Shown piece after piece: positions 1 through 64,000 of a DNA stretch of 64,000 bases (positions within the stretch are counted from its first letter, which is position 1; each line of letters opens with the position of its first letter). Origin of the DNA: Dipteronia dyeriana (taxonomy: Eukaryota > Streptophyta > Magnoliopsida > Sapindales > Sapindaceae); the NCBI GenBank assembly GCA_032871835.1, contig CM065301.1, positions 76,354,069-76,418,068 on the forward strand, written 5' to 3'. The notes under the pieces are model-generated. The model was not told where the DNA came from. It did no database searches and worked only from the letters and a program-made list of their open reading frames with translations. The position numbers and the translations under genes were made by a program.

Positions 1-68
1 AAAATTGATATCATAACTGTTGTTGGGCTTCACGTTTTTGGGCCAATAGGCAATTTATGGCCACTATA
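1..68 (-). repeat. Element A 3' LTR, inner edge only
   Basis: Positions 9-68 match 22308-22367 with scattered substitutions, sharing the run TATCATAACTG and the words GGCTTCAC and TTTTTGGGCC. Both copies end in a CACTATA or CTACTACA tail. The right-hand copy closes element A, so this left-hand match should be the inner part of the other LTR. The window starts inside it. Confidence 0.6.
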
Positions 69-941
69 GTTTGTCACCCATTCTCTAAAGAAGTGAACTA
101 TGAGTTAAAGAGTGCAAGGCTTTTCAGTCGAGTCGAACGAGTGTATAACAATATCTTGTATTTAGTCGAACGACATTTTGACGATGTGTCAAACAATTTG
201 GCTGTTACAAAGTGTCGACTATTCCAAAAAACCTATCAGAAAGGTTATCGAAGTGCTTCAGCTTCCAGGGCTAACGTGGTCCTTTTACTTTTTGCACGAT
301 TTCGTGATCTGGACACGTTTATCAAAGAGGTTAAATTTCAACTACTAACCTTAGTTTATTTACCTTGGTTAACTGACATCCACCAAAGTCGTGACAATTG
401 TCTGCCTTGAGTTTAAACGTGGTTTGTGTAAGAAGAAACTTCCTCAAGAAGTTTTTTACTTCAACTTCAACTCTTTAACTCTTTAACTTCTCAAACCTCT
501 CAAATCTCAGAGATCCTAGATTAATTCTGTAACGTTTTCCATTTCTTTGTAATCTTCATACTATAAGGTACGCAATGATTGCCTTATTTTTCTTTCAGCA
601 AAGATTTAATTTTTCATTTTCTAAGGAGTAGAAATTACTGTAGTAGTTTTTCGGATGTATACCCAGAAACAGTAGTAGTTCTTCATTGTTCTTTGCGAGA
701 AGCATGGAATTTTTAGCATAAAAATTTATTCTTCGATGTATTAGATCCATTTAGGATGTATTGAATTCCACGTTGAGTTGTTTTTCGTATTTAGCGTTGT
801 GGGTCTTATAGTCGATCGACTGGAAATTGAAAGAAATAGTGTTGAAGTCACAATAGATCTAGAATTTAGATCGTAGATTTTTTTATAATAGCCCCAAGTG
901 TGGATCTTTAGAACCATATGTGTTGATTTTATTTTTGGTGT
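69..941. other. Element A region between 3' LTR and antisense ORF
   Basis: No coding region can be supported. A 117-codon frame at 57-410 has no recognisable motif. The sequence repeats the word GTCGAACGA, also seen elsewhere in element A, so it belongs to that element. On the plus strand it would be promoter and leader of the antisense ORF, which is inference only. Confidence 0.5.
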
Positions 942-3310
942 ATGCTTGACTCTTGTATTTTTGCATTTGTCAGCAATATGTCGAACGACAGTGCAATTTC
1001 GAGCCCCAAGATCACTTGGACCCCTAGTGGAAATGAAAATGACATCGAAGAAGGTATTGAGGTTGACTCACAAGATGTCGATCGACAAGTCACTCTAGTT
1101 GACCCTTCGTTAGTATTAGATGAGGTGGGTCTCTCAGATATGGAACTTCTTAGGGTTGTTGAAAGTGAGGTCGATCACATATAATATGTAGATATAGAGG
1201 AGCCATCATGCTCTGGTAGACCACTAGGTATACTAGCCGGTGAAAATCCAAAGAGTATATATTCTACTGATGAAGACATAGATACTCTGAGGATATTATA
1301 TGGCATTCCAGATGACGTTAAACCAAAGCCTGCTAAAGAACTTGAACTACCTGATTGGAACATTCCTGGATGGACATGCTTCTACGAATATAATTTTCGT
1401 TAAGGGTTTAGATTTCCAGTTCCCTCACTAGCACGTCGTCTATTAGTTTTCTTCCAACTCGCTCCTAGACATGCTTATACGAATATAATTTTAGCCAAGG
1501 GTGTACTCGCTCCTAGTCAATTAATGCCAAACATTTGGAGGATACTGATTGGTCTCACCGTTTTACGTGAGAAATATGGTTGTAATTTTAGATTAGGTTC
1601 ACTTTTACAGAACTATTATTTGAAGGAGCATCTTAGCGAGAAGGGTCGGTATTCGCTGATCTTGAGATCTAACGCAAAACCTCTCATCATGAACCTTACA
1701 ACAAATGATTGTAGGTGGAAAAATACTTATTTCTTCACCTAAGGTCCTCTGATCGATGGTCCTTTTAGGAATGAGAAGTATACATACCCTCGAACTTGGA
1801 ATAGATACGGTAAGTTCCTCTACTGTTGATTAGCAGTAGTAGCCTCAGTATTTTCAAGTCTTTTGATTTTAGTTTTTGTTCTTGTAGAAATAACTGACGG
1901 AGTTGATATGCCCAAATGTGATGACACCGAGAGCCTTACGACTAGAGTCTTGTTGGTTCTAGAGGAAGAGAGAAGTTAGAAAATGTTGATGGGAGAATGT
2001 AACATTAGGCCTAGCTCTGTATGGCTTCATTCTACATGTAATGTGCCAAGAACCCCATATCCTTGTTTGAAAGATTTAATGTCGTACACCTAGGTTATGG
2101 TGAGTTTTGAAATGCTTTTTGGTACACAATTTTTAACCCCGATTACTGATGTTGAACATCTTTTCGTAGCCAAGTCTATCGAAAAGATGAAGTTTGATTT
2201 GTCTGACCCAAGTGATGCAACAAAGAAGGCTAAGGAAAGTAGGAGAAAAAAGGCTGAAGCTCTTAAAAGAAAAGCAGCTGAAGGGGCAAGATCGACAGAC
2301 ACATCAGGTGCCCCCATTGTCGATCAATCAGTCGAATCGTCTCTAGAGATGGATCATCCACGTGATCCAAAGAAAAGCAGAACCTCCGCCAAAGACAAGG
2401 CGTTTGTGAGGATTTTGAAAGAAGTGGCCAATAGTGTCGAGCAGCAGAGGCCAAGTCTGACTTTGGTTTCTTTCCCTCTAAACGTATGTCTACACAAGGA
2501 GCCTGGTTCATTTTTGAAGAAGTCGGACAACCTCCTCTTTCTTAAAGACAAAGAAATTTTGAAAGGATCCAAGATGGTAGAAGTGATCGATAAAGGCATT
2601 ATTTCCATCTTTAAGTTATATGTCGAGCGACTAATTTATATTTTCACATAGTTGTCGAAGGGTTGTTACACATTCTTGGTGTTTATCCTTTACTGATGAT
2701 GTAGGTTGTTCTGCAGGCTTTGCAAAATCAGATATTTTTGAAACATCGGATTGGGGCTATCCGGGATAAAGGTGCCAAAATACTGAAGTGAATGATACCC
2801 TGGGGCAGGAGTGCGAGGAGATCAAAAAATCCAAGGAAGAGGTCGATTCGAAATTGCCTTCGTAGAAGGAGGAGATGGCGAAATTGAGAGACACAATCGT
2901 TATAGGGACCAAAGCTTGGAGAATCTTAAAGGAGAAATTCAAGTGAATGACCAACAGATTGCCTTGAAAGACCAACATATTGTTGATCTAAACGGCCAAC
3001 TGATGGATATTGTTGTTAAAGCAATGTGGAAGGCACGAGTCGACCTTTTCAAGGAGTATCTTTCAGGGGAGCATTCAAAATGTGATCCCAAGACTGAGAT
3101 TGAAGAGTGGGAGAAGAACGAACATTGGAGGCTGAAGCTACTGCTATTATAGATTGGGGTGACAAAGCCGTCGAAAATGTTTCTACTGTCGATGAAAAAC
3201 ATGCTCTTGCTGAAACTTCTCAACATAATATTCCATGGCCTTCTTTGTTTATGTACTGCCTTGTTATTTTTATTTGTACATTGATACTTTTCATATATTT
3301 AGTTTGCTAG
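942..3310 (+). pseudogene. Element A antisense ORF (gypsy-type transposon domain, spliced, decayed)
   Basis: This reading frame runs opposite to A's gag-pol and lies between pol and the 3' LTR. A likely start at 978 gives MSNDSAISSPK and an acidic stretch. After an in-frame stop near 1182, the segment 1400-1800 reads like the plant 'putative gypsy type transposon' domain, with words such as PSLARRLLVFFQLAP and NIWRILIGL. A donor-like GTAAGT starts at 1810 and an acceptor CTTGTAG ends at 1887. The next exon carries a lysine-rich stretch (about 2190-2290). A further acceptor TTCTGCAG near 2717 precedes a coiled-coil-like part (about 2720-3150). Several stops and frameshifts make it a pseudogene. 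The exon pattern parallels the antisense ORFs of B and C. The protein's function is unknown. Confidence 0.65.
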
Positions 3311-3399
3311 ACTACTTCTCTTTCTTGATTTGTTCTTGTCACAATTTGCTTTCAACTTTGAAGGTGTCGATGTGGTTTATTTTAGATCGACATCAATTT

Positions 3400-3935
3400 T
3401 AGCTCCAGTTGCTAACATGCGTAGGTCTTATCCTACACGACCTATAATCAAATTGCATTCATGAGTAAAATCTAGCCGACACGTTATTTAGATAACTAAA
3501 TCGCGTACATGGGTTACTAAAAATCAATCGACACGACTATGTATTAATAAATTGTTTTCTTCTACAAGTTTTTGGTCAGTACGACCTCTATATTGATAGA
3601 TTGCTTGCATGTGTGAATATTCATTCGACACAACATTTCAAATTGAAATATCACTTACATGCGTAAATTCAGTCGACACGACTTTTTCATTGAATAAGTG
3701 AATATATCACTTACATGCGTTTAACCTTGGTCGACACGACTTTTACATTGAATAAATCACTTTCATGCATTTAAATTTGGTTGACACGACCTTTACAATA
3801 AATAAATTTCTTTCATGCATTTTAATTTGGTCGACACAACCTTTACATTGAATAAATCGCTTTCATACGTTTCAATTTGGTCGCCACGACCTTTGCATTA
3901 AATAATTCGCTTTCGTGCGTTTTAATCGGTAGATG
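3400..3935. repeat. Imperfect tandem repeat of about 60 bp in element A
   Basis: About eight degenerate copies are visible. Each contains a GTCGACACGACC-like core, then TTTACATTGAATAAAT and CTTTCATGCGTTT-like words. The array sits between the antisense ORF and the end of pol. Plant Tat elements are known to carry variable tandem repeats in this untranslated region. Confidence 0.8.
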
Positions 3936-4329
3936 TTTGTCCCCAGTGATACTCCCCCAACTATCAGTGATCTGAGTCGAGAGCGGTCATTGGAAGTTGT
4001 ATAAACATTTTGCTTGTAGTTGGGACGTCGTTGAAGGTTCTTTAGAGTCAATTTATATCTTGTTGTAGATTTATGTACCCTGCAAATTGATTTATTGTTT
4101 GCCGACGTTGACATCAATTTGTTGTAAGTGGATCATGTTAGGACCTTAGTTTTTGAGCTCAGCTTTGCAATTAGTTGCAACTAAGGCGTCATCATTGCTC
4201 TTTGTCGACTGACTTATTAGTATTTAAAATGTATATAAAATTAACTAATTGAAAACAGTCGAAATTGAAAGTAGGTGAAAACTTAAGAGTTTAGAAGTGA
4301 TACTGTTTTAAATGAAGCGCATTCCAGCT
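3936..4329. other. Element A untranslated stretch downstream of pol
   Basis: No open reading frame with recognisable motifs is seen on either strand. By position it separates the tandem repeat from the last pol codons of element A. Confidence 0.4.
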
Positions 4330-4731
4330 ATTGTGTATCTCTTGTCCGTCAAGGCCACACAAATTGTATGCTCTTTTTCCTTTGACCTCAGTAATTTGAT
4401 AGCGGTATTCCCATTTCAGGCTAATTTTCCTGTCTCTTGTTCTCTTGTATTTTGAAATACTCGTCATTAGACCCAGTCATTGATTTTGAAGGTTCTGATT
4501 TTGACGTTTTTGTTATAATATTGAGCGACATATCGTTGATATTCTTGTATTCTCAATGCTGCTCGTTCTCGTCGTTCGTTAAGGTGGTCTAGTGAAGTAA
4601 CAATTCCTGATTATTTTGTTTTTTGTTGGGGCACTCACTTTGAGCTGTTACTAGTCTTGTCTCTATTGGGATTAATGGTTATGTGCCGTAGACAAGGGAG
4701 AATTATGTTTCTCCTGTCGACTGATGAGGTA
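4330..4731 (-). pseudogene. Element A pol C-terminal end (after integrase), cut by element B
   Basis: Read on the minus strand, 4440-4560 gives RYVAQYYNKNVKIRTFKIN, the region after the integrase core that corresponds to ARHYNSHVRVRN in element C. The part next to 4731 continues the integrase that stops at 16626 on the other side of element B, in the same reading frame (words STGET and LVYGT). A stop near 4455 ends it early. This shows that B landed inside A's integrase rather than beside it. Confidence 0.7.
4727..4731. repeat. Target-site duplication of element B, left (AGGTA)
   Basis: AGGTA precedes the left LTR and AGGTG (16626-16630) follows the right LTR. Four of five bases agree, as expected for an aged 5-bp duplication. 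Confidence 0.6.
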
Positions 4732-5643
4732 TGTTGACGTTGATTTCTGGATTGTATCAGAAAAGCCAACAAGGATTGGATTTCGGTAGTGATTTTTAAA
4801 GAGAAAGAGAAGGAGAAAGAACCAAGACACAAGTTTTTTTCGTAGTAAAACTCCGATGACCGGAGAAAAGTCCACGGGTGGTTGAATGATCAACCGAGCC
4901 AAAATCCACTATGAATTTATAATGTTACAAGCTCTCGATCTCTCTTTCTTCTCTCTGTGTTTTTCTATGATTGCTATCTATATCTTTTTTGGCGAGATTA
5001 TGGGTCTATTTATATGTTTATAGAACCCTAATTTGCTTTGTATAAGTAATAGATCTTTGTATTTAATTATGATTACTTGCTTGAAGCGGACTGTCTTCTT
5101 TCCTGTTTCGGAGTCTTGTATTGAAATCGAATGAGATTCTAGTAATGTAGTCCAATTAGGACTTATTTCCTTATATAAGAACGTAGTCTTTTTAAAGAAA
5201 TAAGGTTGTTGCCTGACTGGGAACCCTTCCAGCTCAGTATTCTGTTCTCTTTGGGATTCCTTCTTGATATGGATATCTTTGTGTATTTAATGACCTAATC
5301 CGTGTGAACTAAGCGCTAGGCTTTTTATTCAGTTTTCTTCATATTTATCCCAAGCAAGGATAATACCCGCTGGTCCCGAGTAACATCATTTGATCCCGAG
5401 TAACATCATTTGATCTCGAGTAGAAGTGTCATTTAACCAGTCCCGAGTGTCGTTAACTGATCCCGAGTAGTATATAACGTTGATTGGCCATGAGTAGGTT
5501 TTATTCAACATATGCTTACTCGGGGTTTTCTCTTCTTCGGCGATGTCTTGTAGGAAATTTTCTGAATGCCTATTCGGATGTCCACCTGACAATTTATCCT
5601 CTTTGTTAATGACGTGTACATGCGATAAAATTTACATATGACA
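4732..5643 (-). repeat. Element B 3' LTR (912 bp)
   Basis: It starts TGTTGACG and ends CATATGACA on the plus strand and matches 15715-16625 almost base for base over its whole length. On the minus strand a TATAAATA box lies at 5014-5007, the LTR promoter position. Confidence 0.93.
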
Positions 5644-5659
5644 ATACCCCCTTAAAATA
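5644..5659 (-). other. Element B polypurine tract
   Basis: On the minus strand AAGGGGGTAT directly precedes the 3' LTR start TGTCATATG, the place where plus-strand DNA synthesis is primed. Confidence 0.7.
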
Positions 5660-6138
5660 TTTTTGCTGAACAAGGTTTCTTCGGGCAAAAGTATTTTAAT
5701 TAGTTTTCAATATCTTTTCAGTACCCGAGTAAATATCTTGTCATAGTGACGTGTCTTAATGATGACCCTGCAAATTCGATTTGTCTTCTTACGCAAGATC
5801 TTTAATGATGGCCACATTTTAGAGTTCTGACGGCGAAAGCCAGTTCTCCTTCTGACACGTGACTCTTGTCTATTCGCTTTTCGATATCATTTATGAGAAA
5901 TGACTCATGCGCTTCCCCGTGTGCCGCCTACGTCATCAATCCTTATCATTATTTTTTTTTTCGCCTTGAGATCTAGGGTTTCGTGCTTTTATTTTTTTAA
6001 ATTCTTCACTGAGACAGTTGGTTCATTCTTAAAGATTTCTTTAGCATAATTTTTTTTTTAACCTAGATTTCTTTACGCAGAAGGTCGTGACTTTCCATTG
6101 AAGATCTTGCATCAAACTTTATTCAAGGTTAGTTTTTA
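5660..6138. other. Element B region between LTR and antisense ORF
   Basis: No coding region. It is similar to 39192-39670 of element C in reverse complement (shared words such as GAGATCTAGGGTTTC and GACACGTG), so it belongs to the element. It is the plausible promoter and leader of the antisense ORF. Confidence 0.5.
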
Positions 6139-9063
6139 GTGGAGCCATCTTACCGTCATCATCTTTTTAATATTGGTCTTGATGTATTAGAACGTGGGGA
6201 TTTCCAGTTGGTTTCTTACATTAGAAGATTACTAGAGGAAATGCCTGCTGGTGAACCTCCATTTTTAGAAGTTGATGTTTCTAGGCTTCACCCTGACGTC
6301 ACTTTTAGCCCTGTATCTAGTTCTTTATCTAGTTCTGATTCTGATATTTTTGTTCACAGGGCACCAATTCGAAGGATGACAAAACATCAAACAGAAGTGA
6401 AGTCCGTAAGCACAACTCGGGCGATATTCTGATCAGGGAGCAGACTGTCAACGAGAATGACGTTGAAGAGGCGTTCAGAATATCTCGTCTTTCTTTCTCT
6501 GCTACTTGCCCGAATAGGTTTGACATCGAGCCGAATGTAGTCGGGGCAGATGAGATAGAAAAGTATAGTTCACGATTCGATCTGCCCAACTAGGTCACTC
6601 TGATTCTAGCGGGTGATAGAGCTGCGTGGAATCCTCCCCCGGGCATGGTGGCAATCTACGAATCCATGCTCTGCTGCGACGTCACTCTTTCTTTTCAGCC
6701 ATTTATTGCCTGGTTTCTGGCTGAAGCAGGGATTGCTCCAGCTTAATTAGCCCCGAACAACTATAAAAAATTTAAGCGCATGTGGAACATGTACAGCGGG
6801 ATGAACCTGTCGCCGCCTTCCCCAAGTGAGATCAGACACTTCTTTATGCTGAGGCAGTTTGGTAAGAGAGGGATTTACTTCCTCATGTCGAATCCGCTAG
6901 ACTGATGGGTCCCTAAGGGAACAAAGGTAAGTCGGGAAGCTGACATCTTTGATGACCCTAAAAATAGGGGTTTTATATGGGGATTCTCTACATCCAACAA
7001 GTTCTAGAAGAACAGTTGGTTTTTCACCGAAGGGAGTCTCGGGCTTGAGGTTACTGTTTCAATTGGGGGTACTCGGACGGTGCTAAAAGTCCTCCGTTTC
7101 TTTTGTTCCCCCGAGATATGGAACAAGAAGAAAATTGATTTCAGTGATTCTGAGCTGACCAGACTTGCTCGGGCAGCGGTTCACACTTTGGAGAAGAGGA
7201 GCAAGACTTATCTCTTCGTTGAGTCGAAGATGATTGAGCTCGGCTTCTTCGAAAAGATTTCGGGCTACTGCAGGCGATGTAAGCGATTTTTGTAACATTT
7301 TTCTTTCATTGTTATATATTTTTTTGTTTTGCATTCTGACACGATTCCTTTTTTCTTCTAAGTGTATGATACAGACGTCGTCTGCGATTTTCAGGCTCGC
7401 CAAGTGAAGTCAATTATTCATGCGAGTCAGAATGAAGCTTCTCGTCAAGGCAATGAAGGCATCGCCCCGCCTAAGTCCGGGGAGAAGACTGCTACGGTTG
7501 AAGAGGAAGTTCCCAAAGATATCCCCGAGGACGTTGTTCAACCGACAACTGGGGAAACTATTGGTCCAAGTGGCCCGACCGATACGCAGCTGCTTGGCGT
7601 CGGGCAAGGGCGGAGTGAAAGTCTTGGTGAGGAGCCTGCCGAGCAGACTGATACCGGTGATGGAGGTAATACCTCTGCGGGACAGGTATCCCTAGGTCCC
7701 GAATTTTTTGAAGCCTTCCGGGATGATACTGAGGAGGATCCCGCAGCTGATCTCAGTTTCCACCGCTATCAGGGTGAGAAACGGAAGGTAATCAACTCTC
7801 CAACCCATCATTTCAAGGTTCCTCGGGTGGTCCCTTTTATCGACTCCATCGATAAAGATATTGTGGCTGAGACTCACCCGAGTGCTGATGTTGGAGCATC
7901 GGTGATGCGAGGCTTCGGAGCCGAACAGGGGTTCCCCTCTCGAGGTTGAAGATCTAGGGGCTGAACCCTCGTGGGTTCCTTCACATCCTTCTCCCCAGGA
8001 TATGCTGCGGGAGATGTCATCTGGTCGGGCTTTTATCGGGGACCACAGTTGAAGTTGTTTTCGGGATGGCTCCCTTGTTGATCGTCTTCACAACGTTTTT
8101 AACAGTGCATCTTATATAAGTTATCTTTAACTTCCTTCAGTTGCTTTATTTGTGTTTGGCAGATTTTTAATTGAACTTCTTTGTAGAAGGTGGTCGAGTT
8201 CGCTGAGCTGGTTCAGACGCAGCAATAACAAGTCGATAGAATAAGGCGTCTCGAAGCTCAACTGAAGGAAAGTGAGGATCAACGTGCTCGGGTCGAAACG
8301 GCTTATCAACAAGAGGTTGGTTCTGCCCAATTTTTTACCGACCACTGCTTGGCAAAGCAGGTTGAAACCAAGGAGAAAGCTTATTTGGTAGAGGAGAAAT
8401 CTTATTTGGTAGAGGAGAAGGCAGCATCACTTCAAGATTTGTTGTCCTCTGCCCCAAGAATCCATGCTTAAGGCCGAGCAGGAAGCGGAGAGGTCCAAGT
8501 AGGCGTATGAGCAGAAAATCAAAGATTTGGAACGCCAGGCTCTAACAGTCGAGTCCTTGTCCCGAGAAGCCAGGCTGAAACTTGAAGTCCAAGGGGTGGA
8601 TCGTTTCAAAAGATTCCCTACCTATGATGCCCTTCTTATTCGGGAGTTTCAGCGGGGGCTAGTTTCGGCTGGCAAATTCTTCAAAGTTAAGAATAGGGCG
8701 ACTGAGAAGGCCCGAACTAACTGGGAGATGTGAATCAAACATCATGTGGATCGGTCCTTGGAATCTCTCCGGAATCAGATGAAGGAATGAGGGCTTACTG
8801 CTGCAGCCGAGGTAGGAAGCCCCATCCCACGCATTTGGAGGTTCCATCTGAGCATTCCCTCTCAACTTTTTACACCAGTGGAGAGTCAGTCGTAGAAGGT
8901 GTAGTGCCTGATGTTGGGCCGTTCCCATGAGAGGATTACAGCCAATTGATGGACGATTCGACCGATACAATTGATTGGCCTTCTAATGAGAGCCTGCTCC
9001 GTGAATACGAAATGGTGCCAGACCCGAGTATCGGCAAGGGCTCCAAATCCTTACAATCCTGAT
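6139..9063 (+). pseudogene. Element B antisense ORF, three apparent exons
   Basis: It runs opposite to gag-pol. The first part (6139-7290) begins MEPSYRHH; the first codon here is GTG where element C has ATG. It contains the gypsy-type transposon domain with words FDLPN, GDRAAWNPPPGMVAIY, PFIAWFLAEAGIAPA and EIRHFFMLRQ. A donor-like GTAAGC stands near 7278. A second exon from about 7362 encodes an acidic, proline- and glycine-rich linker ending near 7950. A third exon starts after the acceptor TTCTTTGTAG near 8188 and is a long coiled coil (KVVEFAELVQ, RRLEAQLKES, SLSREARLKLEVQ) ending near 9063. In-frame stops and frameshifts occur in all exons, so it is decayed. The same frame order is found in C. 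The role of the protein is unknown. Confidence 0.75.
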
Positions 9064-9199
9064 TTTTGTAGATAGGATTTTTTGTAGACTTCAATTCTTT
9101 GTAAAGAATGCTTTGTAATAATTCTTTTGAAAGATAAATAAAACTCCGAGTAGCTTTTCTGAACCTGGTGGTTTGATTTTATTGCTGGTGAAATTTTTT

Positions 9200-9470
9200 G
9201 ACTTGACTATGGTTGCTGAGTATCTTATTAAACCAGCTATTTCTGACGTTCGCATCAGTTGTCATCCGAATAATGCCAAGTATCTTATTAAACTGACTCT
9301 TGTAATCTTCATGCAAAGTATCTTATTAAACTGGCTAACTCTGATGTTCGGGTAACTTCACCGAGTATCTGATTAAACCGGTTGTCACCCGAATAATTTT
9401 AATGCCAAGTATCTTATTAAATTGGCTCTTGTAATCTTTATTCCAATTATCTTATTAAACTGCCTAGTAT
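9200..9470. repeat. Dispersed tandem repeat between pol and antisense ORF, element B
   Basis: The word AGTATCTTATTAAAC(T/C)GG recurs at least six times with changing spacing, alternating with CACCCGAATAAT- and GATGTTCG-like words. Element C has the reverse-complement counterpart (CCAGTTTAATAAGATAC) at 35885-36130. Confidence 0.8.
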
Positions 9471-10440
9471 TATTAACCGTGTCATCTTAAAACAGATAAG
9501 TAGGTTTATACTTGTGTTTCATACACGGTTGCTCCACGAACATTACATCATGGCTCACCATAATCATATGTTCGAGTCCTTACTTATTATCGAGGATGTC
9601 TCCCCAGTTTTTATGCGCAAGGGTTTGCCGAATCATTAAGCTTTTTGAGTTGCTTAACACAGCTACGCATTTCACCGGAATTTTTCCCGATAGCGTCCTG
9701 AGCTGATGCATCTGGTTTGCCTTTTTGCTAAGGTCATTTGACCTTGCTCGACTAGCATGCTCCTTCGAGCTTCTCCGCCCATTCAGAATTTAATGGTCCC
9801 GAGTATTCTATTTGCATGTTCTTATTATCATACTCGTCTTCCATATGTTTTTATTATCATATGCTTTCTTTTTGAAATCCCGAGCTCGATGCTTTTCTTT
9901 CGAAAACCCCGAGTTTGATTTTTTATTCATAACTGCAAAATCAATAAGGTTTTAAATTCCACAGCTAATTTATCTTAACAAAAAATTGTCCTGACTAGAA
10001 AAAATAACAAAAAATGATTTATGGATATAAAATCTTCAGATATTGGGCATTGCATGGTCGGGGTAAAACCCCTACATTGGGTCGTTCAATCCAATACGCT
10101 TCATGGCCAGCTACTCCTTCAACTTTGTACGGGCTTTCCCACTTATCAGCTAGGGAACCTGCATCCTTATTTTTTATGTTCAACGACACCTTCTAGAGTA
10201 CCAGATCTCTCAGCTAGAATTTCCTAACCCGAACATAAGAGTTGTTGTGGCGAGCTACTCTTTGCTGATATGCCATATTTCATATTCGGGATTTCTTCCT
10301 TTTCTCTTCTAGCTCATCTAGACTTTGTAATAGCATATCAACCTTCTGATCTTCATCATATAGCCTGACCCGAGGTGACGTATACGATGTTTCTATAGGA
10401 TAACAACTTCTGTTTCAAACGCTAAAGTGAATGGAGTCTC
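9471..10440 (-). other. Element B pol 3' tail and untranslated region
   Basis: It is homologous in reverse complement to 35533-35890 of element C (shared words CATACACGGTTGC and CATATGTTCGAGTCC). It encodes only shredded remains of the region after integrase. No intact frame is seen. Confidence 0.5.
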
Positions 10441-11243
10441 TCATGTGGATGTTCTTGTTGTTGTCTGATATGCCCATAATACTTCGGGAAGCTTTTCAAC
10501 CCAACTTTCTTTCTTGGCATCTAGTTTTGCTTTGATTGTGTGCTTGATGATTTTGTTCACTGCTTCTACCTGCCCATTTGTTTGAGGGTGGGCAGGTGTG
10601 GCATAGTAATTGGCAATCTGGTACTCTTTACACAACTGTCTGAATTTCAGGTTGTCGAACTGAGTGCCATTGTCAGTGATTATAGTGTTTGGGACTCCAA
10701 ACCTATAAAGTATATTCTTTTTCACAAAATTTGTGGTGTTTGCTTATGTGATATGCATTAATGCTTCAACTTCTACCCATTTCGTGAAAAAGTCAACGGC
10801 TACTATAGCATGCTTCGCTCCACCCCCTGTCCCGGCTGGCATTGGGCCGATTAGATCCAAACCCCACATAGAAAATGGCCATGGGGACGTGAGGTTTCTG
10901 ATTTGTTGGCTGTCGAATGTCATTAGCAATCCTTTGGCAAGTGTTGCAACTTTCTGAACACTGATGTGCATCTGAGAACAGAGTAGGCCAATAATAGCCT
11001 TGCCTGAGTACCTTGTGTGCCAAACTTTTACCCCCAGTGTGGTTTCTACAAACTCCTCCATGGATTTCTTGTAATATCCAATATGCAACTTCCTCTGACA
11101 CACATCTTTGGAGTGTTCAGGAATACCCCCTTCTGTATAGTTCTCCTCTAATCAATGTGTCCCTTGCTGATCTATACCTGATACGTTTTGCTTGTAAGGG
11201 ATCTTCCGGGAGTACACCTTCTTTCAGGAACCTTTTCAGTTGA
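10441..11243 (-). pseudogene. Element B integrase
   Basis: Integrase joins the cDNA to the host chromosome. In minus-strand frames the zinc-binding part gives GYYWPTLFSDAHQ and CNTCQRIA. The catalytic core gives GLDLIGPMPAG and AIVAVDFFTKWVEVEA with the first Asp, ITDNGTQFDN with the second Asp, and NGQVEAVNK with the catalytic Glu, followed by LPEVLWAYQTT. The chain is broken into frames 10441-10725 and 10744-11103, with further frameshifts toward the zinc finger, so no active enzyme can be made. Confidence 0.85.
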
Positions 11244-11279
11244 GTCATTCAACCGTCTGGCAGTGTTCGGATTTCTAAA

Positions 11280-11800
11280 ATTTCTAAGTTTCTGGGTTCA
11301 GTTGTGCTCGGTTTAAGGAGATGTGCACCCGGAATAATATTTGGTCTGATTGTGGTTGTTGCTAATGCTAGCTTGGACAATGCGTCTGCCTTTCCATTCT
11401 TCTCCCTGGGATCTGGGCAATCTTATATTCTTTAAATCTCTGGAGGAGTTGTTTTGCAATGTCACGATATGCTATCATGCCTTCATCATTGGCTTGGTAC
11501 TCGTCCAGGACTTGGTTGACATCTACATGTTAATCGCTGAATATCTCAACCTTATCTGCCCCGAGAGCTATGCAGACTCTGAGTCCAGCTAGTAACGCCT
11601 CGTACTCAGCTTGATTATTGGTAACGTTGAAGTCAAACCTCATGGCACATTCGACATTATCTCATTTTGGATTTCATACTACAATCCATGCCCCGCTGCC
11701 ATGAGTGTTTGAAGAGCCATCAACATACAGTTTCCATGTGAAACTTTTACCTAACATTTTTTTTGCTTCCAGGTTCGGTTCTATGAACTCTGCTATAAAA
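11280..11800 (-). pseudogene. Element B second (additional) RNase H domain
   Basis: Minus-strand frames show LYVDGSSNTHGSGAW (first catalytic Asp) near 11700, then NNQAEYEALLAGLR (Glu) and KADALSKLA (last Asp). This is a complete RNase H fold placed after the RT-linked RNase H and before integrase, as in Tat elements that gained an extra, archaeal-like RNase H. Several in-frame stops interrupt it. Confidence 0.75.
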
Positions 11801-11859
11801 TCTACCATTGCTTGCCCTTTGAGAGATGTTCTGGGAATGTAGTGGATATTAAATTCACT

Positions 11860-12190
11860 TAGCTCGATTGCCCATTTGGTTAATCTCCCTGAAATCTCTG
11901 GTTTCTATAAAATCTGCTTCAATGGGAAATTGGTGAGAACCTGGATTGTATGAGCCTGAAAGTATGGCCTTAGCTTCCTTACTGCTGAAACCAGTGCCCA
12001 AGCCATCTTTTCTGCTTGTGAATATCTGGTCTCAGCTGGAAGAAGTGCCTTGCTGGTGTAGTACACTGGCTTTTGTACTCTATCTTCTGTTCTGACTAGG
12101 ACTGAGCTTGCTGCTAATCTTGTAATTGATAACTTTAGTTGGAGTGTCTCCCCCATTTGAGGTTTTGAAAGGATAGGAGCTTATGCTAAG
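11860..12190 (-). pseudogene. Element B RT-linked RNase H
   Basis: The minus-strand frame 12156-11905 encodes MGETLQLKLSITRLAASSVL, KPVYYTSKALL, ETRYSQAEKMAWALVSAVRK and LRPYFQAHTIQVLTNFPLK. These are the hallmarks of the RT-associated RNase H of Ty3/gypsy elements. It lies directly downstream of RT, separated by a stop. Confidence 0.85.
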
Positions 12191-12199
12191 TATTCTTTA

Positions 12200-13045
12200 A
12201 TTTTTAAGAATGCGTGCTCGCACTCTTCATTCTATTCAAGTTCTTTCCCTTTTCTAATTACTTTGAAAAAAGAAGCACACCTGTCTGTGGCTTTTGAGAT
12301 AAATCTTCCTAAGGAAGCCAAGCATCCTGTTAGGCGCTGTACTTCTTTGAGTGTCCTCGGTGAAGTCATTTTCTGTAGGGCCTGGATCTTCTCGGGGTTG
12401 ACTTCGATTCCTCTTTGGTCAACTTGAAAACCCAATAATCTTTCTGAAGGAACCCCAAATAAACACTTGTTTGGATTTAGCTTCATTTGATACCTCCTCA
12501 AGACATCAAATGTTTCTCGCAGGTCTGAAATGTGTTTATCTGCCGTGATGCTCTTAGTCAGCATGTCATCAATGTATACTTCCATGTTCCTTCCAATCTG
12601 CCGTGTGAAGATTCTGTTGACCAGCCTTTGATATGTTGCTCCTGCATTTTTTAATTCGAAGGGCATTACTGTGTAACTGTACAAACCCTTATCAATTGTG
12701 AACGCTGTTTTTTCTTCGTCACCCTTGTTCATCTGGATTTGGTTATATCCCGAGTAGGCGTCCATGAAATTGAGCAACTCATGGCCTGATGTTGCGTCCA
12801 TAAGCTGATCTATCCTCGGAAGTGGAAAACAATCTTTCGGACATGCCTTGTTCAGATTTGTGAAATCTACGCACATCCTCCACTGTCCATTCTTCTTTTG
12901 GACGAGGACCACATCAACCACTCATTGAGGGTAATTGACCTCTCTAATCGATCCTACAACGAGTAGCTTCTCTACTTCCTGTTTGATTGCCTGACTCCTT
13001 TCGAGATTGAATGATCTTCTCTTTTGTATCATCGGTTTTGCATTT
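12200..13045 (-). pseudogene. Element B reverse transcriptase
   Basis: An uninterrupted 229-codon frame (12921-12232) carries the gypsy RT core: QWRMCVDFTNLNKACPKD, PLPRIDQLMDAT, FMDAYSGYNQIQM (first catalytic Asp), VMPFELKNAGATYQRLVN and YIDDM at residues 116-120 (the catalytic Asp pair). It ends with the connection words LTGCLASLGRF. The upstream part (SFNLERSQAIKQEVEKLL) continues to about 13045 beyond a stop at 12922. The glycine normally found in MPFGLKNA is Glu here. This is the best preserved RT in the window. Confidence 0.9.
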
Positions 13046-13049
13046 GGGT

Positions 13050-13800
13050 CTACTGTGAGATGGTGAGATGGTGAGATATTATTCTGGCATCTATCCTGAC
13101 CATGTCTTCATGACTCCAAGCGAACACATCCCTATATTCTTTAAGTAGATCAATGAGGCTTTGTTTGACTCTTTCTTCCAGGTTGGCCCCGATCTTGACC
13201 TTTTTGTTTGGTTCATCTTCTTTCAATGTGATTTCTTTGACCGGTTCAGTTTTGGATTCATTTGGCTCTTCCCTTGGATCTAATTCGAATGATAGTGGCT
13301 TTTCGTTCTGACTCGGCTGTGTTATAGTGCAAACCTGTTCATTCTTGTCCTTGTATACTGACAGGTTAGCTCTTCGGGCCATCTCTTGGGATCCCTTGAC
13401 TACCCTGACCCCATGTTCGGTCGGGAATTTGATCATTAAGGCATAAGTGGATGTTACGGGCTTAGTTTTATTCAGGAATGGTCATCCCAATAGTGCATTA
13501 TATGGCCAATTGTCCAAGCCTACTTCCACGAAGTCGAGTAATACAGTTCTCTGGTAAGGTGCCACTCCAATCTTCACAGGTAGCTTTACCGTCTCGAGTG
13601 ACCTGACCTCAACTCCCCCGAATCCTCTGAGTGGGGTATGGAAGGGATGTAGGTCTTTTCGGTCTAACCTGAGTTGATCGTAGACGACTACATTGAGAAT
13701 GTCTGCTGAGCTTCCATTATCTATCAGGATTCTCCTGACTTCCCGGTGACCAAACCGGGCACTTATGACCAAGGCATCATTTGGCCGAACATCGACGCCA
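13050..13800 (-). pseudogene. Element B aspartic protease and linker to RT
   Basis: The frame 13772-13482 shows the protease active site ILIDNGSSADIL, followed by LRGFGGVEVRSLETVKLPV and NWPYNALLG. The frame 13436-13050 continues with the acidic linker DLLKEYRDVFAWSHEDM that leads into RT. A stop between the two frames breaks the polyprotein. The protease would cut Gag-Pol into its parts in the virus-like particle. Confidence 0.85.
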
Positions 13801-15668
13801 TGTGAGTCTGCTTCTATGAATGTTATTGGGTCCCATCTTTCCTTTACCTTCTTCGGGTCTGGCTTGACCGAGTTTACATCAAAGTTATTTCTTGCTTCTA
13901 CTGCTTCTTTGATTTCCTGAGTTCGCTCTCGATTACTTCTTCCAGTTGATGGTCCTCCAAAGATTGTATGTATTACTTGATTAGCCTCTGGACTGGCCCT
14001 CTGATTTTGACCAGAGCTGTGATCGGCCCTGATCTCTTTCTTTGCTTCTGATTTTTCATCCCTTTTTAAGATTATATTCTGTAGATGTCCTTCTCGAATG
14101 AGGGTTTCTATGTAATCTCTGAGCTGGTAACACTTGGAAGTCTCATGACCGGTTTTCTTGTGGAACCTGCAGTATTTGGTTGTATCTCACCAAGCAAACT
14201 GAGATTGACGGCGTGGCTCTTGCACCATATTCTTTGTCTCCAGAATGGCTAGGATTTCCTCATGATTTTTTTGAAGAGGGGTGTAGTTGGTGTATCTACC
14301 TCGGTATTTTTCTGTGGTTTGTTCGGCATTACTCCTGTTTCCCCCGTCATTGCTCTTTTCTTTGCTGCTTCCTTTCTGTTTTCTTTTTTGGTTTGGCACC
14401 TGGACTTAGCGTCCTTCTCGAGTTTTCCTCCATGCATGTAGCTTCCTCCAGTGGCTAACTCTTCTTCTTTGGCTAATGCATACCCTCCTGCCATGTCCAT
14501 CATATCTGCATACCTGGTCAGACGGGCTCTTCTTAAATCAAAAGATAGTCGTCCATTCTGCAGGTTGTTAATGAATGCAACAATTATTGCTTCATCGTTT
14601 GCACTGCCAATTTCTGATATTGCTTGGCCAAATCTCCCCAGATATTTCTTTAACGACTCATCTTTCCCTTGCTTTATTTGAGAAAGGTAAGCCACTGAAT
14701 TTTTCCTGTGAACATTGCTCAAGAATTGCCTTGAGAAGCTCCTACTTAGTTCACCAAAACTTATAATGCTTGCTGGGGGCAATCTCCCGAACCATCTTAA
14801 ACCCATGTCTCCTAAAGTTTGTGGAAAGTTGAGACACGGTAAGAGATCACTATGGGCATAATGGGCCATAGCATTTTTATAGCGTCTGATGTGCTCTTTT
14901 GGGTCTGTGTCCTTTTTGAACTACTCCACGTGCGGCATCCTGAACCTTTCTGGGTTCGCAAGATTTCCCTGGTGAATGGACTTTCAGAATCGTCATTAGA
15001 TAAATCGTTACACCCATAACGTCTGACCAGTGCGTCCATTTGTCGCCTATTGTTCTCGACTTCTCGAGTTAGGCTTTGGATTACGACGTCTCTGTTTCCC
15101 ACTAGACTTCCCTGATGGTTGAACCGCTGGGTGATTGTCATTCCTCTTTTAGGTTCTTCACTTTGATACCGGGTTTCACGTATGCTCCATGATGACGCTT
15201 GGGATGGTGTCGATCGCTATCTTCTGATGAAGACCGATCCCTGTGCCGGTCATGTTTACGGGGTCTAGTACGGATAGTCTGATCCTGGTTCTGATTCTGG
15301 CGTGGTGGTTCCTCTTCAGGTGTTTCACGTCTAGCCTGATTGATTGGGGTAAGGTTCCTTTCTACTTCTGGTGTGTTTATTTCTGGCCCTACTACCACCG
15401 AACGAAGCCTTGCAGGTGGGAGGTTAGGAGTTTATGCTTTTGTAGCCAGTAGATCAACTCCTTCTTTTGCTGCATCTGACACCAATTGCTGCAACGCCTC
15501 TAGAAAGCTTTACGTCAGGTCTCCACTGGTCGGAGGAACTTGCTGGATCCCCGCTAGGAATGTAGGTTGGTTTTCTGTTGTTGCAGCGAGATCCTGCAAG
15601 GTATTGCCAACATGGAAGTTATCCGGAGATTTTTGGATATCCCCGGAACTACTTCTGCTTCCTGCCAT
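13801..15668 (-). pseudogene. Element B gag (capsid and zinc knuckle)
   Basis: The likely start, ATG at 15668, gives MAGSRSSSGDIQKS, homologous to the start in element C at 30239. The capsid core lies in 14869-14249: CLNFPQTLGDMGLRWFGRL, FSRQFLSNVHRKNSVAYLSQ and LSFDLRRARLTRYADMMDMA. A zinc-knuckle-like CRFHKKTGHETSKC follows near 14150. An arginine/histidine-rich stretch lies at 15138-15398. Stops near 15500 and 14930 interrupt it. Confidence 0.85.
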
Positions 15669-15686
15669 TGCTTTTAATCAAATCGG

Positions 15687-15714
15687 AGGTTCAACCCCTC
15701 CTTCTAGCGCCAAT
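15687..15714 (-). other. Element B primer-binding site
   Basis: On the minus strand ATTGGCGCTAGAAGGAGGGG follows the 5' LTR directly. The complement looks like a tRNA 3' end (TAGCGCCA) extended into a T-loop-like GGTTCAA. Elements C and D carry close variants at the same place. Which tRNA it pairs with cannot be settled by eye. Confidence 0.75.
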
Positions 15715-16625
15715 TGTTGACGTTGATTTCTTAATTGTATCAGAAAAACCAACAAGGATTGAATTTCGGCTATGATTTTCAAAGAGAAATAGAAGGATAA
15801 AGAACCAAGTCACAAGTTTTTTACATGGTAAAACTCTTATGAAAGGAGAAACGTCCACGGGTGGTTGAATGATCAACCGAGCCAAAATCCACTATGAATT
15901 TATAATGTTACAAGCTCTCGATCTCTCTTTCTTCTCTCTGTGTTTTTCTATGATTGCTGTCTATATCTTTTTTGGCGAGATTATGGGTCTATTTATATGT
16001 TTATAGAACCCTATTCTGCTTTGTATAAGTAATAGATCTTTGTATTTAATTATGATTACTTGCTTGAAGCGGATTGTCTTCTTTCCTGTTTCGGAGTCTT
16101 GTATTGAAATCGAATGAGATTCTAGTAATGTAGTCCAATTAGGACTTATTTCCTTATATAATAGCGTAGTCTTTTTAAAGAAATAAGGTTGTTGCCTGAT
16201 TGGGAACCCTTCCAGCTCAGTATTCTGTTCTCTTTGGGATTCCTTCTTGATATGGATATCTTCATGTATTTAATGACCTAGTCCGTGTGAACTAAGCGCT
16301 AGGCTTTTTATTTAGTTTTCTTCATATTTATCCCGAGCAAGAATAATACCCGCTGGTCATGAGTAACATCATTTGATCCTGAAAAACATCATTTGATCCA
16401 GAGTAGAAGCGTCATTTAATCAGTCCCGAATGTCGTTAACTGATCCCGAGTAGTATATAACGTTGATTGGCTCTGAGTAAGTTTTATTCAACATATGCTT
16501 ACTCGGGTTTTCTCTTCTTTGGCGATGTCTTGTGGGATATTTTCTGAATGCCTGTTCGGATGTCCACCTGGCAATTTATCCTCTTTGTTGATGATGTGTA
16601 CATGCGATAAAATTCACATATGACA
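15715..16625 (-). repeat. Element B 5' LTR (911 bp)
   Basis: It runs from TGTTGACG to CATATGACA and pairs with 4732-5643. On the minus strand a TATAAATA box at 15997-15990 should position the start of the genomic transcript. Confidence 0.93.
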
Positions 16626-17487
16626 AGGTGTAATTCTATAAGACCATAGCACTTTAGGTAGTTTATCGGCCTACTCATTGTTTTCTTCTTCGAGTCTTTT
16701 CTTTAATGTATTGATTATTGTCATGTTTGTTGACTCCGCTTGCCCATTTTTCTTGAGGATAACTTGGTGTTGAAAAACTGAGTTTGATGCCGTACTTATC
16801 ACAGAAATTCTTGAAATCAAACGATATGAATTGTGGGCCATTGTCGGTCACTATCTTCTTTAGTATTCCGAACCGTCAAATGATATTTTTCCATACGAAA
16901 TTGTGTACCTCTAAGTCTCTGATGTGCTGAAAAGTTCCAACTTCAACCCATTTGGTGAAATAGTCGGTTAAAACCAACATGTAGACTACCTTTCCTGGTG
17001 TTGTTGGAAGTTTTCCTACAATATCCTTACCCCATTTCATAAAAGGCCATGGAGCCAAAATAGAATTAAGTGTACGTGTTGGAAGGTGAGACACTTGGGC
17101 AAATCTTTGGCATTTTTCACAGTTCTTCACGTGTTTTTATGAGTCGGACCACAATGTCAGCCAGTAATATCCTGCTGTGATGGCTCTGTTTGACAAACTC
17201 CTCGTGCCTGAATTGTTTTCGTATTCCTCATAATGGAGACTTTTAAGAATGTCGTACGCTTCTCTAGGTGTGACGCACCTCAAATACGTTCTTGTAAATG
17301 ATTTTCTGTAAAGCTTACCATACATGTTATAGAATTTAGCCGACTTGGCCATTATTTTTCTTGCTTTAGCTCTGTCACTCGGTAATATATCTGCTTCCAA
17401 ATAGTTTTTGATTGGGTATATCCAGCTCAAACCATTGCTGACTGTTATTACATTTTCTTTGTTTATTGAAAGTTGCATTAGATGCAC
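16626..17487 (-). pseudogene. Element A integrase, interrupted by element B
   Basis: The frame 17487-17137 holds the zinc-binding part (LHYEEYENNSG, ITAGYYWLTLWSDS) and 17130-16876 continues with NCEKCQRFAQ, PWPFMKWGKDIVGKLP (first Asp) and LVLTDYFTKWVEV. Further on, a broken frame gives [13 protein letters not shown] (second Asp) and, after a frameshift, a NGQAES-like Glu motif. The chain then runs into the LTR of element B at 16625 and resumes at 4731. The enzyme is dead both from point changes and from the insertion. Confidence 0.85.
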
Positions 17488-17510
17488 GATCGGTACAGAT
17501 TTGGGGCAGT

Positions 17511-17900
17511 TTATTTAGGATGTGGATCCTTGGCTAGCGAGTGCATCTGCCCTAGAGATTCTGATATTGGTACCTGCAAAAGTGAAAAAGTGTCAAATGT
17601 GGACTCAAGTTGCTTGACTTTCGCCAGGTAAGTCGCCATCCTTTTATCTTTAGCCTTGTAAGTTCCATTCATCTGTCGCATTACCAATTGAGAATCACAT
17701 TGAACCTGCATATTTTTTATGCCTAGACTTTTGGCTAGGTCAAGTCCAGCAATCATTGTCTCATATTCTGCTTCGTTGTTTGTCGCATGAAAATTGCAAT
17801 GTATCGATTGCTCTAAATTTCCACCTTACGGGGATTTTAGTACAAGTTCTAGCCTACTCCCCTTTATAGTGCTTGAACCGTCGACTGATAATGTCCATTT
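17511..17900 (-). pseudogene. Element A additional RNase H domain
   Basis: The frame 17756-17511 encodes AGLDLAKSLGIKNMQVQCDS, QLVMRQMNGTYKAKDKRM and YLAKVKQLESTF, the second half of an RNase H domain with its third catalytic Asp in QCDSQ, followed by SRADALA in another frame. It lies between the RT-linked RNase H and integrase, as in B and C. Confidence 0.75.
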
Positions 17901-18001
17901 GTAGTTTGTATTTTCTTCTGTGGTCGACATTAACTCTTGTTCAGCCTGTAATTGCTCATTAGGTGTAAAATCAACAATAAAATCAACAAATACCAGAGAT
18001 T

Positions 18002-18530
18002 TCAAAGACGTTCACGGATGGAAGGAGATATTGTGTTCACTGATCTCGACCGTCCATTTTGTGAGTCGACCTGAAAGTTCTGGTTATGTAAAATATTTTT
18101 TAGTGGAAATGATGTAAGTACCTTAACTGGATGACATTGGAAGTAAGGTATCAGTTTACGTGCGGCTACCACTAGTGCAAAGGCTAGTTTTTCGAGCTTG
18201 TTATATCTTGTTTCGGTGTCAAGTAACGATTTGCTTACGTAGTACACTGGGTGTTGCGAATCATTATCTTCTTTGACCAGTACAGCGCTAACCGTGGTGT
18301 TCGACACTGCTAAATATAGGTATAATGTCTCATCGTTCTTTGGCTTCAACAATAGGGAAGGCAACATTAAATATTGCTTCAGGTCTTCGAACGTCTTTTC
18401 GCATTCTGAAGTCCAGTCGAACGCTTTTTTCTTTTTCAGTATGTTGAAGAACAATTGACAACACTCTGAAGATTTTGATATGAATATGTTGAGGGTTGAT
18501 ACTCGACCTGTCAATTTTTGGACATCTATG
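18002..18530 (-). pseudogene. Element A RT-linked RNase H
   Basis: The 170-codon frame contains FDWTSECEKTFEDLKQYL, LYLYLAVSNTTVSAVLVKE, HPVYYVSKSLLDTETRYNKL, LAFALVVAARKLIPYFQCHP and VLTSFPLKNIL. This is the RT connection region and RNase H of a gypsy element, and is fairly well preserved. Confidence 0.85.
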
Positions 18531-18559
18531 ATGCATTTTGGTAATTCCAGTTCTCTGAT

Positions 18560-19200
18560 CGATCGGATCTAGTCTGGGTTTGCTTCGATCCCTTTATGAG
18601 TTACCAGGTAACCTATAAATTTTCCTGACAGCACTCCGAAGGAACATTTAGTAAAGTTCAGTTTCATATCGTATTTATCGATTATGTCGAATGACTGTCT
18701 CATGACTGTCTCAGGTGCTCTATGTGTTGATTTGTAATGAGTGACTTGACCAGCATATCGTCGGTATATACTTCCAAAGTCGATCCGAGTATATCTGTGA
18801 ACATCTTGTTGACTAACCACTGGTAGGTCGCACCTTCATTTTTTAAACCAAAAGACATTACTTTATACAAAAAATACATCTTTCGGTTACGAAGACCGTT
18901 TTTCTTGGTCGTTTGGATGCATCAAGATTTGATTATAGCTTGAAAATACGTCCATGAAACTGAGTAGCTGATGTCTTGAGGTAGCGTCGACAAGTATATT
19001 AATGTGAGGCAGTGGGAATGGATCCTTTGGACAGGCCTTGTTGAGATCAGTGAAGTCGATACAGCCGCGCCATTTCCCATTCTTATTCTTCACGACCACG
19101 ACGTTGGATAATTAGTCGGGGTATTTGACTTCTCTCACAGATCTGAAGTCTATCAACTTTTGTAATTCTCGTTGATGATTTTTTTTCTTTCAGGTGCGAA
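18560..19200 (-). pseudogene. Element A reverse transcriptase
   Basis: The frame 19099-18887 carries GKWRGCIDFTDLNKACPKD, FPLPHINILVDATS and FMDVFSSYNQILM (first Asp). After a frameshift, the region near 18770 reads EVYTDDMLVKS, where the usual YIDDM catalytic motif has Ile changed to Thr but both Asp residues remain. The frame ends with KLNFTKCSFGVLSGKFIGYL. Frameshifts and stops break the domain. Confidence 0.85.
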
Positions 19201-19960
19201 CTTTCTTCTTTCTGTTTTACTGGTCAATAATTCGGTTCAACCTGTAATTTATATACAATTACCTGTGGGTCGATTCTGACCATGTCGGAGTGCTACCAAG
19301 CAAAAGTGTTGTGCCGTTGCTTCAAGAATTTTATCAACTGGTTCTGGATCTCAACTGGTAACCTGGATCCAATTGATACTTTATGTTCTGGGTTGTCTGG
19401 GTCGATCAACACTTCATCTAACTCTTTTAATTTAGGTTTGCTCACCGTCGACTCGGATGTAGTTTCCTGTAGTTGCTACAATTGTTCCTTCTTTTTCTTC
19501 ATTGCATTCTGGTAGCATTCCCCTGTTGCTCTCTAGTCGCCTTTAATTTCTCGCACTCTCCACTTGGTAGGGAACTTGATTATTTGATGGTAGGTTGATG
19601 GAATGGCCTTCATTTCGTGTATCCATGGCCAACCAAGGATTGCATTGTATGGTGATTGGCAGTCAAGCACCAGGAAGTTGATGTACAAATTTACCCCTTC
19701 TATATACAGTAGTATAACGATTTCATCCAAAGTGCATTTATGTTATCCACTGAATCCTATAAGCATGGTCTTTCGATGACTAATTTTCGATTCATCTACC
19801 TATATTTCTCGAAGCGCACTGTGAAATAAGATATTACATGAGCTTCTATTATCTATTAATATGCATTTAGTTAAGCAATTAGAAATTAATAAATAAATAA
19901 CGAGAGTTTCAAGGTGAGGGGAAAACAAATTTGATTTGTCGGTCAACTTGAAGATGACCG
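19201..19960 (-). pseudogene. Element A aspartic protease and RT linker
   Basis: The frame 19730-19533 shows LDCQSPYNAILGWPWIHEMK, IPSTYHQIIKFPT, the C-terminal half of the protease (NAILGRPW-type motif). About 100 bases upstream the active site reads LIDNRSSCNIL at roughly 19838-19860, so the invariant Gly after Asp-Asn is Arg. The protease would be inactive even without the flanking stops. Confidence 0.75.
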
Positions 19961-21711
19961 TTTCGTCTATGGCGGACGGGTGTTCTCTGTTAGATCAAAT
20001 CTCTGTGTTTGATGCTTGTCGAGCGTGTCTCTTTACAGCAGAGTAGATGACACCACTCACTTCTGACCCGCCTGCGACATAGTTAATAACTCTTTCTGGT
20101 TGGGGCGGTATTGGTTGATTGTTGTTTGGAGTTGTACTTTGTTTTTCCTCTCGTCGAGCGACTGTTTCTTTCCCTTTATCGGTGAGGAATTCCTGTAAAT
20201 GCCCTCGCTTCAACAGTTCTGCTACCTCCAGTTTTAGGGCGATACATTCATCCATTCAATGTCTATGATCTCCATGAAATTTGCATCGGAGAAGCAAATC
20301 TCAATGTTCTAGGGGTGCGCTCATTTTTCTTGGGCACTTGACGGTTCTACCCATGTTTTTCATCACTGCCACAAGATAGACTGGCTCGATGCTGAGATTA
20401 TATTCAGGTATTGGGATTTATGGTCTACTGGTCCTTGGCATGTTTTGATAACTTGATCATTTATTATGTTATCCAGTATTTCGGTTGTCGCGTCGATTCG
20501 TTGTTGGATATGGTTCGACCCTTCTATCATTAGATCTTAGATCGACTCGATCATTGTATCTGTTGTAATGGTTCACTTTCTCCACGTAATTTGCTTCATC
20601 TTCTTCTCATTTGATTTGGGCCCATGCTTTGTTTAGAGCATCTCCCATTGTTTTGCAAGGGTATTTTGTAAGCTCCTTGTAAAGGTCGGAGTCAAACCTG
20701 AACCCCTTCTTGAAGGCTGAAATTGTGGTAGCGTGGTTGCAATTTAGGATTTGCACCTTCTCTCTATTGAAGCGTTCGGCATATGCTCTGAGGTTCTCGT
20801 TGCTCATTTAGGTTATTGTATATAAGTCGTCTAACCGCTTCTCTAGTTTTCTGCTACTTACGAATTGCTCCACGAAGGTATCAGTGAGTTGCGTAAAAGA
20901 AGAGTTAAAGTTGTTAGATAAATTCGTGTACCATTGTAATGCTGGACCACTAAAGCTCGAACCAAATGCTTTGCACATGCAGGCTTCTCTAAGGTCATGT
21001 GGGATTGTTACAGTGAACATCCGTTGCTTATATTGAGCTATGTGGTGGTCTGGATCTATTGTTCCCTCGAACTGCTTCATGTTTGGGAAACTAAATTTTC
21101 GGGGCATTTCCATGAGAGCGATGGCATCGACGAATGGTGAATCCATGAAACTGTTCACCGTATTCTTTTTTATGGGTGCAGGTACGATTGGGATCCTTTG
21201 GATTAAGGCCTTAATTCCTGCGAACCTGCGAGAAAGTTCTGGGTCAACAAAAAGGTGCAAACCTGAGTTTGATGTTACCAAGTTGAGAGTCGACTGGAGT
21301 GACGTATGAGTTCTTAGGGCGTTGTCCTATAGTCGATCGACTACTAAATTGGGCTCCTACGAATTTTTTACCGGATCTGCAGTGTAGAATCACCAGCTTC
21401 TGCTTGAACCGTTCTTGTCGCATATTGGTTCACCGCCTGGTTGACATTTTCTTCCTGGGCCTTCAGATCTACTGGTACAGTTGGAGCTACCGTGTCCGTT
21501 TCTTACACATGATCTTCTGTTTGGACAAAGGGTGCCTGTGGCAAGTTGTTAGGTGCACCCTCGATTATCGATCATAGCCCTGCATTTCTGGTTTGGATTG
21601 ACGCCTTCTCTGCTTCGATCTCTTATGACTTTTGGGTGTTGGCTGCCATTTGAGCAGTCAATACGGCCTGCTGTTGCTCTATAGTTGGGTTGCTTCCATC
21701 TCCAGACATTT
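19961..21711 (-). pseudogene. Element A gag
   Basis: A likely start at 21711 gives MSGDGSNPTIEQQQAVL. The capsid frame 21281-20808 contains FSFPNMKQFEGTIDPDHHI, FGSSFSGPALQWYTNL, FTQLTDTFVEQF and SRKLEKRLDDLYTIT. It continues beyond one stop as ENLRAYAERFNREKVQI (20807-20607). A zinc-knuckle-like CKFHGDHRH precedes MDECIALKLEVAELLKRGHL at 20255, with a stop in between. Gag would form the particle shell. The sequence is a different Tat family from B and C. Confidence 0.85.
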
Positions 21712-21751
21712 TTGAAATAGCTCTAGTTAGGATCATTGACTGTGTTCAAGT

Positions 21752-21782
21752 TACAAGGGGCCCTACGATAGACGCTAAACTA
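21752..21782 (-). other. Element A probable primer-binding site (decayed)
   Basis: Next to the LTR the minus strand reads TTAGCGTCTATCGTAGGGCC, resembling a TGGCGTCTGTCGTAGGG-type primer site with changes. Placement rests mainly on the LTR boundary. Confidence 0.4.
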
Positions 21783-22367
21783 TGGTTGGTCGAACGACAG
21801 TTAATTGGATTGGATCGGATTCGAATCAGGGCCAAGCAACTTGGTATGAACTGTCGAATCGGATAAATTGAACCTGCAAAAATATGAAGACAAAGAACAA
21901 AAACACAGAAAATTATTTAGCAAGAACGGTGGGTTAGAGATCGCATTTTTGGCCTTAGGTGTGCTTGGGCTGAGCGTTATAGTCTTTTAAATAAACTCCG
22001 GTAACCGGAATCGTAATTTGTGCAGAGTTTCGGTTAGCTAAATAACGTGAATTCCAGAGAAAAATCAGAATCCCTTTTTTGGTAGTGGAGGGTTCCATTT
22101 ATAGGCCATCTTAACGTTAGAGAATTCGTTAGAATGAATCCCTGAAATCTTGGCAGATCTCATGGGATATACTGCATTTTGAAATAGTCTTGAACTAATC
22201 ATCAACGAGTATCGTGGTTGAGTTTCAAGTAGGACTGACCAAGTCAAAATGGAGTCTGGGACAAGCATTTGGGTCAATCCGGGTTTTTGGGCCTAGTCCA
22301 AGGTTGGTATCATAACTGCTGCTAGGCTTCACATTTTTGGGCCTAGAGGTCATTTCTAGCTACTACA
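21783..22367 (-). repeat. Element A 5' LTR (about 585 bp)
   Basis: It begins TGGTTGG and ends CTACTACA. Its last 60 bases match 9-68 at the window start. Gag begins 72 bases further left on the minus strand. The inner end is set by the TG dinucleotide and the primer-site remnant, so it is approximate. Confidence 0.65.
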
Positions 22368-24682
22368 GTTACTGTATATTCAGAGAGGGTAGGAGAGGGT
22401 TTTTGGTTTTTCTAATTTGTTTTAATTCTGTTATCATTATATATAACATAAAAATAATATATAATATCATAAACAAATTATATATATTTTCCATTTTGTT
22501 AAATATTTTTAAATTTAAGTTTTTATGCATTACCATTTTACCCTCACCTATTTTAAATTTGTAACGGAATAGTTAACAGTTTAGGGTATTTTAGGTATTT
22601 TATTAACAACAAGGGGGGAAATTATGAATAGTTTCAGGGGGAAAGTGGTCATTATTGAAACTAGAAAGGGTAAAGTGTCTAATAAGAGAAACTTCTGGAG
22701 AGAAAATGATTATATCAAAAAAAAAATATGTTCTTAGAATTTAGAACATTTTTCTCGGAATATAATTTCCAAAATATGATACCAAAACATCCAACCATTT
22801 CCCTAAAATCTCTTAGTTAAGAGATTTAATTAGAACACTAGTATAAATGATGTAAAACCTAATGCAAATATGAAACATACAATATTTTGAGTGACAACCA
22901 ATGAAGGCTGAGAATGTAATATGGGAAGACTTGGAAATTTGCTTAAAGGCATTAAAAGGCTGAAGTTAATTGTTAACCATAGTCATCTGCCCTCCGGGGA
23001 ATAGATCTGGTGGTACATGGATGAGTTTAGGTTTGGACAAATGATTCTTAAATCAGTTATTTAAATCTTATTAATGGTAAAAAGTAAATAAAAAAACATG
23101 ATCTAAACAAGTGAATAGGTAGATATTAAAAATAAAAAATAAAAAAAATTAACCATAGTCATCTTAGCATTAAATTTTATGAAGATCTCTTGGTTCAAGA
23201 CTTGCAGTCATCTTAGCATCACACAGGAGAGTAAAATACAACATCTTACATTTCTACTCACTCTTATCCAATTTTATCTTATTTTTTATTTATATTTTGT
23301 CCACGGTTAATCAAGGTATAGATGATGATGAGATGATAAGATGGTTTGCAGTATAGAATTGTTCATTTGAATTATTAGACCAGTATATACTATTCAAACA
23401 AAAAGTTATATAATAGAAAGATAAATTTATTTATAGGTTCAAACAATTAATGGCATCTTTTTAGGGATAGTTGTGTAAGTAGCACCACATTAATAATATA
23501 AAAGTTTAAAAGACAACAATTTATATCTGGAGATCAAAATATCCCGTTTGAACGTGCAACTGTTGAAAAAAAAAGTAGAGAGAGACAAATGAAGTTATTG
23601 AGACCGATCAGAAGTGAGTCGGCGGCTTGGATTTCGACGGCGAGCATCGACATTTAGAGACTTGAACATATTATTTACAATCGTTTGACGTAAGTTGTTC
23701 TACATTTGGTTTCGTTTTTGTTTTAGATCAGTTGTTGTGCATGTTTGAATGTGAGGAATGTTACGTGCAGATTGAAAGACTTAAAGATTTTTTTTTAAAA
23801 CAGTTTGGAGTTATAGATCGATCTTCACACAACAATTTTGGAGAGACAATACAACTTTTCGTTTTTCCAGAGTTTATTCAAGTACAAAGACAACTTTTAA
23901 GGGTATTTTCGACATTTCACTATAATATATATCTTTTAAACATAAGTTATTAAATGAGTGATATCATCGCAACTCAACTTAAAATAGGTAACTTTCTTCA
24001 CCATTTCCACTTTATTTTTCAGAAAATCTTATTATATTACATTAACTGAAAAATGTAAATGTTCTTCAACTAGGATTTCCTTAGCCGCCCATCAATGTAA
24101 ACCGCGAAATGTGGTGGTAGGGGACATTCGGCCTCGCTTTGCTCTTACGTACGCATTGAATTAGGTTCGGGTTGCAATCAAAATATGTGTCACAATGTGG
24201 TAGTTCAGTAGTTCTTCATTAACTAGCTCTCCCACCACCTTTGAGGATGCCAAACCTGCAAATAAATTAGTTTTTCATTTCAAATTATGTAGTAAAAGCT
24301 TATGCAACACTGTTTTCAGTTTTAGATGATATTTTTGTATGTATTATGTAATAGTCAAGTGACTGTAATAGGTATAATATGCATACAGTATTTATACATT
24401 GCAACAGACTCCCAACTTTACTGTATACATAAATGCCAATACGTACACATTCTTAATAACAATGGTGTGAAAAAAGAATGGTACAGTAGTACAAGGAGGT
24501 TCACCTGCCAACGCAATATGTACGCATCTATGAGGCTGTTATGCTATAACAATATCTCATCATAGCTGCAATATGAACCAAAATATAAGGTTTATAACCA
24601 GGAAAAGGTGCTAATTAAAATTGGAATATGATATGTTAACTAGAAACTTAGAAAAGCATACAAATTTCACACACCAAAACTC
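22368..24682. other. AT-rich unassigned DNA outside element A
   Basis: No supported coding region. Short frames such as 23732-23953 have no motif. A GC-richer patch at 24060-24260 on the minus strand follows an acceptor-like ATTTGCAG and could be a decayed exon, but no frame stays open and no family is recognisable. Confidence 0.5.
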
Positions 24683-24895
24683 TTATCAACCGTGTGGACT
24701 TGATAGTTTCCATTATTTATTTTTCTATCATTGACTTGGAGTCTTGTATAGATTTACAAGGCCATGGTAGGACCTATAGCTATCAATTCTGATGCAAAAT
24801 AATTGTAAAGGAAACTTCGTGTAATTTTCCAGTTAGTTGGCCCTTTGAGCGGTCCCTACCATCTACAGCCCTTTAATTTGAACTAGTCAACTTTT

Positions 24896-25286
24896 AAAAG
24901 AAGAATGGACAGTGGAGAATGTGCGTAGATTTCACATATTTGAACAAGGCATGCCCGAAAGATAGTTTTCCACTTTCGAGGATAGATCAGTTAGTGGACG
25001 CTACATCAGGCCATGAGTTACTCAGTTTCATGGATGCTTACTCGGGTATAACCAGATCAGGATGAACAAGGCTGACGAAGAAAAAACAGCATTCACAACT
25101 GATCAGGGTTTGTACTGCTATACTGTGATGCCCTTTGGATTGAAAAATGCAGGAGCAACTTATCAAATGTTGGTCAACAAAATCTTTTCACGGCAAATAG
25201 GAAGGAACATGGAAGTATACATTGATGACATGTTGACCAAGAGCACCACAGCAGACAAGCATACTTCAGATCTGCGGGAAACATTT
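24896..25286 (+). pseudogene. 391-bp fragment of Tat reverse transcriptase inserted into repeat copy 1
   Basis: It matches 33009-33399 of element C over 391 positions with 4 mismatches and no gaps, including a shared 1-base deletion near 25046 that breaks the RT frame. The encoded words are MNKADEEKTAFTTDQ, VMPFGLKNAGATYQ and YIDDMLTKS. No LTR, primer site or target duplication accompanies it. The repeat sequence resumes at TTTTGAAATAGG directly after it, so only about three bases of the unit seem to have been replaced. Confidence 0.9.
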
Positions 25287-25570
25287 TGAAATAGGGATAA
25301 TTAAGTGATAATTACCTCACACATTATGAAAATGACTACTTATTAGGAATAGATTACTAAATGGTTATTTTTGGTGAAAAGTGTAACACCATTGACTATT
25401 ATATTTAATTTAATCTAATTTCATCCGATTCCATCTAATGAATAGCATTTTAATAAATAAGAATATAATATTAATTTATTTATAATTTTTTTAAAAATTA
25501 TTATTTTAAATGAATAATTATATTTAATGTGTATATATATCTGTAACATATCTTTATATATATATGTTAT
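25287..25570. repeat. Left half of a long-TIR MITE in repeat copy 1
   Basis: GGGATAATTAAGTGATAATTA and the following 200-odd bases match 41166-41450, the left arm and interior of the foldback element in copy 3. The right arm is absent, so this copy is a deletion remnant. Confidence 0.6.
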
Positions 25571-26235
25571 ACAATTGTTCATAATAATACAATAACTTAA
25601 ATTTAATCATTTCTTAAATACAATTCAATCATTTGTACTTGAATTACATACATAAAGAGATAATAGCTGACAATTACCTAGGTGGTGATAAGTTTATTTT
25701 ATCACAATATATTTCAAATTATTTGATTTTTTTTAATTTTTTAAGTATTTATTATTTAAAAATTAATATTTTAATTTATAATAATTTTTTAATATATCAA
25801 CATATAAGGGATAGTTTGAGCAAAACATCAAGGATTCCATAATAGATTATATATTGCAACCAAACAAAGGAATCCATCTAAGGAATTATTTCCCTACATG
25901 TTGGATTCAATTCCTAGATGGATCCCTTTCCTATGCCGTTTTCTTTCCGCCAACCAAACATGGCCTAAAATCATAACAAAATTCTATAATTTCTGGAATT
26001 AATTTACTATATTTCTTAACTAACTCTAATATTTTTTCACGTTAGCTACTTCATACTAATCCAAAATCCAACAACGTTCGTAACTAATCAGATAGATCTA
26101 ATCATATCCGATCTGCTTGACACCCTCTCTTTATCAACCTTGTGGACTTGATAGTTTAGATTTATTTTTTCCATCATTGACTTGGAGTCTTGTATAGTTT
26201 TACAAGGCCATGGTAGGACCTATAGCTATCAATTT

Positions 26236-27147
26236 TGTTGGTAGAAAAATCGTCACTATACTGAAACGTTGCCGGATAGAACACAAACAATCAATAGCAA
26301 AAGAAATAAATAAGAGAGAAGAGAATAAATCCAATCACATACAACACAACGATTTTACATGGAAACCCAAATCGAAAAAAAAACCACGGCCGTCAGGACG
26401 GTAAGAGAAAGTTCCACTATGTAGAAAATTGTTACATCCACACTCTTAGGATTCTCTCTCTAAAATACCCCAAACCCAATTACTCTCAATGCTCTCTTGA
26501 GATCTCTCTAGATTTGCTAATTTGCTCAACCACACACAATAGCCTAGCTATTATGGCCTATTTATATAAATTACAAGGAGTTTAAGATAAAAGAAAATCC
26601 TACTCCTAAACGTACAAGATTTATTTGTTTCATATAAATACTATTTCCTATTTATGACAAGTCTTCTTGTTTGGAAGAAACCATTTTCTTTTCAGTACAT
26701 GACTTTTCTATTCTTCATGAAGACAAACTCTTTCATTTTCCGATTAGCACAAGAACTTCAAGAAGAAAACACATTTCCTATTTTCGCGCAACATTCCTAA
26801 TTGGACAAAATCGGCCATTACCGTGGTTTGGGTCGCGGTTGGCCACCCATGCCCAATATCGTGATCGTCACTGTCATTCACCGCTCAGAATACTACAGTT
26901 GGTGCATTTGCCTCCGCCGCGGTCTACACTGCGTTTTTCCTACTAGAGTCGACAACTCCATATACCGCGGTCTGTGCGCTTGTCCTCAACGTGATCCCTA
27001 CTAGATTTCGTTTCTTCAGTTCTTTCAGTCTTCCAACCTCCCTCAAACACGATCTCCTACTTCCAAATATATCTCACGTCTCCAGAAAATCTCTGCATTA
27101 GTAGAATTCAGTTTAGTAACCGTTGGAAATTCGAGCCATATCCAACA
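26236..27147 (-). repeat. Element F 3' LTR (912 bp)
   Basis: It begins TGTTGGTAG and ends ATATCCAACA, and is homologous along its length to 27869-28784. The ends TGTTGG and CCAACA form the short inverted repeat usual for copia LTRs. Confidence 0.9.
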
Positions 27148-27158
27148 ATCCTCCTTTA
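27148..27158 (-). other. Element F polypurine tract
   Basis: The minus strand reads AAAGGAGGAT directly before the 3' LTR start TGTTGGATATGG. Confidence 0.75.
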
Positions 27159-27504
27159 TGGCAGGAATTTCCAAACTTTCTTCGTCCACAGCTACGACTC
27201 TCATCACCGATAATCAACATACCCACCACAATGTATAATCACTTATGAACACCCATCCCAAGATTTTACCGACACATGACGAAATTTACCTTGATGAAAA
27301 ATTGTAGTGCAACTCCTCACATTAGGTTCTCAAAGAGTTCATTCAGCCATCGACATCCTTGTCCACCATACACCTTGTATTACCGCATAACCAATGACCG
27401 TGCACAAATTGTGGACCTTTAGGCATCTGTAGCGTGTGAAGCTACTTCTTTAGGTAGAATCGGTTGCAGACGATTTTTGGTTGATACAATTTTTCAAGCT
27501 TCTC
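27159..27504 (-). other. Element F internal non-coding stretch
   Basis: About 350 bases between the gag remnant and the polypurine tract. No pol motif is visible in any frame. The whole pol region is missing. Confidence 0.6.
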
Positions 27505-27849
27505 TCAAAGTTCTTTCGTTGAATATGTTCCTTGAATATTTGCAAGAACATTCTTGGCTAAGCTCAATCGTATCGTACTTATAGCCCTCCCATCTAGATC
27601 CTCCCATTCATCATCGCACATCATAGGTTTTCCAGAACTAGTTCCAACCGTTTCTTTTCTAGAATCTCCAGAGCCTTCACGATTCGCAGGGGTTGGCTTG
27701 CCCTTCAACGCTTTGTGTAAACCGTATTGGATAAACAGATCTTTGACTTGAACTTTCCACAAGACAAAGTTAATTTTTCTATCAAACTTCTCGACATCGA
27801 ATCTCATCAACTTTGTCATATCCAGTTTGTTAATATTACTATTAAGCAA
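27505..27849 (-). pseudogene. Element F gag N-terminal part (copia type)
   Basis: 115 codons: KLMRFDVEKFDRKINFVLWK, VKDLFIQYGLHKALKGK, CDDEWEDLDGRAISTIRLSL and AKNVLANIQGTYSTKEL. This is the start of a Ty1/copia Gag (KFDGKNFxLWK ... STIRLxLADNVL). It begins just after the primer site and runs out without the zinc knuckle. It carries an inserted Ser/Gly-rich stretch between KGK and CDDEW. Confidence 0.85.
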
Positions 27850-27854
27850 TCGAT

Positions 27855-27866
27855 GCTCTGATACCA
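27855..27866 (-). other. Element F primer-binding site, initiator tRNA-Met type
   Basis: The minus strand reads TGGTATCAGAGC two bases after the 5' LTR end. This is the standard copia primer site, complementary to the 3' end of plant initiator tRNA-Met. Confidence 0.9.
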
Positions 27867-27868
27867 GT

Positions 27869-28784
27869 TGTTGGCGGACAAATCCTCACTACGCGGAAGC
27901 GTTGCCGGATAGAACATAAACAATCAATAGCAAAAGAAATAAATAGAAGAGAAGAGAATAAATCCAATCACACACAACATAACAATTTTATGTGGAAACC
28001 CAAATCGGGAAAAAAACCACGGCCGTCAGGATGACAAGAGAATGTTTCACTATGTAGAAAATTGTTACTTACACACTCTCAGGATTCTCCCTCTAAAATA
28101 CCCCAAACCCAATTACACCCAATGCTCTCTTGGGATCTCTCTACATTTGCTAATTTGTTCCACCACATACAATAGCCTACCTATTACGGTCTATTTAAAA
28201 GAATTATAAGGAGTTTAAGATAAAAGGAAATCCTACTCCTAAACGTACAGGAATTACTTGTTTCACATAAATACTATTTCCTATTTATGACAAGTCTTCT
28301 TGTTTGAAAGAATTCTTTTTCTTTTAAGTATATGACTTTCCTATTCTTCCTGATGACAAACTCTTTCTTTTTCCGATTAGCACAAGAATTTTTAGAAGAA
28401 AACGATTTTCCTATTTTCACATAACATTCCTAATTTGGAAAAAAAATTGCCTTTACCACGGTTTGGGTCTCGGTTGGCCACCCGCGTCCAACACCGTGGA
28501 TCGTCACTGTCATCCATCGCTCATAATACCGCGGTTGGTAAATTTGTCTCCGTCGTGGTCTATACCACATTGTTCCCCACTGGAGTCGACTGCTTCCTAT
28601 GTCGCGGTCTGTGCACTTGTCCGTACCGCGATCCCTACCAAATTTCGTTTCTTCAGTTCTTTCAGTCTTCAAGACCCCCTCAAACACGATCTCCTACTTC
28701 CAAACGTATCCCACATCTCCAAGAAGTCTCTGCATTTATTGAATTCCGTTTGATAACCTTTGGAAATTCAAGCCATATCCAACA
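27869..28784 (-). repeat. Element F 5' LTR (916 bp)
   Basis: It begins TGTTGGCGG and ends ATATCCAACA, and pairs with 26236-27147. Short frames inside it on both strands are not genes. Confidence 0.9.
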
Positions 28785-29330
28785 AATTATGATGCAAAAT
28801 AATTGTCAAGGATTTTTCATGCAACTTATGTAACTTTCCAATTAGTTGGCTCTTTGAGCGGTCCCTGCCATCTACGGCAACTTTAATTTGAACTAGTCAA
28901 CTTTTCGATTTGGAAATATCGTAATAGTTCAAAATAAATAATTAAATAAGAGCTGTATTCTGAAAATAAAAACAATAAAAACACGTCTAGTAGCTTCACT
29001 GAAAGGTAAATTCTGAAAATGATACAAATAAAAACACGTCCAATAGATTAACTGAAAACATGAAAACTGAAGAACATTCTACATATGTAATTTGACTCTC
29101 CCATCTCTTTAAAATATTTTTATAAGGTTGTAATATTTATTTGTATCCACTTAACTTTATTATTTATAATTAAAAATATGAGAAATAATTATACAATTAC
29201 TTGTAATAATATAATAACCAGAATTTACATACAATTCAATCATTTTTACTTGAATTATGAAACATAAAGAGATAATAGCTGACAATTATCTATGTGGTGA
29301 TAAGTTTATTTTCTCACATCATAATTGTCA

Positions 29331-29335
29331 TATGT
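29331..29335. repeat. Target-site duplication of element C, left (ATAAT)
   Basis: ATAAT stands before the 5' LTR and again at 40548-40552 after the 3' LTR, a perfect 5-bp duplication. Confidence 0.9.
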
Positions 29336-30192
29336 GTATTTTATCGGATGAACACGTCATCAACACAAAGAGGATAAATTGTCAGGTGGACATCTGAATA
29401 GGCATTCAGGAAATATCCTACAAGACATTGCCAAAGAAGAGAAAACACGAGTAAGCAGATGTTGAATGAAACCTACTCGAGGTCAGTTAACGGCACTCGG
29501 GGACTGGTTAAATGACACTTCCACTCGGGATCAAACCATGATACTCGGCCCCGCTGGTATTATCCTTGCTCGGGATAAATATGAAGAAAACTGAATAAGA
29601 AGTTTAGTGCTTAGTTTATACTAATTAGGTCATTAAATACACGAAGATATCCATATCAAGAAGGAATCCCAAAGAGAACATAATACTGAGCTGGAAGGGT
29701 TCCCAATCAGGCAACAACTTTATTTTTTAAAAAGACTATGTTCTTATATAAGGAAACAAGTCCAAATTGGACTGCACTACTAGAATCCCATTCGACTTCA
29801 ATACAAGACTCCGAAACAGGAAAGAAGACAATCAGCTCCAAATAAGAAAATAATTGTAATTAAATACAAAGATCTATTACTTGTACAAAGCAGATTGGGG
29901 CTCTATAAACATATAAATAGACCCATAATCTCACCAAAAAAGACACACACAAAAATCATAGCAAAATACAGAGAGAAGAAAGAGAGATCTGAGCTTTTAA
30001 CATTCCAAATTCATAGTGGATTTTTGGCTAGGTTAATCATTCAACCACCCGTGGACATTTCTCTGGTCATCGGAGTTTTACCATGTAAAAAACTCGCCTC
30101 TTGTTTACTTTCTCCTTCTCTCTCTTTGAAATCTCAACCGAAATCCAATCCTTGTTGGCTTTTATGATACAATCCAGAAATCAACGTCAACA
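29336..30192 (+). repeat. Element C 5' LTR (857 bp)
   Basis: It begins TGTCATATGTG and ends AACGTCAACA, and pairs with 39679-40547. Confidence 0.93.
29912..29919 (+). promoter_or_regulatory. LTR TATA box, element C
   Basis: TATAAATA inside ACATATAAATAGACCCATAA. The same block recurs in the 3' LTR (40264-40271), in both LTRs of B on the minus strand (5014-5007 and 15997-15990) and in D (49459-49466 and 63610-63617). Conservation across families supports it as the core promoter of genomic RNA. Confidence 0.75.
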
Positions 30193-30220
30193 ATTGGCAC
30201 TAGAGGGAGGGGTCGAACCT
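30193..30220 (+). other. Element C primer-binding site
   Basis: ATTGGCACTAGAGGGAGGGG follows the LTR end, then TCGAACC. The complement is shaped like a tRNA T-arm and acceptor end (GGTTCGA ... TAGTGCCA). The element B version differs by a few bases. Confidence 0.75.
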
Positions 30221-30238
30221 ACGACTTGATCAAAAGCG

Positions 30239-31654
30239 ATGACAGGAAGCAGAAGCAATTCCGGGGATGTCCAAAAATCTCAGGATAACTTCCATGTTGG
30301 CAGTACCTCACGGGATCTCACTGCAACAACAGAAAACCAACCTATATTCCTGGTAGGGATCCAGTAAGTTCCTCCAACCAGTGGAGATCTGACTCAACAT
30401 TTCTGGGAAGCGTTGCAGCAACTGGTGGCAGACGCAACAAAGGAATGAATTGATCTACTGGCTACAGAAGCACCAACTCTTAACCTCCCACCTGCAAGGA
30501 TTCGTTCGGTGGTAGTAGGGCCAGAAATAAATACACCAGAAGCGGGAAGGAACCCTATTCCAATAAATCAGGCTGGACATGAAATACCTGAAGAAGAACG
30601 ACCACGTTAGAGACAGAACCAGGATCAGACAGCCCATGCTAGACATCGTAAACATGACCGACACCGGGATCGATCGTCATCAGAAGATAGTGATCGGCAC
30701 TATCGCAAGCGTCATCATGGAACCTTACGTGAAACCCGGTAACAAAGTGAAGAACCAGACAGAGGGATGACAATCACCCAACGGTTCGATCATCAGGAAA
30801 GTCAGTGGGAGGCAGAGACGTCGTAATCCAAAGCCTAACTCGAGAAGTCGAGAACAATATATGACAGATGGATGCATTGGTTAGACATTATGGATATAAC
30901 GACTTATCTGATGACGATTCTGACAGTCGATCCACCAGGAAAATCTTACTGACCCCATTCCCGGAAAGGTTTAGGATGCCACACGTAGAGCAGTTTAAGA
31001 AAGATACAGATCCAAAGGAGCACGTGAGACGCTATAAAAGTGTCATGGCCAAGTATTCCCACAGTGATCCCTTACTTTGTCTCAATTTTCCACAAACTCT
31101 TGGAGATATGAGTTCAAGGTGGTTAGAGATTGCCCTCAGCAAGCATCAGAAGTTTCAGTGAACTGAGTAGGAGCTTCTCAAGGCAATTCCTGAGCAATGT
31201 TCACAGGAAAAAGTCAGTGGCATACCTTTCTCAAATAAAGCAAGGGAAAGATAAGTCGCTGAAGAAATACCTGAAGAGATTCGGGCAAGCAGTATCAAAA
31301 ATTTGCAGTGCAAACGATGAAGTAATAATCGCTGCATTCATCAACAACCTACAGAATGGACGGCTATCTTTTGATTTAAGAAAAGCCCGACTGACCAGAT
31401 ATGCAGACATGATGGATATGGAGGGAGGATATGCACTGGCCGAGGAAGAACAGTTAGCCACCGGAGGATGCTACATGCATGGGGGAAAACCCGAACAAAA
31501 GGACGCCGAGTCCAAGGTGCAGAACCAGAAGGGAAAACAGAAAGAAAACGACAAAGAAAAGAACAAGGATGAGGGTAATGGGCGTAACGCCGAACAGACC
31601 ACAAAAAAATACCGAGGCAGGTACGCCAACTACACCATTCTTCCGAAAAAATAG
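30239..31654 (+). pseudogene. Element C gag
   Basis: ATG at 30239 gives MTGSRSNSGDVQKSQDNFHV, stopping after about 42 codons. The capsid part is in 30868-31161 (FPERFRMPHVEQFKKDTDPK, CLNFPQTLGDMSSRWLE) and 31130-31654 (FSRQFLSNVHRKKSVAYLSQ, LSFDLRKARLTRYADMMDME), the two frames overlapping at a 1-base shift near 31130. The tail is lysine- and glutamate-rich. It builds the particle shell in live relatives. Confidence 0.88.
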
Positions 31655-31687
31655 GAGGAAATCCTGGCCATTCTGGAAACAAAGAAT

Positions 31688-32599
31688 ATGGTACAAGAGC
31701 CATGCCGTCAATCTCAGTTTGTTAGGCGAGACACAACCAAATACTGTAGGTTCCATAAGGAAACCGGTCATGAGACCTCCAAATGTTACCAGCTCAGAGA
31801 TTACATAGAAACCCTCATTCGGGAAGGATATCTACAGGATGTGATTTTGAAAAGGGATGAAAAATCAGAAGCAAAGAAAGAGATCAGGACCGATCACAGC
31901 TCTGGTCGAAATCAAAGGGCCAGTCTAGAGGCCAATCAAGTAATACACACGATCTTTGCAGGACCATCCACTGGAAGAAGTAACCGAAAACGAACTCAAG
32001 AAATCAGAGAAGCAGTAGAAGCAAGAAATAACTTTGATGTAAACTCGGTTGAGCCAGACCCGAAGAGGGTAAAGGAAGGAAGAGATCCAATAACATTCAC
32101 AGAAGCATACTCACATGGCGTCGATGTTCGGCCAAATGATGCCTTGGTCATAAGTGCCCGGATTGGTCACCGGGAAGTCAGGAGAATTCTAATAGATAAT
32201 GAAAGCTTAACAGATATTCTCAATGTAGAAGTCCACGATCAACTCAGGTTAGACCGAAAAGACCTACAACCCTTCCATACCCCACTCAGAGGATTCAGGG
32301 GAGTTGAGGTCAGGTCACTCGGGAAGGTAAAGCTAATTGTGAAGATTGGAGTAGCACATTGCCCGAGAACTGTATTGATCGACTTCGTGGTGGTAGACTT
32401 GGAGAATTGGCCATATAATGCACTATTGGGACGACCATTCCTGAATAAAATTAAGGTCGTAACAGCCACTTATGCCTTAATGATGAAATTCTCGATCGAA
32501 CAAGTGGTCAGAATAGTCAAGGGATCCCAAGAGATGGCTCGAAGAGCTAACTTGTTAGTATACAAGGATAAAAATGAACAGGTTTGCACTATAACATAG
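31688..32599 (+). pseudogene. Element C zinc knuckle and aspartic protease
   Basis: A single 303-codon frame. Near its start is CRFHKETGHETSKC, a zinc-knuckle-like motif. At about residue 165-180 the protease site reads RRILIDNESLTDILN, where the family consensus is IDNGSSADIL, so the catalytic Gly is Glu. Later come LRGFRGVEVRSLGKVKL and NWPYNALLGRPFLNKIK. The frame ends at a stop where B also has VCTIT. The altered active site predicts a dead protease. Confidence 0.85.
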
Positions 32600-33008
32600 C
32601 CGAGTCAGAACGAAAAGACCCTATTATTCGAATTCGATCCAAGAGAAGAGCCGAATGAATCCAAAACTGAACTGATTGAAGAAATTGCCCTAAAAGAAGA
32701 TGAACCAGACAAAAAGGTCAAGATCGGGGCCAACCTGGAAGGAAGAGTCAAATAAAGCCTCATTGATCTACTTAAAGAATACAGGGATGTGTTCGCTTGG
32801 AGTCATGAAGACATGGTCGGGATAGATGCCCGAATAATATCCCACCAACTCACAGTAGACCAGAATGTAAAACCGGTGATACAAAAGAGAAGATCATTCA
32901 ATCTTGAAAGAAGTCAGGCGATTAAATAGGAAGTAGAGAAGCTACTCGCTATAAGATCAATTAGAGAGGTCAATTACCTTCAATGAGTGGCTAATGTAGT
33001 CCTCGTTC
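32600..33008 (+). pseudogene. Element C linker between protease and RT
   Basis: Broken frames give the acidic linker LIDLLKEYRDVFAWSHEDM and then the SFNLERSQAIK segment that leads into RT, each separated by stop codons. It corresponds to 13050-13436 in element B. Confidence 0.75.
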
Positions 33009-33690
33009 AAAAGAATAATGGACAGTGTAGAATGTGCGTAGATTTCACATATTTGAACAAGGCATGCCCGAAAGATAGTTTTCCACTTTCGAGGATAGAT
33101 CAGTTAGTGGACGCTACATCAGGCCATGAGTTACTCAGTTTCATGGATGCTTACTCGGGTATAACCAGATCATGATGAACAAGGCTGACGAAGAAAAAAC
33201 AGCATTCACAACTGATCAGGGTTTGTACTGCTATACTGTGATGCCCTTTGGATTGAAAAATGCAGGAGCAACTTATCAAATGTTGGTCAACAAAATCTTT
33301 TCACGGCAAATAGGAAGGAACATGGAAGTATACATTGATGACATGTTGACCTAGAGCACCACAGCAGACAAGCATACTTCAGATCTGCGGGAAACATTTG
33401 ATGTCTTGAGGAGATACCAAATGAAGCTAAATCCGAACAAGTGTTTATTCGGGGTTCCTTCAGGAAGATTCTTGGATTATCAAGTCCATCAAAGAGGAAT
33501 CGAAGTCAACCCCGAGAAGATCCAGACCCTGCAGAGAATGACTTTACCGATGACACTCAAAGAAGTACAGCACCTAACAGGATGTCTGGCTTCCTTAGAA
33601 AGATTCATCTCAAAAGCCACAGATAGATGTGCACCCTTTTTCAAAGTAATTAGAAAAGGGAAAGGACTTGAATGGAATGAAGAGTGCTAG
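33009..33690 (+). pseudogene. Element C reverse transcriptase
   Basis: Frames 32987-33175 and 33172-33354 join at a 1-base deletion near 33160, after FMDAYSG. Motifs are CRMCVDFTYLNKACPKD, VMPFGLKNAGATYQMLVN and MEVYIDDMLT, the catalytic Asp pair, followed directly by a TAG at 33353. The part from 33406 on continues with MKLNPNKCLFGVPSGRFLDY and HLTGCLASLERF. The deletion is shared with the fragment at 24896; four base differences, including the TAG, are private to C. Confidence 0.9.
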
Positions 33691-33984
33691 CATGCATTCT
33701 TAAAAATTAAAGAGTACTTAGGACAGGCTCTCATACTTTCAAAACCTCAGATGGGGGAAACACTCCAACTGTACTTGTCAATTACAAAACTGGCAGCAAG
33801 CTCAGTTCTAGTCAGAACAGAAGATGGAGTACAAAAGCCAGTGTACTACACCAGCAAGGCATTTCCACCAGCTGAGACCAGATATTCACAGGCAGAAAAG
33901 ATTGCCCTGGCACTAGTTTCAGCAGCAAGAAAGCTAAGACCATACTTCTAGGCTCATACAATCCAGGTTCTCACCGACTGCCCA
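33691..33984 (+). pseudogene. Element C RT-linked RNase H
   Basis: The frame 33751-33951 contains MGETLQLYLSITKLAASSVL, KPVYYTSKAFPPAETRYSQA and LALVSAARKLRPYF, then a TAG where B reads LRPYFQAHTIQ. It sits immediately after RT. Confidence 0.85.
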
Positions 33985-34560
33985 TTGAAGCAGATTTTAC
34001 AGAAGCCTGAGATTTCAGAGAGATTAACCAAATGGGCAATCGAGCGAAGTGAATTTGATATCCACTACATCCCCAGGACATCTCTCAAAGGGCAAGCAGT
34101 GGCAGATTTCATAGCAGAATTCACAGAACCGAACCTAGAAGAAAAAAAGATGTTGGGTAAAAGCTTCATGTGGAAATTGTATATTGATGGCTCTTCAAAC
34201 ACTTATGGCAGCGGGGCAGAGATTGTAGTATGCACTCCAGAAGGAGACGATGTCGAATGTTCCATGAGGTTCGACTTCAAAGCAACCAACAATCAAGCCG
34301 AGTACGAGGCGCTACTAGCTGAACTCAGAGTCTGCATAGCTCTCGGGGTAGATGAGGTTGAGATATTTAATGATTCACAGGTAGTTGTCAACCAAGTTCT
34401 GGACGAGTACCAAGCAAAGGATGAAGGCATGATAATCTACCGTGACATTGCAAAACAACTCCTCCAGAAGTTTAAAGAATATAAGATTACCCAGATCCTT
34501 AGGTAAGAGAATGAAAAGGCAGACGCATTGTCCAAGCTAGCGTCAGCAACAACCACAATC
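33985..34560 (+). pseudogene. Element C additional RNase H domain
   Basis: The 173-codon frame starts MKQILQKPEISERLTKWAIE and SEFDIHYIPR, then shows the full RNase H motif set: LYIDGSSNTYGSGAE (Asp), NNQAEYEALLAELR (Glu), VEIFNDSQVVVNQVL (Asp), and, after a stop at 34504, ENEKADALSKLAS (last Asp). It is a second RNase H between the RT-linked one and integrase. Known Tat elements carry such a domain. It is the best preserved extra RNase H in the window. Confidence 0.88.
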
Positions 34561-34659
34561 AGGCCAAAGACTATTCCGGTTGCACATCTCTTTAAACCAA
34601 GCACAGCTGAACCAAGAAACTTGGAAATTTTAGAAATCTGAACACCACCAGACAGTTGG

Positions 34660-35720
34660 ATGACTCAACTAAAAAGATTCCTAGAAGAAGGCGTACTCCC
34701 GAAAGATCCCTTACAAGCAAAACGCATCAGGTATAGATCAGCCAGGTACACATTGGTTGGAGGAGAACTATATAGAAGGGGGTATTCCCGAACACTCCAA
34801 GGATGTGTATCAGAGGAAGAAGCAAATCGAATATTACAGGAAATCTATGGAGAAGTTTGCGGAAACCACACTGGGGGTAAAAGTTTGGCACACAAGGTAT
34901 TCAGGCAAGGCTATTATTGGCCTACTCTATTCTCAGATGCACAACAGTGTTCAGAAAGTTGCAATACTTGCCAAAGGATTGCTAATGACATCCGACAGCC
35001 CCCTTAGCAGATCAGAAACCTCACGTCCCCATGGCCATTTTCCATATGGGGCTTGGATCTAATCGGCTCAATGCCAACCAGGACAGGGGGTGGAGCGAAG
35101 TATGCAATCGTAGCCGTTGACTATTTCATGAAATGGGTAGAAGCTGAAGCATTAGTGCACATCACAGAAGCAAACACCATAAATTTTGTGAAAAAGAATA
35201 TACTTTATAGGTTTGGAGTCCCAAACACTATAATCACAGACAACGGCACCCAGTTCGATAACTTGAAATTCAGACAGTTGTGCAAAGAGTACCGGATTGC
35301 CAATTACTATGCCACACCTGCCCACCCGCAGACAAATGGGCTAGTGGAAGCAGTGAGCAAAATTATCAAGCACACAATCAAAGCAAAGCTAGATGCCAAG
35401 AAAGGAAGCTGGGTTGAAAAGCTTCCCGAAGTGTTATGGGCGTATCGGACAACAGCAAGAACTTTAACAGGAGAAACTCCATTCTTTTTAGCGTTTGGAA
35501 CAGAAGTTGTTATTCCTATAGAAACGTCATAAACGTCACCCCGGGTCAGGCTATACGATGAAGAGAAAAACGTTGATATGCTATTACAAAGTATAGATGA
35601 GCTAGAAGAGAAAATGGAGAAATTCCGAATACAAAATATGGCTTATCAGCAAAGGGTAGCTCGCCACTACAACTCTCACGTTCGGGTCAGAAATTCCAGC
35701 TAGGAGATCTGGTACTCAGA
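34660..35720 (+). pseudogene. Element C integrase
   Basis: The zinc-binding region is in 34660-35007 (HTGGKSLAHKVFRQGYYWPT, CNTCQRIANDIRQ). After a frameshift the core continues in 35053-35532 with MDLIGSMP (first Asp), AIVAVDYFMKWVEAEA, ITDNGTQFDN (second Asp), PQTNGLVEAVSK (Glu) and LPEVLWAYRTT. It stops at 35530 inside the segment after the core. Beyond it ARHYNSHVRVRN is still readable up to about 35720. All three catalytic residues remain, but the chain is broken. Confidence 0.9.
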
Positions 35721-35884
35721 AAGGTGTCATTGAACACAAAAAATAAAGTTGCAGTTTCCCTGGCTGACTGGGGAGACGTCCTTGGTAATGTGTAAGGACT
35801 CGAACATATGATTATGGTGAGCCATGATGTAAAGTTCGGGTAGCAACCATGTATGAAACACAAGTATAAACTTGTCTGTTTTAA

Positions 35885-36130
35885 GATTACACGGTTAATA
35901 ATACAAAGAGCCAGTTTAATAAGATACTTGGCATTATTCGGGTGGCAACCAGTTTAATAAGATACTCGATGAAGTTACCCGAACATCAGAGTTAGCCAGT
36001 TTAATAAGATACTTGGCATGAAAATTACAAGAGCCAGTTTAATAAGATACTTGGCGATCAAAGTTATTTGGAAAAACAACCGGTTTAATAAGATACTCGG
36101 TGAAGTTACCCGAACATTAAAGTTGAATAA
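35885..36130. repeat. Tandem repeat between pol and antisense ORF, element C
   Basis: CCAGTTTAATAAGATACT(T/C)GG recurs at least five times, alternating with TTACCCGAACAT- and AAATTACAAGAG-like words. It is the reverse-complement counterpart of 9200-9470 in element B but differs in copy number and order. Confidence 0.85.
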
Positions 36131-36282
36131 CATACTCGACAACAGTAAAGAAATTTCAAGAGCAATAGAATCAAAATACCAGATTCAGAAAAGCTACTCA
36201 GAATTTTATTAATCTTTCAAGAGAATTATTACAGTATTCTTTACAAAGAATTTTTAGTCTACAAAAACCCTATCTATAAAAA

Positions 36283-39191
36283 TCAGGATTGTGAGGATTT
36301 GGACCCCTTGCCAATACTCGGGTCTGGCACCATTTCGTATTCGAGGAGCAAACTTTCGTTGGAAGGCCAAGCAATTGTGTCGACTGAGTCATCCATCCAT
36401 TGGCTGTAATCCTCTCCTGGAATCGGCCCGACATCAGGCTTCACACCCTTCACGACCGACTCTTGGTTGGCATAGAAGGTCAAGAGAAACTGTTCGGATG
36501 GAATCTCTAAATGCATAGGATGGGGATTTTTGCCTCGGCTACGGCAGTAAGCCCTCCATTCCTTCATCTGAGTTCGAATAGACTCTAAAGACCGATCCAC
36601 ATGATGTTTGATTGACAGCTCCCAATTGGTTCGGGCCTTCTCAGTTGCCCAATTCTTGACTTTGAAGAATTCTCCAGCTAAAACCAGCCCTCGTTGAAAC
36701 TTCCGAAGGAGAAGAGCATCATAGGCAGATGATCTCTTGAAATGATCTACCCTTTGAACTTCAAGTTCCAGTCTGGCCTCTCGGGATAAGGATTCGACTG
36801 ACAACGCTTGGTGCTCTAAATCTTCAATTTTCCGCTCATACGCCGACTTAGATTGCTACGCTTCCTGTTCGGCCATGAGTATTGATTCCTAGGCAGAAGA
36901 CAATAAGTTCTGAAGTGATATTGCTTTCTCTTCTGCCGAAGAAGCCCTTTTCTCGACCTCCATCTGCTTTGCTAGACAGTGGTCGACAAAAACCTATACA
37001 TAATCAACCTCATGTTGATAAGCTGTTTCGACCCAAGCACACCGATCCTCACTTTCCTTTAGCTGAGCTTCTAGACGCCTTATTCGATCAACTTGATGTT
37101 GTTGCATCTGAACTAGCCCAGCGAATTCGGGCACCATCTACCAAAAAGGTTTAATTAAAAATCTAAAAATCGGGCAAACAAGCAAAACAATAAAGGGTAA
37201 CTTACATAAGATGCACCGTTGAAGAAATTCTGAAGGCGGTCAGTCAGAGAGCCATCTCGGAAACAGCTCCAACGGTCGTCTCCGATAAAGGCCCAACCAG
37301 ATGACATCTCCCGTAGCATATCCTAGGGAGAAGGATATGAAGGAACCCCCAAGGATTCAGCCCCAAGATTTCTAACCTCGGGGGTAGCAAAACCCTTGTT
37401 CGGTTCTGAAGCCGCCGCCGTATCCGTTGACACTCCAGCATCAACACTCGGGGGAATCTCATCCACAACATCTTCATCGCTGGAATCAATGAATGAGACC
37501 ACCCGAGGGATCTTAAGTGGGTGGGTCGAGGAGCTGACTGCTTTTCGCTTCTCACCCCAAGAACAGTGTAAGCTCAGATCAGCTGCGAGATCCTCCTGAG
37601 AATCATCCCTGAAGGACTCAAAGAATTTGGGATCCACAGGTACTTGTCCCGCAGTGGTATTGCCTCCATCACCGGCGTCAGTCTGCTCGGCAGGCTCCTT
37701 ACCGAGACCTTCACTCTGCCCTTGCCTGTCGTCATGCAGCTGGGTATTGGTCGAGCCACTTGGACCACTAGTTTCCCCAACTGTCAGTTGAGAAACATCC
37801 TCTGGAACATTTTTAGAAATTTGATCTTCAACCGCATCAGCCTCCTCGTCAGACTCAGACGGGGCGATGCCTTCATCACCTTGATGTGAAGTTTCTTTCC
37901 GACTCACCTGAATAATTGACTTCACTTGGCGGGCCTGAAGATCGCATACGATGTCCATATCAAACACTTAGAAGAAAAAAGGAACCGCGTCAGAATGCAA
38001 AAACAAAAAAAAAATAACAATAAAAGGAAAAGGTTGCAAAAATATCTTACATCGCCTACGTTGGCCCAAAATCTTTTCGAAGAAGCCGAACTCAATCATC
38101 TTCGACTCAAGGAAGAGATAAGTCTTGCTCCTCTTCTCCAAAGTGCGAACCAATGCCCTAGCAATTCTGGTCAGCTCCGCATCACTGTACTCGATTTTGT
38201 TCTTGTTCCAAATCTCGTGGGAACAGAAGAAACGGGGGACCTTCAACACCGACCGAGTATCCCTAGCTGAAACAGTGACTTCTAGCCCGAGACTCCCTCC
38301 GGCGAAAAACCAACTGTTCTTCTAGAACTTGTTGGACGTAGGAATCCCCCCATATAAAACCCCTCTTTTTAGGGTCGTCGGAGATATCAGCTTCTAGGCT
38401 CACTTTTATCCCCTTAGGGACCCAGCAATCTGGCGAATTAGACATGAGGAAGTAAGTCCCTGACTTGCCCGATTGCCTCAGCTTAAAGAAGTGTCTGATT
38501 TCATTCAGGGATGGCGACGATAAGTTCATCCGGCTGAACATGTGCCATAGGCACATCAAAATTTTGTTGCTATTTGGGGCCAGCTGAGCCGGAGCAATCC
38601 CTACTTCAGCCAAAAACCAGGTAATGAATGGTTGGAAGGGAAGAGTGATGCCGCAACAGAGTATGGATCCGTAGATCGCCACCATACCAAGGGGAGGGTT
38701 CCATGCAGCTCTATCACCCGCTGGAACCAGAGTGACCGAATTAGGCAAATCGAATCGGCAGCGATACTTCATTATCTCATCTGACCCGACCACATTCGGC
38801 TCGGTGTCAAACCCACTCGGGCGTTCAGCAGGAAAAGTAAGACAAGAAGCCCTGAACTCCTCTTCAACGTCGTTCCCGTTGACAGTCTGCTCCCTGATCA
38901 GAATATCGCCCGAGTTGTGTTTGCGGACTGCACTTCTACTTTGATATTTTCCCATCCTTCGAAGAGGTAGCCTGTGGTCATAAATATCAGAATCAGAACT
39001 AGATGAAGAACTCGATACAGGGCTAAAAGTGACGTCAGAGTGAAGTCCCGAAACATCAACTTCTAGAAATGGAGATTCATCTACAGGGATTTCCCCCAGT
39101 AATCTTCTAATACAAGAAACTAACTGGAAATCATCACGTTCTAATGCATCAAGAGCGACATTAAAAGACGATGACGGGAAGATGGCTCCAT
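36283..39191 (-). pseudogene. Element C antisense ORF, three apparent exons
   Basis: ATG at 39191 opens MEPSSRH, followed by a 1-base shift. The frame 38955-38263 (230 codons) is the gypsy-type transposon domain: FDLPNSVTLVPAGDRAAWN, MVAIYGSILCC, PFITWFLAEVGIAPAQLAP, EIRHFFKLRQSGKSGTYFL and WVPKGIK. The frame 38249-37968 continues it (KVPRFFCSHEIWNKNKIEYS). Exon 2 (37967-37323) is an acidic linker. Exon 3 (about 37150-36283) is a coiled coil ending in the 173-codon frame SVESLSREARLELEVQ ... VPDPSIGKGSKS. It is better preserved than in B and reads opposite to gag-pol. No function is known. Confidence 0.8.
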
Positions 39192-39670
39192 TAAAAACTA
39201 ACCTTGAATAAAGTCTGGTGCAAGATCTTCAATGAAAAGTCACGACCTTCTGCGTAAGAAAATCTGGGCTCAATAATTTTTTTCTGTTGAGAAATCTAGG
39301 ATTACGAAATTTCTTCTGCTGAGTGAAGAATTTAAAGAAATCAAAGCATGAAACCCTAGATCTCAAGGCGGGAAAAAAACAATTGATAGCGTAGGCGGCG
39401 CACGGGGAAGCGAGTAGGTCGTTTCTCATAAATGATATCGAAAAACGAAGAGACAAGAGACACGTGTCAGAAGGAGAACTAGCTTTTGCCGTCAGAACTC
39501 CAGAACGTCGTTGTCATTAAAGATCTCGCGTAAGGAGGCAAATCGAATTTGCATGGTCGTCATTAAAACACGTCATTATGACAATATATTTACTTGGATA
39601 CTGAAAAGATGTTGATAACTAATTAAAATACTTTTGCCCGAACAAACCTTGTTCAACAAAAATATTTTAA
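39192..39670. other. Element C region between antisense ORF and 3' LTR
   Basis: No supported coding region. It is the counterpart of 5660-6138 in element B. A purine tract AAAGAGGTAT lies at 39669-39678, directly before the 3' LTR. Confidence 0.55.
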
Positions 39671-39678
39671 AGAGGTAT

Positions 39679-40547
39679 TGTCATATGTGAATTTTATGGA
39701 ATGAACACGTCATCAAACAAAGAGGATAAATTGCCAGATGGACATCCGAATAGGCATTCAGAAAATATCCTACAAGACATTGCCGAAGAAGAGAAAACAC
39801 GAGTAAGCTGATGTTGAATGAAACCTACTCTGGTTAGTTAACGGCACTCGAGACTGATTAAATAACACCTCCACTCGGGCTCAAACGATGATACTCGGGC
39901 CCCGCTAGTATTATCCTTGCTCGGGATAAATATGAAGAAAACCGAATAAGAAGCTTAGTGCTTAGTTCACACGGATTAGGTCATTAAATACACGAAGATA
40001 TCCATATCAAGAAGGAATCCCAAAGAGAACAGAATACTGAGTTGGAAGGGTTCCAAATCAGGCAACAACTTTATTTCTTTAAAAATACTAGGTTCTTATA
40101 TAAGGAAACAAGTCCAAATTGGACTGCACTACTAGAATCTCATTCGACTTCAATACAAAACTCCGAAACAGGAAAGAAGACAATCAACTCCAAATAAGAA
40201 AATAATTGTAATTAAATACAAAGATCTATTACTTGTACAAAGCAGATTGGGGCTCTATAAACATATAAATAGACCCATAATCTCACCAAAAAAAGACACA
40301 CACAGAAATCATAGCAAAATACAGAGAGAAGAAAGAGAGATCGAGAGCTTGTAACATTCCAAATTCATAGTGGAATTTTTGGCTAGGTTGATCATTCAAC
40401 CACCCGTGGATGTTCCTTCGGTCATCGGAGTTTTACCACGTAAAAAACTCGCGTCTTGTTTACTTTCTCCTTCTCTCTCTTTGAAATCTCAGCCGAAATC
40501 CAATCATTGTTGGCTTTTCTGATACAATCCAGAAATCAACATCAACA
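39679..40547 (+). repeat. Element C 3' LTR (869 bp)
   Basis: It begins TGTCATATGTG and ends ACATCAACA, matching 29336-30192 with scattered changes. It is followed by the duplicated ATAAT. Confidence 0.93.
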
Positions 40548-40748
40548 ATAATTATTTGAATTTTTAAATTATTAATATTTTAATTTATACTAATTTTTTA
40601 ATACATCAGCATATAAGGGATAGTTTGATCAAAACATCAAGGAATCTATAATAGAATACATATTGCAACCAAACAAAGGAATCCATCTAAGAAAGGAATT
40701 CTTTTCCTAATCCCTTTCCTGTGCCCTTTTCTTTCTACGAACAAAACA

Positions 40749-40876
40749 TGGCCTAAAGTCATAATTGAATTCTGTAACTTTCGGGATAATTGGCCTAAAG
40801 TCATAATTGAATTCTGTAACTTTCGGGATAATTGGCCTAAAGTCATAATTGAATTCTGTAACTTTCGGGATTAATT
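40749..40876. repeat. Three direct copies of a 42-bp unit
   Basis: TGGCCTAAAGTCATAATTGA and the next 22 bases occur three times in a row, nearly identical, within repeat copy 3 next to element C. Copy 1 has a single version near 25962, so the expansion is local and recent. Confidence 0.9.
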
Positions 40877-41164
40877 ATCTGCAACTAATCGAACGAATCT
40901 AATTCGCTCTGATCTGTTTGACACCCTCTCTGTATCATCCTTATGGACTTGATAGTTTCATTTTCTTTTTTTCCATCATTGACTTGGAGTCTTGTATAGT
41001 TTTATAAGGCCATGGTAGGACCTATAGCTATCAATTCTGATGCAAAATAATTGTCAAGGAAACTTCGAGCAACTAAGGTAATTTTCCAATTAGTTGGCCC
41101 TTTGAGCTGTCCTTGCCATCTACAACCCTTTAATTTGAACTAGTCAACTTTTGGATTTTGAAAT

Positions 41165-41900
41165 AGGGATAATTAAGTGATAATTATTCCGGTGACCATC
41201 AATTTGATGACATACTATTAAAATGGTCACTAGATTTAGAATTGATTTCAAAATGATCATTTTTAGTAAAAAATGTGACACCAATGACAATTCCATCCAA
41301 TTCCATCTAATTCCATCCGATGAGTGACATTTTGGTAAATAAGTAGATGATATTAATTTATTTTACATGTTTTTTTAAAATCATTTTTTAAAAAGAAATA
41401 ATTATATTTAGTGTGTGTATATATGAATAACATATCTTATATATATATATCATTTTTGAAAAGATTAAGTACAAAATCTAAAAATGTTAAAAAACAAAGA
41501 AGAGACACTTGTATTGATCTAAACTATTTTTTTTTAAACGAATAATTATATTTAGTGTGTGTTTATACGTATAACATATATATATATATATATGTATATG
41601 TTCGTTATATTTAGTGTGTGTTTATACGTATAGCATATACGTATAGCATATTTTATATATATACACATTAAATATACATATTTGTTTCAAAAACAAAAGA
41701 AAAAATTGATTTAAAAAAAACGTCTAAAATAAATTAATATTATCCCCTTATTTACCAAAATATCATTCATTGGATGGAATTAGATGAAATGACCATTAGT
41801 GTCACACTTTTCACTAAAAATGACCATCTTAAAACTAATTCTCAATCTAGTGACCATTTTGATAGTGTCATCAAATTGAAGGTTAATGAGGTAATTATCC
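41165..41900. mobile_element. Foldback or Mutator-like MITE with arms of about 190-200 bp
   Basis: 41167-41370 and 41717-41900 are inverted repeats: GGATAATTA, TCAATTTGATGACA and AAATGGTCACTAGAT recur in reverse complement. The middle is AT-rich with TATATA runs. TTTTGAAAT and TTTTGAAGG flank it, an imperfect 9-bp duplication. Repeat copy 2 at 28900-28925 reads straight through the site. Long arms and a 9-bp duplication suggest Mutator-like origin. There is no coding capacity. Confidence 0.75.
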
Positions 41901-42131
41901 TTTTGAAGGGACAATCGTAACAGTTCAAAATTAATAAATAAATAAAAGTTTTTCTTGGAAATTGAATATTATACCAATTATGGCTTATCGGCTTGGTTAG
42001 GTAAAAGGGCAGTAGAAGTTTGTTTTGATACCAATAAAACAAAAGTACTCAAAGTAGTGATATAAAGGAAAAAAGTCATTTAATTATGATCATCTTTACT
42101 GATAGAAGTCTATTAGACTATTAGTCAATAA

Positions 42132-42439
42132 GTGCTTGTTTGGTTGAGTTTTCTACTAATTCAAAAGGTCTATAAATATATATTTGAGCTTTTAAAAGAT
42201 GTTTGGTTGGACTTTTAAGATTGTCTATTTTAAATTGAGTAAAAGTGAGTAGAGTTTAAATCTCTATTAGGAAAAAGCTCATACGGATGTACTTCTCTAA
42301 ATAGACCTTTTTTAAAAGATTTACCAACTAAACTACTATAATTTTTTATATATGAAAAAAAAAACTTTATTTCTAATTGCCTTACTATAAATAGATCTGT
42401 TACCGATATATGTTTTTAAAAACCCAACCAAACAAGCTC
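42132..42439. mobile_element. Tourist-like MITE (PIF/Harbinger type), 308 bp
   Basis: The ends are GTGCTTGTTTGGTTGAGTTT and its near-exact inverted partner (AAAACCCAACCAAACAAGCTC), flanked by TAA on both sides (42129-42131 and 42440-42442). Size, terminal inverted repeats and the 3-bp TAA duplication fit Tourist MITEs. No open frame. Confidence 0.8.
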
Positions 42440-42442
42440 TAA

Positions 42443-43520
42443 ATTATTTTTAAGGAAAATTGGTTATCTATTTCATTTGGACCTATAAAGACAGAATATC
42501 TATAAAACTTGTTGAAATGTAAGTGTTTGATAACTACACAAAGGTGTTTGTTGAAGCACTCAGAGAAAACTTTTCTGTGATTTAGAAAAGCAAACAATAC
42601 TAAATGAGAGAGAAAATGTTTTTCATTTCATTTGCATTAAACAATTACAAGCTAAGCTGATCTATTTATTTATATAAAAACTAATACACATAAGTATAAA
42701 CTGAATTTCATAATTTTTCAAAATTAATCTACCACCTTTCTTTTCCAATTATAATATTTTCTGTCATCTCAGCTAGAATTAACAACTTCATACTAATTAA
42801 ACTTGTTATATGTAATATTTTCCAAAGTGACATGTCACCCAGAAAGAGCTAAAGTATCGGGATAATGGTAATACCACATCATCAAAAGCCAACCAGTCAA
42901 CTAAAACCCTGGATGTGCCATCACAATCAGCCACGTCACTAGACCTATTAATGAAGAGGTCAGACGCTTGCATACCCAGCAAATTCAATTGGGCAAGAAG
43001 ACCAAACATGTAAGAATTCTACTTGCCTAAAATCTCTGCTCAGGGAGATCCTCTCATCCAAATAATGAAGCTTCCAAGATCTATTGAGACATAAATAAAG
43101 GTTTTTTCAAATACGGAAACTGAGGATTACACTTCAATAAGGAAACAAACATATCTTCTTCAAAGATACTAGAGTCCTAATCAAGTAACAAATCAACAAC
43201 ACATTAACGCTAATCAGAAAAGAGTCCAAATAAGCCTACAATTCCACAATCTTAGCAAGATACTGAATAATGATTGAATCTTTTGCTTGTATGCCAAGGA
43301 ATAGGGCAATCCTAGGGTGAACCATATAAATGCAGTCACATATTCATTGTAACATTTTACGAGCAATTAACACCTACAAGAGAGATATAGAACAAAGTGT
43401 GTGTAATCGATTCTTCTTAGTGAAACCTTTACCCACTGATATCGGCAACTGTGGTTTTTTCCCTTTCAAGGGTGACCGCTTCAAAATGGGCGCTCATAAT
43501 AGTACAAGGCCGTTGGTGAT
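42443..43520. other. AT-rich DNA with an LTR-like stretch (about 43010-43520)
   Basis: No genes. From about 43010 the text resembles the U3-R-U5 part of Tat LTRs: ATATAAATGCAG TATA-like box at 43326, then CTTCTTAGTGAAACC and CGGCAACTGTGG, which echo the LTR of D (CTTCTTACCGTCACCGCAACTG). No matching partner or target duplication is visible, so it may be a decayed solo LTR. Confidence 0.35.
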
Positions 43521-45660
43521 GTACAGTGATAAGTAAAGTTTGTTCCCACGAGGAGGTGTAATCCGTCGACCGTCACTAGTTTAGCTCAGCACGAAAAGGT
43601 GTGTGTGTTATTATGCAGTAAAAGTAAATATTGTAAGAACACATAAATTATATACAGTAATATTACATGGAAAGAATGGAATAGAGAGGTATGAGATGTA
43701 AATGGTCACACCATGAAAACGACTCCACCGTAATAGTCCTCCTAATTAAGTGCTAGACTCACCTAAACTCTCAAGTGCAAGTGAATGTTATAGGCTCGTA
43801 TCCCTTAAATTAATTTATAATCTCTCTTGATATTTTAGAGATTGCACCCGTACATACCCAAAGTCTATCTCTCGATGACCCCAAACAATATGCATTAATC
43901 CATTACAATCTATGGCACAAACATATGAGCCATGTATGCCAGTCTCGCGTATCTCTACCTTACTAAGCGTATACAGTGAATATCTTTCTGAGCACGTTGC
44001 ACACATGTCCTCTCAGTTCATAGCATACAACCAACAATCATTCACAAGATGGCTAGTCAAGTAAAAACATTAAACACTCAAAATATCCATAAAAAAACAC
44101 AAGCACTAGAGAAAGGTCTGTGGTATCAAGGATTCAGTTTTATCAATCTCTCTAGTGAATTGAAAGTACACATCGTAAAAGAGATAAAAATACAAAAAAG
44201 AAATACAAAATAAATAGATAGGAGAACCCATCAGCTTTCGGGAATTGAACGTCGGGTTTTCTCGGTTGTCAATCGAGATGTCTTTCTCACTAGAAGATCA
44301 CGACAGTTCTCCGATCTTCTTGAATGCTCAACTCTCTCATAAAAAAAAAGCTCTCTCCTTATCTCTCTAATCTCCATAAGATGGATGGCTAAAAATGGAA
44401 ACATGCTCACCAAACAACAATATGCATCATTGTTGATTGTTAAACAATAAGAACATTCAATTCAAGTTAAGGGTTCATTTTCTTGATTATGGAATTCACC
44501 AAAATCAATTCATCACCCAACTCAAGCCAAGGGATGAGTAATTGTGTCTTAAAATAAAGACTTATTAAGCACAAGAATATGGAATCAAAGCCTAATTTAA
44601 CATGTAAATGCATCAACCAAATTTTTCCTACTCTTTAGAGATAATAATCAAACACTCAAATCATTCTAAGCATAGTATTTTAGATCATCCATCAATCAAT
44701 CAACAATCATGGGATGCTAAACTACACTACTCATACTCTATATTACTCTACTCCTAATCTCATTCATGGTCACATATAAATTTAGACCATCTACACACAT
44801 GAATATCACAATAAGAGATTCAATCATAGATATAACAAAGAATAGAACAAAATCCAAAGAATTTAAGAACAATCATATATATATATAGCACAAGTGTCGG
44901 TTTACAATATTCCCAAATAGTGATTACACAGACAACAAAATATACAAAGAAGAAGAGTAAATACGAGACAACCCTTGAAGAAATCTCCTCCAAAGAGCTC
45001 TTTACTTTCCTAGCTCAAAATTGGTCCAAAAAACCTCTCATTTCTCCTTGCAATCTACTCTAAAATGGGTGAAAGATATGTAAAATGTAGTTGTGGAGAT
45101 GTATGTTGAGCTCTCTCTCTCTCTCTTATTTGGAGAAGAAGATATAAAAGATGAAGAAGGGAGTGAAGTGTGGTGTGTGGTTGTGTTTTGAGTGTATTTG
45201 GATACAACTTGGTTATTTTAGGTGTAAAGGTGGAAGCTATTTATAAGTGGGATGATTTAAGGGTAAAAACCCATCATTTGATAGAGAAAAAAACAACATG
45301 GGATGCGACTTGGTGGCAGATCATTTTCAGGTCGCATTGCCCTCGGGGGAAGATTTTCAGCATAGTGCACCATTATAAAAATGACCATAACTTCCTCTAG
45401 AAAAAGTGGAATTGCAATTTGTAAAAAGTACTGGAAAGTAGACATTCGGGCCTTTTCGAAAATAGGTAATGAGAAACGTAGTTCGATCTGAGGAGGAAGA
45501 TATGACTCTTGAAAGTTGAGTATATTGCACGAAGATTACAATTTCAGTTCTTCTAACCGCCAAAACTCTCCAGTTTAGCTCAACCCCTCATTTTAAGGGA
45601 TATAACCTACACAAGGCTCACAAAAGACATTATATACAAAAAATTGGTAAAAAACGAGAC
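43521..45660. other. Unassigned repeat-like DNA, possibly a solo Athila-type LTR
   Basis: No coding region is supported. The opening (TTTGTTCCCACGAGGAGGTG) is of the kind found at the start of Athila-type LTRs, and the segment has long non-coding text of matching size. No second copy is in the window, so the call is weak. Confidence 0.3.
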
Positions 45661-46894
45661 AAATTAAGAGAGAAGATGACCTTAAATAGGTATATAAATC
45701 GGTACGATCAAAGGGTTTTCTACGTAAAATCTTTGTTTTGCATACTTCATTATTATTTTCTGCTTCATAATATTATTACCATTCGTTTCTTCGAGGTTGG
45801 ACACGTGGTATTTTTTGTAAACCAAAATTCACCATCAACAAAACTATCATATGATATCTACAGTTGATGGATAATCTAAGATGATCACGATTACAATCTT
45901 GAAGCTCACTATGATGATCAACATACATTTTCCCATCTTCATTTCACATTGTCCCATGCTAAAAATTGGAGATTGCTTCTTACGATCTCAATTTCTATTT
46001 CAATTATATTTATTTCAACTTTGCCCTTATATTCATTCTTCATACAAATTAAATTCTTTTTAATTTTTTAACTAAACTCAATTAATTTATTATAACTTTT
46101 TATTCATAAATCTTATTACTATAAAAATTATACTATTACAAATATTTTATTGAGATCTTTCAACCGAGTATAATATTGACTATATTTAATTATTTTTTAT
46201 TTATTGCATATTTTATAATAAGTATTTTAATTCAATACAAATATTTTCAAATCATCAATTTTTATATGTAATGAACATTCAATATACTAATTAACTCTAA
46301 ATAATTTAGTAAAACAAAAGAACAACATTAACATCTTCAAATTAAAATATTACAACTGAAAAATAACAAAAAGATTTTTGAAGATTGGTGAACAAATTAG
46401 ATCACAACCATTAGATGTAAACATAGTTCGGAATGACTGATCTTAAGAAATACTGAAAAATTTTAGGTGTGAATCCATTATAAATGAGTAAATTATTATT
46501 TAAAATATTTATGAGAAAAAAAAATTATTTAAGAAAATTTGAAATATTATTTATAGAGTAAAATAATAATATTTTATTATTTGGATATTGTAAAATAGAG
46601 AATACTTTGAGTAATAAATTTAGTGAGATGAAATATTCCATTTTCAATTTCCAAAATGGAAAACAAAATTGGAAACTAATTGGATATGACCTAAGGTTAC
46701 TCTGGTTGCATTTGATTTTTTATCTGATGAATGAACACTACTGAATTGTACAAAACACTGAATAGTGACTGAAAACTGAAACCTGAAAAACATGTTTATT
46801 TTTTTTCACTGAAAATTGAATATAGGTGATAAGTTGTTTGTTTTTTAAGTTAGAAATATCTGAAAATAAATATTTTACATATGTACCCTTTTAA
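45661..46894. other. AT-rich intergenic DNA
   Basis: No supported genes, LTR ends or terminal inverted repeats. Short frames are random. Confidence 0.5.
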
Positions 46895-47100
46895 ATGTTA
46901 TTTGTTTTATATTTACATTTTAATATATTAAAAGACAACTATAGTAAGTAATTTAAACTATTATTTGTTATATATTTATATTTTTAATAAATTAAAAGAC
47001 AACAATTACAAATAATTTAAACAATTATTTGTTTAATATTAACATTTTATTTTATTTTATTAAAAGATAATATATAATAAGTAATTTAAATAGTTAAAAA
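46895..47100. repeat. Three degenerate tandem copies of about 65-70 bp
   Basis: ATTTGTTTTATATTTACATTTT, then TATTAAAAGACAAC and AAGTAATTTAAAC, recur three times directly before the CACTA element. Confidence 0.7.
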
Positions 47101-47111
47101 ACAGGTAATTT

Positions 47112-48751
47112 CACTACAAGAAAAAAGATGTTTTATAATAGTGAAAAACCGTCATAACAAGTTGTTCACGAAGGTTAAAAAACATCATTAATCTCAACCT
47201 CAAGAACAGTTTCTTGACGCTTTCAAAAGCATCATAATTTTATGACGTTTTAAAAGTATTATAATTTTATGACGTTTTAAAAGTATTATAATTTTATGAT
47301 GGCTATAGATTATCGTCAACGTGTTTTTTTATATATAAAATATATAATAAAAATCTTCATGAATTTAATTATCTGAAAAATAATTATTATTATTTTTATT
47401 ACATTTATAAATAGCAAATAAATATAATATAATATGATTGAAATTGTATATTACTGATATAAAAACATTCATAAACAAGAACTATCAGAACAATCTACAA
47501 TTTCATTTAAGCTCAACAGCAATTTCATTACATATATTCTTAAAGAACATAATTTTTGTTACATATTTCTTCTACTAACATATATGATATGAACTATTTT
47601 ATGTGTGCATCTCTATCCAAGGTATCAACATGTTCTCCTTTCAAGATATACAAATTAGTTGTTATCCTTTCAATATCTTTTCTTTTTGCTAGATGCAACC
47701 CAATTAATAAATCTGTAAAAGATGAATCAAGTTTTCGATTACAATATTTTCAAAATGACTATAAAATCAAGTAAACTAAAATAAATAAATATATAATATA
47801 TAGTATTTTTTTTCTTTTTTTAATATATTCATGATATAGTCTTGAAAAAAAATTGTTTATAAAAATAAAAAAAAAGAACTCACTCAAAAGATAACTCTTT
47901 GTCGAGATTCATGGCTTGTTGACGATTTGTATGGTGTGTGATGATGAAAATCCGTAGTTTTGAAGAGCGTGATGATGAAATCCGACAACTTTAGATGGTA
48001 TGGTGACAAATCCGACAGCTTTGGACGTCATGGCTACAAAATCTTGTGGCATTGACGAAGATGTTTGGAAACATAAAAAAGTAGTTATGAAGTTTCAAGT
48101 GCAAAACAGATTTTGGATAGAAATTGCATCATATAACAATGTGGAGCAAAAGAGTGGCTGTTGTGAAAAGATATAATAATTAGGGTTAGGTTTGTGATCT
48201 ATTTATATAAGAGAAAAGATCGTGTGGACTCATAAGTATGGTTCACATTATAACAACCAGTAAGGACATAACATGTGTCATTTTTTAGTAAATAATTGAC
48301 TTATATATAAAATCATATATTATTATATAAATAATCAAAATTCTGAATTGAAATCCACATAAATACTAATATTTTAAGATTATTTTTCAATAATTTTATT
48401 TTTATAAATATAGCATAAATACTAAATTTATTTTTCTTTCTTATTTTTAAATTATTAACAACGTAATATGATTTTAAATATTAAATTTTCTTGATGGTTT
48501 ATAAATATTAATTATTCTTGATGGTTCTTAAATATCGACCTCTCTTGACGGTTTTAAAACGTTAACCGTAATTGAATGGTTTTTTAAAACCATCAACATT
48601 GAATGATGTTATCTACGAGTGTCATTAAGTCTTGATGCTTTTTAAAGACTATCATATTCTTATGATGGTTTTTAAAAACCATCAACGAGGATTGATAGTT
48701 GAAAATAAATGTCATGAATAAGTGTCATAAAACTTCATATTTTTAGTAGTG
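47112..48751. mobile_element. Non-autonomous CACTA (En/Spm) element, 1.64 kb
   Basis: The left end is CACTACAAGAAAAAAG and the right end TTTTTAGTAGTG, with TTT on both sides as a possible 3-bp duplication. Subterminal regions contain repeated motifs built on TATGACGTTTTAAAAG (left) and ATGGTTTTTAAAAACCATCA (right), as CACTA transposases need. No transposase frame is present, so it would depend on a partner element. Confidence 0.8.
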
Positions 48752-49440
48752 TTTTTTTTTTTAAATATATATATTTCAAACACTTATAGTTTGAGGTGCT
48801 CACTTTAGTTTTGCTGCATGGAACTTTATTAATTTTAATGATGGGTCTAATCCCAAATTGTACAACTAAAAGAAATATCAAACTTTAAATTAAAATTAAT
48901 AAAACTAATCAAATTAAGAAAAAACAATCCTTAACAAAATAAAGCTAGAATGTTGGATTCCAATGGAGTTATTATGAGTCCTGAAATAACTAGGTTTTAT
49001 AGCTGTTAATTTTTTTTCTAACACTAATGCTAGATAATCCAAAAATTTAGTTCAAAAACCAACTCAAATGATGTGATAAAGTGATTTGTCCTTGTCATAT
49101 CATTCATCACATCATCATATGATTTGTGTGGTGATGACAACTTATTTACCACACATCATTTAGTTTGAATTTTGGATCGCATAGTATTACTCTTTTTTAA
49201 AGGTGAGAAGAAAAAAAATATTAATATGGTTAGGGTCATAAGAGAATGAAAAACTAGAATGTATTTTGTTTGAAATGATGGTTTTGGGAATACAAAATTG
49301 CTATTAATTTAAATTGTCTTTATTCAAATGAAAAGTGGAAAATTTTTAGTTCCATTAAAAAGTAATTTTAAGAGTTATTTAAGTGATTTTATCACTTGAA
49401 AAAAACAACAACTTAATGGAACATGTTAAGTATAACAACT
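48752..49440. other. AT-rich DNA left of element D
   Basis: No genes or repeats recognised. The homology of the D LTR pair stops at about 49445, so this stretch is either flanking DNA or a replaced part of the LTR. Confidence 0.45.
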
Positions 49441-49444
49441 ATTA

Positions 49445-49770
49445 TGGTTCTATATACATATAAATAGACACATAATCTCATTGCATATAACGATGACAAC
49501 ACACAGAAAAGGGGGGGGGGAGAGAGAGAGAGAGAGAGATACGTAAGAAAAGACAAGAACATAGTGTGTAATAGTTTCATCATAGTGAATTCTTCTCGCC
49601 GTCACCGACAACCATGGATGTTTCCCCACCTTGGGGTTTTACCACGTAAATTTGTGTTTGCATACTTTGCCCATTTTTTCTACTTTTTTTTTTCATAACA
49701 TCCTTAACAATTGACAATAACTTGTTAGACACATGATCGACTTTATGTGATCCAAAAATCACTGTCAACA
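49445..49770 (+). repeat. Element D 5' LTR, right part only
   Basis: CATATAAATAGACA, GTGAATTCTTCT and TTTGCATACTTTGCCCATTT match 63600-63884. The end is ACTGTCAACA. Left of 49445 the match is lost. It contains a run of ten G followed by AG repeats (about 49510-49540), longer than in the 3' LTR. Confidence 0.8.
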
Positions 49771-49792
49771 ATTGGCGCTAAAAGGAGGGGGT
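49771..49792 (+). other. Element D primer-binding site
   Basis: ATTGGCGCTAAAAGGAGGGG directly follows the LTR end, almost identical to that of element B. Confidence 0.75.
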
Positions 49793-49846
49793 TTATGTGA
49801 ATTAACTTTTGCTAAGTTAACCTCGAAAGACTTGTGAAGCAGTAAC

Positions 49847-50383
49847 ATGGCGGACAATAGAGATGGAAGCCAGTCTCCGAATGATTCTGACACCCTGCGT
49901 GCTGGTGATAACTCTAACCCAATAAATGCCAACAATGATAGAGGAAGCTTGCCCTCCGTTACTCTAACCTCAACTGGTCAAGCTCCGATAATCTCCACAA
50001 ATGCTCCCCTAGGGATTTCCCTAGACGTATTTCAGCAAGTCCAAGAGTCCATACAGAGGGTCATTGAAGACGCAGTTAGACAGGAAATCAATATAACAGC
50101 AACCGCCAATCTGACCGTACCATATCAATTATCTACACGTATGGTGGCTCGAGACCCAAGTTACGTTCTGAGATAATGGACGTGACCCCAGGCATGCCTC
50201 GTAAAACTAGTAGAGAAAGAGCGGATCATCGTGGAACGGGGGAACACTCCTAAAAGGGAGATGAAAGAATTAGCAGACGGGGTAGGTGTGATCGGTATCA
50301 AGCGGACTTTGAGCCATAATAAATCTGTATAAATGTTCTTAGGCAGGATCAATTTAGCTTATCAGATGATAGCGACTGACCAC
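49847..50383 (+). pseudogene. Element D gag, N-terminal part
   Basis: ATG at 49847 gives ADNRDGSQSPNDSDTL, an unstructured Ser/Asn-rich start, with LDVFQQVQESIQRVIEDAV near residue 70, and a stop at 50174. The position 77 bases after the primer site matches gag in B and C. The following 200 bases lead to the insertion of element E at 50384. Confidence 0.65.
50379..50383. repeat. Target-site duplication of element E, left (ACCAC)
   Basis: ACCAC occurs here and at 60401-60405, flanking the two LTRs exactly. Confidence 0.9.
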
Positions 50384-51701
50384 TAACACGTCCTAAAGAA
50401 ATGTTCATACTCCCAAGTATAAGAGTGTCAAAGTAATAAATTAACTAGTAAGACCGGGTCGAACCACATGGAGGTTGTTCACTTGTCCTTGTAGAATAAT
50501 TATCTAGATTAATTACTAAGCTTGTTATAAAATGTAAATCAATTAAAATTAAAACTGGGGTTAAGGGATCCACTGTTGGTAATTCGAATATGATCCAATT
50601 ATTAATATTTAGTCCAGATTAAAGGGTGAAATTTTCACTCCCTTGTCCACTTCACTGATAGATATGGTGTAAAGTACCTGACAACATTTGTCCGTCCACA
50701 GTGAGTCAAGACTCCACAAAGATCAGTGAGGATAAACCACTCTCTGATATATATGGGTAAAAGTACTCACTGTGCTAGACAATATATGTCTGTCTACAGT
50801 GAGACAAAAACTCTATAAAGATCAGAGGGGAGAAAGCAAAAAAATAATAAACTTACCGTAATTGGATCATATTTTCCATACCAACAATATTACATTTGAC
50901 CTCAACTGTATAAAATTAGCCAGACATAATTTAACTAGAAAATAGCTATTTTATTTAAATTGAGAATTTGAGAACAAAAGAGAGAGAATTTCACAAATCT
51001 AATATCAGATTTGGATTCAGAATATGCAAATTAGGGGGGAGAAGTCCCCTATTTATACAAAATACGGATGAAAATTGACCGTCGGATGAATTTAGAATGG
51101 AGTATCTAGATTTTGCCACGTCATCAGTGAATAGTGAACAGTAAACGCATCCGTGAAAATCAATAGTGAACAGTGCACCGGCTTCTAGAATATGATTATC
51201 TGCAGCAGGTGTACGGTGCCCTCACAATTTATGTCAATAGAAATGTGTCGCGTCATCGGTCAATAATCTTCTAGAAAGTCAACTATGAACAGTGCACCGA
51301 CTTCTAGAATGTGATTCTCTGCAGTCACGTGTATGGTGCACTCATAGTTTGGGCCAATAAGAATGTGCCACATCATCAGGAACATTGAAAGTCAACTGTA
51401 AACAGTGAAAGTCAATTGTGAATAGTGAATAGTCAAAATTACAAAAATGTCCTTCGTGGCCTAACTAAGGTTTTTGACGTTCTAAACTTGAAAACGATGT
51501 TTGTTTTACCATTTAACTTCTTCATAATTCTAAATTGATCGAATTACCTCTGAAATATAAAAAAAAATACACTTATTACTACACAACACATTTATTTAAG
51601 CGAGCGAACGAAATTATGTCTAGATTAGGGAATTAATCATATTGGAAGTGTAAAGTGATGGTATTATCCCTTAGTAAACATACACTTTTCCGTGTTAATC
51701 A
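50384..51701 (-). repeat. Element E 3' LTR (1318 bp)
   Basis: It begins TAACACGTCC (the usual TG start is TA here) and ends GTGTTAATCA, and matches 58986-60400. It contains two internal near-duplications: a block around ACTGATAGATATGG (about 50655-50830) and one around GTGCACCG(G/A)CTTCTAGAAT (about 51170-51380). Confidence 0.93.
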
Positions 51702-51712
51702 CACCCCTCAAC
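51702..51712 (-). other. Element E polypurine tract
   Basis: The minus strand reads TTGAGGGGTG directly before the 3' LTR start TGATTAACAC. Confidence 0.75.
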
Positions 51713-52919
51713 TAGCTTATTGTTAGTCCCTGGCAATTAAAGCGGAAATAGTTAAAACTCAAATTCAAATCTCTAAACTACCAAATAGACAAACTCTCTT
51801 ATACTTCTTTTCTCACATTTTGACAACCAGTCATCAATCGAGTTATCAATCAAACTTTCTTATGCTTAATAAAGATCAACACGATAACTATAAGATTCAA
51901 TTGACATCAAACAATATTTTCATTCTGAAATCTCATCAGGGCTTTTTCCTTAGGCAACAGTTTTATTCTTTTTTTTTTTTGGTTTTTTTTTAATATAACG
52001 AAATTGGAAACAAACATTTCATCTTTAATCCATGTAGCGAGTTTTAGGCCAATGACTTCCAAACCAGTTGGCTTTAGGGCATTAAGTGTTAAAACACTCC
52101 TACGGACTTAATTACTCGGATTGCATATGTTTTTTTTAGTACAATTCCCTTAAGCTTTCTCTTTAACCCGTGTAATAAGCTTTGGGTCAATGATTCCCAA
52201 ACCAGTTGGTCTTAAGGCATTAGGTGTTAAAGCACCCCTCGGACTTAATTGCTCGAGTTAAAGAAGCTACGAAACTGTACTTTATTTTTATCCAGACTCC
52301 ACCGTTTTGCTCAAACACTCTATGCTTACTGAGGCATGAGACCCGGCTACTAAGTAAGAGTTTTGGTCAAAACACACAAATTTATTATTATTATTATTAC
52401 TATATATTTTTTGAAACAAGACCACTGTCTTCGGTTGTTACCCTTGAATGATGTTTAAGGACTAAATCTCGTAAAATCTCAACTTACTGTACATAATCAC
52501 GTGTCAATGTGCATGTGTGTCCAGAATAGTTCAAAAAAATTCTCAAGATGACTTAATGAACAAAAGGATTAGTCAATGATATTACAATGAGAGTTTATAA
52601 ATTTGAATAGTCAGAAGAGAGGAAAAAAAATACATCAGAACTACAAAGATGCGTCTTAGAAGTATCTAAAAGATCTCCTTACTCTGCCATCTTTACAAAA
52701 AAAAAATGACCAGAAGTTAGTTTTTTTTTAAAAAAAAAAGTTATTGAACCAATTATCCCCTCCCCCAAACCAGAACGAGACATTATCCCCAATGTCTTTA
52801 GAAAGAGTTAAGATTTAGAAGATATCACCTGAACAACTTGAAAGACAACAAAATCCTGCAAAACGACAAAAGAAATACAAAATAAAGGAAAATAAAATGC
52901 ATAAAAACCATGGGACAAT
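51713..52919 (-). other. Element E 3' untranslated region
   Basis: Non-coding. Two imperfect copies of AATGA(C/T)T(T/C)CCAAACCAGTTGG plus GGCATTA(A/G)(G)TGTTAAA (about 52030-52130 and 52170-52260) and, on the minus strand, GACATTGGGGATAATGTCT and GGTTTGGGGGAGGGG near 52755-52795 are texts typical of plant retroelement 3' regions. They show that retroelement sequence continues on the far side of the LOG copy. Confidence 0.7.
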
Positions 52920-53654
52920 CACAAACTGAGATTCAGATCAATTCTGTGTTTCTTGTTCTCTTCATCAATGGACCAATCAATTTTGGAGGTTGAAGGATCT
53001 GACTCATAATTGAAAATTGAAAGCTTGTAACTGGCCAATCAGCTCATGAGGACTTGAAGCAGAGATAAATATTTTTCGGATTGAAGGTGGAATGTAATAA
53101 TTAAGAAAATCATCATAAAATTTATTAACACTCAATAAACCGATGGGTTTCTCATGGATGTGTAGTTGTGCCCAGGATGCCATTGTAAAGATTTCTTCTA
53201 CGGTTTCAAAACCACCTGGCAAAGCTATAAACGCATCAGCATGATGTAACGTAGCAGTCAATCTTTCAGGCATACCTGAAACAACTAGCTCTTCGCCGTT
53301 TGTCTTTCTGATGATGTCTGCTACGGCCATAGGTTTTGGCACAATTCCCAGAATTTGACTACCTCCGTCTTGTGCAGCTCGTGAAACACACCCCATTAAT
53401 CCCAAGTTACCTCCTCCATACACTAGGTGTATTTTTCGCTCAGCCAAAACCTTACCAAGATGAGTTACAACATCAACAAACTCTCTATATTTCCCATAAT
53501 TGGTGCCACCAAACACACGAATGTTTGTGAATCGTTTAGTTGAAGGTGACACCGGTAATGCACTCTCTAAAATTTTCTTTTGAATGTTTATGAGTGCTTG
53601 AAGCAAAAAGGAAAACAAATGCTTGTATTTATAGGTCCCGAAAAGGTAACACAA
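52917..53654 (-). pseudogene. Intronless LOG-family cytokinin riboside 5'-monophosphate phosphoribohydrolase copy inside element E
   Basis: LOG enzymes release active cytokinin bases from their nucleotide forms. The 216-codon frame (53654-53004) aligns along the whole family: IRVFGGTNYGKYREFVDVV at 45-63, LVYGGGNLGLMGCVSRAAQD at 77-96, ADAFIALPGG at 139-148, SWAQLHIHEKPIGLL at 160-174. The hallmark PGGxGTxxE reads PGGFETVEE, and the usual RK pair near 131 is RL. About nine residues seem missing after FLNY. A 1-base frameshift near 53010 cuts off a tail still readable to 52917 (DPSTSKIDWSIDEENKK). Residues 1-28 look non-homologous; the ancestral start is probably near 53570, now TTA. Plant LOG genes usually have several introns; none is here. 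It is probably inactive. Confidence 0.88.
53626..53633 (-). promoter_or_regulatory. Possible TATA box upstream of the LOG copy
   Basis: The minus strand reads CCTATAAATACAAG about 60 bases before the presumed ancestral LOG start, followed by a short A-rich leader-like stretch. It may be a promoter brought in with the gene, or chance in AT-rich DNA. Confidence 0.4.
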
Positions 53655-54407
53655 TAATACACCTATATGTATAGGGCGACGTATTTGTCAATGATATTAG
53701 ATCCAAATGGTTCAAAAATCAAAAGTAAACAACAATAATTGATATTAAATGTGGAAGGAAAAAGATAATAAAAACAAAAGGATATTTACTGGTAGTTGTG
53801 ATTGTGGCTCATATCTTCCTCTGGTTTTACATCCAAAAACAGCTTCAACGCCCTCTATGGGTCGAGGATACGCTTCCCATCCAATTTTCTTATAAATTGG
53901 CAAACAGGGTCTTTTAAAGTCAGATTTCCAAGACTATATTGTGCATGTTCTTTTTGAAATTGTGGTCATAATCGGTCAATTGCCATTTGCATATATCTAC
54001 TAGGATGTGCATCAAAAGTCGTTAGGATATTATCCAATGACTCCCTAGGCAAACCATGCCTAATGAATAAAATTTTATCTTCCGATTATTAGACACCATT
54101 TCTAAAGAAAGACAACGTGTGTTGCAAGTTGTACGTGCACATTTGTGACAAGTAACCCATAACTTCTTAGCTCTTCATTTTTTTTTGCAAGGTTACTTCT
54201 TCCAAAACCAGGCATGTAAGATATAAATGAATCAGCAGACTCACCTGCTAGACGTACCTTAGCTTCGATCAACCGGTGAATTTCAACAGGGATTTTGTTT
54301 ATCATCAGTAAGCGTAATCTTTCAGAACGTGTTTTGTAAATCTTTTTCAGAGTATTTTGGGGCAACAATGGAAAATGTTTTCGTAGGTTTGTGAAAATTT
54401 CGTCCAT
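53655..54407 (-). pseudogene. Unidentified ORF between integrase and LOG in element E
   Basis: The frame 54407-54102 begins MDEIFTNLRKHFPLLPQNTL and contains LMINKIPVEIHRLIEAKVRL and SYMPGFGRSNLAKK. After a break the reading continues with FIRHGLPRESLDNIL, FDAHPSRYMQMAIDRL and LTLKDPVCQFIRKLDGK to a stop near 53792, interrupted by two stops. I do not recognise the family. It has no membrane segment or signal peptide, so it does not look like an envelope protein. It lies after a possible intron (54630-54543). Confidence 0.5.
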
Positions 54408-54542
54408 GCCTTGTTTTGGGGATCAGTTATTTGGGAAACTAAATTAAACCGACTTGAATTGTCACGGAGTACCGTTATCCGCCACTTAACTGGGGCTATA
54501 TAGCAAAACACACGAAGCAAAAACTGAACCTAGAAATTAATC

Positions 54543-54630
54543 CTGTAAAAATTCAAAACGTAAAAGCGAACAAAAAAAAAAATAATTGCAAACACAAATA
54601 AAGTCAAAAGCAAAAGATTTTTTTACTTAC
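54543..54630 (-). other. Possible 88-nt intron between pol and downstream ORFs of element E
   Basis: On the minus strand AAAG|GTAAGT at 54630 is a strong donor and TTTTTACAG|GA ending at 54543 a good acceptor, with a T-rich stretch before it. Splicing here would lead from the end of pol to the unidentified ORF, much as envelope-like ORFs are reached in some plant elements. Inferred from sequence only. Confidence 0.4.
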
Positions 54631-54667
54631 CTTTGTAACAAGGGTCAGAAAGGACGGCATAGTCTTT

Positions 54668-55713
54668 TTAAAAATCTGTATTTTCTATGAATGGTTTCAC
54701 ACGTTGTCCATTGACATTAAACACGTTACCATTCCTAGGATTCTCAATGTCAAGGGCACCATATGGATACACGTGTTTCAAAACAAATGGACCACTCCAT
54801 TTTGATTTCAATTTGCTAGGAAATAAATGAAGTCGAGAATTATAAAGCAAAATCTTTTGACCAATTTCAAATAATCTTCTTAAAATTCATCTGTCATGAA
54901 AGGTTTTAGATTTTTCTTTAAGAATTTTTGTATTTTCATATACATCATTTCTTAATTCTTCAAGTTTATTTATTTGCAACTTGCGCAATTCACCAACATC
55001 ATTTAGGTTATAATTGAAAGCTTTAATAGCTCAATATGCTTTTTTCTCAAGTTCAACAGGGTAAGTGGTAAGGTTTTCCATAAACTAAACGATATGGAGA
55101 CATACCCAAAAATGTTTTGAATGCAGTGCGGTAAGCCCAAAGTGCATCATTTAGTCTACGAGACCAATCTTTTCGATCAGGGTTAACCGTTTTCTACAAG
55201 ACATGTTTTATCTCCCTATTTGCTAACTCAACTTGACCACTTGTTTGAGGGTGGTATGGTGTGGCAATTTTGTGTGTGACTCTATATATTTTCATTAAAG
55301 ACTCAAAAGGTTTGTTACAAAAGTGTTTGCCTCCATCACTGATAATGGCTCGAGAGATTCCAAATCGACTTAAAAGATTTTCCTTTAAAAATTTAATCAC
55401 TGTTTTGTGATCATTATTTCGACAAGGAATTGCCTCAACCCATTTTTACACATAATCAACGACAACCAAAATGTACAAAAAATCCAAATGACGGTGGAAA
55501 TGGATCCATAAAATCAATTCTCTAACAATCAAATATTTCAATGACAAGAATGGGGTTTAAAGGCATCATGTTTCGCTTTGAAATATATCCTAACTTTTGA
55601 CAATTTTCACAGGTTTTATGGAATGTATGTGCGCCTTTAAACAAGGTGGGCCAATAAAATCCACATTGTAAGATTTTCGCAGCCATTTTTTTTATGAAAA
55701 ATGACAACCACAT
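54668..55713 (-). pseudogene. Element E integrase core and C-terminal part
   Basis: The frame 55713-55522 gives KKMAAKILQCGFYWPTLFKG, THKTC-type zinc ligands in FHKTCENCQKLGYISKRN, and MPLNPILVIEIF. The frame 55400-55194 holds IISDGGKHFCNKPFESLM (second catalytic Asp; the usual Asn is Gly) and HPQTSGQVELANREIKHVL (Glu). The frame 54850-54668 gives [20 protein letters not shown] and [20 protein letters not shown], the C-terminal domain typical of Athila integrases. Stops separate the pieces. Confidence 0.88.
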
Positions 55714-56387
55714 GCTTCAGAATGACAAAATTCAATGACAGTACTTACCTTATTGCCTGGAATACACCGTCGAACAATTTGATCAGGATAATACTTGAAT
55801 AAGTACGGGTGATCCCAATAAAAACGTTTTACCTCGGTCAAAAAATTCTTTTTGTCCTGTGCATTCCAATCGAGTGGCATCATTCTTTCTTGCTCTTCTA
55901 TGAGGTTAGAAGAGATTACCACAGGGTAGGTCTGCTCATCTCCAAGGTACGCATATTTGAGTCCCTCTGGTAAGGGTTTCAAATCCAACTGAGGTGCTTT
56001 TTCTTTTGGCTCGTCATCTTTCTGTTTCAATTCTTCAAAATCTAAAGTGTCTCTTTCTTCTTCGGCAACCTGCAAACAATTATCAAGATGTGAATACATG
56101 CATGACTCAAGTGAATTGATCAAACAAACTTCAAATGAGTTAAAAAAATCATTTTGAACATGATCTTCAACAATGGTTTCAATAATGTCTACATCTTCAT
56201 CTTCATTTTCATCATCAAATGGTTCCTTAGACATATTGAAAAAATTAAGCTTAATTTCCATATTTCCAAAAGACATGTTCATTATTCCATGCCTGCAATT
56301 AATCAAGGCATTTGCAGTAGCTAAAAATGGACGACCCAATATAACAGGAATTGATTTGTGCTTATTAACAACATGTTGTGTTTTCAA
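55692..56387 (-). pseudogene. Element E protease C-terminus fused to integrase N-terminus (RT and RNase H deleted)
   Basis: One 231-codon frame starts with the protease end ILGRPFLATANALINCRHGI and an acidic linker, then LDLKPLPEGLKYAYLGDEQT and SSNLIEEQE, which in Athila elements precedes RT. It passes straight into MMPLDWNAQDKKNFLTEVKR, YLFKYYPDQIVRRCIPGNKV and FCHSEACG, the zinc-binding start of integrase. No RT or RNase H motif lies between. The junction is near 55870 and keeps the frame. Several hundred codons are missing. Confidence 0.9.
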
Positions 56388-57207
56388 GACAATAAAATCT
56401 AAATTTATCGACTTGTACTAACACATATTCCACTATTCCTTTTGGTATTTTAATTGACCTATCAGAAAGACAAAGTGTGGTTGAAGTCGGCTTTAACTCA
56501 CCAAGTTTAAGTCGCTGATAAAATGAGTATGAGAGTAAATTTACGCTAGCACCTAGGTCAAGTAAAGCATGCTCAATTTTATAGTTACCAATTATACAAG
56601 AAATAGTGGGACAACCAGGATCTTTATATTTTAAAACAATTTTGTTGGAAAGAATGGAACTTACCTGTTCATCCATAAATGCTTTCTTTCTTACCTGATG
56701 CTTCCTTTTCACAGTGCACGGATCCTTTAAAAATTTGGCATAGGAAGGTACCTGTTTGATTGCGTCCAACAAAGAGATATTGATCTTTACCTGTTTGAAA
56801 ATTTCAAAAATATCTGGGAGATGCTTCGATTTCTGTGAATTTTTAAGAGCCCGAGGATATGGGAGTGTATGTGGGGATTCAATTATTTCTTCGTCAACAG
56901 TGGTTTCATCAACCCCTTCCTTACCCTTGGAAAATGACTCATCATCATTTTTACCAGATTCAAGAATAGATGTTTCGATGACCTTACCACTGCGAAGAGT
57001 GATAATTGATTTAACTTGATCTGGGCGTTGGTTATTGTCATAGGAACTTGACTGACTCTTGGGATTTGGTTGTGGTTGAGATAGAAACTTACCTTTTTCA
57101 TGTGTGGTAAGTGTAGAAGCAATCATTGCCAAAGTATCTTTAACATCTGTCAAGGTTTGTGTTGTTTGGCTATTAATGGATTCTTGCTTCTCAATAAATG
57201 AGTGCAA
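56365..57207 (-). pseudogene. Element E gag C-terminus and aspartic protease
   Basis: 280 codons: an unstructured stretch with ITLRSGKVIET (typical for Athila), LPYPRALKNSQKSKHLPDIF and VKINISLLDAIKQVPSYAKF, then the protease active site ALLDLGASVNLLSYSFYQRL with SDRSIKIPKGIVEYVLVQV. The active-site triad DLGAS is kept, so it was probably functional. It runs on into 56387-55692 with a short frame overlap. Confidence 0.9.
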
Positions 57208-58510
57208 AGTATCTTTAAGGTTTTTCCTAGATGGTGGGACATAGGGCGCATAACCTTGAGGGTTTTGGAAATTCTGGTGTGTTTATGGATTTGATGGACC
57301 TGGTTATTGTGAAGACTGTGTTTGATTGTTGTTCCTCCAACTAAAGTTTGGATGATTTCTCCAACCAGGATTGTAGGTTTGTGAGTATGGGTTGGAATTT
57401 GGCTTGTTGAAAGTGTGCAAAACATTGACTTGTTCATGAAGGCAATCTTTTATGGCTGGTAAAGTTAGGCAACTATGAGTGATATGATCATCAGAATCAC
57501 GTTCATGGCATGCGATTTCTTGTATAGATTTTTCATGTTCACTCTTTTTAGTTTCTAAAGCTTCAACTTTCCTAGCTAGGGATGCGAATCTAGCTTGAAG
57601 GTCATGATCTTCCCTAAGATTGTAAATGCCTCAACTAGATAGAGATGGTTGTGGTTTGCTCATGGACTTGTAGGAACCAATAGTGTCCCAATTTTGAGCA
57701 CTTTCGGCGATATGGTCAAGGTATTCAAGTTCTTCTTCAGGATTTTTATCACTGAACTCCCCGTTACACACCATTTCAATGACTTGTCTACTTTGGGGTG
57801 TGAGTCCCTCATAGAATGTGACACTGTCCTCCATGTTCCAAAATCGTGACGTGGACAGACATTTAACAACTCTTTGAACCCATTCCAACATTGGTAAAGT
57901 GTTTTCCCATGTTTTTGGGTAAATGAAGTGATTAGCCTCTTAAAAGAGTTTGTTCTATGAGGTGGAAAAAATTTCTTTAAGAACTGTTGTTGCATGTCAT
58001 TCCAAGTTTGGATTAATCCTGACCTAAGGTTTTGTAACCAAGTTTTAGCTTTATCTTTTAAGGAAAAAGGGAAAAACTTAAGCCTGATTATATCCATGCT
58101 AACATTTTGGTCAGTGCAAGTGTTACAGATTTCCTCAAACTCTCTAAGATGCAAATATGGGTTTTCAGATTCGAGACGTAAAAATTGAGTAAAAGTTGTT
58201 GAATGATTCCTGGTTTAAAATTAAAGCGTGTTGCATTTGGTGGGAAAGCTATGCATGAAGGTGCTCCAGTACGTGTGGGATTCATGTAGTCTCTAGGAGT
58301 TCTAGGTGGATTTGGGTTAATGTGTTGGTCAAGGTCAACATAAGGCAGATGGTTGTTGTGTTGAGATATGTTGTCAATGTTGTCTAAAAGATTTTCGGTT
58401 TGGTTTCCTGCTGGATGTCTAAGTGGGTTTTCAGCCATGTTGTTGGTGAATGTGGGTGATTGTGATCTCCTAATTAACCTACCACTAGATGTTCGAGACC
58501 AACGTCTCAT
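57208..58510 (-). pseudogene. Element E gag (Athila type)
   Basis: Start at 58510: MRRWSRTSSGRLIRRSQSPT, then the conserved Gag core FFPFSLKDKAKTWLQNLRSG, TWNDMQQQFLKKFFPPHRTN and FTQKHGKTLYQCWNGFKELL in 58154-57660, FYEGLTPQSRQVIEMVCNG and ESAQNWDTIGSY in 57891-57631, and YNPGWRNHPNFSWRN near 57350, a signature of Athila Gag. Small frameshifts near 58150 and 57850 break it. It would form the particle and, in helper-driven movement, package the RNA. Confidence 0.88.
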
Positions 58511-58959
58511 GCAAATTTAATGAGGGTTCATGGAGGTGAAATACATAAAAATGAATAAAATAAAAGAAAAAGTGATAAAAATAACAAGATGTAAAATTCT
58601 AAGGGTGTAAATACAAATATACACAAGTGTTGGGGTGAAAATGCAAATACCTATAAATTTAGAGACTAAAGTGAAAATATGACAGATAGAGGACTGATCT
58701 GCAAAAGTGAAAATTAAAATGACCTATATGCAAATACAAATTAGATCTAGGCTAAAATGTAAATAAAAAGTTGAATGACTAAAATGCAAAAATTGTGATT
58801 AATGGTTACAAGTGCTTTTTTTTTAAGTGGATGAAGTTTATGATTGAGATGAGTGATGCAAAATTGAATACAAAATAAGAACAAAGAAGATAGAAAAAAA
58901 ATTGCAAAACTAAAATAAAATTAAAAAGAAATTACTTCTACAAAGAAAATGCAGACTTA
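58511..58959 (-). other. Element E leader between primer site and gag
   Basis: AT-rich non-coding leader with repeated AAAATGCAAATAC-like words. Its length fits the long leaders of Athila elements. Confidence 0.6.
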
Positions 58960-58980
58960 CCTCCCCGGCAGCAGCTCCAA
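58960..58980 (-). other. Element E primer-binding site, tRNA-Asp type
   Basis: The minus strand reads TGGAGCTGCTGCCGGGGA about six bases after the LTR. It differs at three of 18 positions from TGGCGCCGTTGCCGGGGA, the tRNA-Asp complement used by Athila elements. Confidence 0.75.
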
Positions 58981-59641
58981 AAACTTGACACGTCCTAAAG
59001 AACTGTTCCTACTCCCAATTATAAGAGTGTCAAAGTAATAAATTAACCGGTAAGACCGGGTCGAACCATAGGGAGGTTGTTCACTTGTCCTTGTAGAATT
59101 AATTATCTAGATTGATTACTAAGCTTGTTATAAAATGTAAATCAATTAAAATTAAAACTGGGGTTAAGGGATCCACTGTTGGTAATTCGAATATGATCCA
59201 ATTATTAATATTTAGTCCAGATTAAAAGGGAGAATTTCCACTCCCTTGTCCACTCTACTGATAGATATGGTGTAAAGTACCCACTGTGCCTGACATCATC
59301 TGTCTGTTCACAGTGAGTCAATACTCCACAAAGATCAGTGGGGATAAACCACTCTCTGATAGATATGGGTAAAAGTACTCACTGTGCTAGACAATATCCG
59401 TCTGTCTACAATGAGTCAAAAACTCCATAAAGATCAGAGGGGAGTACGAAAAAAAATAATAAACTTACCATAATTAGATCATATTTTCCATACCAACAAT
59501 ATCACCTTTGACCCAAACTATATAAAATTAGCCAGATATAATTTAACTAGAAAATAGTTATTTTATTTAAACTGAGAATTTGAGAACAAAAGAGAGAGAA
59601 TTTCATAAATCTAATATCAGTTTTGGATTCAGAATATGCAA

Positions 59642-59644
<3 letters not shown>

Positions 59645-59675
<31 letters not shown>
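59645..59675. repeat. Run of 31 guanines
   Basis: The equivalent place in the other LTR has only six G (about 51035). It may form G-quadruplexes, or the length may be an assembly or consensus artefact. Confidence 0.95.
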
Positions 59676-59677
<2 letters not shown>

Positions 59678-60009
59678 GAGGTTCCCTATTTATATAAAAT
59701 ACGGATGAAAATTGACCATCGGATGAATTTAGAATGAAGCGTCCAGATTTTGCCACATCATCAGTGAATAGTAACCGCATCCGTGAAAATCAATAGTGAA
59801 CAGTGCACCGGCTTCTAGAATATGATTCTCTGCAGCACGTGTACGGTGCACTCACAATATAGGTCAATAGAAATGTGTCGCGTCATCGGTCAATAATCTT
59901 CTAGAAAGTCACCTATGAACAGTGTACCGACTTCTAGAATGTGATTCTCTGCAGTCGCGTGTATGGTGCACTCATAGTTCGGGCCCATAGGAATGTGCCA
60001 GATTAACAG

Positions 60010-60125
60010 GAACAGTGAAAGTCAACTGTGAACAGTGGACAGTGAACAGTGAAAGTCAACAGTGAACAGTGAAAGTCAACTGTGAACAGTGAAAAGTCAA
60101 CAGTGAAAGTCAACTGTGAACAGTG
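60010..60125. repeat. Expanded short tandem repeat in element E 5' LTR
   Basis: GAACAGTGAAAGTCAACTGT-like units occur about six times, against two degenerate copies in the 3' LTR near 51380-51425. Confidence 0.9.
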
Positions 60126-60400
60126 AATAACCAAAATTACAAAAATGCCTTTCGTGGCCTTCCTAAGGTTTTTGACGTTCTAAACTTGAAAACGATGTTT
60201 GTTTTGCCATCTGACTTCTCCATAATTCTGAATTGATCAAATTACCTCTGAAATACAAAAAAAAAATACAGTGATTACTACACAACACATTTATTTAAGC
60301 GAGCGAACTAAATTATGTCTAGATTGGGGAATTAATCATATTGGAAGTGTAAAGTGATGATATTATCCCTTAGTAAACATACACTTTTCAGTGTTAATCA

Positions 60401-61700
60401 ACCACCCCGCAAAACACCCAGAATGGGTAAGTCCCCTCTAAGATTCAGTACCCTGAGTACCCAAACTATGATGGTTACTCACATTGTCCAACAAGGGCCC
60501 GTCGACCGTTAGTGATCATGAGTGGATAACGAGCCAGAAGAGGAGCAAGACATCTTGATACAGGAATTAACCCAGAAGATAGAAACATTAGAATGTCTCC
60601 AAAAGCTCAAAAGATTTATTGTATAATGATCTCGAAAGCCACTAAGTAAACATCATTCTCCAAACCCAGATTTCGGAAAGATTCAGATTGTCTCAGGTTG
60701 AGCAATTTAAAGCAAACACGAATGCAAAAGAACATGTGAGACATTTCCAAAGTGTGATGGCGCAATACGCTTACAATGACCCACTAAAGTGTTTGACGTT
60801 CCCGCAAACACTCGGGGACTTGGGGTCTAGATGGTTTGGAAGACTCATTCAAGGCACAATCAAGAATTTCAAAGAATTGACCTATACTTTTTCATGACAG
60901 TTCTTAGGAAATATAAAAAGGAGGAAATCAATAGCACACATTGCCACCCTCAAACAGGGGAATAAAGTATCATTAAAAGATTACCTAAAAGGATTCTCTC
61001 AAGAAGTGTCGGGGATATATAATCCCAACGATAAAGTTATGGTGGCTGCCTTCACCAACAACCTACAGAAGGGTCGGCTTTCCTTCAATTTGAGGAGAAA
61101 GTGGCCAAATACATATGTCGGCCTGATGGATGTGGCAAACAGCTACTCAATGGCTGAAGAAGAGGAACTAGCTAAAGGGTGTAGTTATGTGCATGGGGTC
61201 ACCCCGAGGAGAACGTCAAAACAAGTGAGGGTTATGTAAAGAACCGGAAGAATGATTACCGGGAGAATGGCAGTAACCAAGATGGCTGTCAAATCGAAAT
61301 AGTAGAAACAGTCGAGACGACGGAAAGTTCTATGGTCAGTACACCAACTACATTACCCTCATCATGAGGCAAGAAGAAATCATGGCAATCGTAAAAGAAA
61401 AGAAGCTAGTCAAATATCCTCATAGACAATCAATCTATGTTTGAAGAGACACGATAAAATACTATAGGCCCAATAGGAAAGTGGTCACTATACATCAAAG
61501 TGCTACTAGTTAAGAGACCACATAGAAACACTTATCAGGGAGGGACACCTTAAAGATTTAATTCTTAAAAGGACAAGCGATCAATAGAAGGATCCCTACT
61601 AGGACAATTAGCCAAGAGGAAATTAGAAAAAGAAGCAAAGCCCGACCCGAGGCAGCGACAAATGGATAATCAACACTATTTTCTAAGGACCCTACACAAG
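60401..61700 (+). pseudogene. Element D gag, continued after element E
   Basis: Frame 60688-60897 gives LSQVEQFKANTNAKEHVRHF, CLTFPQTLGDLGSRWFGRLI; 61006-61239 gives MVAAFTNNLQKGRLSFNLRR and LMDVANSYSMAEEEELAKGC. These match the capsid of B and C (CLNFPQTLGDMGLRWFGRL, LSFDLRRARLTRYADMMDMA). Beyond 61240 only broken frames remain, with the region corresponding to the zinc knuckle near 61440-61520. Stops and shifts are frequent. Confidence 0.85.
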
Positions 61701-62309
61701 CTCATAGTTGACGAAACTTAGCTTGCAAAAAAAAACAAAAAACTACTCTTGAGAAAGAATTTAGTTGCTTTCAGTTTTTTTTAAGATATTTGTAGTTTGT
61801 TTTTTTTTTTTAGTTTTTCTAATTATTTTTAATGTTTTGATGGTGTTAATTTTCTTATCAATTAATAAAAAAAGGCAAGAACGATGTTCAAATTTTTTAT
61901 ACTCATTTTTGTTATCAAAGATAAACTCGTAGCGTTAACACCTACCATAATTGGTGAAAGTGCCCAAGAGGCTGAGAAGTTAGGTGTTATAGATCCGGCG
62001 TGCCTTAACAAACTGACTGGGAGCATATAAAGCACTGTCAGCAATTCGGCCACATCCAGATGCTGACAAGTCAACATGATCACCTAAAACACGGTGATTA
62101 GATATTCCACGTCACAAAATTCAATCGAGAAAGATCAACCTAAAACAATTAATAGATGATCTCAAGATCTAATCAAAATTATCAGGATGGTTGGAAAAAC
62201 TAACCGATTGGGTAGAGACAACTTGGTCGAGTAAAGACCATCTGATCTGGACAAAAAAGGTCTAGTCGGGATTAGATGATTGGTTAGTTAGACAACGCGT
62301 TGGAGACAT
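61701..62309. other. Element D stretch between gag and 3' LTR
   Basis: No pol motif in any frame. The left part is T- and A-rich. The right part, from about 62070, may already be the 3' LTR: excluding the MITE, 62070-63884 gives about 850 bp, the LTR length of elements B and C. Only the last 285 bp have a partner in this window, so this is inference. Confidence 0.45.
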
Positions 62310-62312
62310 TAA

Positions 62313-62555
62313 GGGTGCGTTTGGTATAGAGATGGGACAGGACAATGTGAGACTGGACAAGACAGAACAGAACAGGACATGTTGTTTTATATTGTCTTTG
62401 GAATACCTGGACAGAACTGTAAACTGTACTGTTATGAGTTTGGTATGACTGGGATATGAAGGAACAAGAGGCTCAAATGACCAGAATACCCTTTTATATA
62501 TATATAACAACATAGACTATAATATTATATATTAATATATAATAATATTAAATAC

Positions 62556-62592
<37 letters not shown>

Positions 62593-63273
62593 TTGATATT
62601 ATTATATATTGATATAGAATATTGCGTGTATTATATAGAAAATATAATATTTATATATATTATTTAATGTAATATATATATATATATATATATGATATAA
62701 TAAACATTATTATTATTATAAAAGAGATATATATATATATAAATATTATTATATAGGTAATAATATTATTATTTATATAATAATATTAATATATTATTAT
62801 ATATAATAATAAAATATAATATAATATATATATATATATATATTATATTTATAATATATTATGTGTTAATATATGTATATAATATATAAATATTATAATA
62901 TATATATATATATATATTAATAATACATATTAATATATATATATATAACAATTATGTTTAATGTATCATATATATATTTTATATATATTATTATATTTAA
63001 TAATATAATATAATACATTATTATATAAATATATAATATAATATTTAATTTATTGGACATGATTGTAATTGTTTGAAAATTTAAAGGGTAAATTTGTCTT
63101 TTTGACACTTGTCCCATGTGGGACAAGTTGTCATAGGGTCTTGGGTGAGACAACTTTTTGTGATTTTTGTCCCACATCGTCCCGTCCTGTCCCATGTTAA
63201 GGACACGCCACACGTGGGACAATAACAAACTGTCTCACGTTGTCTTGTCCTGTCCCGCATACCAAACGCACCC
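62313..63273. mobile_element. Tourist-like PIF/Harbinger MITE, 961 bp
   Basis: The left end GGGTGCGTTTGGTATAGAGA is matched by an inverted right end (CATACCAAACGCACCC), continuing with GGGACAGGACAA and its complement CTTGTCCTGTCCC. TAA flanks both sides. The interior is almost pure A and T, with TATA and TTA repeats. There is no transposase. It lies between gag and the proven part of the 3' LTR of element D. Confidence 0.85.
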
Positions 63274-63276
63274 TAA

Positions 63277-63879
63277 AGGCAACTACGACTCAAATACGAA
63301 GAAGAATGATGATTTTATTCAAACAATAAATCTAGAACCACGTTCTAATAAGGAAATATTAATATTTCCTCATGCATATCAAAGAGTCCAAATCAAACAC
63401 TAACCCTGCTCTTCTAGAAGATTGCACACCAATCAGAAAATAATTCCTAAACAGACTACTTAACTAGAGGTTCTACGAAGATTCTAATTCAATGTACAAG
63501 ATCTCCGAAATAGGAAAGAAGATAAAGACGACTCCAACAAATGACAAGTCATGATTAAACACTAACATATTTTCTTATTTGTATAACAAGGATTAGGGTT
63601 TTATGTACATATAAATAGACCTATAATTTCATTATAAATAACGACGACAACACACACAAAAGAGGGGGAGAGAGATACGCAAGAAAATAAAGGAACATAG
63701 TGAATTCTTCTTACCGTCACCGCAACTGTCGATGTTTTCCCGCATTGGGATTTTACCACACAAATTTGAATTTGCATACTTTGCCCATTTTTTCTACTTT
63801 TTTTTTCATTACATCTTTAACAATCAGTAATAACTTATTAGACGTGTGATCGACTTTTACGTGATCCAAAAATCGCCGT

Positions 63880-63884
<5 letters not shown>
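63277..63884 (+). repeat. Element D 3' LTR, right part
   Basis: The last 285 bp match 49445-49770 and end CGCCGTCAACA. A TATAAATA box is at 63610-63617. Part or all of 63277-63600 probably belongs to the same LTR, but its partner is missing on the left side. Confidence 0.7.
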
Positions 63885-63925
<41 letters not shown>

Positions 63926-64000
63926 TTATTATAACATAATAATATTATACATATTTATATATAATATAATATATATTTATATATAATATAAATTAGTAAT
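63885..64000. repeat. AT dinucleotide repeat and AT-rich end of window
   Basis: (TA)n of about 35 bases followed by ATAATATTATA-like text directly after element D. Confidence 0.8.

Follow-up and report, generated by a model that had tools for sequence, protein, structure and literature searches.

A LOG-like gene is a constant part of an amplified Ty3/gypsy retrotransposon family in Dipteronia dyeriana

In 2011, Steinbauerova reportedly noted two Athila-like elements with similarity to LOGL4. A YgdH/LOG domain has been reported in LTR-element consensuses of Citrus sinensis and C. clementina and, under a looser filter, in those of Populus trichocarpa; PMC9289625, which reports them, was the only paper found when we searched the open-licence literature for captured cytokinin-related frames in Athila elements. 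Host genes of other types are carried by LTR elements as well, and many captured genes in sorghum remain functional, as parts of PMC7264820 describe. In this study, we analyzed a stretch of 64,000 nucleotides from Dipteronia dyeriana (the whole stretch is called the window below), in which a LOG-like frame lies inside an LTR retrotransposon. A preliminary description of this DNA knew of no element carrying LOG, which the Citrus and Populus consensuses contradict, and Dipteronia (Sapindaceae) is an addition to the known hosts of LOG-carrying elements. In this amplified family of elements, LOG is a real and constant gene, and the family is of a kind already known.

The element in the window is a decayed member of a Ty3/gypsy family. 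Comparison of the LTR pair, read on the minus strand, placed the 5' LTR at 58986 to 60400 and the 3' LTR at 50384 to 51701, and matching copies of the target-site duplication ACCAC adjoin them on the left (50379 to 50383) and on the right (60401 to 60405). Between the LTRs, all on the minus strand, follow a gag region in several frames (57150 to 58516, with a match to Pfam Retrotrans_gag of 9e-16 at 57663 to 58214), a protease/linker region without reverse transcriptase and RNase H (55692 to 57282) and an integrase core piece (55194 to 55445; Pfam rve, 9e-9, above the cut-off). Three frames of 55300 to 57299 gave no match to a reverse transcriptase, and integrase was seen there. The C-terminal part of the integrase (54640 to 54900) had no Pfam match, and its segment 54818 to 54883 resembles the start of the Citrus protein P0251. 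Pol is followed, ahead of the accessory frames, by a conserved leader (54452 to 54502) that P0251, P0158 and P0173 have as well. Then come an upstream accessory frame (53855 to 54407), the LOG-like frame, which is probably exon 2 of the accessory gene (53004 to 53596), and a 1.2-kb spacer up to the 3' LTR (51702 to 52918), in which only one short frame is listed, on the plus strand at 51727 to 51993. The gag, the integrase core and LOG all lie on the minus strand, hence LOG is in sense orientation to gag-pol. Pfam matches, coordinates and strands thus agree with the preliminary description, which had put LOG between integrase and 3' LTR, sense to gag-pol and within an LTR pair flanked by ACCAC. 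The two LTRs differ by 92 substitutions over 1311 aligned columns, a K80 distance of 0.074 (computed with 4 bases beyond the 3' LTR, to 51705). At LTR substitution rates of 1.3e-8 and 7e-9 per site and year, this corresponds to an age of 2.8 and 5.3 My, respectively. From its gag type and a primer site resembling tRNA-Asp, the element may belong to the Athila lineage.

Several features of the element and its surroundings were observed in passing. The 5' LTR has a run of 31 G at 59645 to 59675 where the 3' LTR has 6 G (51034 to 51039), either an assembly slip or a real expansion, and a direct repeat of about 100 bases (81%) lies at 52017 to 52255 between LOG and the 3' LTR, as it does in sister copies. 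Plus-strand frames flank the element at 49838 to 50176 and 60646 to 61239, of which the right-hand frame has a weak similarity to gag (PF03732, E 0.024, under the cut-off), and the element may be nested inside another Gypsy element. Elsewhere in the window, 4732 to 16626 and 29324 to 40549 are two LTR elements that belong to the same family and run in opposite directions, 81 to 87% alike over long stretches, each with LTRs of roughly 0.9 kb that are about 94% alike. No tRNA genes were found within the 64-kb window.

The LOG-like sequence lies in an open frame of 227 codons (53004 to 53687, minus strand), which matches Pfam PF03641 (1.8e-25) and PF18306 (2.9e-12); none of 300 single-base shuffles of 51706 to 55190 gave an open frame as long. 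With 121 bits it passes the TIGR00730 cut-off of 96.35 bits and hence belongs to the LOG family, and it matches Arabidopsis LOG3 (6.5e-42) and also LOG8. It scored below the cut-off of the NCBI equivalog profile NF058542 (85.9 versus 300 bits), which is weak evidence because P0037 and P0054, which have the full active-site motif, miss it too. On its sequence, the window copy of LOG is a relic. No ATG stands at or before its start, and a Met first appears within the core (53004 to 53555, with the stop codon at 53004 to 53006), whereas 17 of 20 sister copies have an ATG at the LOG start. Compared with its relatives it misses 8 residues after FYD, its active-site motif reads PGGFETVEE and so departs from PGGxGTxxE, and the C-terminal tail with its basic LxLxL end (52922 to 53023, stop at 52919 to 52921) has been shifted to another frame. 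The frame noticed by the preliminary description is present, though its tail is out of frame and its start codon absent. The missing start and residues, the changed motif and the shifted tail rule out an active enzyme from this copy. The domain was also said to be intronless, and it is so over its whole length, but a probable intron of 648 nt lies just upstream (53597 to 54244, minus strand). Capture of a spliced transcript, as proposed from the intronless domain, is plausible.

We searched the host's own genome (914 Mb in 78 contigs, with 40 of 1058 first-look candidates scored) for other copies of LOG. The query matched at least 40 places at 85 to 91%, with the window's own place (100%) among those 40. 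Twenty sister copies of 10 kb each were fetched, all located through LOG, so that the sample was directed at LOG-bearing copies only. Upstream frame, LOG and at least part of the 3' spacer are in window order in all 20 (L020 has only the last 95 nt of the upstream frame); integrase is present in 18, and LTR, gag and protease in 17 each. Eighteen starts of the 5' LTR could be read, each with different outside bases, and in the two copies read at both ends the target duplications are AGTAT (L009 with L029) and ATTGA (L013 with L031); three additional short stretches contained no LTR ends. In addition to an LTR pair with target-site duplication and to gag and integrase on one strand, the Ty3/gypsy family thus has independent copies at other sites (20 copies, two further duplications). 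Because its position is constant while flanks and duplications differ, LOG is a fixed part of the element and not a late insertion. The preliminary description had taken LOG to be part of the element since retroelement sequence continues on its far side, and had suggested a search of the host genome for other copies, including copies with the same junctions and different target duplications; all of this was borne out. The sign of a late insertion that it had named, sister copies all lacking LOG together with a separate duplication or poly(A) tail around the LOG segment, did not turn up among the 20 copies, which were found via LOG. An open LOG frame of 230 codons from the acceptor is present in 10 of the sister copies, PGGFGTLEE in 14, and an upstream frame open over 183 codons in 3. 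The Dipteronia proteins in the databases are very probably sister copies of the window element.

Protease and integrase are about 0.8 to 0.9 kb apart in the window and in 13 of the 20 copies; in four others (L019, L022, L024 and L028), the distance is about 2.45 kb. Both long-spacing copies that were scanned, L019 and L028, contain RVT_1 and RNase H, which at least one of them has split between frames. Hence, there are two subfamilies, with RT-less and RT-type spacing, and both have LOG. Since 13 copies share the short spacing, the window element belongs to an amplified RT-less subfamily that retained LOG, and since RVT_1 is absent there and present in L019 and L028, it is a non-autonomous member. 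A loss of reverse transcriptase private to the window copy was ruled out by the short spacing common to these 13 copies.

The upstream accessory frame encodes 182 aa in relatives; in the window it has an ATG at 54407, is frame-shifted and contains one stop. With the piece 54105 to 54422 as a query we obtained 97 relatives, many with a precomputed match to PF01623 and some with one to PF05515, which are families of virus nucleic-acid-binding proteins. Among 42 chosen relatives, PF05515 matched 26 (best 2.3e-7) and PF01623 matched 23 (best 5.1e-7) at E <= 0.01, some above and some below the cut-off, and C6_DPF matched 3 weakly. A Pfam scan of the window piece gave no match, and the predicted structure of the upstream frame has a mean pLDDT of 48.8. 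In the window, a donor (CAG/GTGAGT, intron from 54244) and an acceptor (CTTCAAG/CACTC, intron to 53597; slashes mark the splice sites) would join the first 54 codons of this frame in phase to LOG. The donor is the sole GT[AG]AG within an 881-nt stretch, CAGGTGAGT occurs twice on the minus strand of the window, and the Dipteronia gene model P0201 uses the same junction. Of the 20 sister copies, 15 have CAG/GTGAGT, all 19 that retain this part have GTGAGT, and 17 to 18 (18 including L012) have the acceptor AG at the corresponding place, which is weak evidence because the copies are about 96% alike. Among the 331 proteins listed as matches in three protein searches, 12 automatic gene models (11 from Citrus, 1 from Dipteronia) combine the start of the upstream frame with LOG. 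Eight of the 12 leave the upstream frame, as judged by eye, right after ...AKV(R/H)L; seven of these enter LOG directly (in two cases in its middle), and P0219 enters another piece first. P0251 contains the integrase end, the leader and the accessory frames in window order. Close to where the upstream frame ends on its 3' side, a second frame (53793 to 53903, minus strand) is 77 to 78% alike to Citrus P0219 and P0224, and this stretch may be conserved for another reason.

The best 120 of 428 matches in the first protein search to LOG came from Dipteronia (60 to 85% identity), Xanthoceras, Populus, Reevesia and other contigs, with three double-LOG Xanthoceras models scoring highest among the matches listed, and the best 120 of 722 matches in the third search were mostly from Citrus x changshan-huyou. 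Clusters P0282, P0066 and P0245 comprise 705, 325 and 79 sequences, respectively, and copy number suggests that the LOG proteins of Reevesia and other relatives are element-borne too. Searches of IMG/VR by tblastn with P0037, P0141 and alignment A2 found no relatives. A basic stretch with a terminal, EAR-type LxLxL ends the protein in Populus (5/5), Reevesia (8/9), Citrus (80/102) and other relatives (72/97), as well as in most open host LOG copies and, in the shifted frame, in the window; it is found in 1 of 10 Dipteronia models, many of which are short, and in none of 11 from Xanthoceras. LxLxL alone occurred at 160 of 46800 shuffled ends. The alignment with Arabidopsis LOG3/LOG8 ends at residue 202/204 of 217, before the tail. 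LxLxL is the EAR motif that binds TOPLESS.

We favor, with a probability of about 0.4, the explanation that LOG is an old accessory gene of the element, encoding a retained LOG-fold protein whose long-term role is regulatory rather than hormone release. The regulatory role is suggested by the drift of the active site, described below, while the fold and the basic LxLxL tail were kept. An ancestor of the element would have taken up a spliced LOG transcript, and LOG would have become a regular accessory gene, placed downstream of integrase and of a small frame of the nucleic-acid-binding type. The single 3' region could then give two products, an unspliced protein of that type and, via splicing, a LOG protein. 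The RT-less subfamily would have kept both frames and spread, presumably with the help of RT-bearing relatives, and the LOG active site would have drifted across relatives, up to a non-catalytic form in Citrus, with fold and tail maintained. In the nucleus, the LOG-fold protein might bind a nucleotide or a partner and recruit a corepressor, presumably to the benefit of the element; the EAR-type motif is what points to these nuclear and corepressor roles. Against a retained function stand the pN/pS ratio among host copies, given below, and the lack of the tail in Xanthoceras and in all but one of the Dipteronia models.

Alternatively, LOG could be a passenger that was transduced early and no longer matters, the open frames being young copies of masters that kept LOG. 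We consider this possible but rather unlikely. Pooled over the 45 pairs of the 10 host copies with open LOG, pN/pS was 0.96, and over 3 pairs of the upstream frame it was 1.39; purifying selection on LOG was not visible at the depth of the open host copies, as expected for a passenger. The ratios for fixed differences all rest on few changes and were 0.87 between the open copies and the window (4 synonymous, 12 nonsynonymous), 0.51 for L028 (12 and 21), 0.61 for L027 (11 and 23) and 2.02 for L026 (1 and 7). A passenger would also be consistent with LOG not being open over the whole frame in 10 of 20 host copies and in the window, and with only 31 of 102 Citrus models having 215 to 226 aa, a Met start and an LxLxL end. 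However, dead copies bring pN/pS to 1 through their terminal branches, irrespective of what happens in the masters. LOG has persisted in both Citrus and Dipteronia without losing fold or tail and was retained by the RT-less subfamily, which argues against a mere passenger.

Related elements in different plant families could have captured LOG separately, several times, which would be compatible with LOG as an old accessory gene and which we regard as somewhat doubtful. We calculated a tree from 58 chosen proteins out of 234 of the LOG type, the window and three references, leaving out 8 proteins that were short or chimeric. In this tree, the window groups with Dipteronia (100/99) and then with Citrus and two other rows (97/90), and the references are outside the remaining 59 rows (98/97). 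The LOGs of Xanthoceras stand apart from this clade together with two other rows, with weak support (89/48), and have no tail, in favor of separate captures. They appear as tandem LOG pieces within one gene model in P0001, P0002, P0003 and P0006, and P0001 and P0002 contain between these pieces a sequence like the window protease (56749 to 56892; 50 and 52%, E 6e-10 and 5e-9). On the other side, window, Dipteronia and Citrus form one clade with the same upstream frame, in a tree that was made without host LOG genes.

The element LOG could also be an active hormone module that frees cytokinin and promotes cell division and thereby more copies, with Citrus as a degenerate exception; we consider this unlikely. 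For the LOG enzyme of Corynebacterium, catalytic roles have been proposed for Arg99 and Glu122; Lys100 (adenine binding), Gly116, Gly118, Thr119 and Glu121 help to bind AMP, and alanine at crucial residues nearly abolished activity, according to parts of PMC4979012. An active enzyme is favored by the complete PGGxGTxxE motif in Xanthoceras (11/11), named Populus (5/5), Reevesia (6/9) and other relatives (79/96), along with PGGFGTLEE in the majority of the host copies. The motif is complete in 3 of 6 Dipteronia and 0 of 53 Citrus proteins, where rows gapped at the motif were not scored (49/102 Citrus, 4/10 Dipteronia, 1/97 other relatives). All 53 Citrus proteins have replaced the catalytic Glu (Ala in 45, Thr in 6, Val in 1, Ser in 1), while 51 of 55 retained the catalytic Arg; despite the loss of Glu, the Citrus-type P0282 still passes the TIGR00730 cut-off. 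The Lys that follows this Arg and is equivalent to Lys100 is kept only in Xanthoceras (11/11) and in 4 of 97 other relatives, and in none of the scored rows of Dipteronia (0/6), Populus (0/5), Reevesia (0/9) and Citrus (0/55), which speaks against hormone release, as does the broken window copy. The preliminary description had imagined that a mobile element could spread cytokinin activation; the idea is dead for the window copy and doubtful for Citrus. Finally, a late independent insertion of a LOG retrocopy into the window copy is extremely unlikely and was ruled out by the constant position of LOG in all fetched sister copies, with no supporting point found.

The origin and role of most extra frames in plant LTR elements are obscure. 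The origin of LOG is clear, and with LOG in every fetched copy, a tail common to plant families and catalytic residues lost in one lineage, its role is directly testable. In the databases for Citrus, Populus and Dipteronia, many entries labelled 'cytokinin riboside phosphoribohydrolase LOG' probably represent retrotransposon genes, some of them lacking active-site residues, and such mislabelled entries would inflate counts of the LOG family. Should the partner frame prove to be a true relative of the virus nucleic-acid-binding proteins, a gene would be shared between RNA viruses and LTR elements. The more specific possibility of a two-product rosid Gypsy module, in which a virus-type nucleic-acid-binding exon is spliced to a LOG-fold protein whose tail is nuclear and recruits a corepressor, seems quite improbable; if true, a hormone enzyme would have turned into a retrotransposon regulator of host transcription or silencing, kept by an RT-less subfamily.

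Overall, the partner frame, the conserved tail and the loss of the active site in Citrus look new, as the entries listed in searches of the open-licence literature included nothing on them. A carlavirus-type protein joined to an LTR retrotransposon was not found there either, nor in the consulted part of PMC2714080. The relatives of the upstream frame share a basic stretch and a Cys-rich part with the virus PF05515/PF01623 proteins, but their first ~36 residues are outside the match. Arabidopsis LOG3 (2a33) and LOG8 (1ydh) have the domain and most of the sequence in common with the element LOG, whereas they have no LxLxL tail aligned and many element-type copies differ from them at active-site residues. 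In the LOG-bearing LTR elements of Citrus and Populus, too, the LOG domain forms an extra frame within a Ty3/gypsy element, and section 12 of PMC9289625 mentions neither a partner frame and its splicing to LOG nor the tail and the loss of the active site. As in Bs1 of maize and other LTR elements with captured genes, a host gene lies inside the LTRs in sense orientation, but the transduced frames described in parts of PMC7264820 are in one or few copies, whereas LOG is in 20 of 20 fetched here. The Gypsy elements of Phalaenopsis with an AlkB-type RNA demethylase, described in another passage of PMC9289625, likewise form an amplified Gypsy lineage with a fixed extra domain from a cellular enzyme; there it is a different enzyme whose activity has been shown, whereas the LOG elements are known here from sequence.
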